A stretch of DNA of 64,000 nt from Posidonia oceanica (lineage: Eukaryota; Streptophyta; Magnoliopsida; Alismatales; Posidoniaceae): the NCBI GenBank assembly GCA_037176725.1, contig JAZBRS010000050.1, forward strand, positions 19,734,001 to 19,798,000. Reading direction: 5' to 3'. The notes beneath the pieces are model-generated. The model was not told where the DNA came from and searched no databases. It saw only the letters and a list, made by a program, of their open reading frames with translations. This document shows positions 1 to 64,000 of the stretch, piece by piece; positions within the stretch are counted from its first letter, which is position 1, and each line of letters opens with the position of its first letter. Both the position numbers and the translations under genes were made by a program.

Positions 1-1052
1 CAGACGGACCGAAACCCAAAATAAAATGCCCAGGAAGCAAGTATGGAATGGGGGGAATTCAAAAGTAAGCTCTGTTACCTACAAAGATGGCCAGAGCATG
101 CTGCCGACCTCAGTTAGGTTTGGCAGTCCGGCGAGAGGTCGGGGAGGCGCTGCAGACGTCGACGGCGGCGTGAGGCAATCGACGCGAGTTGCTGGTGGTC
201 TGAGGAAGCTGCGGAGCGAACCAGAAGTTGATTTGCTGCTATGAAACCGAATTTTGGATTTTGGGTGCCTCTGTGAATTTCTGGTTTCTTCCGACGACTG
301 TGGCTCTCTCGGTTGCTCTCTCTCCCTTTCTAGATTGGTGGAGGTCTCAGGAAGGTGGAGGAGAGGTTTGTGGAGGCTTCTGGGTTGTGTTTGCAGTGAA
401 GAGGAAAAATGGGTCCTCTGTGTGATGGGTTGCTGTGCTCTGGTGGTAGCTACTACTGTGCGTGTGTGGGTGTGGATTGGGATGCAAAGGAGGAGAGCCA
501 AGGAGTGCTTGGCACGGCTAGGATTGTGGGGAAGCAAGCCAATTGTCTACAGGGCTGAAGGAATGGAATCGCCAGCCGGGTGAAGGAGGTGGTGCTGCCT
601 TTACTGTTTGATTGAAGAAGGAGATAAATGATGCTGTTGGTGTGGATCCAGATCGACATCGACGGCCAAGGAGGGGGTAACGACAAGAGGCTGAGGTGGA
701 GGGAATCTGCAGAGGTCGTGGGCTATGCAGCAAAAATGGTGTGAAGGTGCTCTATGTTGATTCACTGTTTGATTGATAGAGGAAGAAAATGAAATGAAAA
801 AAATGTGTTGGGCCCGGATCATGGGCTCAATGGGATAAAAGGAGAAATAAAAAGGAAATAAGGAGGGCCGGCTGTGGGCTGCAGTAGCTGTGAAGTGTGT
901 TGGGCCAAGTGGGCTGAGGTGAAAAATAAGAAGAAAAGGTTTGAGCCTTGGGCTTGTGTGGGCTTAAATGGAGTTGGGTTTGGTGTAGGAAAAAGGGTGA
1001 ATTAGGGTTTGCAATGGGGATTAGGGTATTGGTTCAAAATGGGGTGTCTACA
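1..1052 (-). repeat. Partial 3' LTR of Tat/Ogre-like element A
   Basis: Read on the minus strand, this LTR starts at position 1052 with TGTAGACACCCCATTTTGA, which closely matches the start of the LTRs of element B (TGTTGACACCCCATTTTGA). A polypurine tract (AGGGAGGGACATC) lies immediately upstream in element orientation, at 1053-1065. The LTR runs off the left edge of the window, so its other end is unseen. The interior has runs of GCCCA and CCCAA, as is common in plant Ty3-gypsy LTRs. Short open frames on both strands within 26-822 are low-complexity and match no protein I recognise, so I do not call genes here. Confidence 0.8.
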
Positions 1053-1116
1053 GATGTCCCTCCCTGAGCGAGGTCAAGCGGAGCGAGACCGTGGCTCAGG
1101 GTTGACAAGACACCCC
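1041..1116 (-). other. Hairpin enclosing the polypurine tract and LTR start (element A)
   Basis: GGGGTGTC at 1041-1048 can pair with GACACCCC at 1109-1116, and CCCTGAGC at 1062-1069 can pair with GCTCAGGG at 1094-1101. Both stems are perfect 8-mers. In element orientation the polypurine tract lies in the internal loop between the stems and the outer stem includes LTR bases 5-12. The same arrangement with the same stems occurs in element B at 24598-24673, although the loop and spacer bases differ. Confidence 0.75.
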
Positions 1117-1375
1117 ACCTGACGCCGGTGAGAGCCAAATGTTGCTATTGGCGTGAGTCACTTACTCGACGAATGCACCGAAAATCATGACTCGTTGCCA
1201 CAATGCAAATGCTAATGTAAATGCTAGGATGCAACGCTGATGCTAATCCTGCAATGCTAATGCCATGCTAGAGCTCATACGCGCTGAACTCCCCTGAAGG
1301 TGCGCGAGCGATGCATGTATATGCGATGCTGATGCGGATGATGTGATGCTGGTAATGAGGATTGCTGAGCCGGAA

Positions 1376-2660
1376 GCTTCAAGCGAAAACAAAGATAAAG
1401 ATCACCGAGCCGATAGCTCTAGGCGAGAACAGAAAATAAAGATCGCCGAGCCGGTAGCTCTAAGCGAGAACAGAAAGTAAAGACCGCCAAGCCGGTAGCT
1501 CTAGGCGAGAACAAAAAGTAAAGATCGCCAAGCCGGTAACTCTAAGTGAGAACAAAAAGTAAAGATCGCCGAGCCGGTAGCTCTAGGCGAGAACAGAAAG
1601 TAAAGATTGCCAAGCCGGTAGCTCTAGGCGAGAACAGCAAATAAAAATCACCGAGCAGGTAGCTCTAGGCGAGAATCGCTAAGCCAGTAGCTCTAAGCGA
1701 GAAAGATGTGTAAAGATCGTCGAGCCGGTAGCTCTAGGTGATAGCAGAAAGTAAAGGTCGCCAAGCCAGTAGCTCTAGGCGAGGATCGCTGAGCCAGTAA
1801 CTCTAAACGAGAAAGATGTGTAAAGATCACCGAGCTGGTAGCTCTAGGCGATAGCAGAAAGTAAAGGTCGCCGAGCCAGTAGCTCTAGGCGAGGATCACT
1901 GAGCCAGTAGCTCTAAGCGAGAAAGACGTGTAAAGATCGTCGAGCCGATAGCTCTAGGCGAGAACAGGAAGTAAAGATCGCCGAGCCGGTAGCTCTAGGC
2001 AAGGATCGCTGAGCTGATAGCTCTAAGCGAGAAAGATGTGTAAGGATCGCCGAGCCGGTAGCTCTAGGCGATAGCAGAAAATAAAGATCGCCGAGCTGGT
2101 AGCTCTAGGCGAGGATCGCTGAGCCGGTAGCTCTAAGCGAGAAAGATGTGTAAGGATCGCCGAGCCGGTAGCTCTAGGCGAGGATCACTGAGCCGGTAGC
2201 TCTAAGTGAGAAAGATGTGTAAGGATCGCCGAACCGGTAGCTCTAAGCGATAGCAGAAAATAAAGATTGTCGAGCCGGTAGCTCTAGCCGAGGATCGCTA
2301 AGCCAGTAGCTCTCAGCGAGTACAGAAAATAAAGACCGCCAAGCCAGTAGCTCTAGACGAGGATCGTTGAGCCGGTAGCTCTAAGCGAGAAAGATGTGTA
2401 AAGATCGCCGAGCCGATAGCTCTAGGCGATAGCTGAAAGTAAAGGTCATCGAGCCGGTAGCTCCAAGCGAGGATCGCTGAGTCGGTATCTCTAAGCGAGA
2501 AAGATGTGTAAAGGTCGCCGAGCCGGTAGCACTAGGCGAGAGCAGAAAATAAAGATCGCTGAGTCGGTAGCTCTAGGCGAGAACAGTAAGTAAAGATCGC
2601 CGAGCCGGTAGCTCTAGGCGAGGATCGCTGAGCCAGTAGCTCTAAGCGAGAAAGATGATA
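1376..2660 (-). repeat. Tandem hairpin array A1 (about 41-44 bp monomers)
   Basis: About 30 imperfect monomers of roughly 41 bp contain the core GAGCCGGTAGCTCTA. On the plus strand each core reads as an arm TCGCC then GAGC, a loop CGGTA, then GCTC, a TA bulge and GGCGA, which forms a stem of up to 9 pairs. A second monomer class has TCGCT and AGCGA in place of TCGCC and GGCGA, so the variable pair changes from C-G to T-A on both arms together. Spacers alternate between types containing AACAGAAAGTAAA and AAGATGTGTAAA. I see no open reading frame across the array. Confidence 0.85.
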
Positions 2661-2779
2661 AAGATCAAGATGTGCATTACTGAGCATGCAATGCTGGTCC
2701 TACTAGGGATGCATGCAGAGTATGAAATGCTAATGCAATGTCAGGCGACAAGTTGGCGGCTAGTCCAAACTTGCGCGGA

Positions 2780-3330
2780 GAGGGGCATGATACCAACAGA
2801 CAGCCAAAGATGCCCTTGGTATCGAGAGAGGAATGACAAGTCAGCGAACCTGTCAGACTAGGGAGGCGGTGTCGAGTCACAAGACCTGTCACCAGAGATG
2901 CCATAAAGCAACAGGAATGCCGCACCCGAAGATGGAGTGGGGATCTGTAGACTATCTCGTGACAGTTTGGGTTGTCTGCCCAGATGCAGAGGATAAGACG
3001 ATACCAATGGGTGATACAGATGCCCCTGGTATCGAGGAAAGAAGTGATGGACCAGCGAGTCTATCAATCAAGTGGTGTGGCGACAAGTCATCAAACTCTC
3101 CTGCCGAAAGGTTAGACAATATGACAGATGTCAACCGAGTAGTTAGGGGTACCAGCCTGATGCTGGACAGTTTGACGGGCGTCAACCGAGTAGTTTGGGC
3201 TACCAGTCCAAAGAAGGAAACTCAAGACAAGACTATCGTGCTTGCCGACCAGACACTTTGACGATGTCATCCGGGCAGTTAGGGCTGCCAGCCTGAGGCT
3301 AGAGGATAGAACCAAGGAGAGACGCCCCTG
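2780..3330 (-). other. Conserved 3' spacer with long GATACCA/TGGTATC inverted repeats
   Basis: GATACCAA (2789-2796) pairs with TTGGTATC (2816-2823), and GATACCA (3000-3006) pairs with TGGTATC (3027-3033). Both loops contain GATGCCC. Read in reverse complement, 3170-3230 aligns by eye with 21980-22020 of element B (GCCCAAACTACTCG versus CCCCAAACTACTCG). A related block without the stems is repeated at 3130-3180. Reading frames crossing this stretch are not conserved between the two elements, so I treat it as non-coding. Confidence 0.6.
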
Positions 3331-3435
3331 GTAGAAGTACTGTCCCAACTAGTTCATCCAGAAAGTAGTTGACCTGCCTCTGGTCGAGAACTGTTCGATG
3401 CTTTGCAAAGTCGAAAGGGAGAGTAGAGAAGTGAT

Positions 3436-3655
3436 TGATGCATGCATGATTTATGCAAGATTTGGCACATGATTGATTTATTTGTGTTGAATATGCATGA
3501 TTTACGCAATTTCTATTGAAGATGCATGATTTATGCAACTTTTGTTGTAGATGCATGATTTATGCAAACTTTTTGTTGTAGATGCATGACCTATGCAAAT
3601 TTTGTTTTTTTTTTATTATGCATGACTTATGCAATTTTGTTTGTAGATGCATGTT
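3436..3655 (-). repeat. Tandem repeat with TGCAT/ATGCA hairpins
   Basis: Seven or so monomers of about 30-36 bp contain TGCAT, a five-base spacer (GATTT, GACTT or GACCT) and ATGCA. Each forms a 5-bp perfect hairpin. The linkers are T-rich (TTTTTGTTGTAGA). The spacer varies while the arms stay complementary. Confidence 0.7.
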
Positions 3656-3659
3656 GCCC

Positions 3660-4371
3660 TCAGTATTTGGAATGCTAGGAATGCCTGCTATATAGGAAAG
3701 AGTAGTCATCAACTCACGAGACTCTACCTGGATTCCTAGACTGTAGGTGCTTCTCTAGAATGGAAGGTGTCTCAGAGGGTGGTGTGTCTGGTGGTGTGGT
3801 GAGAAACAAAGCTCCATGCCAAACTCTCTAGGACCTACACCTACTCTTTTATTTTTCATTTTCATCATTTTTTTTACTCCCTCATAGGTTAGCAAGTTTA
3901 CTCTATCCCTGGCTTGGAGGTAAAAATGCCAGGTCTGGTGCTAGGGAGCTGCTGCAAGACAGGGGTGGCTAGTCCCTCGAGGATTTGCGGGATTTCTTGG
4001 TGTATGCTTCGACTCCTCTCCAAGCTGGTCGTAGGGATAGAGCTATTCTGCTCACCTCTATCTCTAGGGCTGACTTCTATCTTCGACTTCTATCTTCCTT
4101 TTTTTTATGCCCTTTTATTGATTGATTTTTTTTTATTGATTTTTCTTTTGATCTTTTCTCTCTCTTTTTTTTCTCTTTTTTTTTTTTTTGCTTTTACTCT
4201 CACTCTTGGCCTATCATTTTCTCTCCCTCTGGAGGTATAGGTCCTATGAGGAGTTTGGACATTTCGCTCTATTTTTTATTGGATGGTGGCTCCCTCACTT
4301 GCTAGGACATCTAGGTAATGTCAACTGAGGAGGAACAAACTCTTTCCAAAGCAGGCTAGCTATTCCGATTT
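3660..4371. other. Non-coding spacer in element A, pyrimidine-rich
   Basis: This is a gene-free stretch with long T/C runs (4080-4230). The plus-strand frame at 3914-4240 is a low-complexity Phe/Leu-rich translation of those runs, so I do not call it. I see no recognisable domain. Confidence 0.4.
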
Positions 4372-4490
4372 TCGTCATCAGGCATGATTGTCATGAATGG
4401 GGATGATTTTTGCCTTTTTTATCATGAATGAGAATGATTGAATTTTTTGTTTGTTTTTTTTTTATCATGAATGGAGATGATTGATTTTGA
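4372..4490 (-). repeat. Short tandem repeat with ATCAT/ATGAT hairpins
   Basis: Three copies of ATCATGAATGRRGATGAT-like units, the first starting GTCAT, are separated by T-rich linkers. The arms ATCAT and ATGAT are complementary around an 8-base loop. Confidence 0.5.
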
Positions 4491-4739
4491 TTTTTTTTTT
4501 TTTTTGACTAATGCTGCTATAAATACATGTTGATTTTACATGTTGCAGGGATGCTAAAAAAGGAGAATATGCAACACTAACAATGTATGCAGATGTAATT
4601 TTCAAATGCATGACTGTGAAGCAATGAATGCATGGAACAAAAAAAAAAAAGACTTTGCAAGGCATGGATACCACCTCGGGTCATTGGTAGTACTTCTTGA
4701 GGTAGCAAGAATTGACCGGTCCTGATTGCTCAACCTGGT

Positions 4740-5645
4740 CCATGTCCTCAAGGATTAGAAAGAGGATCGCTGAGCCATGAAGCTCATAGGCGATCTAAGC
4801 CATGTAGCTCAAAGGATCAAAAAGAAGATTGCTGAGCCATGAAGCTCACAGGCGATCTAGCCATGTAGTTCAAAGGGATCTGAACGAGGATCGCTGAACC
4901 ATGAAGCTCACAGGCGATCTGAGCCATGTAGCTCAAAGGGATATGAATGAGGATCGCTGAGTCATGAAGCTCACAAGCGATCTGAGCCATGTAGCTCAAA
5001 GGGATCTAGATTGAGGATCGCTAAGCCATGAAGCTCACAAGCGATCTGAGCCATGTAGCTCAAAGGGATCTGAATGAGGATCGCTGAGCCATGAAGCTCA
5101 CAGGCGATCTGAGCCATGTAGCTCAAAGGGATCTAGATTGAGGATCACTGAGCCGTGAAGCTCACAGGCGATCTGAGCCAAGTAGCTCAAAGGGATCTAG
5201 ATTGAGGATCGCTGGGCCATGAAGCTCACAGGCGATCTGAGCCATGTAGCTCAAAGGGATCTGAAAGAGGATCACTGAGCCATGAAGCTCGCAGGCGATC
5301 TGAGCCAAGTAGCTCAAAGGAATCTAGATTGAGGATCGCTGAGCCATGAAGCTCACAGGCGATCTGAGCCATGTAGCTCAAAGGGATCTGAATGAGGATC
5401 GCTGAGCCATGAAGCTCACAGGCGATCTGAGCCATGTAGCTCAAAGGGATCTGAATGAGGATCGCTGAGTCGTGAAGCTCACAGGCGATCTGAGCCAAGT
5501 AGCTCAAAAGAATGGAAAGAGGATCGCTGAGCTATGAAGCTCATAGGCGATCTGAGCCAAGTAGCTCAGAGAGATCTAGATTGAGGATCGCTGAGCCATG
5601 AAGCTCACAGGCGATCGGAGCCATGTAGCTCAAAATGATCTGAAT
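4740..5645 (-). repeat. Tandem double-hairpin array A2 (about 60 bp monomers)
   Basis: About 15 monomers each contain two stem-loops. In the first, GATCGCTGAGC pairs with GCTCACAGGCGATC around CATGAA, with a CA bulge. In the second, TGAGC pairs with GCTCA around CATGTA. Monomers are joined by AAAGGGATCTGAATGAG or AAAGGGATCTAGATTGAG. The minus strand is open in one frame for several monomers (for example 5226-5507) because the repeat length keeps the frame. I regard this as a by-product and not a gene. Confidence 0.85.
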
Positions 5646-5795
5646 GTGTACCAAGGAGTATGCAATGTTGGTCCTACTGGGGACATATGCAGAGTGTGAT
5701 GGCATGCAATGAGATGCAATGAAATGCCAAGCAGTGAAATGCGATGTAATGCCGGCTGGCCGGATAGATGGGATATCAGCTTGACGCAAATGTCT
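5646..5795 (-). other. Duplicated flank of the element A arrays and truncation point
   Basis: 5655-5745 resembles 2665-2750 of the same element (GCATGCAATG/GTATGCAATG, then TGGTCCTACT-GGGA). The A1 and A2 arrays are therefore parts of a larger duplicated unit. Similarity to Tat-like sequence stops near 5795, which I take as the truncation point of element A. Confidence 0.5.
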
Positions 5796-5810
5796 AGCTT
5801 GTAGTTGGAG

Positions 5811-6075
5811 AATTACTCTTGTGCTTGCACTTGCTTGTGTCTGTTGTGTTCTCCTCTTACACAGTGTCTAGCTTGTAGCCGCTGAATTGTTGAATTACTT
5901 GCTTGTTCTGTTCTACAGGTGCATGTTTGTTGTTGCTTGCACTTGCTTGTGTTTGTAGTGTCTGGCTTGTAGTTGCTGAATTACTAAATTACTTGCTTGT
6001 TGTGTTCTACAAGTGCATGTTTGTTGTTGCTTGCACAGTTGCACTTGCTTGTGTTTGCAGTGTCTGGCATGCAGT
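5811..6075. repeat. Tandem repeat, roughly 80-100 bp units
   Basis: Three imperfect copies contain GTGTCTGGCTTGTAG, TGCTGAATTACT and TTGCTTGCACTTGCTTGTGT. They lie outside the recognisable retroelement sequence. I cannot assign them to a family. Confidence 0.6.
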
Positions 6076-6532
6076 TACTGTTTGGTCAAATATGATGGTT
6101 GAATCCCACAGCTGTTTCTATAGGTGCGTTACCAAGCATTTAATCTCTCTACACTTCGAAACAATATACGATGCAATAGTTGTGTTTTGTTACAATTGTC
6201 ACAATGGTCAAATGCATCGTCCAACCATAATATGAAGTGTATTATTTATAAAGCAAAAACAGAAAAGAAAAAATATTGATATTAGACTGTCTCTATCTTA
6301 TAATATATATAGCACCTCCATTCTAGATTCAGCAATTTGACAACACTACCTATGGACGGCATCCTATTAGTGTCTTTCTCCATGTTTGAACTTTCTTTTC
6401 TTCCTTTGTCAATATTATAAGCTTGCCTTTTTTGGATTCTAGCATTAGCTTTCTTTATGGTGTGTAGATGTTGAAGAATTGCTCAACAAATGTATGTATA
6501 AATTTCCTAAGGTATGAACAATCAAGCCAATG
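6076..6532. other. Spacer, insertion target flank of element B
   Basis: No gene is seen. The last five bases, CAATG at 6528-6532, are the left target-site duplication of element B. Before the insertion this stretch would have been continuous with 30591 onward. Confidence 0.5.
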
Positions 6533-9186
6533 TGTTGACACCCCATTTTGACAGGCTGGATCGTTTGGAGCCTTCCGGTGGCTGCTGGACCCGAATCTAG
6601 ACCCAAACCTACACCTTCCTCTCCTTCTTTCCCCTCAAAGCAAGCCCAAACTCAACCTAGGATTACCCCCCTTTCCCGAACCTGAAAACCAACCAAAATC
6701 CATAGGAAAACTCACCCCTGATGACTTAGCAAACCCACCAAAAAGCCTGCAAAAATTCAAACCAGACCCCTCCCAAAAATCCTAGGAAACTTAGGCCAAA
6801 ATACCCTTTTTCTACACCTCAAAACCCCTCCAAAACTTCCTCAAAACCAAACCAAAACTCTGGGAGCAAAACTAGAAACCCTAGACCCCACATCCGCCAA
6901 ATTTCACCCCTTTCCGAGACCTCTAAGACCCCCTTTTGCCCAAATTATCGTTTTCTCTCTCTGGGATTATCGTTTTCTCTCTCCTCTCTCTCTCCTGATT
7001 ATCGTCTCTCTTTTCATCCCTTTCTTGTCCTTTTTCTGGCCTGGCTGTGGGCCCCCTTTGTACTCCTTTCCCTTCTCTATCTTATTCCTATTTTTATTTT
7101 ATTTTTAGCATTTTCCCTGAATTTTAAAAAATCTTTTCCCTCAAACCTTTCTCTTCTCCCTCTATTTCCTTCTTTTGCCCATTTCTTTCCTCCTCCTCTT
7201 TCCCTTTTCTCTCTTTTGCAAAAACCCATAAAAATCCCTAAAAATCTGTAAAACCCCAAAACATAAAAGAAACAATTCAGAGTTCCAAGAAAAACAACTA
7301 AAAAACATTAAACAAGTGATTAAAAACTCAAACTTAACTAAATCAAGCTAAAAAGAAAACCAAGCATGCAAACTAAAAAATGCAAAACAAACTAAAAGAA
7401 AATACTGTAAAATCAAGTAAAAACTAAAATAAAGTCAGAACCTACCAAAAATAAAAACCCCACTAAAAGAATTAAAAAAAAAACCCTAAAGAGAAGAATT
7501 AAAAATCAAACACTAAAACAAGTAATTAAAGGAGGCAAAAGACTTAACCTAATAAACATAAGAAAAAACAACATAAAACTTAATTAAAAAGAAAAAGAAA
7601 ATACAGTTGAAAGACTTAAGAACACTTAATCAAACCAGAAAAATCCAACTAAAAAACATCAAGAAAAACTAACAAATAAAAATCAAAAACATAATTCAAA
7701 AGACCTAAGGAAGAAAAACATAAAAGACTAGAACTAAAAAGCCCAAAACCCTTTCTAATTAATATGAAAATAAATCCTAAAAATCCTAATCAACATCCTA
7801 AAATACTTAACAAGGAAACACAATTTTAAAAACAATTTAAAAAGATTTAACCAACACTTAATCAAGTGGAAAATGAATTAACAACAAAAGAAAGCCCTAA
7901 AACCCTAATCAAGCCTAAAACACACTAATTAACCTAAAAACAGTTATTAAAAAATCCAATTAAACACCTAACCTACAACCCAATCCATCTAATATTTTTG
8001 TTTATTTTTATCTTTTTTTTTTCTATTTTATTTCTCCTCTTTTCCCTCTCTTTCTTTCTCTCTTCTCAATTTTCTTTTCTCTCTTCCTTACTGGGCTCAT
8101 CAGCCCGTTTTCCCTTTTTTTCTTTTTTTCAAATTCCAGCCTGGCCCGCAGCTACAGTCCGCCATCTTCCTCCTTCCCTCCTCCCGCGAGCCGCTACAGT
8201 GTTCGCTGGCCTGCTACAGCTCTGCCACAGCAGCTGCAGCACCAGCTCCTGTCACCGCAGACCTGCGCTCGCACGTCTCTGCCGGACCGGACCGGCGTGC
8301 GCCGCACCGCGTCCGTGCTTCCTGCCACCGCCCCTCAGCATTAATTCGTCACAGCTAGACCTGCAAGAGACCAGAATCTTAAGAGCCAAAAAACCAGAAG
8401 AGAGGGGAGGGGAAGAGAAGAGAGTCCATCGGGAGAGAGGAAGAGCATTCGAGCACAATCCCCAGCAAGTGAGAGAGCGGTTCCTCCTCAGAAATCGACC
8501 GAGAGTTCCAGACGGTCCACCTCTCCCTTCCGCAGCAAACCAGAGCCCGAAACACCTCCTGAACCCTTCAGAATTCACCCCCCAACCTCACCCAAGCCTT
8601 TTGCAACTCCTCCCTTCCTTCCCACCGAGAAACGAACCCACATTTCGCCTGAATCCACCTGAAATCCAACCGAAACCCATCTCGAGTCCCTTCTGAAATT
8701 CCCCGCACTCCAGTCTATCACATCCTCTCAGACTCCGCCCTGTTACTCGCCAAGACTCCACCTACCAGAAGCACCCTACCTCCAGCCTTCTCCCCCACCA
8801 TAGGCCGAACCTTCCACCACAAACACCTGCGGCCATCTCTGACCAAACTTCACTCCATCTTCAAACTCACGCCACACGCTTCAGAACCCTCAGCCAACCA
8901 TCCAGTTCCCTTCGCCGGACCTCCAGCAGTCCTCCGGAAGGCTCCATCCAAGCCAGAGAGCGACAGCCAGCTCCCCCGGCCTCCGGCAGCTCACAGTCGA
9001 CCCACAAGCGCCGGATCTCCTGTCAAGCTGCAGAACTTCCACCTGATCGTCTGGGAAGCATCGGAGCATCGTCCTGAAGAAGCTCCAACCGTCGCGAGCC
9101 CCCGGAGTCCACCGCAGCGACCAGACGACGTCCGCCGGCCATCTCCGGCACTGCTGAGGTCGGGAGGACGCACCGGACACGACGAC

Positions 9187-9194
9187 AGGTAATA
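9187..9194 (+). promoter_or_regulatory. Candidate splice donor in the 5' LTR leader
   Basis: AG followed by GTAATA at 9189 ends a GC-rich leader of about 1 kb. The equivalent place in the diverged solo LTR E (44549) reads CCG followed by GTAAGT. An acceptor-like sequence lies just before gag at 13758. This is a motif-based inference only, and the same sequence is present in the 3' LTR near 27319. Confidence 0.35.
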
Positions 9195-10639
9195 ACTGAC
9201 CTCCCCCGCTCTCTCTCCTCCTCCTGCTGCTTCTCCGCCGGTCGGAAGCCGCTTCCGCACATTCCAGACGCTCCTGCAGTTCGTCGACCTTCCTGTCTTC
9301 TCTGGCGCCGGTCGTTTGCCTCCCGGGCGCTCCAGCCGCTGAAACGCCGCTCTGACGCCTCCCGGAGCTCCGCGCGGTCGCCGGCTACGCCCCCCGCCAA
9401 TCTGCGCCTCCTCAGCCTCCCCTGTCGGCGGCCACAAGCGCTGCAAGCTCTGCTGCTACAGTGCTCGTCGCCGTCGACGAAGCACTGTGCATTATTTTTC
9501 TGTTCGTATAGTTTTAGGTGTAAATATTGCATTACTGCCTTAAGTTTTTATATTTTTTGCGTTCTGATCCTCCTGCCATTTATTTTGCTTAGTTTTTAAT
9601 TAAATACCATGCTAAATTGCAACTTATGTTTCTGTTTTTCTATATTTGCCTCTTAGTCCTGTTACTGTGCGTTTCAGTTATAAAATTTTATGCTTTAGTC
9701 CCTCTTCTTTACATTATTGCACTTAGGTCCTGTTTTAAATCAATCTATTTTAATTGCATGTATTTTACTATATCAAATTGCATACTGGGCCCCTCTGCTT
9801 TTTCATATTTACTGTCTGATCCTCTGAACTGTAGTAGCTTAGGTTTATTTCTGATTTTTGCATACTGCATTGCATATTTACTCCCCTGTTTCTTCATTTT
9901 TGCACATAGGTCCACTTTAAATGCACAGTAACCCTTTTGCATGCATTTTAGCTTACTACATTGCATTTTCAACCCTGCATCTTTTAAAAATTGCATATCA
10001 GTCCCCAGACCATGATTCCAGAGCATGTTTTCCATATAAAATTGCATTTTTGGACCCTGCATGGTTTAAAAATCACACACAGACCCTTGCATCTCTTTAA
10101 AACCATATAAAAAGACTGTTTTGCCCCTAAGTTGCATTTCAACTCCTATGCTTGCAAAATTGCATGTAGGCCCTCCACTTGCATTCCCGGACTCCCCAGA
10201 ACCCCCGTTTTCTGGAAAATTTGCATTTTAGCCCCTTTCTTTCTTCAAAAATGCTTTTGAATCCCTGTTCTTTCCAAATTGCTTTTCTTTGTCTTTTCTT
10301 GCTTTGCATGCATTCTGCATTCATCTAGTCTTGCATTTAAGCATCCCCCTTGCATACACTAGGCACTTTTAACTCCCCTTCACTTGGGAGGACCTTCAGC
10401 ACACCCCTAGGGCCTCCTGAACACCTAGATCTGTTCTTCTCCCCTGTTTTGGCCCTTCCACTCCGAAACTGCGATGTCTTCCAATCCGACTGTTGGATCT
10501 CCTCAAGCAAGCTGCCCAAGCGACCGCAGCGAAGTGCTCTTCAGCATGGACCAAGCAGATCTCCGATCAGACTCCCGGATCTCCAAGTATGTCCTCCTGA
10601 ACTCCTGCATTGCATTCATTTGCATGCCATTTGCTCCGT

Positions 10640-11770
10640 TTTTGCGTGCTTTCAAGTTTTCTGCCTCGTTTTGTGTGTAGTCTTGTTTTCTCGCACCGTT
10701 TTGCGTGCCCTTTAGTTTTTCGTCTCGTTTTGCGTGCAGTCTGGTTTCCTCGCTCCGTTTTGCGTGCCGCTTCTTTGTCTTGCACCGTTTTGCGTGCCCT
10801 TTAGTTTTTTCGCCTCGTTTTGCGTGCAGTCTTGTTCTCTCGCACCGTTTTGCGTGCCGCTTCTTTGTCTTGCTCCGTTTTGCGTGCTTTCAAGTTTCCT
10901 CGCTCCGTTTTACGTGCAGTCTTGTTTTCTTGCACCGTTTTGCGTGCCGCTTCTTTGTCTTGCTCCGTTTTGCATGCTTCTAAGTTTTCTCGCTCCGTTT
11001 TGCGTGCCCTTTAGTTTTCTCGCTTCTTTTTGCGTGCAGTCTTGTTTTCTCGCTCCGTTTTGCGTGCCGCTTCTTTGTCTTGCACCGTTTTGCGTGCCCT
11101 TTAGTTTTCTCGCCTCGTTTTGCGTGCAGTCTTGTTTTCTCGCTCCGTTTTGCGTGCCGCTTCTTTGTCTTGCACCGTTTTGTGTGCCCTTTAGTTTTCT
11201 CGCACCGTTTTGCGTGCCATTTAGTTTCCCCGCTCCGTTTTGCGTGTCCTTTAGTTTTCTCGCCTCGTTTTACGTGCAGTCTTGTTTTCTTGCTCCGTTT
11301 TGCGTGCTTCTAAGTTTTCTCGCTCCGTTTTGCGTGCTTTCAAGTTTTCTCGCTCCGTTTTGCATGCCGTTTCTTTGCCTTGCACCGTTTTGCGTGCCCT
11401 TTAGTTTCCTCGCTCCGTTTTACGTGCCCTTTAGTTTTCTCGCCTCGTTTTGCGTGTAGTCTTGTTTTCTTGCACCGTTTTGCGTGCCGCTTCCTTGTCT
11501 TGCACCGTTTTGCGTGCCATTTAGTTTCCTCGCTCCGTTTTACGTGCCCTTTAGTTTTCTCACCTCGTTTTGCGTGTAGTCTTGTTTTCTTGCACCGTTT
11601 TGCGTGCCGCTTCCTTGTCTTGCACCGTTTTGCGTGCCCTTTAGTTTCCTCGCTCCGTTTCGCGTGCTTTCAAGTTTTCTCGCCTCGTTTTGCGTGCAGT
11701 CTTGTTTTCTTGCACCGTTTTGCGTGCCCTTTCGTTTTCTCGCCTCGTCTTGTGTGCCCCTGTTTTTCTT
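10640..11770 (+). repeat. 30-bp tandem array within the 5' LTR
   Basis: About 37 units of 30 bp are built on CGTTTTGCGTGC, followed by one of several variants (CCTTTAGTTTTCTCGC, CGCTTCTTTGTCTTGC, AGTCTTGTTTTCTTGC). Because 30 is divisible by three, all plus-strand frames stay open for long distances and encode 10-residue repeats such as LAPFCVPFSF. The corresponding array in the 3' LTR (28765-29770) has fewer units, which explains most of the LTR length difference. Confidence 0.9.
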
Positions 11771-12428
11771 GCCCGGTTTTGCGCCTTTCTTTCGTTTTCC
11801 GGCACCGTTTTGCGTTCTTGTTCCGCTCCTTGCATCATTTGCATGTCAACCTTGTTTTCGCATCTTTTCGCATTCTTGTTTCGTTCCTCGCACTGTTTTA
11901 CGCTGTTTCCTCTTGCATGTCGCTTGCATTGCCTGTTTTCCCCGCTGTTTTGTTTTATCGCCCGCATTTGCATATAGGGCGATGATGCTTACTGTCCGGA
12001 GTTCTCACGAGCCAGGTTCCGCCCGGTTCGGAACACAGACAACGTTGCTGAGCGCTTAGTTCGCACGTTTACTTTCTTGCATTGTCTTTCATCACTTAGA
12101 GCACACCTTTGAGCATTTAGACAGGCATTCATTGGCACTTAAGCATTCAAAGTCTGCATTTCCCTGCATATGCGAGCGTAAGCCTAGAAAGACCGATTCT
12201 CGGGCGTGTCGGGGGTGCCTAACACCTTCCCCGCGCGTAACAGGAGTCCTTACCCTCTCTTGGCCCGCAATGACCATTGTGCCCTTGTCCTAGGCACGAG
12301 TCACATTATTTGCATTCATTTGCATCTCATTTCTTTTGCATTGCCCGGCATTGCATCTTTTGCTTGGTTTTGCGCGATTATTCACGCATTTCCCCAGTTT
12401 TCCTCGTCTTCCGATTTAATAGACTTGG

Positions 12429-12439
12429 TGGCGACTCCG
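12429..12439 (+). other. PBS-like sequence inside the LTR U5
   Basis: TGGCGACTCCG occurs here, about 176 bases before the true primer binding site, and is identical to its first 11 bases. The copy in the 3' LTR is at 30411-30421. The diverged LTR E has GTAGTGACTCTC at the equivalent place near 45936. Confidence 0.6.
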
Positions 12440-12604
12440 ATTTTGTCTTGTCTTCTTCTTTTCTTTCCTTTTTTCCCTCTTTTAAATGTTTTCGAGTTAG
12501 GTCTTCCTTCTCGGACATAGCCGCTAATAGTGAGCCTGATTCCGATCGGTGCACGCGAGCTTTGGCATCGTGCATGGACGATCCGAACACTGGGATCGCT
12601 ACAG

Positions 12605-12623
12605 TGGCGACTCCGCTGGGGAT
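12605..12623 (+). other. Primer binding site of element B
   Basis: TGGCGACTCCGCTGGGGAT begins two bases after the 5' LTR end. This type of site is reported for Ogre/Tat elements, where it is said to match the 3' end of an arginine tRNA. The sequence is seen directly. The tRNA identity is from family knowledge and I did not check it against a tRNA set. Confidence 0.85.
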
Positions 12624-13938
12624 ACTAGACTCCGGCTTTCGTTTTCGCTTTCGCTCGCTTGGGATTTGCTTTCTTTGTTTGCCTTTCTGTCTCCTTTGTC
12701 TGTTTTCCTCGTTTTCCTGTGCAAACTCCTAGCAAGTCGCCTCGTGGTTACTTCGCTTAGGTTTTGCACCCCCTTTCGGCTGCTTTCGCCTTAGTTTTGC
12801 TGTGCCTTGCTCTGCTTTGTCTAACTTGCTTGTTTGCTTGCCTTTTTCCTTCCCTCTGCTCTTATTTGCTTTACAGCTTACCTGTCTTTGCTTTCTTTGT
12901 CCTGCTTGCTTGTCATTGCTTTATTTCTCGCACATTACATGTCTACTTACTTGTTTGGCAATAATACATGCTTTTTGAATGATGAATGCTTCCTTTTACA
13001 CACCTGCTATGTCACTACGCACGCACATGCCTTGCGTACATGCTTTTTGACTCGATGAATGTTTTTCTTCACCATTACGCTCACAAACACTTGCACATGC
13101 CATGCACATGCCTTTTGTTGTGTTGTATGATTGTGTGCTTGCCATGCTTGACTGATTTTCTTCCCTTTCGCACTTGCCATGCTTAGGATAGTAGAAACTT
13201 GTTTGCTCTCCCCATGGTTAACTAAAAACAGCAAGTAAAAAGAACTCCTAGGAGCAACTAGAGACTCTGAACAATCCTTCACTCCCTTTTGGTTAATAAA
13301 ATGTGCAAGATAAAAGACTTTAATCATTTGCATAAGCATCATATAGGGCATGCATTCTTCTCCTCTGAGTCCACCTACTAGTCTGCAAAGGACGGTTCCG
13401 GCTTCTCACCCCGATGCTTTGGCATGGTGTGAGTCAATCGGTCTGCCCCCCCTTGTCCGGGGTCGTGTCGGTGTTAGTGGAGGGTACCACCCACGCTTTG
13501 GCGGGGTAGAGGCCACCAACGCACCACCCTGTCATTACCTAAGCTTTGGGCCGGGAGTTAGACAGGGAGCCTACTTTTCTGACTCGAGTCGGTGACCCGT
13601 ACACTTGTGGATATCCGGAGTAGACTACCTATTAGGAAACACTAGATTGGTGAGAGAGGGAGCATGCTAGAAAGCATACATATCATCCATGCCATAACTT
13701 AGTGCATTTTGCATCTCTTTTTTTTTCTAACCCTAGTTTTTCTGTTGTGTCCTTAACAGAGTTCAGTGAGCGATCTCCTTAGCTGGAGCTCGGGTCTCTC
13801 CTTTGCTGACATCTCTGCTGAGACACCTGTGCTCGACCATCTCTTTCTGAGCTACTCGCCTTTGCAAGCATAGCTCCTCGTAGAGCCCGTCCCCTTTTCC
13901 CTCATCGCAGCCCCGTTTTGACTCGCTCTCGGTCAGCA
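12624..13938 (+). other. Untranslated leader of element B
   Basis: This 1.3-kb stretch is non-coding and pyrimidine-rich, with TTGC- and CATGC-rich low-complexity sequence. A good acceptor-like signal ends it. A pyrimidine run and CTAAC branch-like sequence near 13725 lead to CCTTAACAG at 13751-13759, about 180 bases before the gag ATG. Confidence 0.6.
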
Positions 13939-16900
13939 ATGGCCCAGCGCACCGTCGAGACCCCCCTCACCATTGCCTCGGAGGTGGTTCCCGCTCCGGC
14001 CCCTCCGGCTCCCGTTTCTAGCCCCTCTGTGCCCTCTGTGACGCCAGGCTTTTCCCCTCTGCCGTCTGGGGCACCCCAGTTTGCTGTGGGACAGTGGCAG
14101 ACGCTCGCTCCTCCTAATCCGGTCGCCGAGTTCATCTTGATGGCCACTTCACGTGTTCTGGAGGCACCACTGACCCCACCTTCTCAGGGTTTTGTCACTT
14201 TTGACCCCCCTTCTGCTGCGGCGACTCTTGCCCTAGGATTCCAGTCTCCCGGACAGTCCGGATCTCTTGGTTCTGGTTCCTCGCCGGCACTGCAATTCAG
14301 TGTTCCCACTGACGGGACACCTGAAGAGCAGTACCAACAACTGATGGACACTATCCAGCGGCTGCAGGGTATAGCTCTATCAGTCCGCCCTCCTTCCCCT
14401 CCTGTTGTTCCTGAGGTTCCTGTGCGGCCTGCTCTCGCACATCTTGCATTGCACTCTGCACTTCCGCCTAGACCATCGTCCCAACTGCTCACGGTTCCGA
14501 CGATGGGGGCACGTATTCCGCCTCTTGCATCTGCACCACACCTCACACAGCATGCACCTCCGCCACCTGGTGGCCAGTCGTTCGGACTGGTGGGAGCACA
14601 GTATCTCGTAGGCCCGTCCCCCGGCACCGCCCCGGTACGGCCGCTGATGCTCCATCATCCTGCACCCACCACACAGCATACCATCTATCCTCCCCCTTTG
14701 CATCAGGCTCAGAATTCCACATGCATCCCTCCTTGCACTCCACCACAGCACGGGTATGCCAGCCATCACTTTGCGTCACCAGGCGATGTGATGGTGGATC
14801 CGGAGGAGCACCTCGGTGCGACCCAATCGGCATACGTGGTCCCCGCCCCCGCTGCCCCATCACCTGTAGCAGCTATTCCAGACCCCATCAACAACAGGAT
14901 GGATGTTCTGGAGAAGGCACTACGTCTAGTGCAGGGCACGGACCACCAGACCTACCAGTTCCGAGACCTCTGCTGTTTCCCAGAGGCGGTACTCCCCCCA
15001 AAGTTCAAAATACCGGACTTTGAGAAGTATGATGGTAGGGGCTGCCCCATAGCCCATCTGAAGGCGTACTGCGGTGATCTCGCCCAACTCCAGGCGGACG
15101 AGAGGTTGCTGATCCGCCTGTTCCAAAAGAGTTTGTCTGGTCCGGCCCTCAAGTGGTTTACCTCGCTTGACATGGCTACGATCAAGACTTGGAACGACCT
15201 AAGCCAGGCGTTCTTGGAACAATACTCCTTCAACCTCGATCTGGTCCCAAAGCGCGCGGACTTGATCGCAACCAAGCAGAATCCGGGTGAACCGTTCGGG
15301 GAGTACGTCGGCCGCTGGCGTGCCCTTGCCTCGCAGGTTCGAGATAGGCCCTCCGACGAGGAGTCTATCGAGATCATCATAAAAGGGGCACAGCCGTCTA
15401 CCGGAGCTTTGCTTAGCATCCAACCTGTCACAACCTTCACTGCTTTGATCCGAGCTGGCACTCGCGTAGAGAGTTCGTTGCGGAGTGGCAACTTCCCCGC
15501 ACTCTCTGTGCTTGCCAAGCAGGCCCCCGCCAGCAACGATGGTAGTAGCAGCAGCGCCATCAACAACAACAGCAGCCTCAACAACAATCGTCCCAAGAGG
15601 AAGGATCCGCCGAAGCCCTTTGTCGCATACGTCGACTCCCCTGCTGCGCCCGTCCGTCTGGCGTCCCGGCCTGCCCCTCCTCAGATCTATTACGCACCTA
15701 CACCGAGGGCACACCCTACACCACAAATCACTACCACCGCTCGACCGGTCTATCCTGCCGCACCGGTTCGGCAAGGACAATTCCAGAGGCCGAGACGGCC
15801 ACCCATGGAGAAGCGGAAGTTCGCCCCACTAGTGGAACCACTCACTGCCGTCCTCCCGAAGGTTGCGTTGCTCCTGAGATTTCCGGAGGTTCGCCCGCCA
15901 CCAAACCCACTACCGCATTGGTTTAAAGCGAACCTTTTCTGCGACTTTCATCGAAGCGTCGGGCATTCGACTGATAGTTGTTTCACTCTCCGGAATGCTA
16001 TCCAGGACTTGATCGAATCGGGAATGATTGTGATCGACACGCACGAGGCATCCACTTCTGCACCATCTCATGCACCTGCATCAGCATCTACCCCAGCTAA
16101 TGTTGTCCGCCGACCCCTGCCGGAGCACTCCTATTCAGGAGGCGCAGGGACCTCAGGAATTCACTCCTTGTTTCCTTCTGGGTCTCTCACATCTGTGGTA
16201 GATCCTTCCGAGCTTATCCACGATGTTTCTACTCCCTTTCCAGTCTCTCTCTATCTTGCAGCTATCGCCGGTTCTGAGTCGGGCGTTCACATGATCCGAC
16301 CGTGCGCCAGGCCGGAGCGTTCTCCCGCATCAGCCGCCATGCTTTCCCGGGCCCAAGCCCCCATATATCTTCTAACCAGACCTCAGCCAGAGTTTCCCGT
16401 ACACCTATTAGTAAGACCTCAATCCCCACCTAGCTTGCCTTCCCAACTACCCTCCTACCCATGTCCTCCTCAGCCTGTAGCCCCTCTCGTGCTCGCTGCA
16501 CGCGCTCCCGTGGTTATCAACCTAACCCGGGATACCCATCGCGTACCCTACAGCTACGCCACAGAAATGTGTGCGGAAGTGACGCGATCGGGGAGGGTCT
16601 ACCGACCTCCGGCACCAGTAACCAGACATAGCCACCCAGAACCTGCAATACCATCGCCTTTAGTCCAGCCTACAGTCCCACTACCTTCAGGCCAGCCTCT
16701 TGAATCCACCATAGCTGAACCTGTCCCTACAACCGCACCACCTGCTACCAAGAAATGCCAGCCTAAAGCCGACATCACATCCCAACTCAAAAAGGTTAAG
16801 GCCGACATATCCATCTGGGACCTAATACACACTTCGGCCGAGCACCGCGAGGCTTTCCTTCGAGTGTTCCAAGCCGCCCGTGTGTCCCAAGCCATAGAAC

Positions 16901-17229
16901 CTGCCGCCCTGGAAAGCATGGTCGGGATGATCGCGGAGCCCCAGGTCATCACTTTCACGAGTGATGAGCTGCCTCCGGCGGGGATTAATCACAATCAACC
17001 CTTATTCGTCACGGTACAATTCAAGAACTTTCGCATTCCCCTTGCACTGGTCGATAATGGGTCAGGCCTTAACGTCTGTCCCTTGCGAACAGCAACCAAG
17101 CTCGGATTCAAGGCCGAGGACATTACTCCAGCTGTAAAGGGAATGACAGCTTTTGATAACACTCACCATGACGCTCTAGGGATTTTGATTATTCCTCTTA
17201 CCATTGGTCCGGTCACATTCGATGTGTAA
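13939..17229 (+). CDS. Gag and N-terminal protease of element B
   Basis: This 1,096-residue frame opens at ATG 13939 (MAQRTVETP). Residues 1-330 are Pro/Ala/Ser-rich and probably disordered. About 344-520 is a retrotransposon gag domain with motifs FEKYDGRGCP, ALKWFTSLD and GEPFGEYVGRWRAL. Near residue 668 is CDFHRSVGHSTDSC, the CxxH-type zinc-binding motif usual in Tat/Ogre gag. About 1020-1050 is the aspartic protease start with ALVDNGSGLNV. The frame stops at TAA 17227-17229 inside the protease, just after PVTFDV. The same frame continues afterwards with the second protease motif. Gag would form cytoplasmic particles that package element RNA. Either the stop is a recent mutation or some ribosomes read through it. 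No polymerase follows. Confidence 0.85.
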   Translation: MAQRTVETPLTIASEVVPAPAPPAPVSSPSVPSVTPGFSPLPSGAPQFAVGQWQTLAPPNPVAEFILMATSRVLEAPLTPPSQGFVTFDPPSAAATLALGFQSPGQSGSLGSGSSPALQFSVPTDGTPEEQYQQLMDTIQRLQGIALSVRPPSPPVVPEVPVRPALAHLALHSALPPRPSSQLLTVPTMGARIPPLASAPHLTQHAPPPPGGQSFGLVGAQYLVGPSPGTAPVRPLMLHHPAPTTQHTIYPPPLHQAQNSTCIPPCTPPQHGYASHHFASPGDVMVDPEEHLGATQSAYVVPAPAAPSPVAAIPDPINNRMDVLEKALRLVQGTDHQTYQFRDLCCFPEAVLPPKFKIPDFEKYDGRGCPIAHLKAYCGDLAQLQADERLLIRLFQKSLSGPALKWFTSLDMATIKTWNDLSQAFLEQYSFNLDLVPKRADLIATKQNPGEPFGEYVGRWRALASQVRDRPSDEESIEIIIKGAQPSTGALLSIQPVTTFTALIRAGTRVESSLRSGNFPALSVLAKQAPASNDGSSSSAINNNSSLNNNRPKRKDPPKPFVAYVDSPAAPVRLASRPAPPQIYYAPTPRAHPTPQITTTARPVYPAAPVRQGQFQRPRRPPMEKRKFAPLVEPLTAVLPKVALLLRFPEVRPPPNPLPHWFKANLFCDFHRSVGHSTDSCFTLRNAIQDLIESGMIVIDTHEASTSAPSHAPASASTPANVVRRPLPEHSYSGGAGTSGIHSLFPSGSLTSVVDPSELIHDVSTPFPVSLYLAAIAGSESGVHMIRPCARPERSPASAAMLSRAQAPIYLLTRPQPEFPVHLLVRPQSPPSLPSQLPSYPCPPQPVAPLVLAARAPVVINLTRDTHRVPYSYATEMCAEVTRSGRVYRPPAPVTRHSHPEPAIPSPLVQPTVPLPSGQPLESTIAEPVPTTAPPATKKCQPKADITSQLKKVKADISIWDLIHTSAEHREAFLRVFQAARVSQAIEPAALESMVGMIAEPQVITFTSDELPPAGINHNQPLFVTVQFKNFRIPLALVDNGSGLNVCPLRTATKLGFKAEDITPAVKGMTAFDNTHHDALGILIIPLTIGPVTFDV

Positions 17230-17868
17230 TTCTACGTCGTCGACTTGGAACCTAACTTCAACTTTCTGCTTGGGCGCCCTTGGCTCCACAAGCATCAGGT
17301 TATCCCTTCGACCCTCCATCGCATGATCAAGTTCCGCCGAGGCGACGATGTTATCGTTGTCATGGCGGAGAATTTTGAGAAGGAGCGGATCGAAGCGGTT
17401 TCCTCTATCTCTTCGCGGACTGTCCCCTTTGACTCTGATCTCTCGAACGCCTTGTATCGCGTTAATCGGTGTGAGCCGGTTAACTTTTTACCAGATCTTG
17501 AGCGTGTCAACTCCTTGGCCGTTCACAACAACCCCTTTCAGATGGTCGAGAACGTTTGTCACAGGTGGGGCTACGTCAAAGGGACGCCGCTCGGGCGACA
17601 TGGCCAAGGAATCGCCGAACCAATCATGGCGGAAGAACGAAGAGACAACGAGGGTCTAGGTTACGACCCTCACTCCGATAAAGGCAAGCGCCCGCAAGCA
17701 AAGAATCAGAGAATGGTCATACCTCGGAGCCTAGCTAACTTTACAAGTGTAGGTATCCTGGGTTCAAGCGCCGTTCAAGCCATAGTGCCGTCAGAGCCGT
17801 GTCAAAGCCCTCCGCCACCGGAGGAGGACTGGGTCTGCGTTGAGGACTACTACTCGGACGAGGAATAA
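17230..17868 (+). pseudogene. C-terminal protease and G-patch-like segment of element B
   Basis: This is in the same frame as gag and begins directly after the TAA at 17227. It starts with the second conserved protease block FLLGRPWLHKH and then STLHRMIKF, both expected downstream of VDNGS in this lineage. A G-patch-like motif follows (GTPLGRHGQGIAEPI, then GLGY), as in Ogre/Tat polyproteins between protease and reverse transcriptase. The segment ends acidic (EDYYSDEE) at TAA 17866. In autonomous relatives the reverse transcriptase comes next. Here it does not. The segment has no ATG of its own at the start (the first in-frame ATG is 17245), so translation would need readthrough or reinitiation. 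Confidence 0.75.
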
Positions 17869-19152
17869 TCGGGCACGACGGGGGCAGTTCAGACTTGTAA
17901 TGGAAGCCAGCCAAGCCCAGCAGCACCTCGATCAGTTTGTTCAGTCCTTCCGACCGAGGATCATGAAGCAGCAGACTTGACAGAACCCTTGGCAGATTTG
18001 GCAGTCTTTGATTCTCCTGCAGTCATGTCAGCAATACCAGCACCAATTCAAGCACAGTCAGTCAGTTCACATGCAACCATTGTCGCATCAGTGCAACTAC
18101 CACCTTCTCAGAAAGGTCAATCGCTGAGTTCAGTCAGCAGTATAGCTCAGCCCTTTTCAGAGGCCGCGCCACAGGCAATACAGCCAGCTCAATCAGTCAT
18201 GCACCCCCTTGCCGCAGACCGGCAGCTTTCGTGGCCAAATCCTATGATATCAGAGGCCGAGCTCTCGTCGTCATCGCCAGTCGCGGAGAACCAGCTGAGC
18301 ATCGCGGTCTCCCGGCCCTCGGACCTTCAAGAGAACATCTCTGCCCATCCCCTGACAGCAGCAGTCACTCTGGCAGCATATCCATCTGCAATCCCTCTGA
18401 CTAGACCATCTGGGTCTCCCTTGCCGGGACAGTCGCAATCAGGCGCGCCCGTGAGTCAGAGGATACAAGTACCATAAACAGTAATCCATCTCGCAGCTGA
18501 GCCAGTGCCTCAGGCCCTCGGCGCCTACTATGTCGATTCACCTCCAGATGAGGAAGAAGGAGGGGCGGTAGAAGCCCAAGTCGATTCATGGATGTCTGAT
18601 CTAGAGCTGCTTTACCAGGAACAGCTCGAATCCATAGTAGAAGACCTGGCACGACACCAAGCCGCAGAAAGGAAAGGAAAAGCCGTGGTTATGAATCCTC
18701 CTCTGCGAGAGGACTCCACCTCCGTCATGATCCTAGGAGAAAGCTCAGTGATGTCGGATTCTCTCAGACCCGACGAGCTCATTACCCTTCAAACCGAGGG
18801 TGGGTCTAGTTGGCTTATACAGCATATGCCTTCCACAAGTACATCAGCAGATTCAGAAGAAGAGGCACCAGTGGATCACACAACAACGGCAACAGAACAG
18901 AAAGCAGAATCAGTGACAGAGTTGTCAGAAGTTTCAGTGGCAAAGTCATCAACAGTATCAGTCGCAAAACTGGCAAGGCTTTTAGTAGTATCAGTAATAT
19001 GCAGCAGTATCATCAGCAGCAAAGCAGACGGGAGAAGTTGTCAGAACAGAGGCCGCGCGCCGGGGATACAGAAACTCTTGAGGACATGGACCAGGTCGAG
19101 CAGTCCGAGCCGGTCAACGTGTGCTACCTCAAGAAGTACTATCAGTAGCTGA
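17869..19152 (+). pseudogene. Decaying Ser/Gln/Ala-rich continuation of the gag-pro frame
   Basis: The gag frame stays open after 17868 up to TAA 18475-18477, then again from 18478 to about 19150. These pieces are thus separated by single in-frame stops only. Composition is Ser/Ala/Gln/Pro-rich, with an acidic stretch near 18540 (DSPPDEEEG) and a helical-looking stretch near 18600 (ELLYQEQLESIVEDLARHQ). Near the end another frame gives a more natural Gln/Glu-rich tail ending at 19148, so a frameshift around 18900-19000 is likely. I do not recognise a domain. It occupies the place where polymerase genes would lie in an autonomous element. Confidence 0.5.
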
Positions 19153-20481
19153 AAGTAGCCATTGCGGACCCTTCCTCCCACTTGTCATATCTTCACCACT
19201 TGCATGTCTTCATATCTCTTTTCGCTCTATCTCCTCCCCACTTCACTTCATCCCATTTCCTACATTTCCTGCCATTGTAGCACTCCTGTGCATCCCTGCT
19301 CATCCCGTTCACATTCCTCATCAAATCATGCATTGCATAATTGCCCGGTGATGAAAATCGGAGGTGCTTGCCTGCTGCGAAAGGAATCTCCCGACCTCAC
19401 CCGATACTACTTAGATGTCTTGACTAGTGAGGGAGCCACCACTCAACGAGAGCGGGCAAAATGCCCAAACCCCTAAGGACTTACGCCCCTTAGAAGAGTG
19501 CTAGGTGTTAGTCAGAAAGCAGTACATATCCCAGCCTAGATGTGCGGAAAAAGAGAGAGAGAAAGAAAGCCAAAAGTCTGTACCCGAAAGACCCTAACGC
19601 CCATCTCCACTCGGGGAGGGGATAGCGGAAACCTGCAAGCCAAAAAAAAGGGGAAAATGAAAAAGGAAAAAGGAACAAAAAAAGAAAAAAAAAAGGAGAA
19701 TGATAGAAAAGAAAGGGGAGAGGGGGGGAAAGGCCCCACTCCCGCAAAAAAAAAAAGAAAAAAAAAGAAGAAGAGAATAAAGGCAGGCCGCGTAACCCCG
19801 CACCTCTCACCTACCCTAGAAAAGAGTCAAAGCCCGGGTCGAGTCCTCCTTGCTTCCAAAATAGGAATGGGGAGAGCTCTGCACACCGACATTAAAAAAA
19901 AAAGAGAGAGAAGAAAGAGGTAGGAGTGAGTGTAAGTCCTTGAGAGTTTGACATGGAGCCCGTCCTCTCTACACCACTGCCAAACATCACCAACATCCTT
20001 TCCTCGAGCGCCACCAACAAGTTAGGAGTCTGAGTAGAGTCCGGTGAGTTAAGGACCGCTCCCTTTCCATACAGCAGGCACCAAAGCACCCCGATACTGA
20101 GGGCAAACTGCACCAAATCGCACACATCTGCATTTTCCAATCATCTCCGCCCTCTCTGATCATCCCGCTCCGCAAAGGCCTACTCCAGCGCTGAGACAGT
20201 ACCTCTACTTAGCATGCGTTGGCACCGTCAGGCTGCGACAACCCGGGGTTCCCGACAGTCCCCGCCACATCAGCAGAATGCCCTTATGCTTATACATGTT
20301 CAATTGCCATAGTCTGAATTTTTTTACTGTTTAAAAGTGTTGGCCTATCTCTACCAGTTTCAGAATCTGCTTTCCTATGATGGTTTTGTGCCTATATGAA
20401 CTCTGATAATTCGCAGTCTTGGCAAACAGGTATCTGAAGACTCTTGTAATAGCCGTCTGCCCACGTCCTGCAATTTGTGCA
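19153..20481 (+). other. Internal spacer with long purine tract, element B
   Basis: This is a non-coding spacer between the gag-pro remnant and the ORF1-like gene. 19615-19790 is almost pure A/G on the plus strand, with runs of A and GGGGAGAGGGGGGGAAAGG, and a shorter A/G run lies at 19890-19922. Just before the next gene, 20380-20420 has a TTCGCAG acceptor-like sequence, so the downstream gene may be expressed from a spliced RNA. No reading frame with recognisable motifs is present. Confidence 0.5.
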
Positions 20482-21756
20482 ATGGGTTTCCCCACCTTGG
20501 TAACCCCCACACACTGCTCCGAGATCCTGCGAGAATGGATCGGCAAGCTTACAAAAGATGACTGTGAGAAGCTGCGCCTGTGGGGCATTCCGACCAAACT
20601 GCTCAGGGCTGCTGATGTAGAGGTGAGCCGCCATCTTCTGTGTGCCGCTGCACGATTCTGGAAACCAGCACACCATGTCTTCCGTTTCGGCAGAACTGAA
20701 CTGACACCTACACTGGAAGAAGTGCGTCGAATCTGCGGCTTTTCCAAGATCTTGGGGCCGCCCATCTTCATGAGGCGTGACGGATACATGGCAGTCCTGA
20801 AACAGCTGACCGGCCTCTCTACCCAAAGTTGTCAGCAGAAGCTGATTTGTACTAGCGGGCCCACGCCTCTGCTTCGCTTAGCATACTTTGATGATATTGT
20901 GGAAAAGCGCACTGAACTCGGAGACGAGCTGTGGCTCCGAGGGTTTGTCACCCGTTTCCTAGGCGAGCTGGTCTTTACTCATGGCAAGGTAACAATGGCC
21001 ATCGAGATCGCTGAAATAGCACTCGCCGTGGTGACTCGCCAGATAGACCTAGCACCAGTTGTCTTGGCAGAAACCTACCGCGGTCTGGACCGCATCTCGC
21101 ATCGCTGCCGCCACTTTCATGGTTGCGGAGCATTCATTCAGGTCTGGCTAGCGGCGCACACTGAGATAGACCTTCTGCGCCCCCAAGTGCATGCTTTCAA
21201 GGCCTACTGCAGCAGCGGCCATCCCAAGGCAATCAAGAACGTCAAGGAAGAATATGAAAGGCTATCGGGACTGACAGATGACACAGTCACATGGCGCATC
21301 ATTCCTTCTGCAGCCGAAGCATTCACTGTTTTCTTCAATACGCGCGACATGCGGTTAGTTGTGCTACCGGGATTCACTGCGGGTGTAGAATATCACCCTA
21401 TTAGAGTCATGCGCCAGTTCGGCTTCCAGCAAGACGCCTTTGTCGACAGCACAGCGCCCAAGCTCCTTCAAGAATATCCCCTCAGTACAATTGCCCCCAC
21501 GAAGGAGCTGGCCAACCTGATGCAGCATGGGGTGCGATCAACAGACATCGCTGCAATAAGAGGTGTAGGGTATACCCCTGAGTACATCACTGAGTGCAGG
21601 ACCTCTGGTCCATTGATGAAGTCCCGCCAAGCGGTCCCTTGTTCCCTGACTCTGGAAGATCAAAGAAGGCCCGAATCAGCTAGAGCCATCATGCAGCTGT
21701 CATTCGATCTTCCTTTCAAGTTGTGCTGTACTTTTTGGCCTGTCACGGGCATGTAA
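20482..21756 (+). CDS. ORF1-like / plant-mobile-domain-like protein of element B
   Basis: This is an intact frame of 424 residues from ATG 20482 (MGFPTLVTP); the frame is open back to 20419 without an earlier ATG. Recognisable segments are FWKPAHHVFRFGRTELTPTL near residues 60-80, followed by EEVRRICGF, then PTPLLRLAYF near 130 and a helical region with VVLAETYRGLDRI and FIQVWLAAHTEIDLL around 195-235. This pattern matches the ORF1 proteins of Ogre/Tat elements, which resemble the plant mobile domain or aminotransferase-like family of plant proteins. Molecular function is unknown. In Ogre the gene sits upstream of gag. Here it lies downstream of gag-pro, in place of polymerase. Its intact state beside a broken gag-pro is notable. 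Confidence 0.7.
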   Translation: MGFPTLVTPTHCSEILREWIGKLTKDDCEKLRLWGIPTKLLRAADVEVSRHLLCAAARFWKPAHHVFRFGRTELTPTLEEVRRICGFSKILGPPIFMRRDGYMAVLKQLTGLSTQSCQQKLICTSGPTPLLRLAYFDDIVEKRTELGDELWLRGFVTRFLGELVFTHGKVTMAIEIAEIALAVVTRQIDLAPVVLAETYRGLDRISHRCRHFHGCGAFIQVWLAAHTEIDLLRPQVHAFKAYCSSGHPKAIKNVKEEYERLSGLTDDTVTWRIIPSAAEAFTVFFNTRDMRLVVLPGFTAGVEYHPIRVMRQFGFQQDAFVDSTAPKLLQEYPLSTIAPTKELANLMQHGVRSTDIAAIRGVGYTPEYITECRTSGPLMKSRQAVPCSLTLEDQRRPESARAIMQLSFDLPFKLCCTFWPVTGM

Positions 21757-22136
21757 CCAACAACTCTATCAATGCAAAACTGTTTTGGGCTGGCTGTTCA
21801 CATTTCAAAGCTGATCATGCATTCCGTGCTCCTCGTCGCTCACGTCCGGAGGCCCCTTGGCCCGACTGATTGCTCGCATGACGCAGGAAAGTCCTCAGTA
21901 AACGACCCAGGCTCCAGGACCTCTGCGAACCCGCGCCGTCCGACCTGCCACCGGACATCCCCGGCTGAGTCTCCTTTGGGCTGGTACCCCAAACTACTCG
22001 TCTGACAAACACGTCAGTTTTGTCCACCCTTCGCTTTTCTCGATACCAAGGACGTTTTGACCAACCCCTGGTATCATCCTGATACCAGGGGCATCTTTTC
22101 AGACGCCCCGCGGTATCTCACCCTTGTTCTCATCCC
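21757..22136 (+). other. Conserved 3' spacer with GATACC hairpins, element B
   Basis: GATACCA (22042-22048) pairs with TGGTATC (22069-22075). A second hairpin pairs GATACC (22081-22086) with GGTATC (22112-22117) and GGGGC (22088-22092) with GCCCC (22105-22109). The block aligns by eye with the reverse complement of 2780-3330 in element A. Confidence 0.6.
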
Positions 22137-22610
22137 CTCTTTGCCGGCCGATAAGTCCGATATCTTATCACCTTGCCTAATCAATCAATCTCATCATTAT
22201 CTCATCTCCTCTTTGCCGGCCGATAAGTTCGATATCTTATCACCTTGCCCAATCAATCAATCTCATCATTATCTCATCTCCTCTTTGCCGGCCGATAAGT
22301 CCGATATCTTATCACCTTTTCCAACCAAGCTCTCATCATTATCTCACCCCCCTTCTTTAACATTAGCTCTCATCATTACCTCATCCCCCTTCTTTAGCAT
22401 TAGCTCTCATCATTACCTCATCCCCCCTTCTTTAGCATTAGCTCTCAACATTACCTCATCCCCCTTCTTTAGCAATAGCTCTCATCATTACCTCATCCCC
22501 CTTCTTTAGCATTAGTTCTCATCACTACCTCACCCCCCTTCTTTAGCAGTAACTCTCATCATTACCTCATCTCCCTCTTTAGAAGTAGCCCCTCATCATG
22601 ATCTCATCCC
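22137..22610 (+). repeat. 72-bp and about 35-bp tandem repeats, element B
   Basis: Three copies of a 72-bp unit (starts 22137, 22209, 22281) each contain GATAAG, TCCGATAT and CTTATC, a 6-bp hairpin. They run into about eight units of roughly 35 bp built on CTCATCATTACCTCATCCCCC and TTCTTTAGCATTAG. The open frame at 22057-22509 is a repeat artefact. Confidence 0.75.
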
Positions 22611-22724
22611 CTCTTATCAAGCAATCAAGCACCCATCAATCAATCATTCAGCAATCAATCATCCAGCACTCAATCACTCATCAACCAATCACTCATCACT
22701 CGATCATGCATCAAGCACCCTCAG

Positions 22725-24215
22725 GCTGATATCCTAAACTATCAACAATCAAGCACCCTCAGGCTGATACCCTAAACTATCAACAATCAAGCACTCCCAG
22801 GCTGATATTCCTAAACTATCTACTCTCAGGCTGATATTCCTAAACTATCTACTCTCAGGCTGATATTCCTAAACTATCTATTCTCAGGCTGATATCCTAA
22901 ACTATCTATTCTCAGGCTGATATTCCTAAACTATCTATCTTCTGGCCGATCCATGGTTGGCCCGCAGTTGTGTTATACGGCTGACATCCAGTAACTGTCC
23001 CTCGCAATGCCGCTAGGCTGATAACCTAAACTATCGATCTAGGCTGATAACCTAAACTACCGCTAGGCTGATATCCTAAACTATCTATCTAGGCTGATAT
23101 CCTAAACTATCCGGCATTTGCGTTATACGACTGACATCCAGTAACTGTCCCTCGTAATTGCCCTTTCCAGTTGATAGGACTGTAAACTATCGATCTAGGC
23201 TGATAACCTAAACTATCGATCTAGGCTGATATCCTAAACTATCTATGGCAATTACGTTATATGGCTGATATCCAGTAACTATCCCTTGCAATTGCTCTTT
23301 CCAGTTGATAGGACTGTAAACTATCTCTAGGCTGATAACCTAAACTATCTATCTAGGCTGATATCCTAAACTATCGATCTAGGCTGATAACCTAAACTAT
23401 CGCTAGGCTGATATCCTAAACTATCTATCGCAATTGCATTATACGGCTGACATCCAGTAACTGTCCCTCGCAATGCCGCTAGGCTGATAACCTAATCTAT
23501 CGATCTAGGCTGATAACCTAAACTATCGCTAGGCTGATATCCTAAACTATCTATCTAGGCTGATATCCTAAACTATCCGGCATTTGCGTTATACGGCTGA
23601 TATCCAGTAACTATCACTCATGGTTTGCCCTCTCCAGTTGATAGGACTGTAAACTATCGATCTAGGCTGATAACCTAAACTATCGCTAGGCTGATAACCT
23701 AAACTATCGATCTAGGCTGATATCCTAAACTATCTATCGCAATTGCATTATACGGCTGACATCCAGTAACTGTCCCTCGCAATGCCGCTAGGCTGATAAC
23801 CTAATCTATCAATCTAGGCTGATAACCTAAACTATCGCTAGGCTGATATCCTAAACTATCTATCTAGGCTGATATCCTAAACTATCCGGCATTTGCATTA
23901 TACGGCTGATATCCAGTAACTATCACTCATGGTTTGCCCTTTCCAGTTGATAGGACTGTAAACTATTGATCTAGGCTGATAACCTAAACTATCGGTAGGC
24001 TGATAACCTAAACTATCGATCTAGGCTGATATCCTAAACTATCTATGGCAACCATGTTATACGGCTGATATCCAGTAACTATCACTCACAACTGCGCCTT
24101 CCGGTTGATAGGACCGTAAACTATCGTTCCGGTTGATAGGACCGTAAACTATCGCCCTCGGCTGATGATCCGAAACTCATCCGGTCGATAAGTCCGACAA
24201 CTTATCACCTCCCCG
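22725..24215 (+). repeat. Tandem hairpin array of element B (about 25-28 bp units)
   Basis: About 55 short units fall into classes that each form a stem around a loop of 8-9 bases. The arms seen are GATA/TATC (loops ACCTAAAC, TCCTAAAC, TCCAGTAAC), GATAG/CTATC (loops GACTGTAAA, GACCGTAAA), GACA/TGTC (loop TCCAGTAAC), GATGA/TCATC (loop TCCGAAAC, 24164-24181) and GATAAG/CTTATC (loop TCCGACAA, 24187-24206). Arms change together and loops keep an AAC-like 3' edge. Classes are interleaved in higher-order blocks of roughly 130-300 bp that recur between 22960 and 24060. There is no open reading frame. Confidence 0.88.
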
Positions 24216-24399
24216 CGCGGCTTCGTCCCAAAAGACGGAGCCCCGCATCCTTCTGCGTCTGGGAAAAGGTCCACCTCTCCCATCGCGCCTTTGTGGCTTT
24301 GGCTATCCTTCGTCTCGTGGCAGGTCTGGACCTCCCGTCAAGCTCCGCGGTGCACCGCAACGTCCCTCTTCAGCGTCGTCAGCATCGCCAGCGTCACCC

Positions 24400-24661
24400 A
24401 CGTCGCTTCGGTCCCCCCATCGGTACTAACTCCAGCCCTAACTTTTGCATTGCATCCGCATTAGCATGCATCGCATACATTGCATCTCATCCATTTGCAC
24501 CTGCACATTGCACTGCGGCAACGATCCACGATGTTCGGCGCATCCACCGAATAAGTGGCTCACGCCGATAGCAACCCTCTGCTCTCGCCGATCAAATGGG
24601 GTGTCCCGTCAACCCTGAGCAGCGGCCTCGCTTCGCTCGGCCTCGCTCAGGGAGGGGCATC
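24400..24661 (+). other. Conserved pre-LTR segment and polypurine tract of element B
   Basis: TTGCAT/CATCGCAT-rich sequence is followed by a block (24510-24590) that aligns with the reverse complement of 1117-1210 in element A, including CTCACGCC-ATAGCAAC. It ends in the polypurine tract GGGAGGGGCATC at 24650-24661. The arrays upstream differ between A and B, so this segment is more conserved than its neighbours. Confidence 0.65.
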
Positions 24662-24673
24662 TGTTGACACCCC
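24598..24673 (+). other. Hairpin enclosing the polypurine tract and LTR start (element B)
   Basis: GGGGTGTC (24598-24605) pairs with GACACCCC (24666-24673, LTR bases 5-12), and CCCTGAGC (24613-24620) pairs with GCTCAGGG (24645-24652). The polypurine tract starts within the inner 3' arm and continues through the internal loop. The arrangement and stems match those of element A at 1041-1116. Confidence 0.75.
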
Positions 24674-27600
24674 ATTTTGACAGGCTGGATTGTTTGGAGC
24701 CTTCCGGTGGCTGCTGGACCCGAATCTAGACCCAAACCTACACCTTCCTCTCCTTCTTTCCCCTCAAAGCAAGCCCAAACTCAACCTAGGATTACCCCCC
24801 TTTCCCGAACCTGAAAACCAACCAAAATCCATAGGAAAACTCACCCCTGATGACTTAGCAAACCCACCAAAAAGCCTGCAAAAATTCAAACCAGACCCCT
24901 CCCAAAAACCCTAGGAAACTTAGGCCAAAATACCCTTTTTCTACACCTCAAAACCCCTCCAAAACTTCCTCAAAACCAAACCAAAACTCTGGGACCAAAA
25001 CTAGAAACCCTAGACCCCACGTCTGCCAAATTTCACCCCTTTCCGAGACCTCTAAGACCCCCTTTTGCCCAAATTATCGTTTTCTCTCTCTGGGATTATC
25101 GTTTTCTCTCTCCTCTCTCTCTCCTGATTATCGTCTCTCTTTTCATCTGTTTCTTGCCCGTTTTCTGGCCTGGCTGTGGGCCCCCTTTGTACTCCTTTTC
25201 CTTCTCTATCTTATTCCTATTTTTATTTTATTTTTAGCATTTTCCCTGAATTTTAAAAAATCTTTTCCCTCAAACCTTTCTCTTCTCCCTCTATTTCCTT
25301 CTTTTGCCCATTTCTTTCCTCCTCCTCTTTCCCTTTTCTCTCTTTTGCAAAAACCCATAAAAATCCCTAAAAATCTGTAAAACCCCAAAACATAAAAGAA
25401 ACAATTCAGAGTTCCAAGAAAAACAACTAAAAAACATTAAACAAGTGATTAAAAACTCAAACTTAACTAAATCAAGCTAAAAAGAAAACCAAGCATGCAA
25501 ACTAAAAAATGCAAAACAAACTAAAAGAAAATACTGTAAAATCAAGTAAAAACTAAAATAAAGTCAGAACCTACCAAAAATAAAAACCCCACTAAAAGAA
25601 TTAAAAAAAAAACCCTAAAGAGAAGAATTAAAAATCAAACACTAAAACAAGTAATTAAAGGAGGCAAAAGACTTAACCTAATAAACATAAGAAAAAACAA
25701 CATAAAACTTAATTAAAAAGAAAAAGAAAATACAGTTGAAAGACTTAAGAACACTTAATCAAACCAGAAAAATCCAACTAAAAAACATCAAGAAAAACTA
25801 ACAAATAAAAATCAAAAACATAATTCAAAAGACCTAAGGAAGAAAAACATAAAAGACTAGAACTAAAAAGCCCAAAACCCTTTCTAATTAATATGAAAAT
25901 AAATCCTAAAAATCCTAATCAACATCCTAAAATACTTAACAAGGAAACACAATTTTAAAAACAATTTAAAAAGATTTAACCAACACTTAATCAAGTGGAA
26001 AATGAATTAACAACAAAAGAAAGCCCTAAAACCCTAATCAAGCCTAAAACACACTAATTAACCTAAAAACAGTTATTAAAAAATCCAATTAAACACCTAA
26101 CCTACAACCCAATCCATCTAATATTTTTGTTTATTTTTATCTTTTTTTTTTTCTATTTTATTTCTCCTCTTTTCCCTCTCTTTCTTTCTCTCTTCTCAAT
26201 TTTCTTTTCTCTCTTCCTTGCTGGGCTCATCAGCCCGTTTTCCCTTTTTTTCTTTTTTTCAAATTCCAGCCTGGCCCGCAGCTACAGTCCGCCATCTTCC
26301 TCCTTCCCTCCTCCCGCGAGCCGCTACAGTGTTCGCTGGCCTGCTACAGCTCTGCCACAGCAGCTGCAGCACCAGCTCCTGTCACCGCAGACCTGCGCTC
26401 GCACGTCTCTGCCGAACCGGACCGGCGTGCGCCGCACCGCGTCCGTGCTTCCTGCCACCGCCCCTCAGCATTAATTCGTCACAGCTAGACCTGCAAGAGA
26501 CCAGAATCTTAAGAGCCAAAAAACCAGAAGAGAGGGGAGGGGAAGAGAAGAGAGTCCATCGGGAGAGAGGAAGAGCATTCGAGCACAATCCCCAGCAAGT
26601 GAGAGAGCGGTTCCTCCTCAGAAATCGACCGAGAGTTCCAGACGGTCCACCTCTCCCTTCCGCAGCAAACCAGAGCCCGAAACACCTCCTGAACCCTTCA
26701 GAATTCACCCCCCAACCTCACCCAAGCCTTTTGCAACTCCTCCCTTCCTTCCCACCGAGAAACGAACCCACATTTCGCCTGAATCCACTTGAAATCCAAC
26801 CGGAACCCATCTCGAGTCCCTTCTGAAATTCCCCGCACTCCAGTCTATCACATCCTCTCAGACTCCGCCTCGTTACTCGCCAAGACTCCACCTACCAGAA
26901 GCACCCTACCTCCAGCCTTCTCCCCCACCATAGGCCGAACCTTCCACCACAAACACCTGCGGCCATCTCTGACCAAACTTCACTCCATCTTCAAACTCAC
27001 GCCACACGCTCCAGAACCCTCAGCCAACCATCCAGTTCCCTTCGCCGGACCTCCAGCAGTCCTCCGGAAGGCTCCATCCAAGCCAGAGAGCGACAGCCAG
27101 CTCCCCCGGCCTCCGGCAGCTCACAGTCGACCCACAAGCGCCGGATCTCCTGTCAAGCTGCAGAACTTCCACCTGATCGTCTGGGAAGCATCGGAGCATC
27201 GTCCTGAAGAAGCTCCAACCGTCGCGAGCCCCCGGAGTCCACCGCAGCGACCAGACGACGTCCGCCGGCCATCTCCGGCACTGCTGAGGTCGGGAGGACG
27301 CACCGGACACGACGACAGGTAATAACTGACCTCCCCCGCTCTCTCTCCTCCTCCTGCTGCTTCTCCGCCGGTCGGAAGCCGCTTCCGCACATTCCAGACG
27401 CTCCTGCAGTTCGCCGACCTTCCTGTCTTCTCCGGCGCCGGTCGTTTGCCTCCCAGGCGCTCCAGCCTCTGAAACGCCGCTCTGACGCCTCCCGGAGCTC
27501 CGCGCGGTCGCCGGCTACGCCCCCCGCCGATCTGCGCCTCCTCAGCCTCCCCTGTCGGCGGCCACAAGCGCTGCAAGCTCTGCTGCTACAGTGCTCGTCG

Positions 27601-30585
27601 CCGTCGACGAAGCACTGTGCATTTATTTTTCTGTTCGTATAGTTTTAGGTGTAAATATTGCATTACTGCCTTAAGTTTTTATATTTTTTGCGTTCTGATC
27701 CTCCGGCCATTTATTTTGCTTAGTTTTTAACTAAATACCATGCTAAATTGCAACTTATGTTTTTGTTTTTCTATATTTGCCTCTTAGTCCTGTTACTGTG
27801 CGTTTCAGTTATAAAATTTTATGCTTTAGTCCCTCTTCTTTACATTATTGCACTTAGGTCCTGTTTTAAATCAGTCTATTTTAATTACATGTATTTTACT
27901 ATATCAAATTGCATACTGGGCCCCTCTGCTTTTTCATATTTACTGTCTGATCCTCTGAACTGTAGTAGCTTAGGTTTATTTCTGATTTTTGCATACTGCA
28001 TTGCATATTTACTCCCCTGTTTCTTCATTTTTGCACATAGGTCCACTTTAAATGCACAGTAACCCTTTTGCATGCATTTTAGCTTACTACATTGCATTTT
28101 CAACCCTGCATCTTTTAAAAATTGCATATCAGTCCCCAGACCATGATTCCAGAGCATGTTTTCCATATAAAATTGCATTTTTGGACCCTACATGGTTTAA
28201 AAATCACACACAGACCCTTGCATCTCTTTAAAACCATATAAAAAGACTGTTTTGCCCCTAAGTTGCATTTCAACTCCTATGCTTGCAAAATTGCATGTAG
28301 GCCCTCCACTTGCATTCCCGGACTCCCCAGAACCCCCGTTTTCTGGAAAATTTGCATTTTAGCCCCTTTCTTTCTTCAAAAATGCTTTTGAATCCCTGTT
28401 CTTTCCAAATTGCTTTTCTTTGTCTTTTCTTGCTTTGCATGCATTCTGCATTCATCTAGTCTTGCATTTAAGCATCCCCCTTGCATACACTAGGCACTTT
28501 TAACTCCCCTTCACTTGGGAGGACCTTCAGCACACCCCTAGGGCCTCCTGAACACCTAGATCTGTTCTTCTCCCCTGTTTTGGCCCTTCCACTCCGAAAC
28601 TGCGATGTCTTCCAATCCGACCGTTGGATCTCCTCAAGCAAGCTGCCCAGGCAACCGCAGCGAAGTGCTCTTCAGCATGGACCAAGCAGATCTCCGATCA
28701 GACTCCCGGATCTCCAGGTATGTCCTCCTGAACTCCTGCACTGCATTCATTTGCATGCCATTTACTCCGTTTTTGCGTGCTTTCAAGTTTTCTGCCTCGT
28801 TTTGCGTGCCGCTTCTTTGTCTTGCACCGTTTTGCGTGCCCTTTAGTTTTTTCGCCTCGTTTTGCGTGCAGTCTTGTTCTCTCGCACCGTTTTGCGTGCC
28901 GCTTCTTTGTCTTGCTCCGTTTTGCGTGCTTTCAAGTTTCCTCGCTCCGTTTTACGTGCAGTCTTGTTTTCTTGCACCGTTTTGCGTGCCGCTTCTTTGT
29001 CTTGCTCCGTTTTGCATGCTTCTAAGTTTTCTCGCTCCGTTTTGCGTGCCCTTTAGTTTTCTCGCTTCGTTTTGCGTGCAGTCTTGTTTTCTCGCTCCGT
29101 TTTGCGTGCCGCTTCTTTGTCTTGCACCGTTTTGCGTGCCCTTTAGTTTTCTCGCCTCGTTTTGCGTGCAGTCTTGTTTTCTCGCTCCGTTTTGCGTGCC
29201 GCTTCTTTGTCTTGCACCGTTTTGCGTGCCCTTTAGTTTTCTCGCACCGTTTTGCGTGCCCTTTAGTTTCCCCGCTCCGTTTTGCGTGTCCTTTAGTTTT
29301 CTCGCCTCGTTTTGCGTGCAGTCTTGTTTTCTTGCACCGTTTTGCGTGCCGCTTCTTTGTCTTGCTCCGTTTTGCGTGCTTCTAAGTTTTCTCGCTTCGT
29401 TTTGCGTGCTTTCAAGTTTTCTCGCTCCGTTTTGCGTGCCGTTTCTTTGCCTTGCACCGTTTTGCGTGCCCTTTAGTTTCCTCGCTCCGTTTTGCGTGCC
29501 CTTTAGTTTCCTCGCTCCGTTTTGCGTGCCCTTTAGTTTTCTCGCCTCGTTTTGCGTGTAGTCTTGTTTTCTTGCACCGTTTTGCGTGCCGCTTCCTTGT
29601 CTTGCACCGTTTTGCGTGCCCTTTAGTTTCCTCGCTCCGTTTCCCGTGCTTTCAAGTTTTCTCGCCTCGTTTTGCGTGCAGTCTTGTTTTCTTGCACCGT
29701 TTTGCGTGCCCTTTCGTTTTCTCGCCTCGTCTTGCGTGCCCCTGTTTTTCTTGCCCGGTTTTGCGCCCTTCTTTCGTTTTCCGGCACCGTTTTGCGTTCT
29801 TGTTCCGCTCCTTGCATCATTTGCATGTCAACCTTGTTTTCGCATCTTTTCGCATTCTTGTTTCGTTCCTCGCACTGTTTTACGCTGTTTCCTCTTGCAT
29901 GTCGCTTGCATTGCCTGTTTTCCCCGCTGTTTTGTTTTATCGCCCGCATTTGCATATAAGGCGATGATGCTTACTGTCCGGAGTTCTCACGAGCCAGGTT
30001 CCGCCCGGTTCGGAACACAGACAGCGTTGCTGAGCGCTTAGTTCGCACGTTTACTTTCTTGCATTGTCTTTCATCACTTAGAGCACACCTTTGAGCATTT
30101 AGACAGGCATTCATTGGCACTTAGGCATTCAAAGTCTGCATTTCCCTGCATATGCGAGCGTAAGCCTAGAAAGACCGATTCTCGGGCGTGTCGGGGGTGC
30201 CTAACACCTTCCCCGCGCGTAACAGGAGTCCTTACCCTCTCTTGGCCCGCAATGACCATATTGCCCTTGTCCTAGGCACGAGTCACATTATTTGCATTCA
30301 TTTGCATCTCATTTCTTTTGCATTGCCATGCATTGCATCTTTTGCTTGGTTTTGCGCGATTATTCACGCATTTCCCCGGTTTTCCTCGTCTTCCGATTTA
30401 ATAGACTTGGTGGCGACTCCGATTTTGTCTTGTCTTCTTCTTTTCTTTCCTTTTTTCCCTCTTTTAAATGTTTTCGAGTTAGGTCTTCCTTCTCGGACAT
30501 AGCCGCTAATAGTGAGCCTAATTCCGATCGGTGCACGCGAGCTTTGGCAACGTACATGGACGATCCGAACACTGGGATCGCTACA
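24662..30585 (+). repeat. 3' LTR of element B (5,924 bp)
   Basis: It is collinear with the 5' LTR from TGTTGACACC to GGGATCGCTACA. It carries the 30-bp array at 28765-29770, with fewer units than the 5' copy. It lacks the stop-bearing unit near 10678, so the frame from ATG 28605 runs to 29561 (318 residues of mostly 10-residue Cys/Phe/Pro repeats). It is followed directly by the CAATG duplication. Confidence 0.92.
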
Positions 30586-31211
30586 CAATGCAAAAAAGCA
30601 TGTGAGATAGCAACGTAAGCTACACGTCTACAGCAGCAAAGTCAGATACTTAATTTCAGGATCAAATCTAAAAGTCATTAAGGCATTGGCTTGTAATCTT
30701 AATTTATGCACGATTTTCAAATGCTTTCAAGGCTTCAACATTTTACTTCAGAATTAAATCATGTAACCACAACTTTAATCAAGTTTGTATTTGTCAGCAA
30801 TAATAAAGTCTCCTAAAGATGACATCCTTAGTAGTGGACTGGTGAAACTTTACTGTCCCTGAATTTTATTGAAGAATTTGAGTTACTTTAGTTATCAAGT
30901 CATTGTAGTTCTAGTTTATATGTAATTTTCTTATAATCTTCATAACTGGACTGAATTATACTTGTTTGTCCATAACCTTCAAGCATAGACCTGTGAATCA
31001 AGTTGGTTCTTGTAATTTGTGTTGCACATCCATCAAAATAACAATCTAGGATCCAAATTGTGTGGATTTGGATTGATTACTCATTGGAAGTAGTTGTCAA
31101 ATAATTTAAAACCCTCTTTTCTAGTTTGCAATGCACATTTTATATTCTTAGAATGGGATTAGTGGATTGGTATGATGTCTACCCACCTAATAAGGAAGAC
31201 ATTAATGAAAA
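30586..31211. other. Spacer to the right of element B
   Basis: It begins with the right CAATG target duplication (30586-30590). The rest is AT-rich DNA with no gene or repeat that I recognise. Confidence 0.5.
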
Positions 31212-31305
31212 TTATAGATACCCCATTTTTGACATCTCTCAGAAGACTTTCGGTTTCGATCACCTTTAGGTCAACCATTAGCTTTGTTCCACTCACATTC
31301 CTTCC
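31212..31305 (+). repeat. Left fragment of LTR-like repeat D, copy 1
   Basis: TAGATACCCCATTTTTGACATCTC and the bases after it match 60102-60195 (TAAATATCCCGTTTTGGCATC). The match stops where element C begins. The other part of this copy lies at 38299-38640, beyond element C. Confidence 0.65.
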
Positions 31306-31307
31306 TT

Positions 31308-31523
31308 GCACTTAAGCCCTCACCTTCCCTTGCCAGAGAAAATCATATAATCACGGGATGCCAGAGGCAAATTCCACAGAAAGGACATAAATATAAAATT
31401 AATATGACTGCTTAAGATATAACCACTTTTACAAGCAATCAAACCCAACACAACAGAATAATACGGGAATTTATTTTCCAAGAAAATAGTTCAAATTTAA
31501 TTCTGGAAAACCTGGATGTTACA
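31308..31523 (-). repeat. Truncated 3' LTR of element C
   Basis: About 216 bp match the first part of the 5' LTR (38083-38298), starting with TGTAACATCCAG at 31523 on the minus strand. The remaining 1.8 kb of this LTR is missing. The polypurine stretch AAAGGTGTTAGGA lies directly upstream in element orientation (31524-31536). Confidence 0.85.
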
Positions 31524-31565
31524 TCCTAACACCTTTAAAAGAAATTTCGTCCTCGAAATTATCTT

Positions 31566-34500
31566 CTAATAGAACAAATGGTGGTATTTGGAATATATAT
31601 CCACTTCCCGCTCCCAAGTAGCTTCCTCTGTACCATGGTGCTACCATTGAACCAGTACCAGAGGTATGACTTTGTTCCTGAGGACCTGCTCCTTTCGGTC
31701 CAGTATCTGAACAGCATCCTCCACCATAGACAAATCCTCCCGAAGCTCTTCTGGTTGAACTGGTATGACATGGGATACATCTGCCAAGCACTTCCTGAGC
31801 ATTGACACATGGAATATGCTATGCACACCTAAGAGTTTCGGAGGTAGATTCAACTTATAAGCCACTTCACCAACTCTTTTAGCAATCTGATAAGGGCCAA
31901 TATAACGAGGACTCAGCTTCCCTTGCTTCCCAAATCTAGCCACTCCTTTGGTTGGTGACACCTTTAGAAATACGAAGTCCCCTACTTTGAATTCCAAAGG
32001 CCTTCGCCTCCTATCTGCATAGCTTTTCTGCCGACTTTGTGCAGTCACTAGCCTCTTCCTGATCAAGTCCACTTTATCCTGATATTGCTGCACAATCTCC
32101 GGCCCAACAAGCTGGTGCTCGCCTACCTCACTCCAACAAGTGGGTGTTCGGCACGGTCTACCATACAATGCTTCATATGGTGCCATCCCAATACTGGAAT
32201 GATAGCTATTGTTGTAGGCAAATTGTACCAATGGCAGATGATCTTCCCAGCTTCCTCCGAGATCTAGAGCACAAGCCCTCAACATGTCCTCCAATGTCTG
32301 GATTGTTCTTTCAGTCTGGCCATCTGTCTGGGGGTGGAAAGCGGTGCTAAAATTCAACACTGTGCCAAATGCCTCTTATAACGCTCTCCAGAATCTTGAT
32401 GTGAACCGAGTATCCCTATCAGACACAATTGCCACTGGAATTCCATGCAGCTGAACAATCTCAGACACATACAACTCCGCCAACTGCTGTAAGGGAAGAT
32501 TCACCCTCATAGGTAAGAAATATGCCAATTTCGTGAGCCGATCGATGATTACTCATATGGTATCATTCTTCCTCCTCGTCCTGGGTAATCCTGTGACGAA
32601 ATCCATCGACACATGTTCCCACTTCCAGACTGGGATGTCCAAGGGTTGCAGGGTCCCTCCAGGTTTCTGATGTTCAATTTTTACCATTTGGCAGGTTGTA
32701 CACTTTGCAACATACTCGGCAATTTCCTTCTTCATCCCAGGCCACCAAAAATTTCTCTTCAAGTCCTTATACATTTTGGTGCTTCCCAGATGAATGGTAT
32801 ACCTGGATCGATGAGCCTCATTCAGTAAAATCTGTTTCACCTCTTCCACTTGAGGTACATACAAACGTAGGTCATATCTGAGCCCACCGTCTACTCCAAC
32901 TGAGAAGTGGGGTGCATCTCCTGCCTCCATCTTCTTCCAGATCCCAGGTACAAATGAATCAAACTGCTGAGCTACAACAACCGCCTCAATCATACTCGGG
33001 CGAACAGACAAGTTTGCCAGACATACTCTAACAGGTCCCTGAGACTATCTTCGTGGTTTGCACTCAACCAACACTTCCAGAAGATGCCATTCTTTTATCA
33101 TTAAGCTGGCCATTGAATAAGCGCGTCTGCTTAGAGCATCTGCAACCACGTTGGCCTTCCATAGGTGGTAGGACAGACTAAAGTCATAGTCCTTGAGGTA
33201 TTCCACCCACCTCCGCTGCCTCAAGTTCAGATCTTTCTGCATGAATATGTACTTCAAACTTTTATGATCTGTGAAAATCTCAAACTGTTCGCCATATAGA
33301 TAATGCCTCCAAATCTTCAAGGCAAAAACCACAGCAGCTAACTCTAGATCATGGGTGGGGTAATTCTTCTCATGGTCTTTAAGTTGGCGTGACGCATATG
33401 CCACTACCTTACCATGCTGCATCAGAACGCACCCCAATCCCGTTCCACAGGCATCACTATAGACTGTGAAACTCCCACTCCCTGATGGTAAGGTCAGAAC
33501 AGGAGATGTGATCAGTCGGGCTTTCAGTTCATTAAAACTTTCTTCACACTGCCAGACCCATACAAAAGAAACTTCCTTCCGGGTTAGCCTAGTCGTAGGT
33601 TCTGCAATTTTGGAGAAGTCCCGGATGAACCTCTGATAATATCCAGCCAAACCAAGAAAACTCTTAATTTCTGTGACAGTCATGGGCCTGGCCCAATTGT
33701 TCACTGCCTCAACCTTAGCTGGATCAACTTTGATTCCTGCCCCAGAGATGACGTGGCCAAGAAATGCAACCTCTTCCAGCCAGAATTCACACTTAGAGAA
33801 CTTGGCATATAGCTGATTTTGTCTCAGCGTCTCTAATATTGTTCTCAAATGCATATGGTGAGTTTCTATATTAGGAGAGTATACCAGCACGTCATCCACA
33901 AATACCACTATGAACTAATCCAGATAGGGCCTGAACACCCTGTTCATCAAGTCCATGAAAGTTGCTGGTCCATTGGTCAATCCAAATGGCATGACTAAGA
34001 ATTCATAATGGCCATACCGAGTCCGAAAAGCTGTCTTCTGTATATCGGACTCCCGAATCCTGAGTTGATGGTAGCCTGACCTCAAGTCTATCTTTGAGAA
34101 GACAGAAGCTCCTTGCAGTTGGTCAAACAGGTCATCAATTCTGGGCAATGGGTATTTGTTCTTGATAGTAATCTGATTCAGCATCCGATAGTCGATACAC
34201 AGTCGGAGTGAACCATCCTTCTTGTTAACGAACAATACCAGCGCTCCCCAGGGTGAGACACTTGGCTGGATGAACCCTTTGTCCAGCAGTTCTTGTAATT
34301 GACTACTGAGCTCCCTTAGTTCAGCAGGCGCCATTCTATAAAGAGTCTTGGAGATAGCACCTGATCCTGGCACCAGATCAATCTGAAACTCCACTTCTCT
34401 ATGTGGCGGCATACCTGGTAGCTCCTCTGGAAACACATCAGGATACTCTTGTACCACTGGTATGTCTTGTATTCTTACCACTGGTGAGGAGGATACCGTC

Positions 34501-34946
34501 ACACTGGCTAGGTAGCCCACACTACCTCTTGCTAAATGGCGATAGGCCTTCATCGCCGAGATTATCTTTTTTGGTTCTCCTAGCCTGACTCCTTGTATCA
34601 TGCACCTTCCCTGATCAGGACATTCTATCATTACTCTTTTCTTGGTACAGCCTATTACTACAGAATGCTGTGCCAGCCAGTCCATTCCCAATATGACGTC
34701 ATATTCTTGCATGTCCATAATTATTAGGTTGGCATTGAAGTCCATCTCTCCCAACTTTACATCAATAGACCTCAAATACTTCCACACCAGACTGTGCTCC
34801 CCCAAAGGAGTCACCACATCGAGATGGAAGGCTAATCTTGTCGGCTTTATACCAATCTTAGTTGCTAATGACTCTGATATAAATGAAAAAGAACTTCCAG
34901 AGTCAAACAAAACCCTAGCCATTCGATCAGCCACAAGAAAAGATCC
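31566..34946 (-). pseudogene. Pol pseudogene of element C (PR-RT-RH-INT-chromodomain)
   Basis: One reading frame covers the whole stretch. Protease is [13 protein letters not shown] and [11 protein letters not shown] near 34900-34640. Reverse transcriptase includes [25 protein letters not shown] and FVDDVLVYS near 34450-33880. RNase H includes [12 protein letters not shown] and [12 protein letters not shown] near 33480-33240. Integrase has a CTTCQ zinc motif near 32700, the first catalytic Asp in SMDFVTGLP, VSDRDTRF near 32415 and TDGQTERT near 32320. The tail ATWEREVDIYSKYHHLF is chromodomain-like. In-frame stops occur at 33912-33914 (two residues before the FVDD segment begins), 33042-33044, 32550-32552, 32376-32378 and 31638-31640. 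The frame differs from gag, so an indel also lies between 35150 and 34950. Confidence 0.88.
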
Positions 34947-35152
34947 TGGTATTACACATCATAACAACAAGCCACATATTATTATTAGGGAGACAGTACT
35001 AGATACATTACAACACAAGTTCTTAATACATATCACTCCTGCTCCTTACCTTCTACAACGTCCCCTGAGGAACCAGCATCAGGAGCGGTTATGGAAAATA
35101 CCCGTTCCCTGGTTGACTGACAGGGTACATCTCCAGCAGGCTTAGAAGGCTT

Positions 35153-36160
35153 AGGACAGGTCTTCTAAATATGCCCAAGCTTCCCACAATTATAACATCT
35201 TACGTGGCCCAGGTGCTGCTGCCTATCGGGACAATCCATTGCTGCATGTCTCGGCTTCCCATAGGTGTAACAAGACCTTGGCTTTCTACCCGAGCCAGTC
35301 TGGCTTTGTCCAGTACTCCCTCTCCCAGAAACACTACGCCCCTCCTCAGTGACGGAGCCCGAGCGCTCCTTCCTCTTTTGTCTAGAACTCCCAGAACTCC
35401 CAGAGCTCGGCCTACCAGGTGTATAAGATCGTGGGGTAAATGCCTTCCCCTTTCCTTTAGGGCGCTCCTCCACGAACAACTTACGATCATCCTCATATCG
35501 GGCTGCCAAGTCCACAGCGTCCATCAAGGTTGGGCACCGATAGCCCAAAACCCTTAATCGGAGAGTTGGAGTCAAACCCTCCACAAACCTCTTTGCCCGG
35601 CACTTCTCAGTGTCGAACACCTGAGCAAACTGCTCCAGTCGGGTGAATGCTGCCTCATACTCTGCCACGGTCATGTTTCCCTACTTTAGGTTTCGGAAAT
35701 CTCTATCCAGACGGTCCCTTTCATACTTCGGGAAATACTTCTCAAAGAATACATCTCGAAAATCTTTCCAGGGTATCGCCAACAGATCTATGTCAGGGAA
35801 CTTTATGCGGCGTGCAGATTTCCACCATGTGTCAGCCTCGCCCTTGAGCTGGAAGGTTGCCAGACGAACCCATTTCTCCATTGGGCACTCCAAACTTTCT
35901 AGGATCTTCTCCACCTCAGACAGCCATGTCTCTGCATCTTCTGGCTTGCCTCGACCATCAAAATGTGGCTCGCCTAACTCGCGGAATTGAGAGATCCACG
36001 GATCTCCCTTGGCTTCCCCAGAACTGTTCTTTCCAAGGGAATGCACAAGCCCTCGCACCATCTCTCCCAATTCCTAGTGTACGCCCTTCCAACCACCTTC
36101 CTCCTCCAGACCAGAGCTGGACGTGGAAGCTCTTCCCTGGCCTTGACCCTTAGGCGACAT
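35153..36160 (-). pseudogene. Gag pseudogene of element C
   Basis: It starts at ATG 36160 (MSPKGQGQGRAS) and keeps one frame to about 35153. Motifs are FRELGEPHFDGRGKPEDAETW, shortened here to its typical FxGxxxPxxAxxW pattern, then FFEKYFPKYERDR and TVAEYEAAFTRLEQFA. Two CCHC-like knuckles follow: CYTYGKPRHAAMDC, in which the second Cys is Tyr, and CYNCGKLGHI, which ends at a stop before its last Cys. Stops lie at 36074-36076, 35678-35680 and just after GHI near 35164. A functional gag of this clade would be a nucleic-acid-binding capsid protein. Confidence 0.85.
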
Positions 36161-36278
36161 CTTGCTGTCGCCACAAAGCAATAAAAGATACAGAAAGAAA
36201 TCAGGTGCAATAACTCAATATTGTACAATCCTATGGAGCCACTAGACCGGACACTACTAAGCTGGTGCACTTAGTGAA

Positions 36279-36295
36279 CCTAAGTTCTAATACCA
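36279..36295 (-). other. Primer binding site of element C
   Basis: On the minus strand TGGTATTAGAACTTAGG begins three bases after the 5' LTR end (36299). It is a two-mismatch version of the initiator-Met tRNA type site TGGTATCAGAGC used by this clade. Confidence 0.75.
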
Positions 36296-36298
36296 CTC

Positions 36299-38298
36299 TG
36301 TAATGCCCCAACGTGCTACATACTAGCATCAGTACTTCCCAATATATTAACAACAATTAACAAAAGAAACTAAACTGTATTAAAGAAAATAAACTACCCA
36401 GAATCCTATGTGTGCGGCTATGTGGCTCCTATACAGCACCAAACCAAACTGTACTCCTAATCTGCACCTGAAAATCCAACACGTGAGTGACAACAAGTCA
36501 CCCAGTACATGCCCACAAAACAACAATATAAGGAAACAACTCATAAAGCATAAAATTTACGATAATAAATGCAACTGAAATAATTAAAACATATCAATTT
36601 ATAACATAAACCATTTCACAGTAATCACATGCTCTACAATTCTTATTTCATGCTTTTAAATCCACTTTTAAACCATTGCAGATAAAACCATACACAACGA
36701 ACAAAACAAGTCCTGCCACCCTGGCCATAGGTGATCGACTTAGCCACAAGCAGTTGTCAAATACTACAGCCTCTTCCAACTGCAGTGCTACGGTAGCCCC
36801 ACCCCGTGTGGGAGTGCGACCGCCCCGGCCAACAAGCCTCATTTTATCTCAGTAAACACGGTGTGACGTTCTCAGACGCCCCAACCACACTGGCACAGAG
36901 GGAAACCGTCTCTTTTACCGGGCCCTACTGTACCACTGACCTCACCCTACACTACTGACTCTGGGTCAGGAGTCTCGGTCTTTTGGTCCACAAAATCATG
37001 GAAAACTCTTTTCAAAACATATGCAATTTTCCAAAGTCTTTTCAAACATTTTTCGCATAATCAACATAAACCTCAAAATTTACCCAAATCATTTATAAAA
37101 CCAGAATCGAGATTTTAAGCTTTAAAACCATGAAAACACACTTGAACTTACTCACTAGATCAAGAACGAGGGCTAGGCACACCAGAGGGGCGCCCCACAG
37201 GTGCCCAAGATGTCTGGAAAAATCTACTGAAAAAACGCGAAAGTCGTACGCGGGACCAAAACGCAGGAGCGATTAAAAAGTTCAGATTTCCAGACAGACG
37301 CAGAAACCCAACGAAATCGCCCGGTTTGGGAACTCAAACCGGTCTCAACACATGCAACCATAAATTTCACAAAAATATCCAAAATGAAGCATTCCAAGTC
37401 ATCTACCAAATGGGACAAAATCAAAGCATTCTGATAACCATAGCTCAAGATATCAAAATCCAAAGCAATGAAACTCAAAAGGAATAAACAATAACCCGAC
37501 CTACAAAAATTAAGAATAAAATCTCTAAAAATCCCCTAAAATTACAAAAACCATCTACACACAGCAAGAATCATCTGATCTACTCATTCCACATGATTTC
37601 TACAATTTAGGATTAAACAAGAGGGAGGTGGGACGCGTACCCAACCCGGCGAGCTCTCCCTTTCTCTTCTCCTTCTCTACCGGCTACACGCGCACAAGCC
37701 TCCTCCTCCTCTGATCATGCACGAATCCAACACCCAAGGATCAACAACAATTCAAGCATGCAAAGGAGGAAAGAAATCAGGGACCCATCAACCAACAGCC
37801 AAGACTCACCTGCGGCGCTCGAACACCGGCCGGCGACGAGTGGAACTCACTCCCCTCCACAGGCGCAGATCCCCCCTCTCTCCCTCTCTCTGTGGCTCAC
37901 TCCTCATCCCACTCTGGCTCTCCTACTCCTCCTACTCCAGCCTCGGCCGTCCTTATATCAGCAGTGTCACCAATCACCGTCGAGAATCGTGGATGGTCGG
38001 TGGAGCAGGGCATGGGCACACAGTGGCAGGCGGCGGTCTACTGTGCACACATTTCTTCTTTTCCCCCAACTTTCACCTTATTGCACTTAAGCCCTCACCT
38101 TCCTTTGCTAGAGAAAATCATATAATCATGGGATGCCAGAGGCAAATTCCACAGAAGGGACATAAATATAAAATTAATATGACTGCTTAAGATATAACCA
38201 CTTTTACAAGCAATCAAACCCAACACAACAGAATAATACGGGAATTTATTTTCCAAGAAAATAGTTCAAATTTAATTCTAAAAAATCTGGATGTTACA
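36299..38298 (-). repeat. 5' LTR of element C (2,000 bp)
   Basis: It runs from TGTAACATCCAG at 38298 to GGGGCATTACA at 36299 on the minus strand. It shares the stretch CACGTGAGTGAC-CACCCAGYACA with the two solo LTRs at 47380 and 51885, so the three belong to related families. Short Ser/Pro-rich plus-strand frames at 37717-38190 fall inside it and I do not call them. Confidence 0.85.
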
Positions 38299-38640
38299 CA
38301 TTACAATAGAATAAATCGGGGGACAACCCCCAGATACGTATTATTTCATGTTTTTCAACCTTCGCATTTATCTTTGTTTTGATCACGATACTACACTCGC
38401 TAACCCATTTTTTGTTTGATTTGCTCATTTTGTTTGAAGGAAAGAAGGAAGAAGAAGAAGCTCACATACACGGGAACTTTCAACCAATGCTGGTGTTGTG
38501 TTGAAGAAGCAAAGAATCCACTACATCTGTAAATCTTCCCAAGGCGTCTCGAGGGCCAGCATAAAGTAAACTGAGAGTGGTGATCACAAGTTGACTTCAA
38601 GATCTGTGGAGTAGAGAAGTCGAACACAAGCAAAAGGGAC
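38299..38640 (+). repeat. Right fragment of LTR-like repeat D, copy 1
   Basis: It aligns by eye with 61155-61480 over GAATAAATCGGGGGACAACCC, shared as AATAAAYCGGRGGAYAACCC, then CTACACTCRCTAACCCATTTTT and TTGATTTGCTCATTTTGTTT. Similarity fades after about 38600. The D family is unclassified. Confidence 0.65.
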
Positions 38641-40857
38641 CCGAGAAGCAAAACGACTTCGAAATCCCTTATTCACAAAAATAACAAAGATTCAGCCTAA
38701 CCATGGTCAACTTTGAAAATTGTGTTCCACCAATAAGTCCTTTCTGCCTGGAGACCCATTCATTGGGAAGCACCAATTAGCTTCTGATAAGCAACATGAA
38801 CTTCATTATAGTTACCACACATTAAGTCAATGTATGACAAAATCAAATAATTCAAATCTGTCAATAATTCAGGATTAGTGAACTTCATTATAGTTACTTC
38901 AAAATAATTCCAATGCAAGAAGGAGCTAAACACGATAACTAATAGTAAAAAAAACCCTTAAAATTGTGAAGTTATAGTATGTTGTAGACAATAGAGTGGA
39001 TAAAATTGTAATGGGTTTAGATCTTCTTTTACTAATGAGAAAACAAGGTGCATTTTTAGTTGTAGGTCACCTATTGGCTTATTTTCCTAATAAACCAATA
39101 TGCATAAGTGAAAAACATGTCCAACTATAAAAATTGAAACAAATTAACAGCATGTGTCTAGGGTCAAGCCTATCAATTCCAAAGAAACATGCTGCATTTG
39201 CATATATTTCCTTACGTTCAATCTCTAATTGTAACTTAAAGGCTACCTGTACGCATATGATGAAGAACTTGCAAAAAATATTGCCACTTGATCAATAACA
39301 ACAATATGAACTAGAAATTACATTATTGTGCACCTTCTTAATCAGATTAAAAAGATATACTGACAAGAAGGTGTAATAGCACCATCATATATAATAGAAC
39401 ATAAACATTCTAAAGAATTCAATTTATCAGGTTTATCTATAATCTGTTAGACAACGTAGCCATTGACTTCTAATACATATAACTGAATGAAGAGAAGTAA
39501 AAACTTGTGATGCAATTCATAAACAACATTGACAAATCGAAAACTCTGTGAGTTCTTCAAAATAAATTAGAACTCAGGAAAATGGGAACTACACCAGTAG
39601 AATGGTCAATTCAATAAATAAACTACCAATTACCACAAAGTATTAATAGGCATACTACGAAATCTACTAATACATGACGGAAGTAGGCATACAACGAGAT
39701 CTACTAATACATGATATTGTTATTACAACTACTAATATATGACAAAAGTAGTGTCACCATGTAAGGACTTCTAGTAGTCTTGATACGAGGAGTCTTCCTA
39801 TAATATAGAAATCTTGACAGAGTCTAGTTATACGTGAAATAGTCATAATCAGAGTCATCACCTGACAACCATTTTTCTTCCTCTTCCCTCATTGCAGCAT
39901 CATACAACACCTTCTCCAATTTTTCTGAATCATAATAATCATGAACTGTAGCAGCCTTCTTTAATTCTTCTGAATCATGATCATCATGAATTCAACCTTT
40001 TCTTTTGGAGCAATTGCACCAACATCTAAAGACAATACTTTCATTTTAATTTCTGTAGTATATTCGTCTTCCCTGTCGTCCCATTGAAAGAATTGACATT
40101 TGTTATTAACCTGTGATACAATGAGTTGAAGATAGGTGAAAATGTTAATTTCATAAAAAAAAATACGAATATGTAAAGCTTACATAGTTGTAAAATCATC
40201 GGTTTGGATTTTTTGACGTCCTTGACATCAATCACCTTACAATCAATCCACAATTGCACAACGGTGTTGGTCAATACACATGGAAGTGAGCAATGTATGT
40301 GGACATGCAAAATTGTGAGCCAATTACTCCGTCGTATAACAAGAAAAGTCGATTTCTTATAATTTCAATTGCCATCTTCTTGATTTTCTTATTAATAGAC
40401 AAACTTCATCAATGAGATAGTTAAACAAACAGTTGAACAAATTTCAGCATACAATGACATTTTCTCAATTTTCTCTATTATTATAATTTCCATGTATAAA
40501 TATTTAAATGTCATCATTTTAAGTTTATAATCACTCATCAATAAACCCTTGAAGTATCATATATATATAATTGATCAATATGAGAAGTTTCACTTGATGA
40601 AACCATGATGACCACTACTTGCATTCCACAATTTCAATATCATTGCAAAATATATTTTCCTTCATAACCACAATCACAATTTCAATATCATTGCAAAATA
40701 TATCTTCCTTCCCTTTTTAATAAAATTTGACTATCATAAACAAAACCAATAACAAATATCTTACAACAACTGTGTCAATCAAGTTGCCGCTCCGTTGTCT
40801 TCAAAAGAGGATTGAAAGATGTGTCGGCGGTGACGAGTCGTCAACGATGCTCTTCAC
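38641..40857. other. AT-rich intergenic DNA with one possible exon remnant
   Basis: I see no complete gene. On the minus strand, 40110-39860 reads like a decayed exon preceded by an AG acceptor. It contains NNKCQFFQWDD, which resembles the last Cys and aromatic-Trp-Asp part of a plant GRF-type zinc finger, followed by Glu/Lys-rich sequence with stops. The rest is AT-rich with no repeat I can name. Confidence 0.3.
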
Positions 40858-41278
40858 GGGACCTACCAGATCTGATTTTGTGAAGAGATGTCGGCGGTGC
40901 TCTTCAATAGAAATGAAGGTATTGCTCCATTCTCTTCGGTTTCATGGGACCTACCAGATCTGATTTTGTGACGAATCACTGGTGGTGCTCTTTCGTGGAT
41001 GTACTCCATAGAGCTCTTTCACGAACATGGTCGGCAGTGGCTTGAACCGGAACTCTATTGCTGCGAGGAGGAGGTGGCTATGAGGAGGCACCAGAGGAGG
41101 TAGTGTTGAGGAGGTGGTGATCTGATGGACGCATGTGACGAGGGTAACAGACGTCGATGGCAGTGGCTTTGAATCGAAACCCTATTGCTGCAAGGAGGTG
41201 GCTACAAGGAGGCGTGAGAGGAAGTAGTAGTGTAGAGGAGAGGAGGTGGTGATCTGATGGACACATGTGACAAGGGTA
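40858..41278. repeat. Local duplications with GGAGGTGG-rich units
   Basis: GGGACCTACCAGATCTGATT occurs at about 40858 and again at about 40946. A unit of about 125 bp starting with GGCAGTGGCTT is duplicated at about 41033-41155 and 41156-41278; both copies contain GGAGGTGGTGATCTGATGGA. The sequence is GC-richer than its surroundings and could be a degraded coding repeat. I recognise no domain. Confidence 0.5.
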
Positions 41279-42249
41279 ATATGGACATCTTGTACACAAA
41301 AATCTCACCCAAAATCTACATCCAAACATATACTTACATTGTGCAAAATCTCCGAGCCATAATCTGCACCCAATTGCTTCTTGAGATTTGTGCAAAAAAT
41401 AAAGATTATAGGGTATTAATCTCACCTACAAACTTTACCAAACGGAGCCTAAATGGAGAATTAGCCTGTAATTGTATGTTACATAGGTATATCCACATGT
41501 ACTTGCCAGGTCTCGAAGACTTTTTTATTTTAAGTTCAATATCTATTGGGATTTGAATCCGTGACCTTCGAATTAGAGTAATAATCACGTACCGAATAAA
41601 CCATACTTTGTTCGGTAGGTCTCGAGGACTTGTTTGTATGTATTCTTTGCTTACCAATTTTCATGTTCTTAAAGGATATTAATGCTGGTGGGTCAATAAT
41701 CAAGATAGTGGGGCTTTGGTCATAACCTAAAACAATCGAAATTCAATTATTTCATTACGAAAATTTCCTGCAAGCTTCTTTGTTTGCAGCCGTTCGATCT
41801 CATGGACGGTGCCGATTGAAACCATTTATTTAATGTACGTTAGGCAACGGTTTTATGTTTTGAGAAGTCTTTGTTTTTACCATTTGCAAAGTCAAGAAGA
41901 GTCATGTCATCCTTGCAAGTATGTCACTGATTGCTTGTCAATATGGTTTTCCATTTTTTTTGTTGGGTTTTGAGTAGCTACTGTAGCAAATGGAAAGTAG
42001 ACGAGTACTATACTTAAGCCAATAGGGAGGTTTAGCTTTCTTCTCTGGTGATCTCTTCCTCACTCTAAACCACTCATTTCCTTTCGGTTTTGCTAAGGGA
42101 TCGGAACTAAGCTTCATTGTTGCTGCGTTGCTTCTCCAAAGATCGGAATCAACAACATTTCCTTCCTCATTCAACATCCCTAATAGAGCTTCGTTGTTGC
42201 TCCTCAATGTATACCCGTAACGGTGCTTCGTTGTTTCTCCGGCATTCCG
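41279..42249. other. Intergenic DNA
   Basis: Nothing convincing is seen. 42010-42207 is open on the minus strand (89 residues, with RSNNEALLGMLNEEGN) and could be an exon remnant, but it adjoins the tandem array and contains repeated GCTTCGTTGTTGCT sequence, so I leave it unassigned. Confidence 0.3.
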
Positions 42250-43035
42250 TCATTCATCACTGAAGACACATAACCGAGCTTCGTTCCTGTTCGGAGACTA
42301 GAAATTACAACTACTCAGATCACTCAATCGTTTACGGAACCAGAAATAAAACAAAATAATCAGAAAATAAACATACTCTACTCTGAGAAATTAAACATAA
42401 TCAGGCATTGCAACTAGCCATATCAATTAATCGCATTTCCAAAGCACCTGTACTCTCTGTAGTGTACTTCACCACAGCAAAAAAAATCGTTCTCAGAACC
42501 AGAAATTACACCTACACAGACCACCATCATCTTTGGAACCAGAATGCAACTACTTAATATTCAAAAAGTATACGTACTCTAGCCTGAGAATTTAAACATA
42601 ATCAAACATTACAACTAATCGTATTACTTAATCGCATTTCCAAAGTACCATTACTCCCAGATGTATACTTCAATGCAAAAAAATAATCGTTCTCGGAACT
42701 AGAAAGTACGACAACAAAGATCACTCTGTTGTTTATCGGAAGGAGACATACAACAACTTAATAATCAGAAATTAAACATGCTCTCAATTGAGAAATTACA
42801 CATAATCAAACATTATAACTAATCATATCAGTTATTCCGAATTTCAAAGGAGCTCAACTCTCAATTGTATACTTGACTACCCCAAAATAATCATTTTCAG
42901 AACCACAATTTTAATGATCATACAAACTAATCGTATCAGTTAAATAAATTCATTTTGACAAGACCATATTACTCATGTAAATGCAAAAACAACAAGACCA
43001 ACGAAAGAGCAACATAAAAAAATTCATTAATCTTT
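42250..43035. repeat. Tandem repeat F, copy 1 (about 200 bp period)
   Basis: Imperfect units recur at about 42384, 42585 and 42790, each with GAGAAATTAAACATAATCA-like sequence followed by AATCGCATTTCCAAAG and AATCGTTCTC. The same repeat occurs at 51637-51884 and 54494-54690. The sequence following it in copy 2 resumes here at 46055, after inserted LTR E. Confidence 0.75.
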
Positions 43036-46000
43036 TGTAGACAATCTAATTTTCACAAATCGAGATGATGAACTCCACTCTAGCTTGGAAAACTTCGAGA
43101 ATGTTTTCCTCTAACTTGTTTAAACCTAATTACTCAAAAAACCTAGTTTCTCCACAAATTAAATTCACCGCAATTAACACTTAGCCTTTTGTTCACAAAA
43201 AAATCATTTTCTCAAACTAACTTGTCATCCAATTTATGTCCTTCAAAACATATTCAAATCAATTTAGAATTCAACAAAACCACTTCCATCAACATGATCA
43301 TACTTTTCTCTAGATAAAATACTATTGCACAGCTAAAATAGACCACCAAGCCACATTTGACTGGTCTTGCAAAACACATGCCTGAAGCACACCTGTGGCA
43401 CATTGTGCACTCACATTGTGGCATTACGTTTGGTAAGCACGTTTTCTCATATTTTAGCATATCAACATATTGAATTAGGTTTTGTTTGGATTTGATCTTA
43501 ACCTCTGCTTGCATCCAACGACCTACATGCACTTGCCTCCCAATAAATACCCATCCAACACCAATATAAACCGAAGCTACCCCCCTTACTCCCGCTAACA
43601 GCCGTTACTGTGGGGAAGAGGAGAGGAAGAGAGCAACAGCAGCAATCACAGTTCTCCACCTCTTCCTCCTCTCCACCACCTCTCCAACCCTTCTCCACTC
43701 GGCACTCCACCTCAAAACCACCCCCTCTCAGCCATCGACCATCACCAACCACCAGCAACAACTCCACCGGCCAACCACCTCAACCCATCACTAACGGCCA
43801 ACACCACCACAGCCACCTCAACGCCATCAACTCCAACCACCACCACAACAGCCACCTTCAGCAACACGACATCGACCACCTCTCTCCATTCACCACCAGC
43901 CAACCAAGCAACCCATCTGCAGAACCTCACCACCCCCAAACACCACCATCACCTCACCACAGTCCAGCACCACCTAACAACCACCTTCCATCCACACCCA
44001 CAAACAACCCATTTCATTGCAGCAACACCTCACTTCACCAAACACCACCAGCAACCGTCGAGCATTCACCTTTCGCCCACACCTACGAACAACCCACTTC
44101 CTAAAAGCAACACCTCCCATCTTAGTCCACCACCACAGCAACCTACCGACATGCCACTATAACCCACTTGCAACCTAACAGTAGCCCACATCAAAACCAT
44201 AAACCAAAATTATCCACCAACAATCATCACACCTATCGGCCAGCAACATCAGCACCATCGCCTTCTACCACTTCCGATTACTTCCTCGCACCAGCAGCAG
44301 CTCTCAAAGAAAACACTGCCATCGCAAATCAGCACCAACCGTCCAACAGCAATCCGAAACACCATCATCGGCAGCCCATCCAAAGAGTAAATGGGATCAT
44401 CCACCATGGACAAGAGCACTGGGCTGAAGCGCCGTCACCAGAGTTCACTCCCAAGAAAGAAGAGGAACAAATCCCCTCCGAGGCAACCAAAAACACAGGA
44501 GAAAGCCTTAGGCGTGCTTTTCCAGGGCATTGCTCCTGTGTGTTTCCGGTAAGTATTTCCGGCGACCTCGTTTCTGATTTCTGGCATATACATTCGATTT
44601 GTTTTCTACGGAACTTTTAATTCCACGGTTGGATTTTCATAATTCGTTTTTATTTGTTTTTCTTATTCAATTGTCTTTATTTTGGTAGATGGCATGATTA
44701 AATAAGATATCTGGAGTAGAAGTTATGATCATTTGAATTATGACAGGTCATTAAGATTTTGTTATCTTTGTCACTTGCATCTTTTGGTGTTTACTAAATA
44801 ATTTCTTTTACGTTTGTTATTTTCTTGATCGACTTATCAATCTTTTAGAATAGATGTTGCCGTTAAATTTGTATACCAATATAAACATATTTTGTAAAGG
44901 TATTTGGAGATATCACCCTCTAAAATAGTCATATTATGCACATTCATGCACTTTTCCGTTTGGTCGTCATCAGTTCCATCTATGTTTATTTGTCATCCAA
45001 TCGTTGCATTACCTTGATATTCATTACTGACTTATCTCTCTCGATTATCTATGATTTGGTATATCATTAGCATACTTTTGATCTTAATTTTAGGAGTTAT
45101 AAGTCCTCATCTTTCAGCATATAGTATGTTTGCCCCGTTTTATATTTTTTTCCCACTTCTCTTTGTTAGAATATAGACATCTAACTCAAAATCAATTGGC
45201 TATGAGTGTAGGGGTCCATCTATATATAATCGTAAGTCCTAGTCCTCACTTTTTTAATGTGGGATTATTCCAACACTCCCCCTCACTTGTAGCATATTTT
45301 AGGTCCAACAAGTGTCTCTTTTAAACATGGGTGGATGTGTGTGGACTTACCTGTTTGAGCCTCTTTTGGCTCTAATACCATATTAGAATATAGACATTCA
45401 ACTCAAAACCAATTAGCTATGAGTAGAGGGGTCCATTTATATATAACCAATTGCCAATTGGTTTTGAGTTAGATGTCCACATTTCAACATGGTATCAGAG
45501 CCAAAAGAGGCCTAAACGGGTCCAAGTCCACATACATCCACCCATATTTAAAAGAAACAGTTGTTAGACCTAAAATAGGCCACAAGTGAGGGAGAGTGTT
45601 GGAATAGTCCCACATTGAAAAAGTGAGGACTGTGACTTGTGGTTATATATAGATGAACCCCTCTACTCATAGCTAATTGGTTTTGAATTGGATGTCCATA
45701 TTCTAACACTCTTGACTTGAATCGTTTGTTGTTCTGTGAGTGATCGAATGTGAGAGACTGAGTCATTCGACTCGAGCATATGGGAAGACCCAACACCTTC
45801 TTCGTGCATTGTCGGAATACGAACGAATCTTTGGTTGTGATGACTGCTTTATCCTTTGGTTGGTTTGGAGTTATTTATGTTTTCCTTTATTTTTATTGTA
45901 GTTTTCCTTGTCTTCCCCTGTTTTCAATAGATTAGGTAGTGACTCTCATTTTACACACTTTTTTTATTTTGATTCCCTCATTTATCATTTTCATGCTTGG

Positions 46001-46054
46001 ATCACTAGCGTAACCCACTTGTACACCTTTACCATGAGATTTTCCATGGTTACA
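43036..46054 (+). repeat. Diverged Tat-like solo LTR (E)
   Basis: Its boundaries come from comparison with the empty site at 54690. It starts TGTAGACAATCTAATTTTCAC, compared here as TGTAGAC and ATTTTCAC, like the A and B LTR starts, and ends GGTTACA. The flanks TCTTT (43031-43035) and CCTTC (46055-46059) look like a decayed target duplication. Inside are a TATA-like ATAAATA near 43550, a Pro/Ser/His-coding-like leader (43610-44540), a donor-like GTAAGT at 44549, and a U5 with CCCAACACCTTC near 45790 and TAGTGACTCTC near 45938 that parallel B at 12217 and 12430. A palindromic TRIM is inserted at 45164-45708. Confidence 0.7.
45164..45708. mobile_element. Palindromic TRIM (head-to-head inverted dimer)
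   Basis: The right half reads forward: LTR 3' piece, primer site TGGTATCAGAGCC (about 45491), short internal region, GTGAGGGAGAG polypurine, and a 112-bp LTR (45597-45708, TGTTGGAATA to ATTCTAACA). The left half is the diverged reverse complement: a 112-bp LTR (45164-45275), polypurine complement, internal region, primer-site complement (CTCTAATACCA) and an LTR piece. The halves meet near 45450. Neither half encodes protein. CTCTT flanks both outer ends (45159-45163 and 45709-45713), so the dimer is bounded by one target duplication. Confidence 0.85.
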
Positions 46055-46185
46055 CCTTCCAAGACAATTTCTACTAGACGAACAACAAGAGCTTTGTGTC
46101 CTTCATCAAGACACACAAAAAAAACACGAAAGACCCTAATGTTCAAGTAAAACGACCTTCCCTTCGTTTTGATTATCCCATTCAA
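46055..46185. repeat. Continuation of repeat F region, copy 1
   Basis: CCTTCCAAGACAATTTCTAC through AAGTAAAACGACCTT aligns with 54691-54800. Similarity stops near 46180 and 54805. It marks the right flank of the E insertion. Confidence 0.7.
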
Positions 46186-46950
46186 TAAGAGGAGGTTGGA
46201 GAAGAGGGAGGCCCTTAAACCAACCTCTTACGCTCATGGCGTGGATAATCAATAAGAACCCAAAAGAAGCATCAGTGCATGGTTTTTCTTTATCACCCAA
46301 GTTTTGGGAAAATGCAGATGTGAGTGCTCTAGTGGTGGTCATTGTTTGTTCTAGAAAGAGTGGAGTTTGGGTCTAGGGCCACATGGTGGCTGTAGAAGAA
46401 GAAGAAAAATTAATTGTTCATCTTGGTTCTTTATTTGTGTAGTCTTCGTAGAATATTTGTAATCTTATCATGTATTTGGATTGTATTTGTTTCGACTCTT
46501 GTTTGGTCACCAATGCTTCTTGTATTTATGGTCCGTGTGATGTGTGCAATAGTAACCACAATTTCCCAACACCATCATATTTCTTTTACATTTGTTCAAA
46601 TTTTGTGCCATGTTGGCTCATTTGTTTGATTGCTTTGATTGTTTTGGCTTTTTTTTTGAATAATCTATATTATAAGTGGTACATCAGTCTTTTTTTAAAG
46701 GAAAATTCATGTTCGACAAATCCATTTGTTTGGATTTTTTTTGTGTATCATGGACTCATTTGTTAGCCTTTCTCTTATACTGTGGATTTCTCAAGTTCAA
46801 AAACAGGTCTCAATTTACACAATACATTTGATAGCTAAATAAAAATTAAATTTGTTTGATTTATAAATTGTTGATTTAAATAGATAGAATAACGAACATG
46901 CCCATGGATAGGGGAGACATCATATCCATGCATATTTTGCATGGGATTGA
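46186..46950. other. Intergenic DNA
   Basis: T-rich on the plus strand. No gene or repeat is recognised. Confidence 0.4.
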
Positions 46951-46979
46951 TGCCATTTGCATTGTGTTAGGGGTGCATT

Positions 46980-47379
46980 TGCGCAAATGCCGATTTCTTT
47001 TTCAAATATCCGGTCAAATCTGAATCCGAATACAAATGTATATTTTAAAAAAATCTCAAATACGAATGCGGATTTAAATCTCTCTTTTTTTCCAAATACG
47101 AATATAGATATTTGGATAATTATTAATATTTTTTTATTTTAAAAACCTAAGTACCTGATAAACTAAGTGCCTTATAACCTAAGTGTACAAGTGATTAAGT
47201 GTATGTTTATTAATATTATTTTATCTTGTTACCATTGCTTATTTGGTTTTAACTTCTAGGTTTTATCAGTCCACCTCCTCCTTCACACAACTTCACCTCA
47301 CTTGCCACTGCACCTCTGCCTCCTCCCTCCTACGTCTGGCTCCACCTCCTCATCCTACGTTCGACTCCACCTCCTCTAC
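46980..47379. repeat. AT-rich GAATACG-type repeats followed by a Pro-coding minisatellite
   Basis: 46990-47120 contains repeated variants of AAATACGAAT and CCGAATACAAA. An inverted counterpart with ATTCGTATTTGTAT lies at 51470-51590. Such words are typical of subterminal regions of some plant DNA transposons. 47258-47379 holds units of about 30 bp with CTCCACCTCC and CCTACGT. The minisatellite is interrupted at 47380 by a solo LTR and resumes at 50705. Confidence 0.45.
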
Positions 47380-50300
47380 TATAACGACCTTGGTCATCAC
47401 CCTCCTAATAAATTCACATATTCCATTTTTTTATCATAACTGAATCCAAATTCAAATACCATAACATAAATAATAACATTAGAATAGAATATCTACTCAA
47501 GACCCTCGATGTGTGGCTGAGTCACACCTCTATATGCACTAGCAAGAAATCCAACTTTTAATCTGTACCTACAAAATACAAATAAAATATACGTGAGTGA
47601 CCACTAAAAAGGTCACCCAGCACATACCCACCAAAAGCAATTCCAGGTAGAACTCATCTCTGCAAAATAAACTAAAATCTAGGAAAAACACAGGGGTAGA
47701 ATGCACCGCCTGAATGCATGAGACCTATAGAAAATCCTTCTGACATAAATCTAGGCGAGAAATCCATTAGAAAATCTCTAAATTGAAACTCACATACAAC
47801 CAAAACATGCATCACAATATTGATGCTACTAACATAAAACCTCTAAATTCATGATGCATACTAGTTACAAAGGCATGCATAAGAAAAACCCACATTAGAC
47901 TCCTGAAATCAAAAACTCAGTCACAAAACCCAACATAACTAGACAAATCGTGCAAATTAAACACGTGCCGCAAATGCACGAGTCCAACGCGACAGACCAT
48001 CTGTAGATCTTCTGTCTACAATCTGCCAAATGGCCCACACAGGCACCAAGGCATAGAAAACAATACCAAAATAGAAATAAACATGAAAACTCTAAACATG
48101 CTATCTCAAAACCAATCCACTCTATCTTTCAAATCTGGGTACACAATGTACTTCTCATATAGAAGCCACGATAACCAAACCACAGAAACCATGATGCATT
48201 TTATCATAAAAACATGCATCCAAAACTCGATATCAATAATAATCTGTTGAAACCACAAAACCAACCATAGTATGTCGTGTCACCAGACGCCAAGAAACCA
48301 ACACTGGCCCACAAGTAGTCATCTAAAAGTACTTCACTACGACAGACGAGCCACCCTACGAGGAGCTCCCCTGTCCCGGGTCCTACCTCTGAAGAACCCT
48401 CACCACTTTCCAATATAGGACATCACTAGAAGCAAGATACGTGCATATCATGCTCTGGCCAAACACCGTAAAGTACACCCATCGACATCCTAAGTCTCAG
48501 CACTCGGACCACCTAGAGTATCATAGTTCTTGACCTTACCAGCACCTAATGCTCGAACCACAGCCTCAATCCTCTTATTCTTCAAACCTTAACCTTGGCT
48601 CTCTTGGTTCTCAAATAACACAGTGAAAATCCTTTAAAACTCTTTTTATCATTTTCCAAATCACTTTGAAGGAAAACATTTAAAACTTCTCAAATAAACC
48701 AAAACCACTCTTCAACAAAACAAGCCACAACTTCCTATTGTTCCAAGAAAAAAGCACGACCCAAACGTGTGGGTCTCATGTGCCACCAGTGCGCCTGTGC
48801 TCTGGAGCATTTTGCTCAAAACAAAGCTACATTGAAAATATCAACTAAAAATCATACTTTCTGATCAATAAAGCTATCCAGAAGTATCACTATTATATAT
48901 CAAACAGAAGGTCTTGAAGTCTAATATACAATAAGACAAACACCACCAAAATTTGATCACAAGAGTTTAAGAAATACTCAAAACAAGACATAAGTGTCAT
49001 TCTGAAGAACATGAGCACAATAGAAATCTGCTACAAAGAATCATACATTTAGGATATCATAAGCATCTAGAAAAACACGTATCATATACCAAATTCAAGA
49101 TCTTGGAATTATCCATACAATGCATTCAAAATCACTGAAATCCGATAATCATAACTCAAGATATGATCAAATAAAGACAGCAACATCAAATAGCAACCAG
49201 AGTTGCAACAAGAAAATCCCTCTTCAAATGATACATAAATCCACGTCTAAATCATCAAATCAACCAGAAACTTCACTTTTGATTCAAACGTCAAGATAAA
49301 CCTCGCATGCATCTAAGATTTAAAGATCAATTCCCTAAATCATGCTCTTTACTAGGGTATGTACACATGTAAATCTCAATAACTGAACCATTCCGAGAAG
49401 CTGCTACTAAAATCTAAGTCTTTAGGTCTCTATACCAATCCTATATATCATTTTGAAGGTCATGAAATTATCTTTCCAACAAGCCTAAGATCATCAACAT
49501 CTAATAATCCTAGCTCTTAATGTGATCAAATCAATGCAGCATGGTCAGACTGCAATTGAATTATGGCAAGCACATATATCTTTCAAAACCTACTTGAATC
49601 CATGTATCAATCATCAATTAGACTAGAAATTTCTCATTAAAGTTCCTTCTTCTCAATATCAACATGGTTGCTCAGGAAAACATGTGTATATCCTCAAGTT
49701 GTAAGCCAATAGCTAAATTACAAGCTCAAAACTTAAGCATACAAACTACAGGTGTGTACCTTGAGTCTAAAGCATACGAACGCAACTCCTCGCTGGCTGT
49801 CCAAGTTCACTGGAGCTTCGATCACAATCTCCCTCTCTTCCAATCACAGCCAAACCTCAAGCAAAATCCAAAGAAATCAACACATGTGAAGGGAGAAAAG
49901 ATGAACCCAATAAAATCCAAGCTCAAGTTCACCTCTACAGCAACCCAACTATAGCACAAACCACTAAAAATCCTCCTCCGACAAGCTCCATTGCAAAACC
50001 ACCTCTTCGCCTACATGCACAGTTGTAAATAGCCTCTTCCTCAAGCTCAATCTCCTTCTCCCTTTCACGGTCTCTCTTCTCCCCCTTCCTCTTCATCTTG
50101 TTCTCTACTTATTTCATTTCTTTCTTATAAAGAGTGGTTGTTGCATCCTTTTATAAAAGTCCTTTAAGTCCTTGAGCAGGTGACGAGTGGCAACACACCT
50201 GTCCCAACTGATCATTAGATCCCTCTAATCAAGATTATCACCTTCCTCAATCAATCACACATCCAAAAAGACACTACATAAGTTACTAATCTCCCAACAA

Positions 50301-50704
50301 ATCCTCCTCTAGCTGGTCGTCGAACGACTGAACAATCACAAATTGGCGCCATCGAACGACCACAAACTGATCACCATCGAACGACCACAACCTAGTCAAC
50401 GCTGAGCAACAACACAGCATAAGCTAGTCGCCAACGAACGATTGCACGAGCACCAACTAGTCACCACTAAACAACCACACGCAAGTCACTGTCGAATGAC
50501 CGAGTGACCACACGCAAGTCGCTATCAAACGACCGAGCAACCACATGCAAGTCGCTGCTGAACAGTTGAGTGGCCACACACAAGTCACTGTCGAATGACT
50601 GAGCGACCACACGCAAGACTTAGGCATGTGGCTAAAACACGCCACTCAAACATGTAAGCAAAACGCATGAGAGACGCGCAACCCCAAAGATCATAGATGT
50701 CACA
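47380..50704 (-). repeat. Tekay-like solo LTR 1 (3.3 kb)
   Basis: On the minus strand it starts TGTGACATCTATG at 50704 and ends GGTCGTTATA at 47380. Compare TGTAACATATG and GGTCGTTTCA in solo LTR 2 and TGTAACATCC in element C. It carries the shared block CGTGAGTGACCAC and GGTCACCCAGCACA at 47594-47625. It splits the minisatellite. The flanks TCTAC (47375-47379) and CCTGC (50705-50709) fit a mutated 5-bp target duplication. No internal retroelement sequence remains. Confidence 0.7.
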
Positions 50705-51065
50705 CCTGCCTACGTTCGGCTCCAACTCCCCTGCCTATGTCCTTCTAGCTCCGCCTCTCCGTCCTATGTCAGCTACTCAGTTGGCCCCAACTCCATCTCC
50801 CTCTCCGCTTGCACTACCACTGCGCCTCCGCCTCCTCCCTCCTACATTTGGCTCCACCTCCTCTGCCTACGTCCGTCTCTACCTCCCCTACCTACATCCT
50901 TCCGGCTCCACCTCCCCCTCCTATGTCAACTACTCAATTGGCTCTGGCTCTGGCTCCCCCTCTGCCTGCGAGCATGCCTCCCCCTCCAGCTCTTCACTCC
51001 TGCCTCCCCCTTCACCTGTGGTCCTGCCTCCCCTTACTATTGAATCTATTTCTTGCCTCCCTCTC
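50705..51065. repeat. Pro/Ser-coding minisatellite, second part
   Basis: About ten imperfect units of about 30 bp contain GGCTCCACCTCC, CTGCCTAC and GTC. It continues the minisatellite at 47258-47379. Frames at 50697-51089 are open because of the repeat composition and I do not call them genes. Confidence 0.6.
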
Positions 51066-51636
51066 CTAATTGCTATGGAATGTGCTTAGTAAGCACTAAG
51101 CAAAGTCAACTTTAATCATGCTTATTGAATGTTGAGATGTTGTGTTTAATTATGTTGTCTTCGATTATATGCTTAATAATGCATGTTTTCAATTAATTTT
51201 TATTTTGATTTTAGGCATGATGTGCACTAATCCTTCATGTCAACAATCTACAATGACCTTGATATAGCATTACAAGATACTTCAAGTTCTCTTTTAGAAA
51301 CTACCAAGAAAAAGAAGTTGACATTTTCTTATTTAGAACCTTAACTTTGTGATATGGTTACAAATGGTGTTTTAGTGATGTAGTTGGGTGATGTTGAACA
51401 ATCATTATGCACAAACTTGAATTTTTCTTGTATGTGTTTGGATTTTATTTGTTTTTGTTCCCATTCGTTTTAACCGTATTTGTATTCGACAATATTCGAC
51501 GAATATTCGGGAAATTATTCGTATTTGTATCCTAACATATATCTGTATTCGTGTTTGTATTCGAAAATTGAAAATAAATACAAACATGGTAAAGGATACA
51601 ACTAATCCATTGTGTTGCTGTTGTGTTGTTGTTGGG
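51066..51636. other. AT-rich DNA with inverted GAATACG-type repeats
   Basis: 51470-51590 holds ATTCGTATTTGTAT and TATTCGACGAATATTCG words, in inverted orientation to 46990-47120. Together they may bound a non-autonomous DNA transposon. No gene is seen. Confidence 0.35.
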
Positions 51637-51884
51637 AATTTAAACATAATCAAACATTACAACTAATCATATCACTTAATCACATTTCCAAAGCACCACT
51701 ACTCCCAGATGTCTACTTCAATGCAACAAAATAATCGTTCTCGAAACTAAAAAGTACAACTACAAAGATCACTCTATCGTTTACAGAACAAGATATACAA
51801 CAACTTAATAATCAAAAATTAAGCATTCTCTCATCTAAGAAATTACACATAATTAGACATTATAACTAATCCTATCAATTAATC
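51637..51884. repeat. Tandem repeat F, copy 2, left part
   Basis: It aligns with 42588-42835. It ends in TAATC (51880-51884), the left target duplication of solo LTR 2. Confidence 0.75.
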
Positions 51885-54493
51885 TGAAACGACCTCTGTC
51901 ACAATAGTTCAAATAAAAGCCTAAAAGAATTCTATCTAAATAACAATCTTCAATATATAATGATAAACAACCTACAACTAAATATTCTACCCAAGAACCT
52001 GTGGTGTGCAGCTACGTGACTCTAGCTATATGCACTAGAGAGAGAAACTGCTACATATCTGCACCTGCAAAACTAAAATCACAAGCACACGTGAGTGACC
52101 ACCAAAAGGTCACCCAGCACACACTCCACAATAAAACCGAAAAAGCTCGAAAAAACCAACCGCGCAAAAGCCAGGTCTACAGTACAACTGATTGCAAACA
52201 AACCTGAGGTTCACCACTAGAACTAAAGGCACAGAAAGAACTTAAAATCTGTTGGGAGCATGTAGAAAATCTCTAAAACAGCGTCTCTCCAAAACTTGTA
52301 GCCACACAGGCAAACCACTAAAAACATGATGCACTCAATCCATATGGCGTGCATCAGAAAGGTCATATCAGAAACCACTGAAATCACCACACACACACGT
52401 CGAAAACCTATCGTGTTGCCTAGTGCCAAGCAACCGACTCTGGCCACAAGTAGCCGTCGAAACGCACTGCACTGCCATGGACAAGCCATCCTGCTAGGAG
52501 CCTATCCGTCCCGGGTCCAACCTCTAAAGAACCCTCTACAATGTCCACTCTAAGGACATCACCAAAAACTAGGCACGTGTATATCTCGCTCTGGCCAAAC
52601 CACACAGAGTCCACCTTCTTGACATCCTAGTCTCAGTGCCCAGAGCAACCAGAGTCTCATGTCTCCAAGTCCAGCCAGCACCTCAACCCTCGGACCTCAA
52701 CCTTGGTCTTGTAAACAACTATCTAGAGGTATCATACAGCCTGGATTCGTCGACACTTACCTGTAGCTTCTTAGTCTCTGAACCTCAACTTAGGCATTGT
52801 ACTCGACCACCTAGGAATATCATCATATCTCCTGGTCTCGGCAACACAATCCTCTGATTTCTTGGTCCATAAAACAAAATAGCGGTAAAACCTTTCAAAA
52901 CATTCTCATAAGTTTTTTCCCAAATAATTTCGAAAACATTTTAAACATACACCAAACACTTGTTTAAAACACAATCCAGAAAACAGGCCACAATTTCATT
53001 GTTGGGCCAAACCACATGACCAATCTGCACCTCCAATCTACGCCTGTAACCCGCGCCTATCATCCATGCCTATCACCCGCACCCCAGGAGCAAAAATAGG
53101 GCAATTGAAATACTACAACAAGCAGATACCCGCAAAAACCAACACACAAACTAGAAAATTGTATATAATATACCTAAAAGAAGATTTCAAAATTATCTAT
53201 CATTTGTAATTGAAACCACAAGCTTCCGATATCAAACTTCAAAGCCAGCATCTTGCTCAGTGAATAGTGTTCTCCGAGAGCTCATGCAATCCATTTAATC
53301 ACAGTAAAATCTTGTAAAATCATCGAAAAATATTGTAAATTATCCACACAACAATATTTAATCTTGCAACATCATTCCACAACATTAATTGCATTATTGA
53401 AGCTCAGTGAAGCATGTACCTCAAACTGAAGCATGCAACCCAACAACCACAATAGAACCCAACCTAAACATTGGCAGCCTCTTCGTCGGAGCTCCCAATT
53501 CAGCCGCTCCTACCTTCAATCGAGCTCAGCCGAATAACCCAAAGCCCACAATGCATCCAACATACAAAGAACAATACAAGCAAACACCCATGTGGGGAAA
53601 TGGAGATGAACCCAACACCATAACCGAGCTCAACTCACCACTGCAACCACACACGCAGCAGAGAGAAGATCGTCAACGATAATACTCCGATTAGAGCTTC
53701 CACAGGCACCGATCAGAGCACTCCTCCTTCCCCACGAGAACATCCACTCACGCAGGAACTCCCCACAACTCTCATTCTCTCTCGGCAAACACTCTCCCTC
53801 AAGGAAGAGCTTAGAGAACACTCCACCTCTCCTCTCCTCTCCTCAATCTCTCTTAAAGGCTCAAAACTCACAAGCTGTTGCTAGGAATGAGAGAAGTGGT
53901 GTAGCCTCCTCTCCTTATAAAGCCGCGAGGCCAAAGGCACACATGCAGCCAAGAGGACAGGTGTCTACATGCACATAACCATCTCCACCCACAAGTCACA
54001 CATTACACACCACTTGCACACACATTGTTCACACATGGTAGCATAGCCTCAACACTTGCACCCACAAATCCTTAGAGCAAGGTATGTGCATGAACAAACT
54101 CATGCATAAAATCCAAACCACTTGTATTAACCCATGAGCATGTAAACTACTTATGCAAGGGACCAATAATCAATATCGAATGCCTCCAAGATACTTCACT
54201 AATCATCACTAAAATCCCATGGAGCCAAAATTATTAATTACAAATAAGATCCTAATCCAAATCATCCTTTGATAAATTACAACCATCAACACAAAACCAA
54301 GTGAGATGACCAATCCCCAAACTAAAGCTCACAACTAATCGCACTCTGGAACACTAAAACACGTCAAAAGTGCACGTTAGTAAACCACGCCTACAATACC
54401 TGTTGGTTACCCGTGCCAAGCACACAGGCCATTCAACCACACCAATTAGATGCACGAATTGAATGTGTAAACAAAAGAATCACATATGTTACA
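51885..54493 (-). repeat. Tekay-like solo LTR 2 (2.6 kb)
   Basis: On the minus strand it starts TGTAACATATGTGATTC at 54493 and ends GAGGTCGTTTCA at 51885. A perfect 5-bp duplication TAATC flanks it (51880-51884 and 54494-54498). The empty-site sequence is visible in repeat F copy 1 near 42835. It shares CACGTGAGTGACCACC and GGTCACCCAGCACA with solo LTR 1. No internal sequence or second LTR is present, so it arose by LTR-LTR recombination. Confidence 0.88.
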
Positions 54494-54810
54494 TAATCGG
54501 AATTTCAGAGGACCTTTACTCTCAGTTGTATACTTGACGACAACAAAATAATCGTTTTCGAAACGACAAATTAAAGATCATACAAACTAATCGTATCAGT
54601 TAAATCAGTTCATTTTGACAAGACCATATTACTCATGTAAATGCAAAACTAACAAGACCAATGAAAGAGCAACATAAAAAAAAAAATCATTAACCTTCCC
54701 AGACAATTTCTACTAGAGGAACAACAGCAGCTTTGTGTCATTCATCAAGACAAAAAAAAAACATGAAAGCCCTAATGTTCAAGTAAAATGACCTTATCTT
54801 TGTTTTGACG
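54494..54810. repeat. Repeat F region, copy 2, right part
   Basis: It aligns first with 42840-43035 (TTTTGACAAGACCATATTAC shared) and then with 46055-46180. It thus shows the sequence before the E insertion. Confidence 0.75.
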
Positions 54811-54949
54811 ACGCTAATATCACAGGCAATACACCAAAGAAAGAAAGAGCGACAATCTACAAAAAAAAAAAGGTAAACAATGATTCTTATATATGGTAAG
54901 TACAACGAGTTGAAATACAGAGAATGCATGCAACAGCAACATCATACCC

Positions 54950-55500
54950 CAAAGTGGAAACTTACGCTTCCTCTCCTTGGAGAACAATGAAAGGAGCAAG
55001 ACCCAAAGAGTTTCAACACAAATTTGGAAGCTCCACATAAGCTAACACTTCCTCACCTTGGAAACTAACACTTCAACGATAGCAATAGTGCCAAGATCAA
55101 TGAAGTCAAGCACCACCAAACACCACCAAAAAAAAAATAGAAAACCCCAAAATAAGACAAAGAAAGGACGAACAAACCAATACATGAAAATTTTTAACAC
55201 AAACCTACAAGTTCCAGGACATTAGAAGAGTCAGCCAGACACTTCCTCTCCAACAAGAAAAAACAACAACAACAGCTCCCTCATGGTCATGGAACGCCAG
55301 TAGAAGCAACCCCTACCAAATAAACATAAAAACATAAAATATGAGAAATAGGAAGGAACAAACCATCAAACGAAAAGATCCAACACAAACCTTCAAGTTT
55401 GCCGCACGATAGACGACTCTGGCAGACGCTTCCTTTGCAGGAAGAAAGACCAACAGCAAGGACGACAAACACCAAAACCCCTAATAACCATTCTCCTCAA
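54950..55500. repeat. Diverged tandem repeat, three units
   Basis: Three imperfect units contain ACACTTCCTC or ACGCTTCCTT, CAACACAAACCT-CAAGTT and a run of A/C-rich sequence. Unit length is roughly 170-200 bp. I cannot tell which element they belong to. Confidence 0.45.
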
Positions 55501-57160
55501 GCCAATCATCAAGCTTTTAAGATTCGTCAAGCTTTTATCATTCGTTGACTATCACTAAACAAATGCTTTCTCTCTGTCTTGATGTAGAATCAACGAACAG
55601 CATGATACTCACCAAAATACTGTTAATCAACTACAAGTCAATGAATTGTATTTGTTATATTTAAATTCGCCCATGCAATATGATTGGGTCATGATACCAT
55701 TTTTTCCATGCATAAGCTACATATACAATTCTCAACAATCGATCTATATTGGGCAGATGGCACACTTGAAAAGAAAAGGCACGTGAATATTGACCTTTAA
55801 TCATTATCCAACTTTAATTTGCAGCTCACTATCCATGATTTAGTGCACATAAAAATGTTTTGCAGCATCTTGCCATAACACAGAAGCGTTTCATGCTCAT
55901 CTTCAATCAACACATTAGATTTCTGACCTCAGATTTAAGATCTTTGATTTGACATTTCACAGAAAACAAGCACAAAAACAAGGGAAATTTTCAACTAAAA
56001 ATTGCAAAGCCTAAAGCTGCAAGAGAAAAGTTTCTAGGTGAAAATCATTAAAAAAAATAGTCAAGAAAAGAAATGACTAGGAGTGGAAGTGAGGACATCT
56101 TGGTTGGCAGGTGCCTGCCCCACCTTTGAAAATCCTGCTTTATTTCCATCTATTGCAGTCTCTTTACACTACCCTTCTCCCGTTATGGGTTCAGTCTCAG
56201 TCTATTTTAGTATTTTTATTTGTGTTCCATGTGGGCAACCATTAAATTGGAAATTATTTGAGCTGTGCACATGTTGAGAAGATGCTTCCCTGTTGCATGT
56301 TGAAGATTGCCTGATGCACTGATGATTACAGGCACCAACTTTTATCATCATATTTCTGTGTTGTACCAACGTAGAAATATTTTTTAGAGACTAATGCCCA
56401 TGATTAACCATGTATATTACTTTCTTAGATCACATATATCATCTATAGTTTATATACACTTCTTTTTTCAAAATACATAGCGTAATCCAGTCACTGAGAC
56501 CCATTACATGGTTAAACTTGCACTTGATAAGTGGTAACACCTCCATAAATATTAGATTAGGTAATAATTATGGAAAAAAGAACGCAACTTCGAGGAGAAG
56601 AGGAAGAAGATATGTGGTATTATGGAGGCAGTTGTAGTTTGGGTGAAGTCATGAAGTAGACTGTACAGAATCCGATTATAAAGTAATGCCACAAGTTTTT
56701 TATTTTAATAATAAATAATGACAAAAGATTGATGGGAGGATAATGACACTAGATTGATGGGATTAGTTGCCGACCATAGAAAAATGTGTCCTACACAGAA
56801 AATCGTGATCTGGCTTGCTTGAGAGAATCTGATGCAGAATTGCATACTATTATTGCTGCTTTGTCTTTCGAATGTTAACCATCCAAACCAAATGATAATA
56901 CTGATTTACTATTCAAATTTTCGAAAATTCCGGTATACCACTGATCTCTTTCTTTTTTAATATACGTTTGCCATCACTATCATGTCTTGCATTAAAACCT
57001 AACTATGGTGAGTTAGAAATCCAACTTAAGTATAGAAAAAGACTAACCTACCCCCACAGACATAATCCCTTCCCACAGTCTCCCTTCTATCTCCTGCCAA
57101 ATCCAAAATACCCAAATCCTTCATCTCAGGAGCGGAAAACCCTAACCGCCATTGATCACT
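55501..57160. other. Intergenic DNA upstream of the MULE
   Basis: No gene is recognised. 56080-56277 is open on the plus strand (64 residues) without a recognisable motif. The stretch from about 57060 to 57250 looks like a leader ending in a donor-like AAGATCCGTAAGTG at 57240, which could be a first exon of the transposase gene. Confidence 0.4.
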
Positions 57161-57659
57161 AATCGAGAAGCAAACAACAACAACAAGTACCAAAGGATGA
57201 AGACCTATTTCTAAAGGAATGTTGAAACGTCTGGTGGAGCAAGATCCGTAAGTGCTTCTCTCCTCTCTCTCTCTCTTTTTTTTTAAATAGGGGTTTTCAT
57301 TCCATTCTTTTGTTTCCCAAATCTATAAGTGGTTCTAGGTTTTGATATTGATTAATAGATGATTGGTAGGGTTTGGATGAACTATTTTTTGAACATGCTA
57401 GGGCTTTGATCATTTTAATGTCTAGGGTTTATGATACAATCTCAATTTATTCGTTAGGACTCTGTTCTCAATTTATTCGTTAGGACTCTGTTCTCAATTT
57501 ATCCGTTCATATGGTATTATCAATATAAGTTTTGATTTTAATTGATTGTAGTTGCATTATCTATATGATTTTTGTGTGTTTTTGTTGATTTTGTGTTATG
57601 ATCATAGTTGTCGTTGAAATACATGTAGTTGTTCTTGAGATGCAATTTTTCTTAATTTG

Positions 57660-60101
57660 TATGTTATACTGTTAAATTCAAGTTTGAGAATTGGGAAGAT
57701 TATTTTGTTTTGAGGTTTCATTATGGTGGGTATTGGAAAGTGACTAAGAATCTAAGAATAATTGTGCCCAAGTTATTTAAGAAGAGAAGTTACATTTTAA
57801 ACAAATTTTAAGGGTCAATAGATGTGCTTATGAAGGCAGTTGAAGAGTTGATATCATGGGAACCTAATGAAGAGGTTATTCTGACATATAAGATGCCAGA
57901 TGTATTGCCTAAAATGTATCATATTTTGAGAGATGATCAAGATGTAATAGACATACTTGATCATTCTAATCATGCAAAAATTTTGGACATCTACATTTCC
58001 ACTTAGATTCTTGGAGGTAATCCAGAAGGAGGTGTAAGAAGTCCTAAACTACCCATTAAGAGGAGAGCCCAAACTAGTAGAAGAAAGAGAAAGGAGCTTG
58101 TATTTGAAGATGAGATTGTGGATAGTGGGAGAGAGGTAGTGATTGATGAAGAACTAGGAGTGAAAGAGACTAAGGTAGATGATGAGCAGGTACCTCTGCC
58201 TAAGGAACTTGGAGTAAATGAGACTGAGATAGATGCTGATTGGAGAACAAAATGAAGAGGATTATCATGATAACAATGATGTGGAAGAGAATGAAGAGGA
58301 TTCTGAAGATAATTATGATGTGGAAGTGGAGCTAGAAGATGACTTTGGAGGTTCTAATGAAGACGAGTATCGGAAGACCAAGAAATGAGTGGGGATGACT
58401 CTGCTTATGTTCTTTTTGATAGTGACTACCATAGTATTGGGAGTAGTAATGAAGACAATGATTTTGAAAATGTAATGGTAGATAATCAACCAGTAGTTGT
58501 TGTCAACATTCCTGGAAGTTCAAATATCTCAGAGGATATGAAATTTGAGAATAAGTAGAAATTCAAAGATGCATTACACCAATACTCTATCATCCATGAA
58601 GCTAGTTTGAAATATGAAAAAAGTGACCCAAAGAGGGTGAGAGTTGTGTGTGTTGACCATAAATGTAAGTGGAGAATCCATGCATCTAGGTTGGCAGATG
58701 GTGTGACGTTTCAAGTTAAAGTGTTTAAGGAACTACACACTTGTGCCTCTGTAAACAAACTTAGCAATACCCTGGTTACACAATATTGGGTTGCAGAGAG
58801 ATGCATACCTTGGCTCAAAAGTGATTCACTTCTTTCTATTAAGTCAATAATTCAAAGATTAGTTGAAGAATATCATGTTAACCTTCCATATCAAAGAGTT
58901 AGAAGAGGCAAGGAGATAGCCTTGAGAAGAATTCATGGTACATGGGAGGATGTATATGGTTTAGTTCCTCATTTCACAACTGAATTATTGGATAGAAATC
59001 TTGAAAGTGTGGTGCACTATGACTACTCCAACACATATACATTCAAGAGCTTTTTCATGTGTCTACATGGGTGTGAAGGTTTTCTTCAAGGTTGTAGGAA
59101 GCTTATAGGATTAGATGGTTGCCACTTTAAATCAAGGCACCAAGGTGTTTTGCTTGCAATTGCTGGCATTGATGGAAATAATGGATATTTCCAATAGCAC
59201 AAGCTGTAGTTGAGATAAAAAGTGAGGACTACTGGACATGGTTCCTATTGATGTTGAAGGTAGCTATTGGCAATGTAGATGGTTTGATAATTATATCAAA
59301 CAGATGTAAAGGGTTGAAAAATGTAGTGGAGAATGTGTACCTAACAGTTGAACATAGATGTTGTATGAGACACCTTTACAAGAACTTCAAGATAAATTTC
59401 CCTGGTGAGTCTTTGGAGAAAATGGTGTGGGCTGCTACTAGAGCTTAAACTGAAGAGGAATTCAATGAACAAATGGTTCAAATGAAAGAAGTATGTCTGG
59501 GAGAACATGATTATATGCTCAATGCCATTGATGGTGGTTATCTATGGAGTAGAAGTATGTTTGGAGAAACTGTTAAGTGCCATTATTTAAACAACAACTT
59601 ATCTAAATCTTTTAATTCTTTTATAAGTGAAGAAAGGTGGAGACCTATTATAGAATGTCTTGATTTGATGAGACAGAAGATTATGAGGCACATGCTTTTG
59701 AGGAAGAGAAAGGCAACTGTGTGGGATGATATTCTGGTACCATATGCAAGAAAATACATTGTCAAACATAGTAGAGGGCTAGGAGGATATCAAGTGACTA
59801 GGTCTTCCCATTTCATTGTTGAAGTTGTTGGTCCAGATGATTGATGTGTGGTTCATCTTTTTTAAAAGACTTGCACTTGTAAGGTTTGGCAAGTATATGG
59901 TTTACCATGTGTGCATGCATGTGCTTTCATTGGGACTTTGAGAGGAGTTAAGTGGGAGAATTATGTAGATCCATGCTTCACTGTGGAAATGTATAGGAAG
60001 GCATACAACATAGGCATCAACCCCATGCCTAACAAGAAGAAGTGGAAAAAAACTGATTTGACTTACATCATCAAACAATCTACTATGAAGAAGTTGATTG
60101 G
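57660..60101 (+). pseudogene. Decayed MULE (MuDR-type) transposase, N-terminal and core
   Basis: An N-terminal PB1-like segment (LRFHYGGYWK, 57710) is followed by an acidic linker and a MuDR DNA-binding domain (KFKDALHQYS to CKWRIHASRL, 58560-58690). The transposase core has LIGLDGCHFKSRHQGVLLA with the first catalytic Asp (59110) and IIISNRCKG at 59290, where the usual Asp is Asn. A SWIM zinc finger CTCKVWQVYGLPCVHAC follows at about 59870. Damage includes stops near 58557, 59446 and 59841 and a one-base loss near 59190. The function would be cut-and-paste transposition. The frame is cut at 60101 by repeat D2 and its end lies beyond 61500. Confidence 0.88.
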
Positions 60102-61480
60102 TGTAAATATCCCGTTTTGGCATCTCTTAGAAAACTTTTGGTTTCGATTACCTTTAGATACGCCGTTAGGTTCATGCCACTCTCATTCCCCCTTGACACT
60201 CGAACACGTCAGATTTCACTATTAGACTTCTCTCTGAGCCTTCAAGACTATAAGGGTATTTTTGTTATTTCATATCTATCTCGCGAAATATCAATCTTAT
60301 CTCTCTAGATACCTTGGAAAGATCATTGCAACAGAATACTCAAACGATATTCAAATTTGTTGAAATTTTACAGGCCATTTTCTTACATCTTACAGTTTAG
60401 TTTTGGAAATTTTCGTCTTATTTGGACTATGTGGGTGTTATACACAAGGAAGTCTTCATCCAACATAAGACGTAGACATTACTGCGTCCAACACTCTGGT
60501 TGATACCTTGCAAAGATCATTGCAGTAAAGTGCTCAAATTGTCTCCAAATTTGATGAAATTTTACTGAAAGCTTCCTTACATCCTAAACTTCAATGTCTA
60601 AGAGTTTCAAATCATTTAGACGCCACATTTCATGCGTCCAATGATACCTCCTAGAGATCCTTCTAGTAGAGCATTCAAACGACCTCTAAATTTGGTAAAA
60701 TTTTATAAGAATGTTCCTCATATCCCGTAGTACAATCTTAGAAAGTTTGAGCATTTTTCATTAAACACCCTATAAGAAGCGTCTAATGTTGGACCCATCT
60801 TTGTCTACGTCCAATGCTTAGCAGCTATGGCCTTCTACGCACAATGAACTTTTCATTTTATCTTTTTGGAAATTTTTCAAATTTAAATCTAATCCTACTT
60901 TGGTAAGTACCTAGTCACCTTAACCTTTGGGGAAGGAGGTCTAGACAGGACGCAATTTGGATAATTCGCACATTTTGAATTAGAGAGAGAGTCACCTTGT
61001 GCCAAAGAGAGTGTAATTCATCGACCCTCTGTCGTAACGCCAGCCATTTTCAACATATTTCTCTTCTCTCCTTTCTTTCATCGACATCATTTGTGAAGGG
61101 AGTTCTTTTTTATATTATTTTAATTGTTAATTTTCTCATGCATATGTAGTAATCTCATTGCATTAGAATAAACCGGAGGATAACCCTCAGGTAAATATTA
61201 TTTCATGTTATTTATTTTTCATATTTATTCCTGTTTTGATCAGGATGCTACACTCACTAACCCATTTTTCATTTGATTTGCTCATTTTGTTTTGAAGGAA
61301 AGAAAGAACAAGAAGTTCATGTACGCAGGAACTTTCAACTAATGTCTGTGTTGTGTTAAATAAGCAAAGGACCCACCACATCCACAAACCTCCCCAAAGG
61401 CATCTCAAGAGATAGCATCAAGCAAACCAAGAGTAACGATCACAACCGACACCGACATACATAGAGCATAGGAGTCGAGT
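60102..61480 (+). mobile_element. LTR-like repeat D, copy 2, inserted in the MULE
   Basis: It begins TGTAAATATCCCG at 60102, in the middle of the MULE frame. 60300-60720 has three related segments beginning GATACCT and AAGATC or GAGATC (about 60308, 60503, 60640), each followed by a GAAATTTTAC or AAAATTTTAT block. Sequence from 61155 matches 38299 onward. The right boundary is not sharp: similarity to copy 1 ends near 61480 and MULE coding resumes by about 61520. No coding sequence is seen. It is probably an LTR or a small non-autonomous element. Confidence 0.6.
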
Positions 61481-61519
61481 GAGTAAAAGAGTGTGAAACA
61501 TACCCTGAAAGTCCATATC

Positions 61520-61664
61520 CACAATTGACAGACCTAAGAAAACAAGGATAAAGAGCTAGGCTGAAGATTCAAAGAAGAATGTTGTGAAGAAGCAATATAG
61601 ATGCAGAAATTGCAAGATGTATAGCCATAAAGCAAAAGAATGTCTAAGGCCCAATGTGACTTAG
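61520..61664 (+). pseudogene. C-terminal zinc knuckle of the interrupted MULE transposase
   Basis: A basic stretch (RPKKTRIK) is followed by KKQYRCRNCKMYSHKAKEC, a perfect CCHC knuckle with spacing C2C4H4C, and a stop at 61662-61664. Plant MuDR transposases end with GRPKK-type basic sequence and this knuckle after the SWIM domain. The piece therefore continues the gene broken at 60101. One stop lies in the basic stretch (near 61549). Confidence 0.8.
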
Positions 61665-62108
61665 CACACACTAGGTAATGCTTATAAGTATTTGAAATTA
61701 TTTGATTTTATATATTTATCTTCTATTTAACTTATGACATGATACTTTATGTGTAGTGCTCACCTAAGTGGACCAAAGCCAAAGAACAAAGGTGACAGAC
61801 CAAGGAAAATGGAATCAGATAGAGCAAGCCATGGCAATAGAAGGGCGACTAGAGATTCAAGAATTCCAATGTTGAATGGTGTCTTTGAATGGCCAAGTAG
61901 TCTACCAACAGAGCCCATAACTTCAGTAAGAGGAAAGAAAATGCAAGCAAGGAAGACGGTCATGACCATGAGTGACAACTTAATGCAGTCCCAATAAGCC
62001 TCAAGTAGAGCCCAACCATCCCAAGAACATTCCATGAAGGTCATTTCTGCAGTTGGAGACCTACATGGGCCTTCATCATTGGAAGTCACTCCAGGGATTT
62101 GCATTGAA
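61665..62108 (+). other. Possible 3' exon and flank of the MULE
   Basis: A GTAATG donor-like sequence near 61675 and a TGTGTAG acceptor-like sequence near 61757 frame an intron-like gap. The following frame to 61997 is basic (KPKNKGDRPRKMESD). It may be the transposase tail. The MULE terminal inverted repeat was not found. Confidence 0.35.
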
Positions 62109-62137
62109 CACTACTAGACATTCTACATTTTGTGAAG

Positions 62138-62290
62138 ACACCTAGCGAGGAAATTGCGAGGAAAAGTCCTCACAATATTTTAGTGAGGACAAATAACGAG
62201 GAAACAACGAGGATATTTCCTCGCAAGATTATAACGATGACATATCCTCGCTAAGTCCTCGCTAAACTGAGAAAATTGTTCTCGCACGAG
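62138..62290. repeat. CACTA subterminal repeats, inverted CGAGGA words
   Basis: About ten occurrences of CGAGGA/GTGAGGA and TCCTCG/TCCTCAC are packed in 150 bp. Neighbouring copies face each other and could form hairpins, for example GAGGATATTTCCTC near 62210. Confidence 0.75.
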
Positions 62291-62626
62291 GCCTTTGTCC
62301 TTTTTTTCTTTTGTTACTTTCCCAGTCCTCCCCGAATCCCTTGACATATTCCCAAACCGATGAAACCAAACCCTCCTCCCTTCTTCTTCCTTCCCTTCCT
62401 CCAAAAACACCACCTAAACCCTACCTCCCTTCATCTTCCTCCCCTTCCTTCAAGTCCACCATCGAAACCATTTCGCCCTTCTTCTTCTTCTTCTTCCCCT
62501 CCTTCTTTTTCTTATTCTTCTTCTTCAGATCTCAATCCTCTTTGCGCTAGATGACTCCTCTGCTCCTTCGATGGTGTTCCATGTGAGCGTCTCCTCCTCC
62601 CTCTCCCTCGCCACGCTTCCACCGGC

Positions 62627-62877
62627 TCGACCCTGCCGACCACCTCGTCTCCGGACCGGGTCAAGTGGGACTACCGCGGCTAGAGGAGGATCATCCCCCT
62701 CGGACAGTGACTCCCAAAGATCGCCGTCGACACCTATGTCGCCCTGAACGTCATGCTCGCTGGCCAGGTGACGATCTAGGATGGGTCGTCCGTGTTGAAT
62801 GGGTGCATGCTCAGAGGCGATCTCAACAAGAACACGATCGGGTTCTGCTCGAAAGTGCAAGACTTCAAAATCTAAGG
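62627..62877 (+). pseudogene. Captured gamma-carbonic-anhydrase-like gene fragment
   Basis: The frame from 62654 reads DRVKWDYRG, then RRIIPLG, LPKIAVDTYVALNVMLAGQV, DGSSV-NGCMLRGDLNKN and IGFCSKVQ. This is the N-terminal start of the left-handed beta-helix of plant gamma-CA-like proteins (mitochondrial complex I, extra membrane arm). Three stops interrupt it at 62681-62683, 62699-62701 and 62774-62776. Each fits one C-to-T or G-to-A change at a conserved Gln or Trp codon. A donor-like GTGAGC follows at 62875. The rest of the gene and its active-site histidines are absent. It is most likely a transduplicated fragment inside the CACTA element. Confidence 0.8.
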
Positions 62878-63606
62878 TGAGCAATTATTTTGCGTTTTAG
62901 TTTGAAGCTTTTGTCTCCTAAAAGAAACTCATAAATTTGTGACTAACTTTTAAGGTGCTTCACAAGCTCAGGATATTGTTTCATTTATGTACAATTGAAG
63001 CTATCGTATTAATCATTATTCCAATGATTAAAACAATTGTCATACATATCACCTTGCTGACTGGTTGAATATTTACTATTGTGATCTTTTATGTCACTGT
63101 CGTTATTGATTTCTATCTTTGTTTTTCTGAAAGTGAATCTTTCTGTATATTATTTGTCAGTCATTCTGTTATGAAGTTTATATGTATATTGTCATCAAGT
63201 ACATAACTATGTAATAGCTTGAACACTTTCTTTGTCTTATCAATTTTATAGGCTGAACAAGATAATATTGTGGTTGTGAAAAGAACTTCAAGTCAGCCTG
63301 ACTTAAAGGTAATGAAAGAGGCAAGTTAATTTTAAATTGCTGCGAGGTTATGACTATTTCTCTAAGCCTGTGACGTGTATTGTTATTTTGATTATTTATG
63401 GAGTCCGTTTGATGATAGTTAGTCTTGTTCAATAAGGTATATTGCAAATTACCATTCCATCAAATTATCTTGCTTTCTTTAGTAAATCAAGTCTCTCCTT
63501 TTTTCTTTTCTGATCATCGAATCTTGACTCGTTTTTTTACGAGATTCATCCTCAAACCAATATGACAATGTATATACATCATACTTTTGTATAATTATGT
63601 TCAAGA
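62878..63606 (+). other. CACTA interior, intron-like, with a possible small exon
   Basis: AT-rich sequence follows the gene fragment. 63252-63309 is framed by TTTATAG and GTAATG and reads AEQDNIVVVKRTSSQPDLK without a stop, so it could be another captured exon. I cannot assign it. Confidence 0.3.
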
Positions 63607-63905
63607 ATTTCTATGTTCTATAAGGAGAAAAATAATCTGAATGCATTTTTCTGTTTCTGTGACCTTGGGCAACATTATGTAACTTGGCAGTAACACTTAC
63701 CACTTCTATTATAATTCTATTAGATGAGTACAATATCGTTGCATCAATAAAAATGATAGAAGCAAATCTAAAATTCATATCCACAAAATTATTTTAAATG
63801 TTCATTCTTTGTTACTTTCTGTGTTCTATAGGGAGAAGAATAATTTGAATATATTTTTCTGTTTCTGTGATCTCAGGCAACATTATGCAACTTGGCATTA
63901 TAAGC
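63607..63905 (+). repeat. Direct repeat of about 90 bp, 210 bp apart
   Basis: 63607-63700 and 63817-63905 share TGTTCTATA-GGAGAA-AATAAT, TTTTTCTGTTTCTGTGA and CAACATTATG-AACTTGGCA. A tandem duplication of about 210 bp explains the spacing. Confidence 0.7.
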
Positions 63906-64000
63906 TTCTGATTCATCTCCCAACTACTTTGAGGATAGTATTTGATGTATTTTATGATAAGTATTTAATGTTATTTACAAACCAAGTATGATAATCAATA

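Follow-up and report, generated by a model that had tools for sequence, protein, structure and literature searches.

The 64,000-nucleotide stretch of Posidonia oceanica DNA analysed here (the window) contains, in the 3′ non-coding region of an LTR retrotransposon that we call element B, many short tandem units with complementary arms. An earlier note had taken them for an array of hairpins in which the two arms change together, so that structure, not sequence, would be what is kept. The question raised by this locus is which fold the units have and what an array of them could do for the element that carries it.

The element that carries the array

Element B is an LTR retrotransposon of ~24 kb with 6 kb LTRs. 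Its 5′ LTR (6533..12603, + strand) and 3′ LTR (24662..30585, + strand), which were located by self-BLAST with their ends placed by eye, are 95.6% identical over their best 5.15 kb, and the target-site duplicate CAATG was read by eye at 6528–6532 and 30586–30590. Directly 3′ of the 5′ LTR, at the position of the primer binding site, is TGGCGACTCCGCTGGGGA, which may point to tRNA-Arg as the primer. Three of the five internal ORFs had Pfam domains in hmmscan, all on the + strand: a gag ORF (PF03732; 13918..17229; E 1.6e-11), a G-patch ORF (PF01585; 17245..17868; E 1.9e-9) and a plant mobile domain (PMD) ORF (PF10536; 20419..21756; E 7.5e-21). Pfam searches of 13918–22509, which covered the five ORFs and ten + strand stop-to-stop frames drawn from those of at least 60 aa in 17327–22509, gave no match to reverse transcriptase (RT), RNase H, aRH or integrase. 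Given that a PMD ORF and 3′ tandem repeats are present and that only gag, G-patch and PMD were matched, element B is apparently a Tat/Ogre-like LTR retrotransposon without a polymerase. According to one survey, 57% of Ogre elements have the PMD, and non-chromovirus elements have tandem repeats in their large non-coding regions (PMC6317226); the occurrence of PMDs within Gypsy elements is already known (PMC5418596; PMC7156037).

The array spans 22128–24215, between the PMD ORF and the start of the 3′ LTR at 24662. Between the array and the LTR, two inverted-repeat pairs are nested around the polypurine tract, namely GGGGTGTC (24598–24605) with GACACCCC (24666–24673, at the LTR start) and CCCTGAGC (24613–24620) with GCTCAGGG (24645–24652); the arms, polypurine tract and LTR start were read from the sequence at 24598..24673 on the + strand. 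A 30-bp tandem array of CGTTTTGCGTGC units is also found inside both LTRs (10633–11815 and 28765–29797), and hairpins of at least 5 bp are absent from its 5′ copy, compared to a mean of 1.9 in shuffles. Beyond element B, 31641–34934 on the minus strand belongs to another, Ty3-type retrotransposon with matches to protease, reverse transcriptase, RNase H and a Tf2-1-like SH3 domain over three ORFs.

Units of the array and their layout

Each unit is 21–26 nt long, and in most units two short helices can be read that are interleaved: S1 opens, S2 opens inside the S1 loop, S1 closes and S2 closes, which makes each unit a potential H-type pseudoknot. S1 has the forms CGG/CCG, TAGG/CCTA, CAGT/ACTG and TCGG/CCGA, and S2 is GATA/TATC or one of its kin. 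Examples are C-AGG-CT-GATA-T-CCT-AAAC-TATC, TAGG-CT-GATA-A-CCTA-AAC-TATC, CAGT-T-GATAG-G-ACTG-TAAA-CTATC, CGGT-T-GATAG-G-ACCG-TAAA-CTATC, TCGG-CT-GATGA-T-CCGA-AAC-TCATC and CGG-CC-GATAAG-T-CCG-ATAT-CTTATC, while in GGCTGAYATCCAGTAAC units S1 is reduced to GG/CC. The earlier note, in treating the unit as a hairpin, had overlooked this second, interleaved helix, with which the unit reads better as a pseudoknot. The kept loop of 8–9 bases that it described is present, but it is not idle, in that three to four of its bases can pair with nucleotides just 5′ of the stem. Perfect interleaved double helices were found at 41 places in 22101–24230, versus 2–7 in ten dinucleotide shuffles, the 41 places including copies that are not independent of each other. 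Among the 51 template-matched units of the window slice, S2 was fully paired in 50, and 43 had at least three S1 pairs as well, with G·U counted as paired.

On the + strand, two isolated units at 21977..22024 lie upstream of the array: GGG-CT-GGTA-C-CCC-AAAC-TACT, which is a template match with five mismatches, and CGT-CT-GACAAA-C-ACG-TCAGT-TTTGTC, which recurs in 13 loci in one scan and in 4 loci in another. The array itself begins with three units of the form CGG-CC-GATAAG-T-(C/T)CG-ATAT-CTTATC with a period of 72 (22145..22313, + strand; repeat, helix and template scans). They are followed by a spacer, a 37-bp tandem array at 22328..22611 on the + strand (repeat scan), in which neither the double-helix scan nor the template scan found a pseudoknot unit, and by seven units AGG-CT-GATA-(t, tt or c)-CCT-AAAC-TATC (22722..22935, + strand; helix and template scans). 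The main array (22978..24206, + strand; repeat, helix and template scans) holds 40 template-matched units and a 309-bp higher-order repeat. Its S1 helices are TAGG/CCTA, CAGT/ACTG, CGGT/ACCG, TCGG/CCGA and CGG/CCG, with only GG/CC in CGGCTGAYATCCAGTAACTRTC units, and its S2 helices open with GATA, GATAG, GACA, GATGA or GATAAG.

All five stem classes previously listed were recovered in place: GATAAG/CTTATC at 22145–22313 (the three units above) and 24182–24206, GATA/TATC at 22722–24083, GATAG/CTATC at 23168, 23302, 23635, 24102 and 24130 (the unit at 23944 ends in CTATT), GACA/TGTC at 22978, 23128, 23444 and 23753, and GATGA/TCATC at 24158. The stems of the hairpin array that had been drawn at 22137..24215 are present, but 22328–22611 is free of units and related units start earlier, at 21977–22024.

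Other pairings were noticed in and around the array. A 12-bp perfect hairpin, CCCCTGGTATCA-tcc-TGATACCAGGGG, was read from the + strand sequence at 22065..22091; it varies among the related loci L043, L054 and L033, and by eye L043 has a matched GGTGTC/GACACC variant. The S2 arms of neighbouring units are mutually complementary, and cross-unit pairing of the form CTATCGCTTC-CGGTT-GATAG is found in 16 loci (tandem arrays among L031–L069). Through such pairing, the arrays may have alternative folds.

Distribution of the units in the genome

The 2.96 Gb genome was searched for exact copies of units and for the junction between polypurine tract and LTR start. The junction probe matched 66,114 sites at no more than two mismatches, counted whatever the element type, and its control matched none; the junction pattern marks a very large retrotransposon group. 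The related 3′ ends sampled were those of the 40 sites that came first in the list, with ~4.8 kb upstream of each; they share a single contig and are hence a local rather than a random sample of the genome. The upstream arms of the two inverted repeats, neither of which was part of the probe, are exact in 35/40 (GGGTGTC) and 30/40 (CCCTGAG) of these ends. The last 4 kb were scanned with 20 unit templates, which were chosen by eye from the sampled and earlier loci, at a limit of five mismatches; a unit was called full when S2 was entirely paired and S1 had at least three pairs, with G·U counted. Dinucleotide shuffles and the antisense strand served as controls, as complementarity survives reversal and the reversed uncomplemented sequence was unsuitable.

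The 40 related 3′ ends contained 1,280 units, 902 of them with both helices, compared to 0.67 units and 0 full units in the shuffles (mean of three) and 0 and 0 on the antisense strand. At least three full units were found in 36/40 ends and at least one in 39/40; L057, L060 and L065 had two each, and the template scan found no unit at all in the last 4 kb of L038. What had been presented as a feature of one array in element B is in fact common to a large group of elements. Repeat periods and unit sequences differ among the 40 ends, which carry a median of four S2 sequences, compared to five in the window array.

The coding sequences upstream also vary. A PMD was found in 21 of the 40 loci and a gag without a PMD match in eight, while 11 had neither within reach; the gag of the eight is 34–54% identical to that of element B over 44–464 aligned residues. 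At least three full units were present in 20/21 of the PMD loci, 7/8 of the loci with gag but no PMD match and 9/11 of the loci with neither. Given that 7/8 of these gag loci still carry units, the PMD does not seem to be required for the module, and its candidacy as a required partner is disfavoured by the same loci.

Structured repeats were also seen elsewhere. Element A, on the left side of the window, has units on its own sense strand (2961–3295, minus strand), with six template matches of which five are full. On the minus strand at 1360–2666 and 4740–5646, it also has nested hairpins arranged in tandem (TCGCC-ta-GAGC-taccg-GCTC-GGCGA; 12 and 7 hairpins, respectively), in which a matched change from CGCC/GGCG to CGCT/AGCG occurs. 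Plain hairpins are found in other 3′ arrays (L057, L065 and L043), i.e., GACTTTGTC..GACAAAGTC, TCCTC..GAGGA, and CTCGGCTGG..CCAGCCGAG beside CTCAGCTG..CAGCTGAG. Structured units were considered as a universal rule and rejected: hairpins of at least 5 bp exceeded every shuffle in only 3/8 other arrays. Cross-species searching of viral contigs gave 10 stretches and 1 stretch that each had one exact match, which we took as chance, and no PMD relative was found there.

Paired changes in the two helices

The change from GATA to GACA that had been reported to be matched by a change from TATC to TGTC beside TCCAGTAAC is exact. Genome-wide, exact copies beside TCCAGTAAC comprise 77,734 of the T-A form (GATA/TATC), 46,900 of the C-G form (GACA/TGTC), 983 of the C·A form and 266 of the T·G form, i.e., 124,634/125,883 are matched. 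In S1, CAGT/ACTG (105 copies) and CGGT/ACCG (147) were found in 67 loci versus 4 and 7 copies of the mixed forms (252/263 matched); genome-wide, the G·T mixed form of this pair has 5,037 copies. As the copies are related by descent, such counts measure association and not numbers of events. Both of two adjacent S2 pairs are matched in 71/87 distinct units of the group-2 layout (AT/AT 37, GC/GC 22, GT/AC 8, AC/GT 3 and TC/GA 1) and in 88/96 alpha units. The outer S1 pair of the alpha units is matched in 75/96 (A-T 36, G-C 25, T-A 11 and C-G 3), the rest being G·U (3) or other combinations (18). It should be noted that the templates are themselves matched units and that mixed forms fit the five-mismatch limit, with some lean toward matched forms possible. 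By our reading, no fewer than five S2 and four S1 unit backgrounds show matched changes, dispersed group-2 units included, which bears out the earlier observation that the arms change together.

Three tests put these associations against null expectations. When the 3′ letters were re-dealt among units in the seven layouts with at least 25 distinct units, pairing was above all 200 shuffles in 4/7 layouts for S2 and in 2/7 for S1, and within the shuffle range in 3/7 and 5/7, respectively. Among the 119 units found in at least two of the 67 loci, there are 311 neighbours at a distance of two letters, and in 18 of these the difference is exactly one matched pair (11 in S1 and 7 in S2), compared to 0–3 when the partner was slid by 1–3 bases; for all 573 units, the numbers are 57/2,433 versus 3–19. 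A permutation that preserves position usage was not exceeded, however: the 18 matched neighbours compare with 13.0 (sd 3.2) expected, and 159/2000 permutations were as high, which is not significant. The covariation, which the earlier note had proposed to score against a phylogenetic null, exceeded column shuffles in part of the layouts but did not exceed this stricter permutation.

Nor did both-arm changes outnumber one-arm changes. On a minimum spanning tree of the 62 units that occur in at least three loci, S1 has 4 both-arm and 28 one-arm changes, and S2 has 5 and 6. The S1 one-arm changes comprise 11 to G·U, 16 to a mismatch and 1 from mismatch to mismatch; four of those in S2 are to G·U. 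We read many of the S1 one-arm changes as C>T or G>A within the CpG dinucleotide of CGG/CCG, or as changes in a fourth pair that is probably unreal, its position being open to any letter. If the RNA fold filtered decay, G·U would be expected to be preferred to A·C among single changes on the sense strand. There was no such excess at inner S1 pairs (76 versus 77 single changes). At inner S2 pairs G·U exceeded A·C (67 versus 26), with 39 of the 67 being A-T>G·T in two GATAAG unit classes, whereas at the GATA/GACA pair the C·A form outnumbers the T·G form, opposite to a wobble preference. This last excess possibly results from CHG methylation, with the arms differing in CHG context. Most single changes are probably the decay of dead copies and carry little weight either way. 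Structure rather than sequence is still the better account of what is kept, given paired changes in several backgrounds, but it is weakened by S1 changes that are mostly one-armed and by the non-significant permutation.

Loop lengths and stability

In 6/7 of the commonest recurrent units, a scan with wide loop limits gave a loop 1 of 1–2 nt and a loop 3 of 4 nt, the latter within the length of at least 3 nt looked for in an H-type fold. Loop 3 of the templates is rich in A and often ends in AAC. Among 40 units recurring in at least three loci, loop 1 is shorter than loop 3 in 24, equal in 1 and longer in 15, and several of those with the longer loop 1 join arms of neighbouring units. By the usual pseudoknot rule, a loop of 1–2 nt cannot span the longer helix. 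The loop lengths therefore fit a pseudoknot only when the unit is read in sense; read in antisense, the loop across the longer helix would be just 1–2 bases long.

Taken one at a time, the hairpins of a unit are weak, with energies of −0.9 to −6.5 kcal/mol for S1 and +1.3 to −6.1 kcal/mol for S2, and the best nested fold per unit reaches −0.7 to −7.5 kcal/mol. For the 16 of the 20 templates that were computable, S1 and S2 together have stacking sums between −11 and −19 kcal/mol, before pseudoknot loop costs. A comparison of RNAfold with shuffles, which the earlier note had suggested, gave a nested z of −2.77 for 23000–23900 with 20 shuffles; the signal is weak, and the method is blind to pseudoknots. 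The interleaving of two helices that both show compensatory changes by column shuffle (S2 in 4/7 and S1 in 2/7 layouts, the stricter permutation not being exceeded), together with the loop lengths, makes it quite likely that the units have a conserved RNA fold, and that this fold is a pseudoknot is probable, if somewhat less so.

Possible function of the array

We propose, with a probability of about 0.4, that the genomic RNA carries, in its 3′ non-coding part, an array of ~50 pseudoknots whose fold is kept and on which a protein, most likely Gag, docks at many sites for packaging. The 21–26 nt module would fold as an H-type pseudoknot with an S1 of 3–4 bp, a loop of 1–3 nt, an S2 of 4–6 bp and an A-rich loop of 3–6 nt. 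Its sequence would drift and be swapped in matched pairs, by which the fold would be preserved. The tandem copies would let a protein specific for the fold bind additively and multivalently, likeliest the element's own Gag; docking of Gag would single out the genomic RNA for packaging, and copies without a polymerase would be carried in the particles of other copies. We infer that the units fold in RNA, that they are retained for this fold and that they are repeated for multivalent binding. Gag is favoured as the partner because the PMD is seemingly unneeded, the polymerase is missing here and Gag of Ty1 binds pseudoknot stems. In Ty1 genomic RNA, Gag binds the stems of a pseudoknot and its preferential binding is lost when the pseudoknot is destabilised, while point mutations in the stems are reported to be without effect on packaging (available part of PMC8396678). 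Docking of Gag on the array itself is possible rather than probable.

The main rival to Gag docking is the use of the array by host factors as an element for RNA transport, stability or translation, comparable to the musD MTE or the TMV domain. Its position in the 3′ non-coding region and the tandem pseudoknots would suit such a role likewise, and models exist in the musD MTE (excerpts of PMC12786077) and in the TMV domain that binds eEF1A (excerpts of PMC4683447). Ogre elements of Medicago have been reported to have functional introns, and unspliced RNA would then need a route of export. However, Rfam gave no match to any other TMV-like part in the stretch, including a tRNA-like structure of the TMV type at 21700–24800, and the number of units differs between copies. 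We regard this explanation as unlikely, and as less probable than the proposed array for docking of Gag.

Mutation without selection on RNA is less likely again. By this account, the matched changes would come from templated repair at near-palindromes, or from a few lucky founders that were amplified in a homogenising tandem array. Tandem arrays do homogenise, and the permutation null that was not exceeded, the common one-arm changes in S1 and the wobble counts without clear support are all as this account would have them. Against it are the recurrence of matched changes in different S2 and S1 backgrounds, also in dispersed group-2 units, and the interleaving of two helices with loops that fit a pseudoknot, which repair of a single palindrome does not give.

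That the arms act in DNA, as dyads bound by a dimeric protein of the GATA or I-box type or by the PMD protein, e.g., in transcription or anti-silencing, is improbable. The near-constant spacing of the GATA/TATC dyads, the PMD ORF just upstream in the window and in 21/40 loci, and a wobble test with no clear strand preference would agree with it; nevertheless, one protein would hardly accept the several S2 sequences found within an array, 7/8 of the gag loci without a PMD match have at least three units, and the second, interleaved dyad is left unaccounted for.

The unit TCGGCTGATGATCCGAAACTCATC at 24158–24181 resembles the hammerhead core without stem II, the core being CUGAUGA..GAAA. A catalytic RNA of this kind, or another known RNA family, is very improbable: the likeness is that of the TCGGCTGATGATCCGAAAC unit to the core, but stem II is absent, the templates of the other unit classes lack the core bases, and neither a hammerhead nor another relevant Rfam family was found at E up to 1 in 21700–24800 and seven loci, with one unrelated sub-threshold match in the window stretch.

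Relation to known systems and implications

A hypervariable region of 3′ tandem repeats in Tat/Ogre LTR retrotransposons was reportedly described by Macas in 2009. The array of element B resembles that region in its position between the coding region and the 3′ LTR, its varied repeats and its association with a PMD ORF, in a region known as a source of satellites; tandem repeats were found here between the coding region and the 3′ LTR, and they differ between related copies. Element B differs from autonomous Tat/Ogre elements in having no RT, RNase H, aRH or integrase matches. That Tat/Ogre elements have 3′ non-coding tandem repeats of varied sequence, which grow into satellites, is established in the accessible parts of two studies (PMC7004042; PMC6317226). 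Neither study mentions, in those parts, that the unit has a conserved fold (Vondrak 2019, PMC7004042; Neumann 2019, PMC6317226), and the text of PMC7004042, which discusses the origin of these repeats, does not contain "hairpin", "secondary structure" or "palindrom".

Structured RNA is known in other systems, as far as the available excerpts of the respective papers go. Ty1 likewise has a pseudoknot in the genomic RNA of an LTR retrotransposon, but it is a single long-range pseudoknot on the 5′ side for which Gag binding was shown, whereas element B has dozens that are short, local and on the 3′ side (PMC8396678). The upstream pseudoknot domain of TMV also consists of consecutive pseudoknots in 3′ non-coding RNA in plants, but with three units followed by a tRNA-like structure, and in a virus rather than a retrotransposon (PMC4683447). 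The MTE of musD is likewise a structured RNA that belongs to an LTR retrotransposon and includes pseudoknots; unlike the array, it is a single complex element with kissing loops, in mouse, for which export is reported (PMC12786077). We found no pseudoknots or secondary structure described for the Tat/Ogre repeats in the literature searched, to which subscription papers were mostly external, and the pseudoknot nature of these repeats provisionally appears to be new.

The 3′ tandem repeats of Ogre/Tat elements are widespread in plants and seed satellites, and in our view it is because of their variety that no function has been accepted for them. Should the unit be a conserved RNA fold, this variety would be superficial only, plant LTR retrotransposons would have a cis-acting signal open to direct testing and a route for the spread of polymerase-less copies would be possible. 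We suggest, tentatively and as a doubtful extension, that the 3′ repeats may here be an RNA organ, i.e., fast-drifting arrays of one old pseudoknot module, its fold common to families whose gag is only ~34–54% identical, that would dock Gag and by which polymerase-less copies would be packaged too. If this reading is true, repeats that have long passed for junk and for a source of satellites would gain a role.
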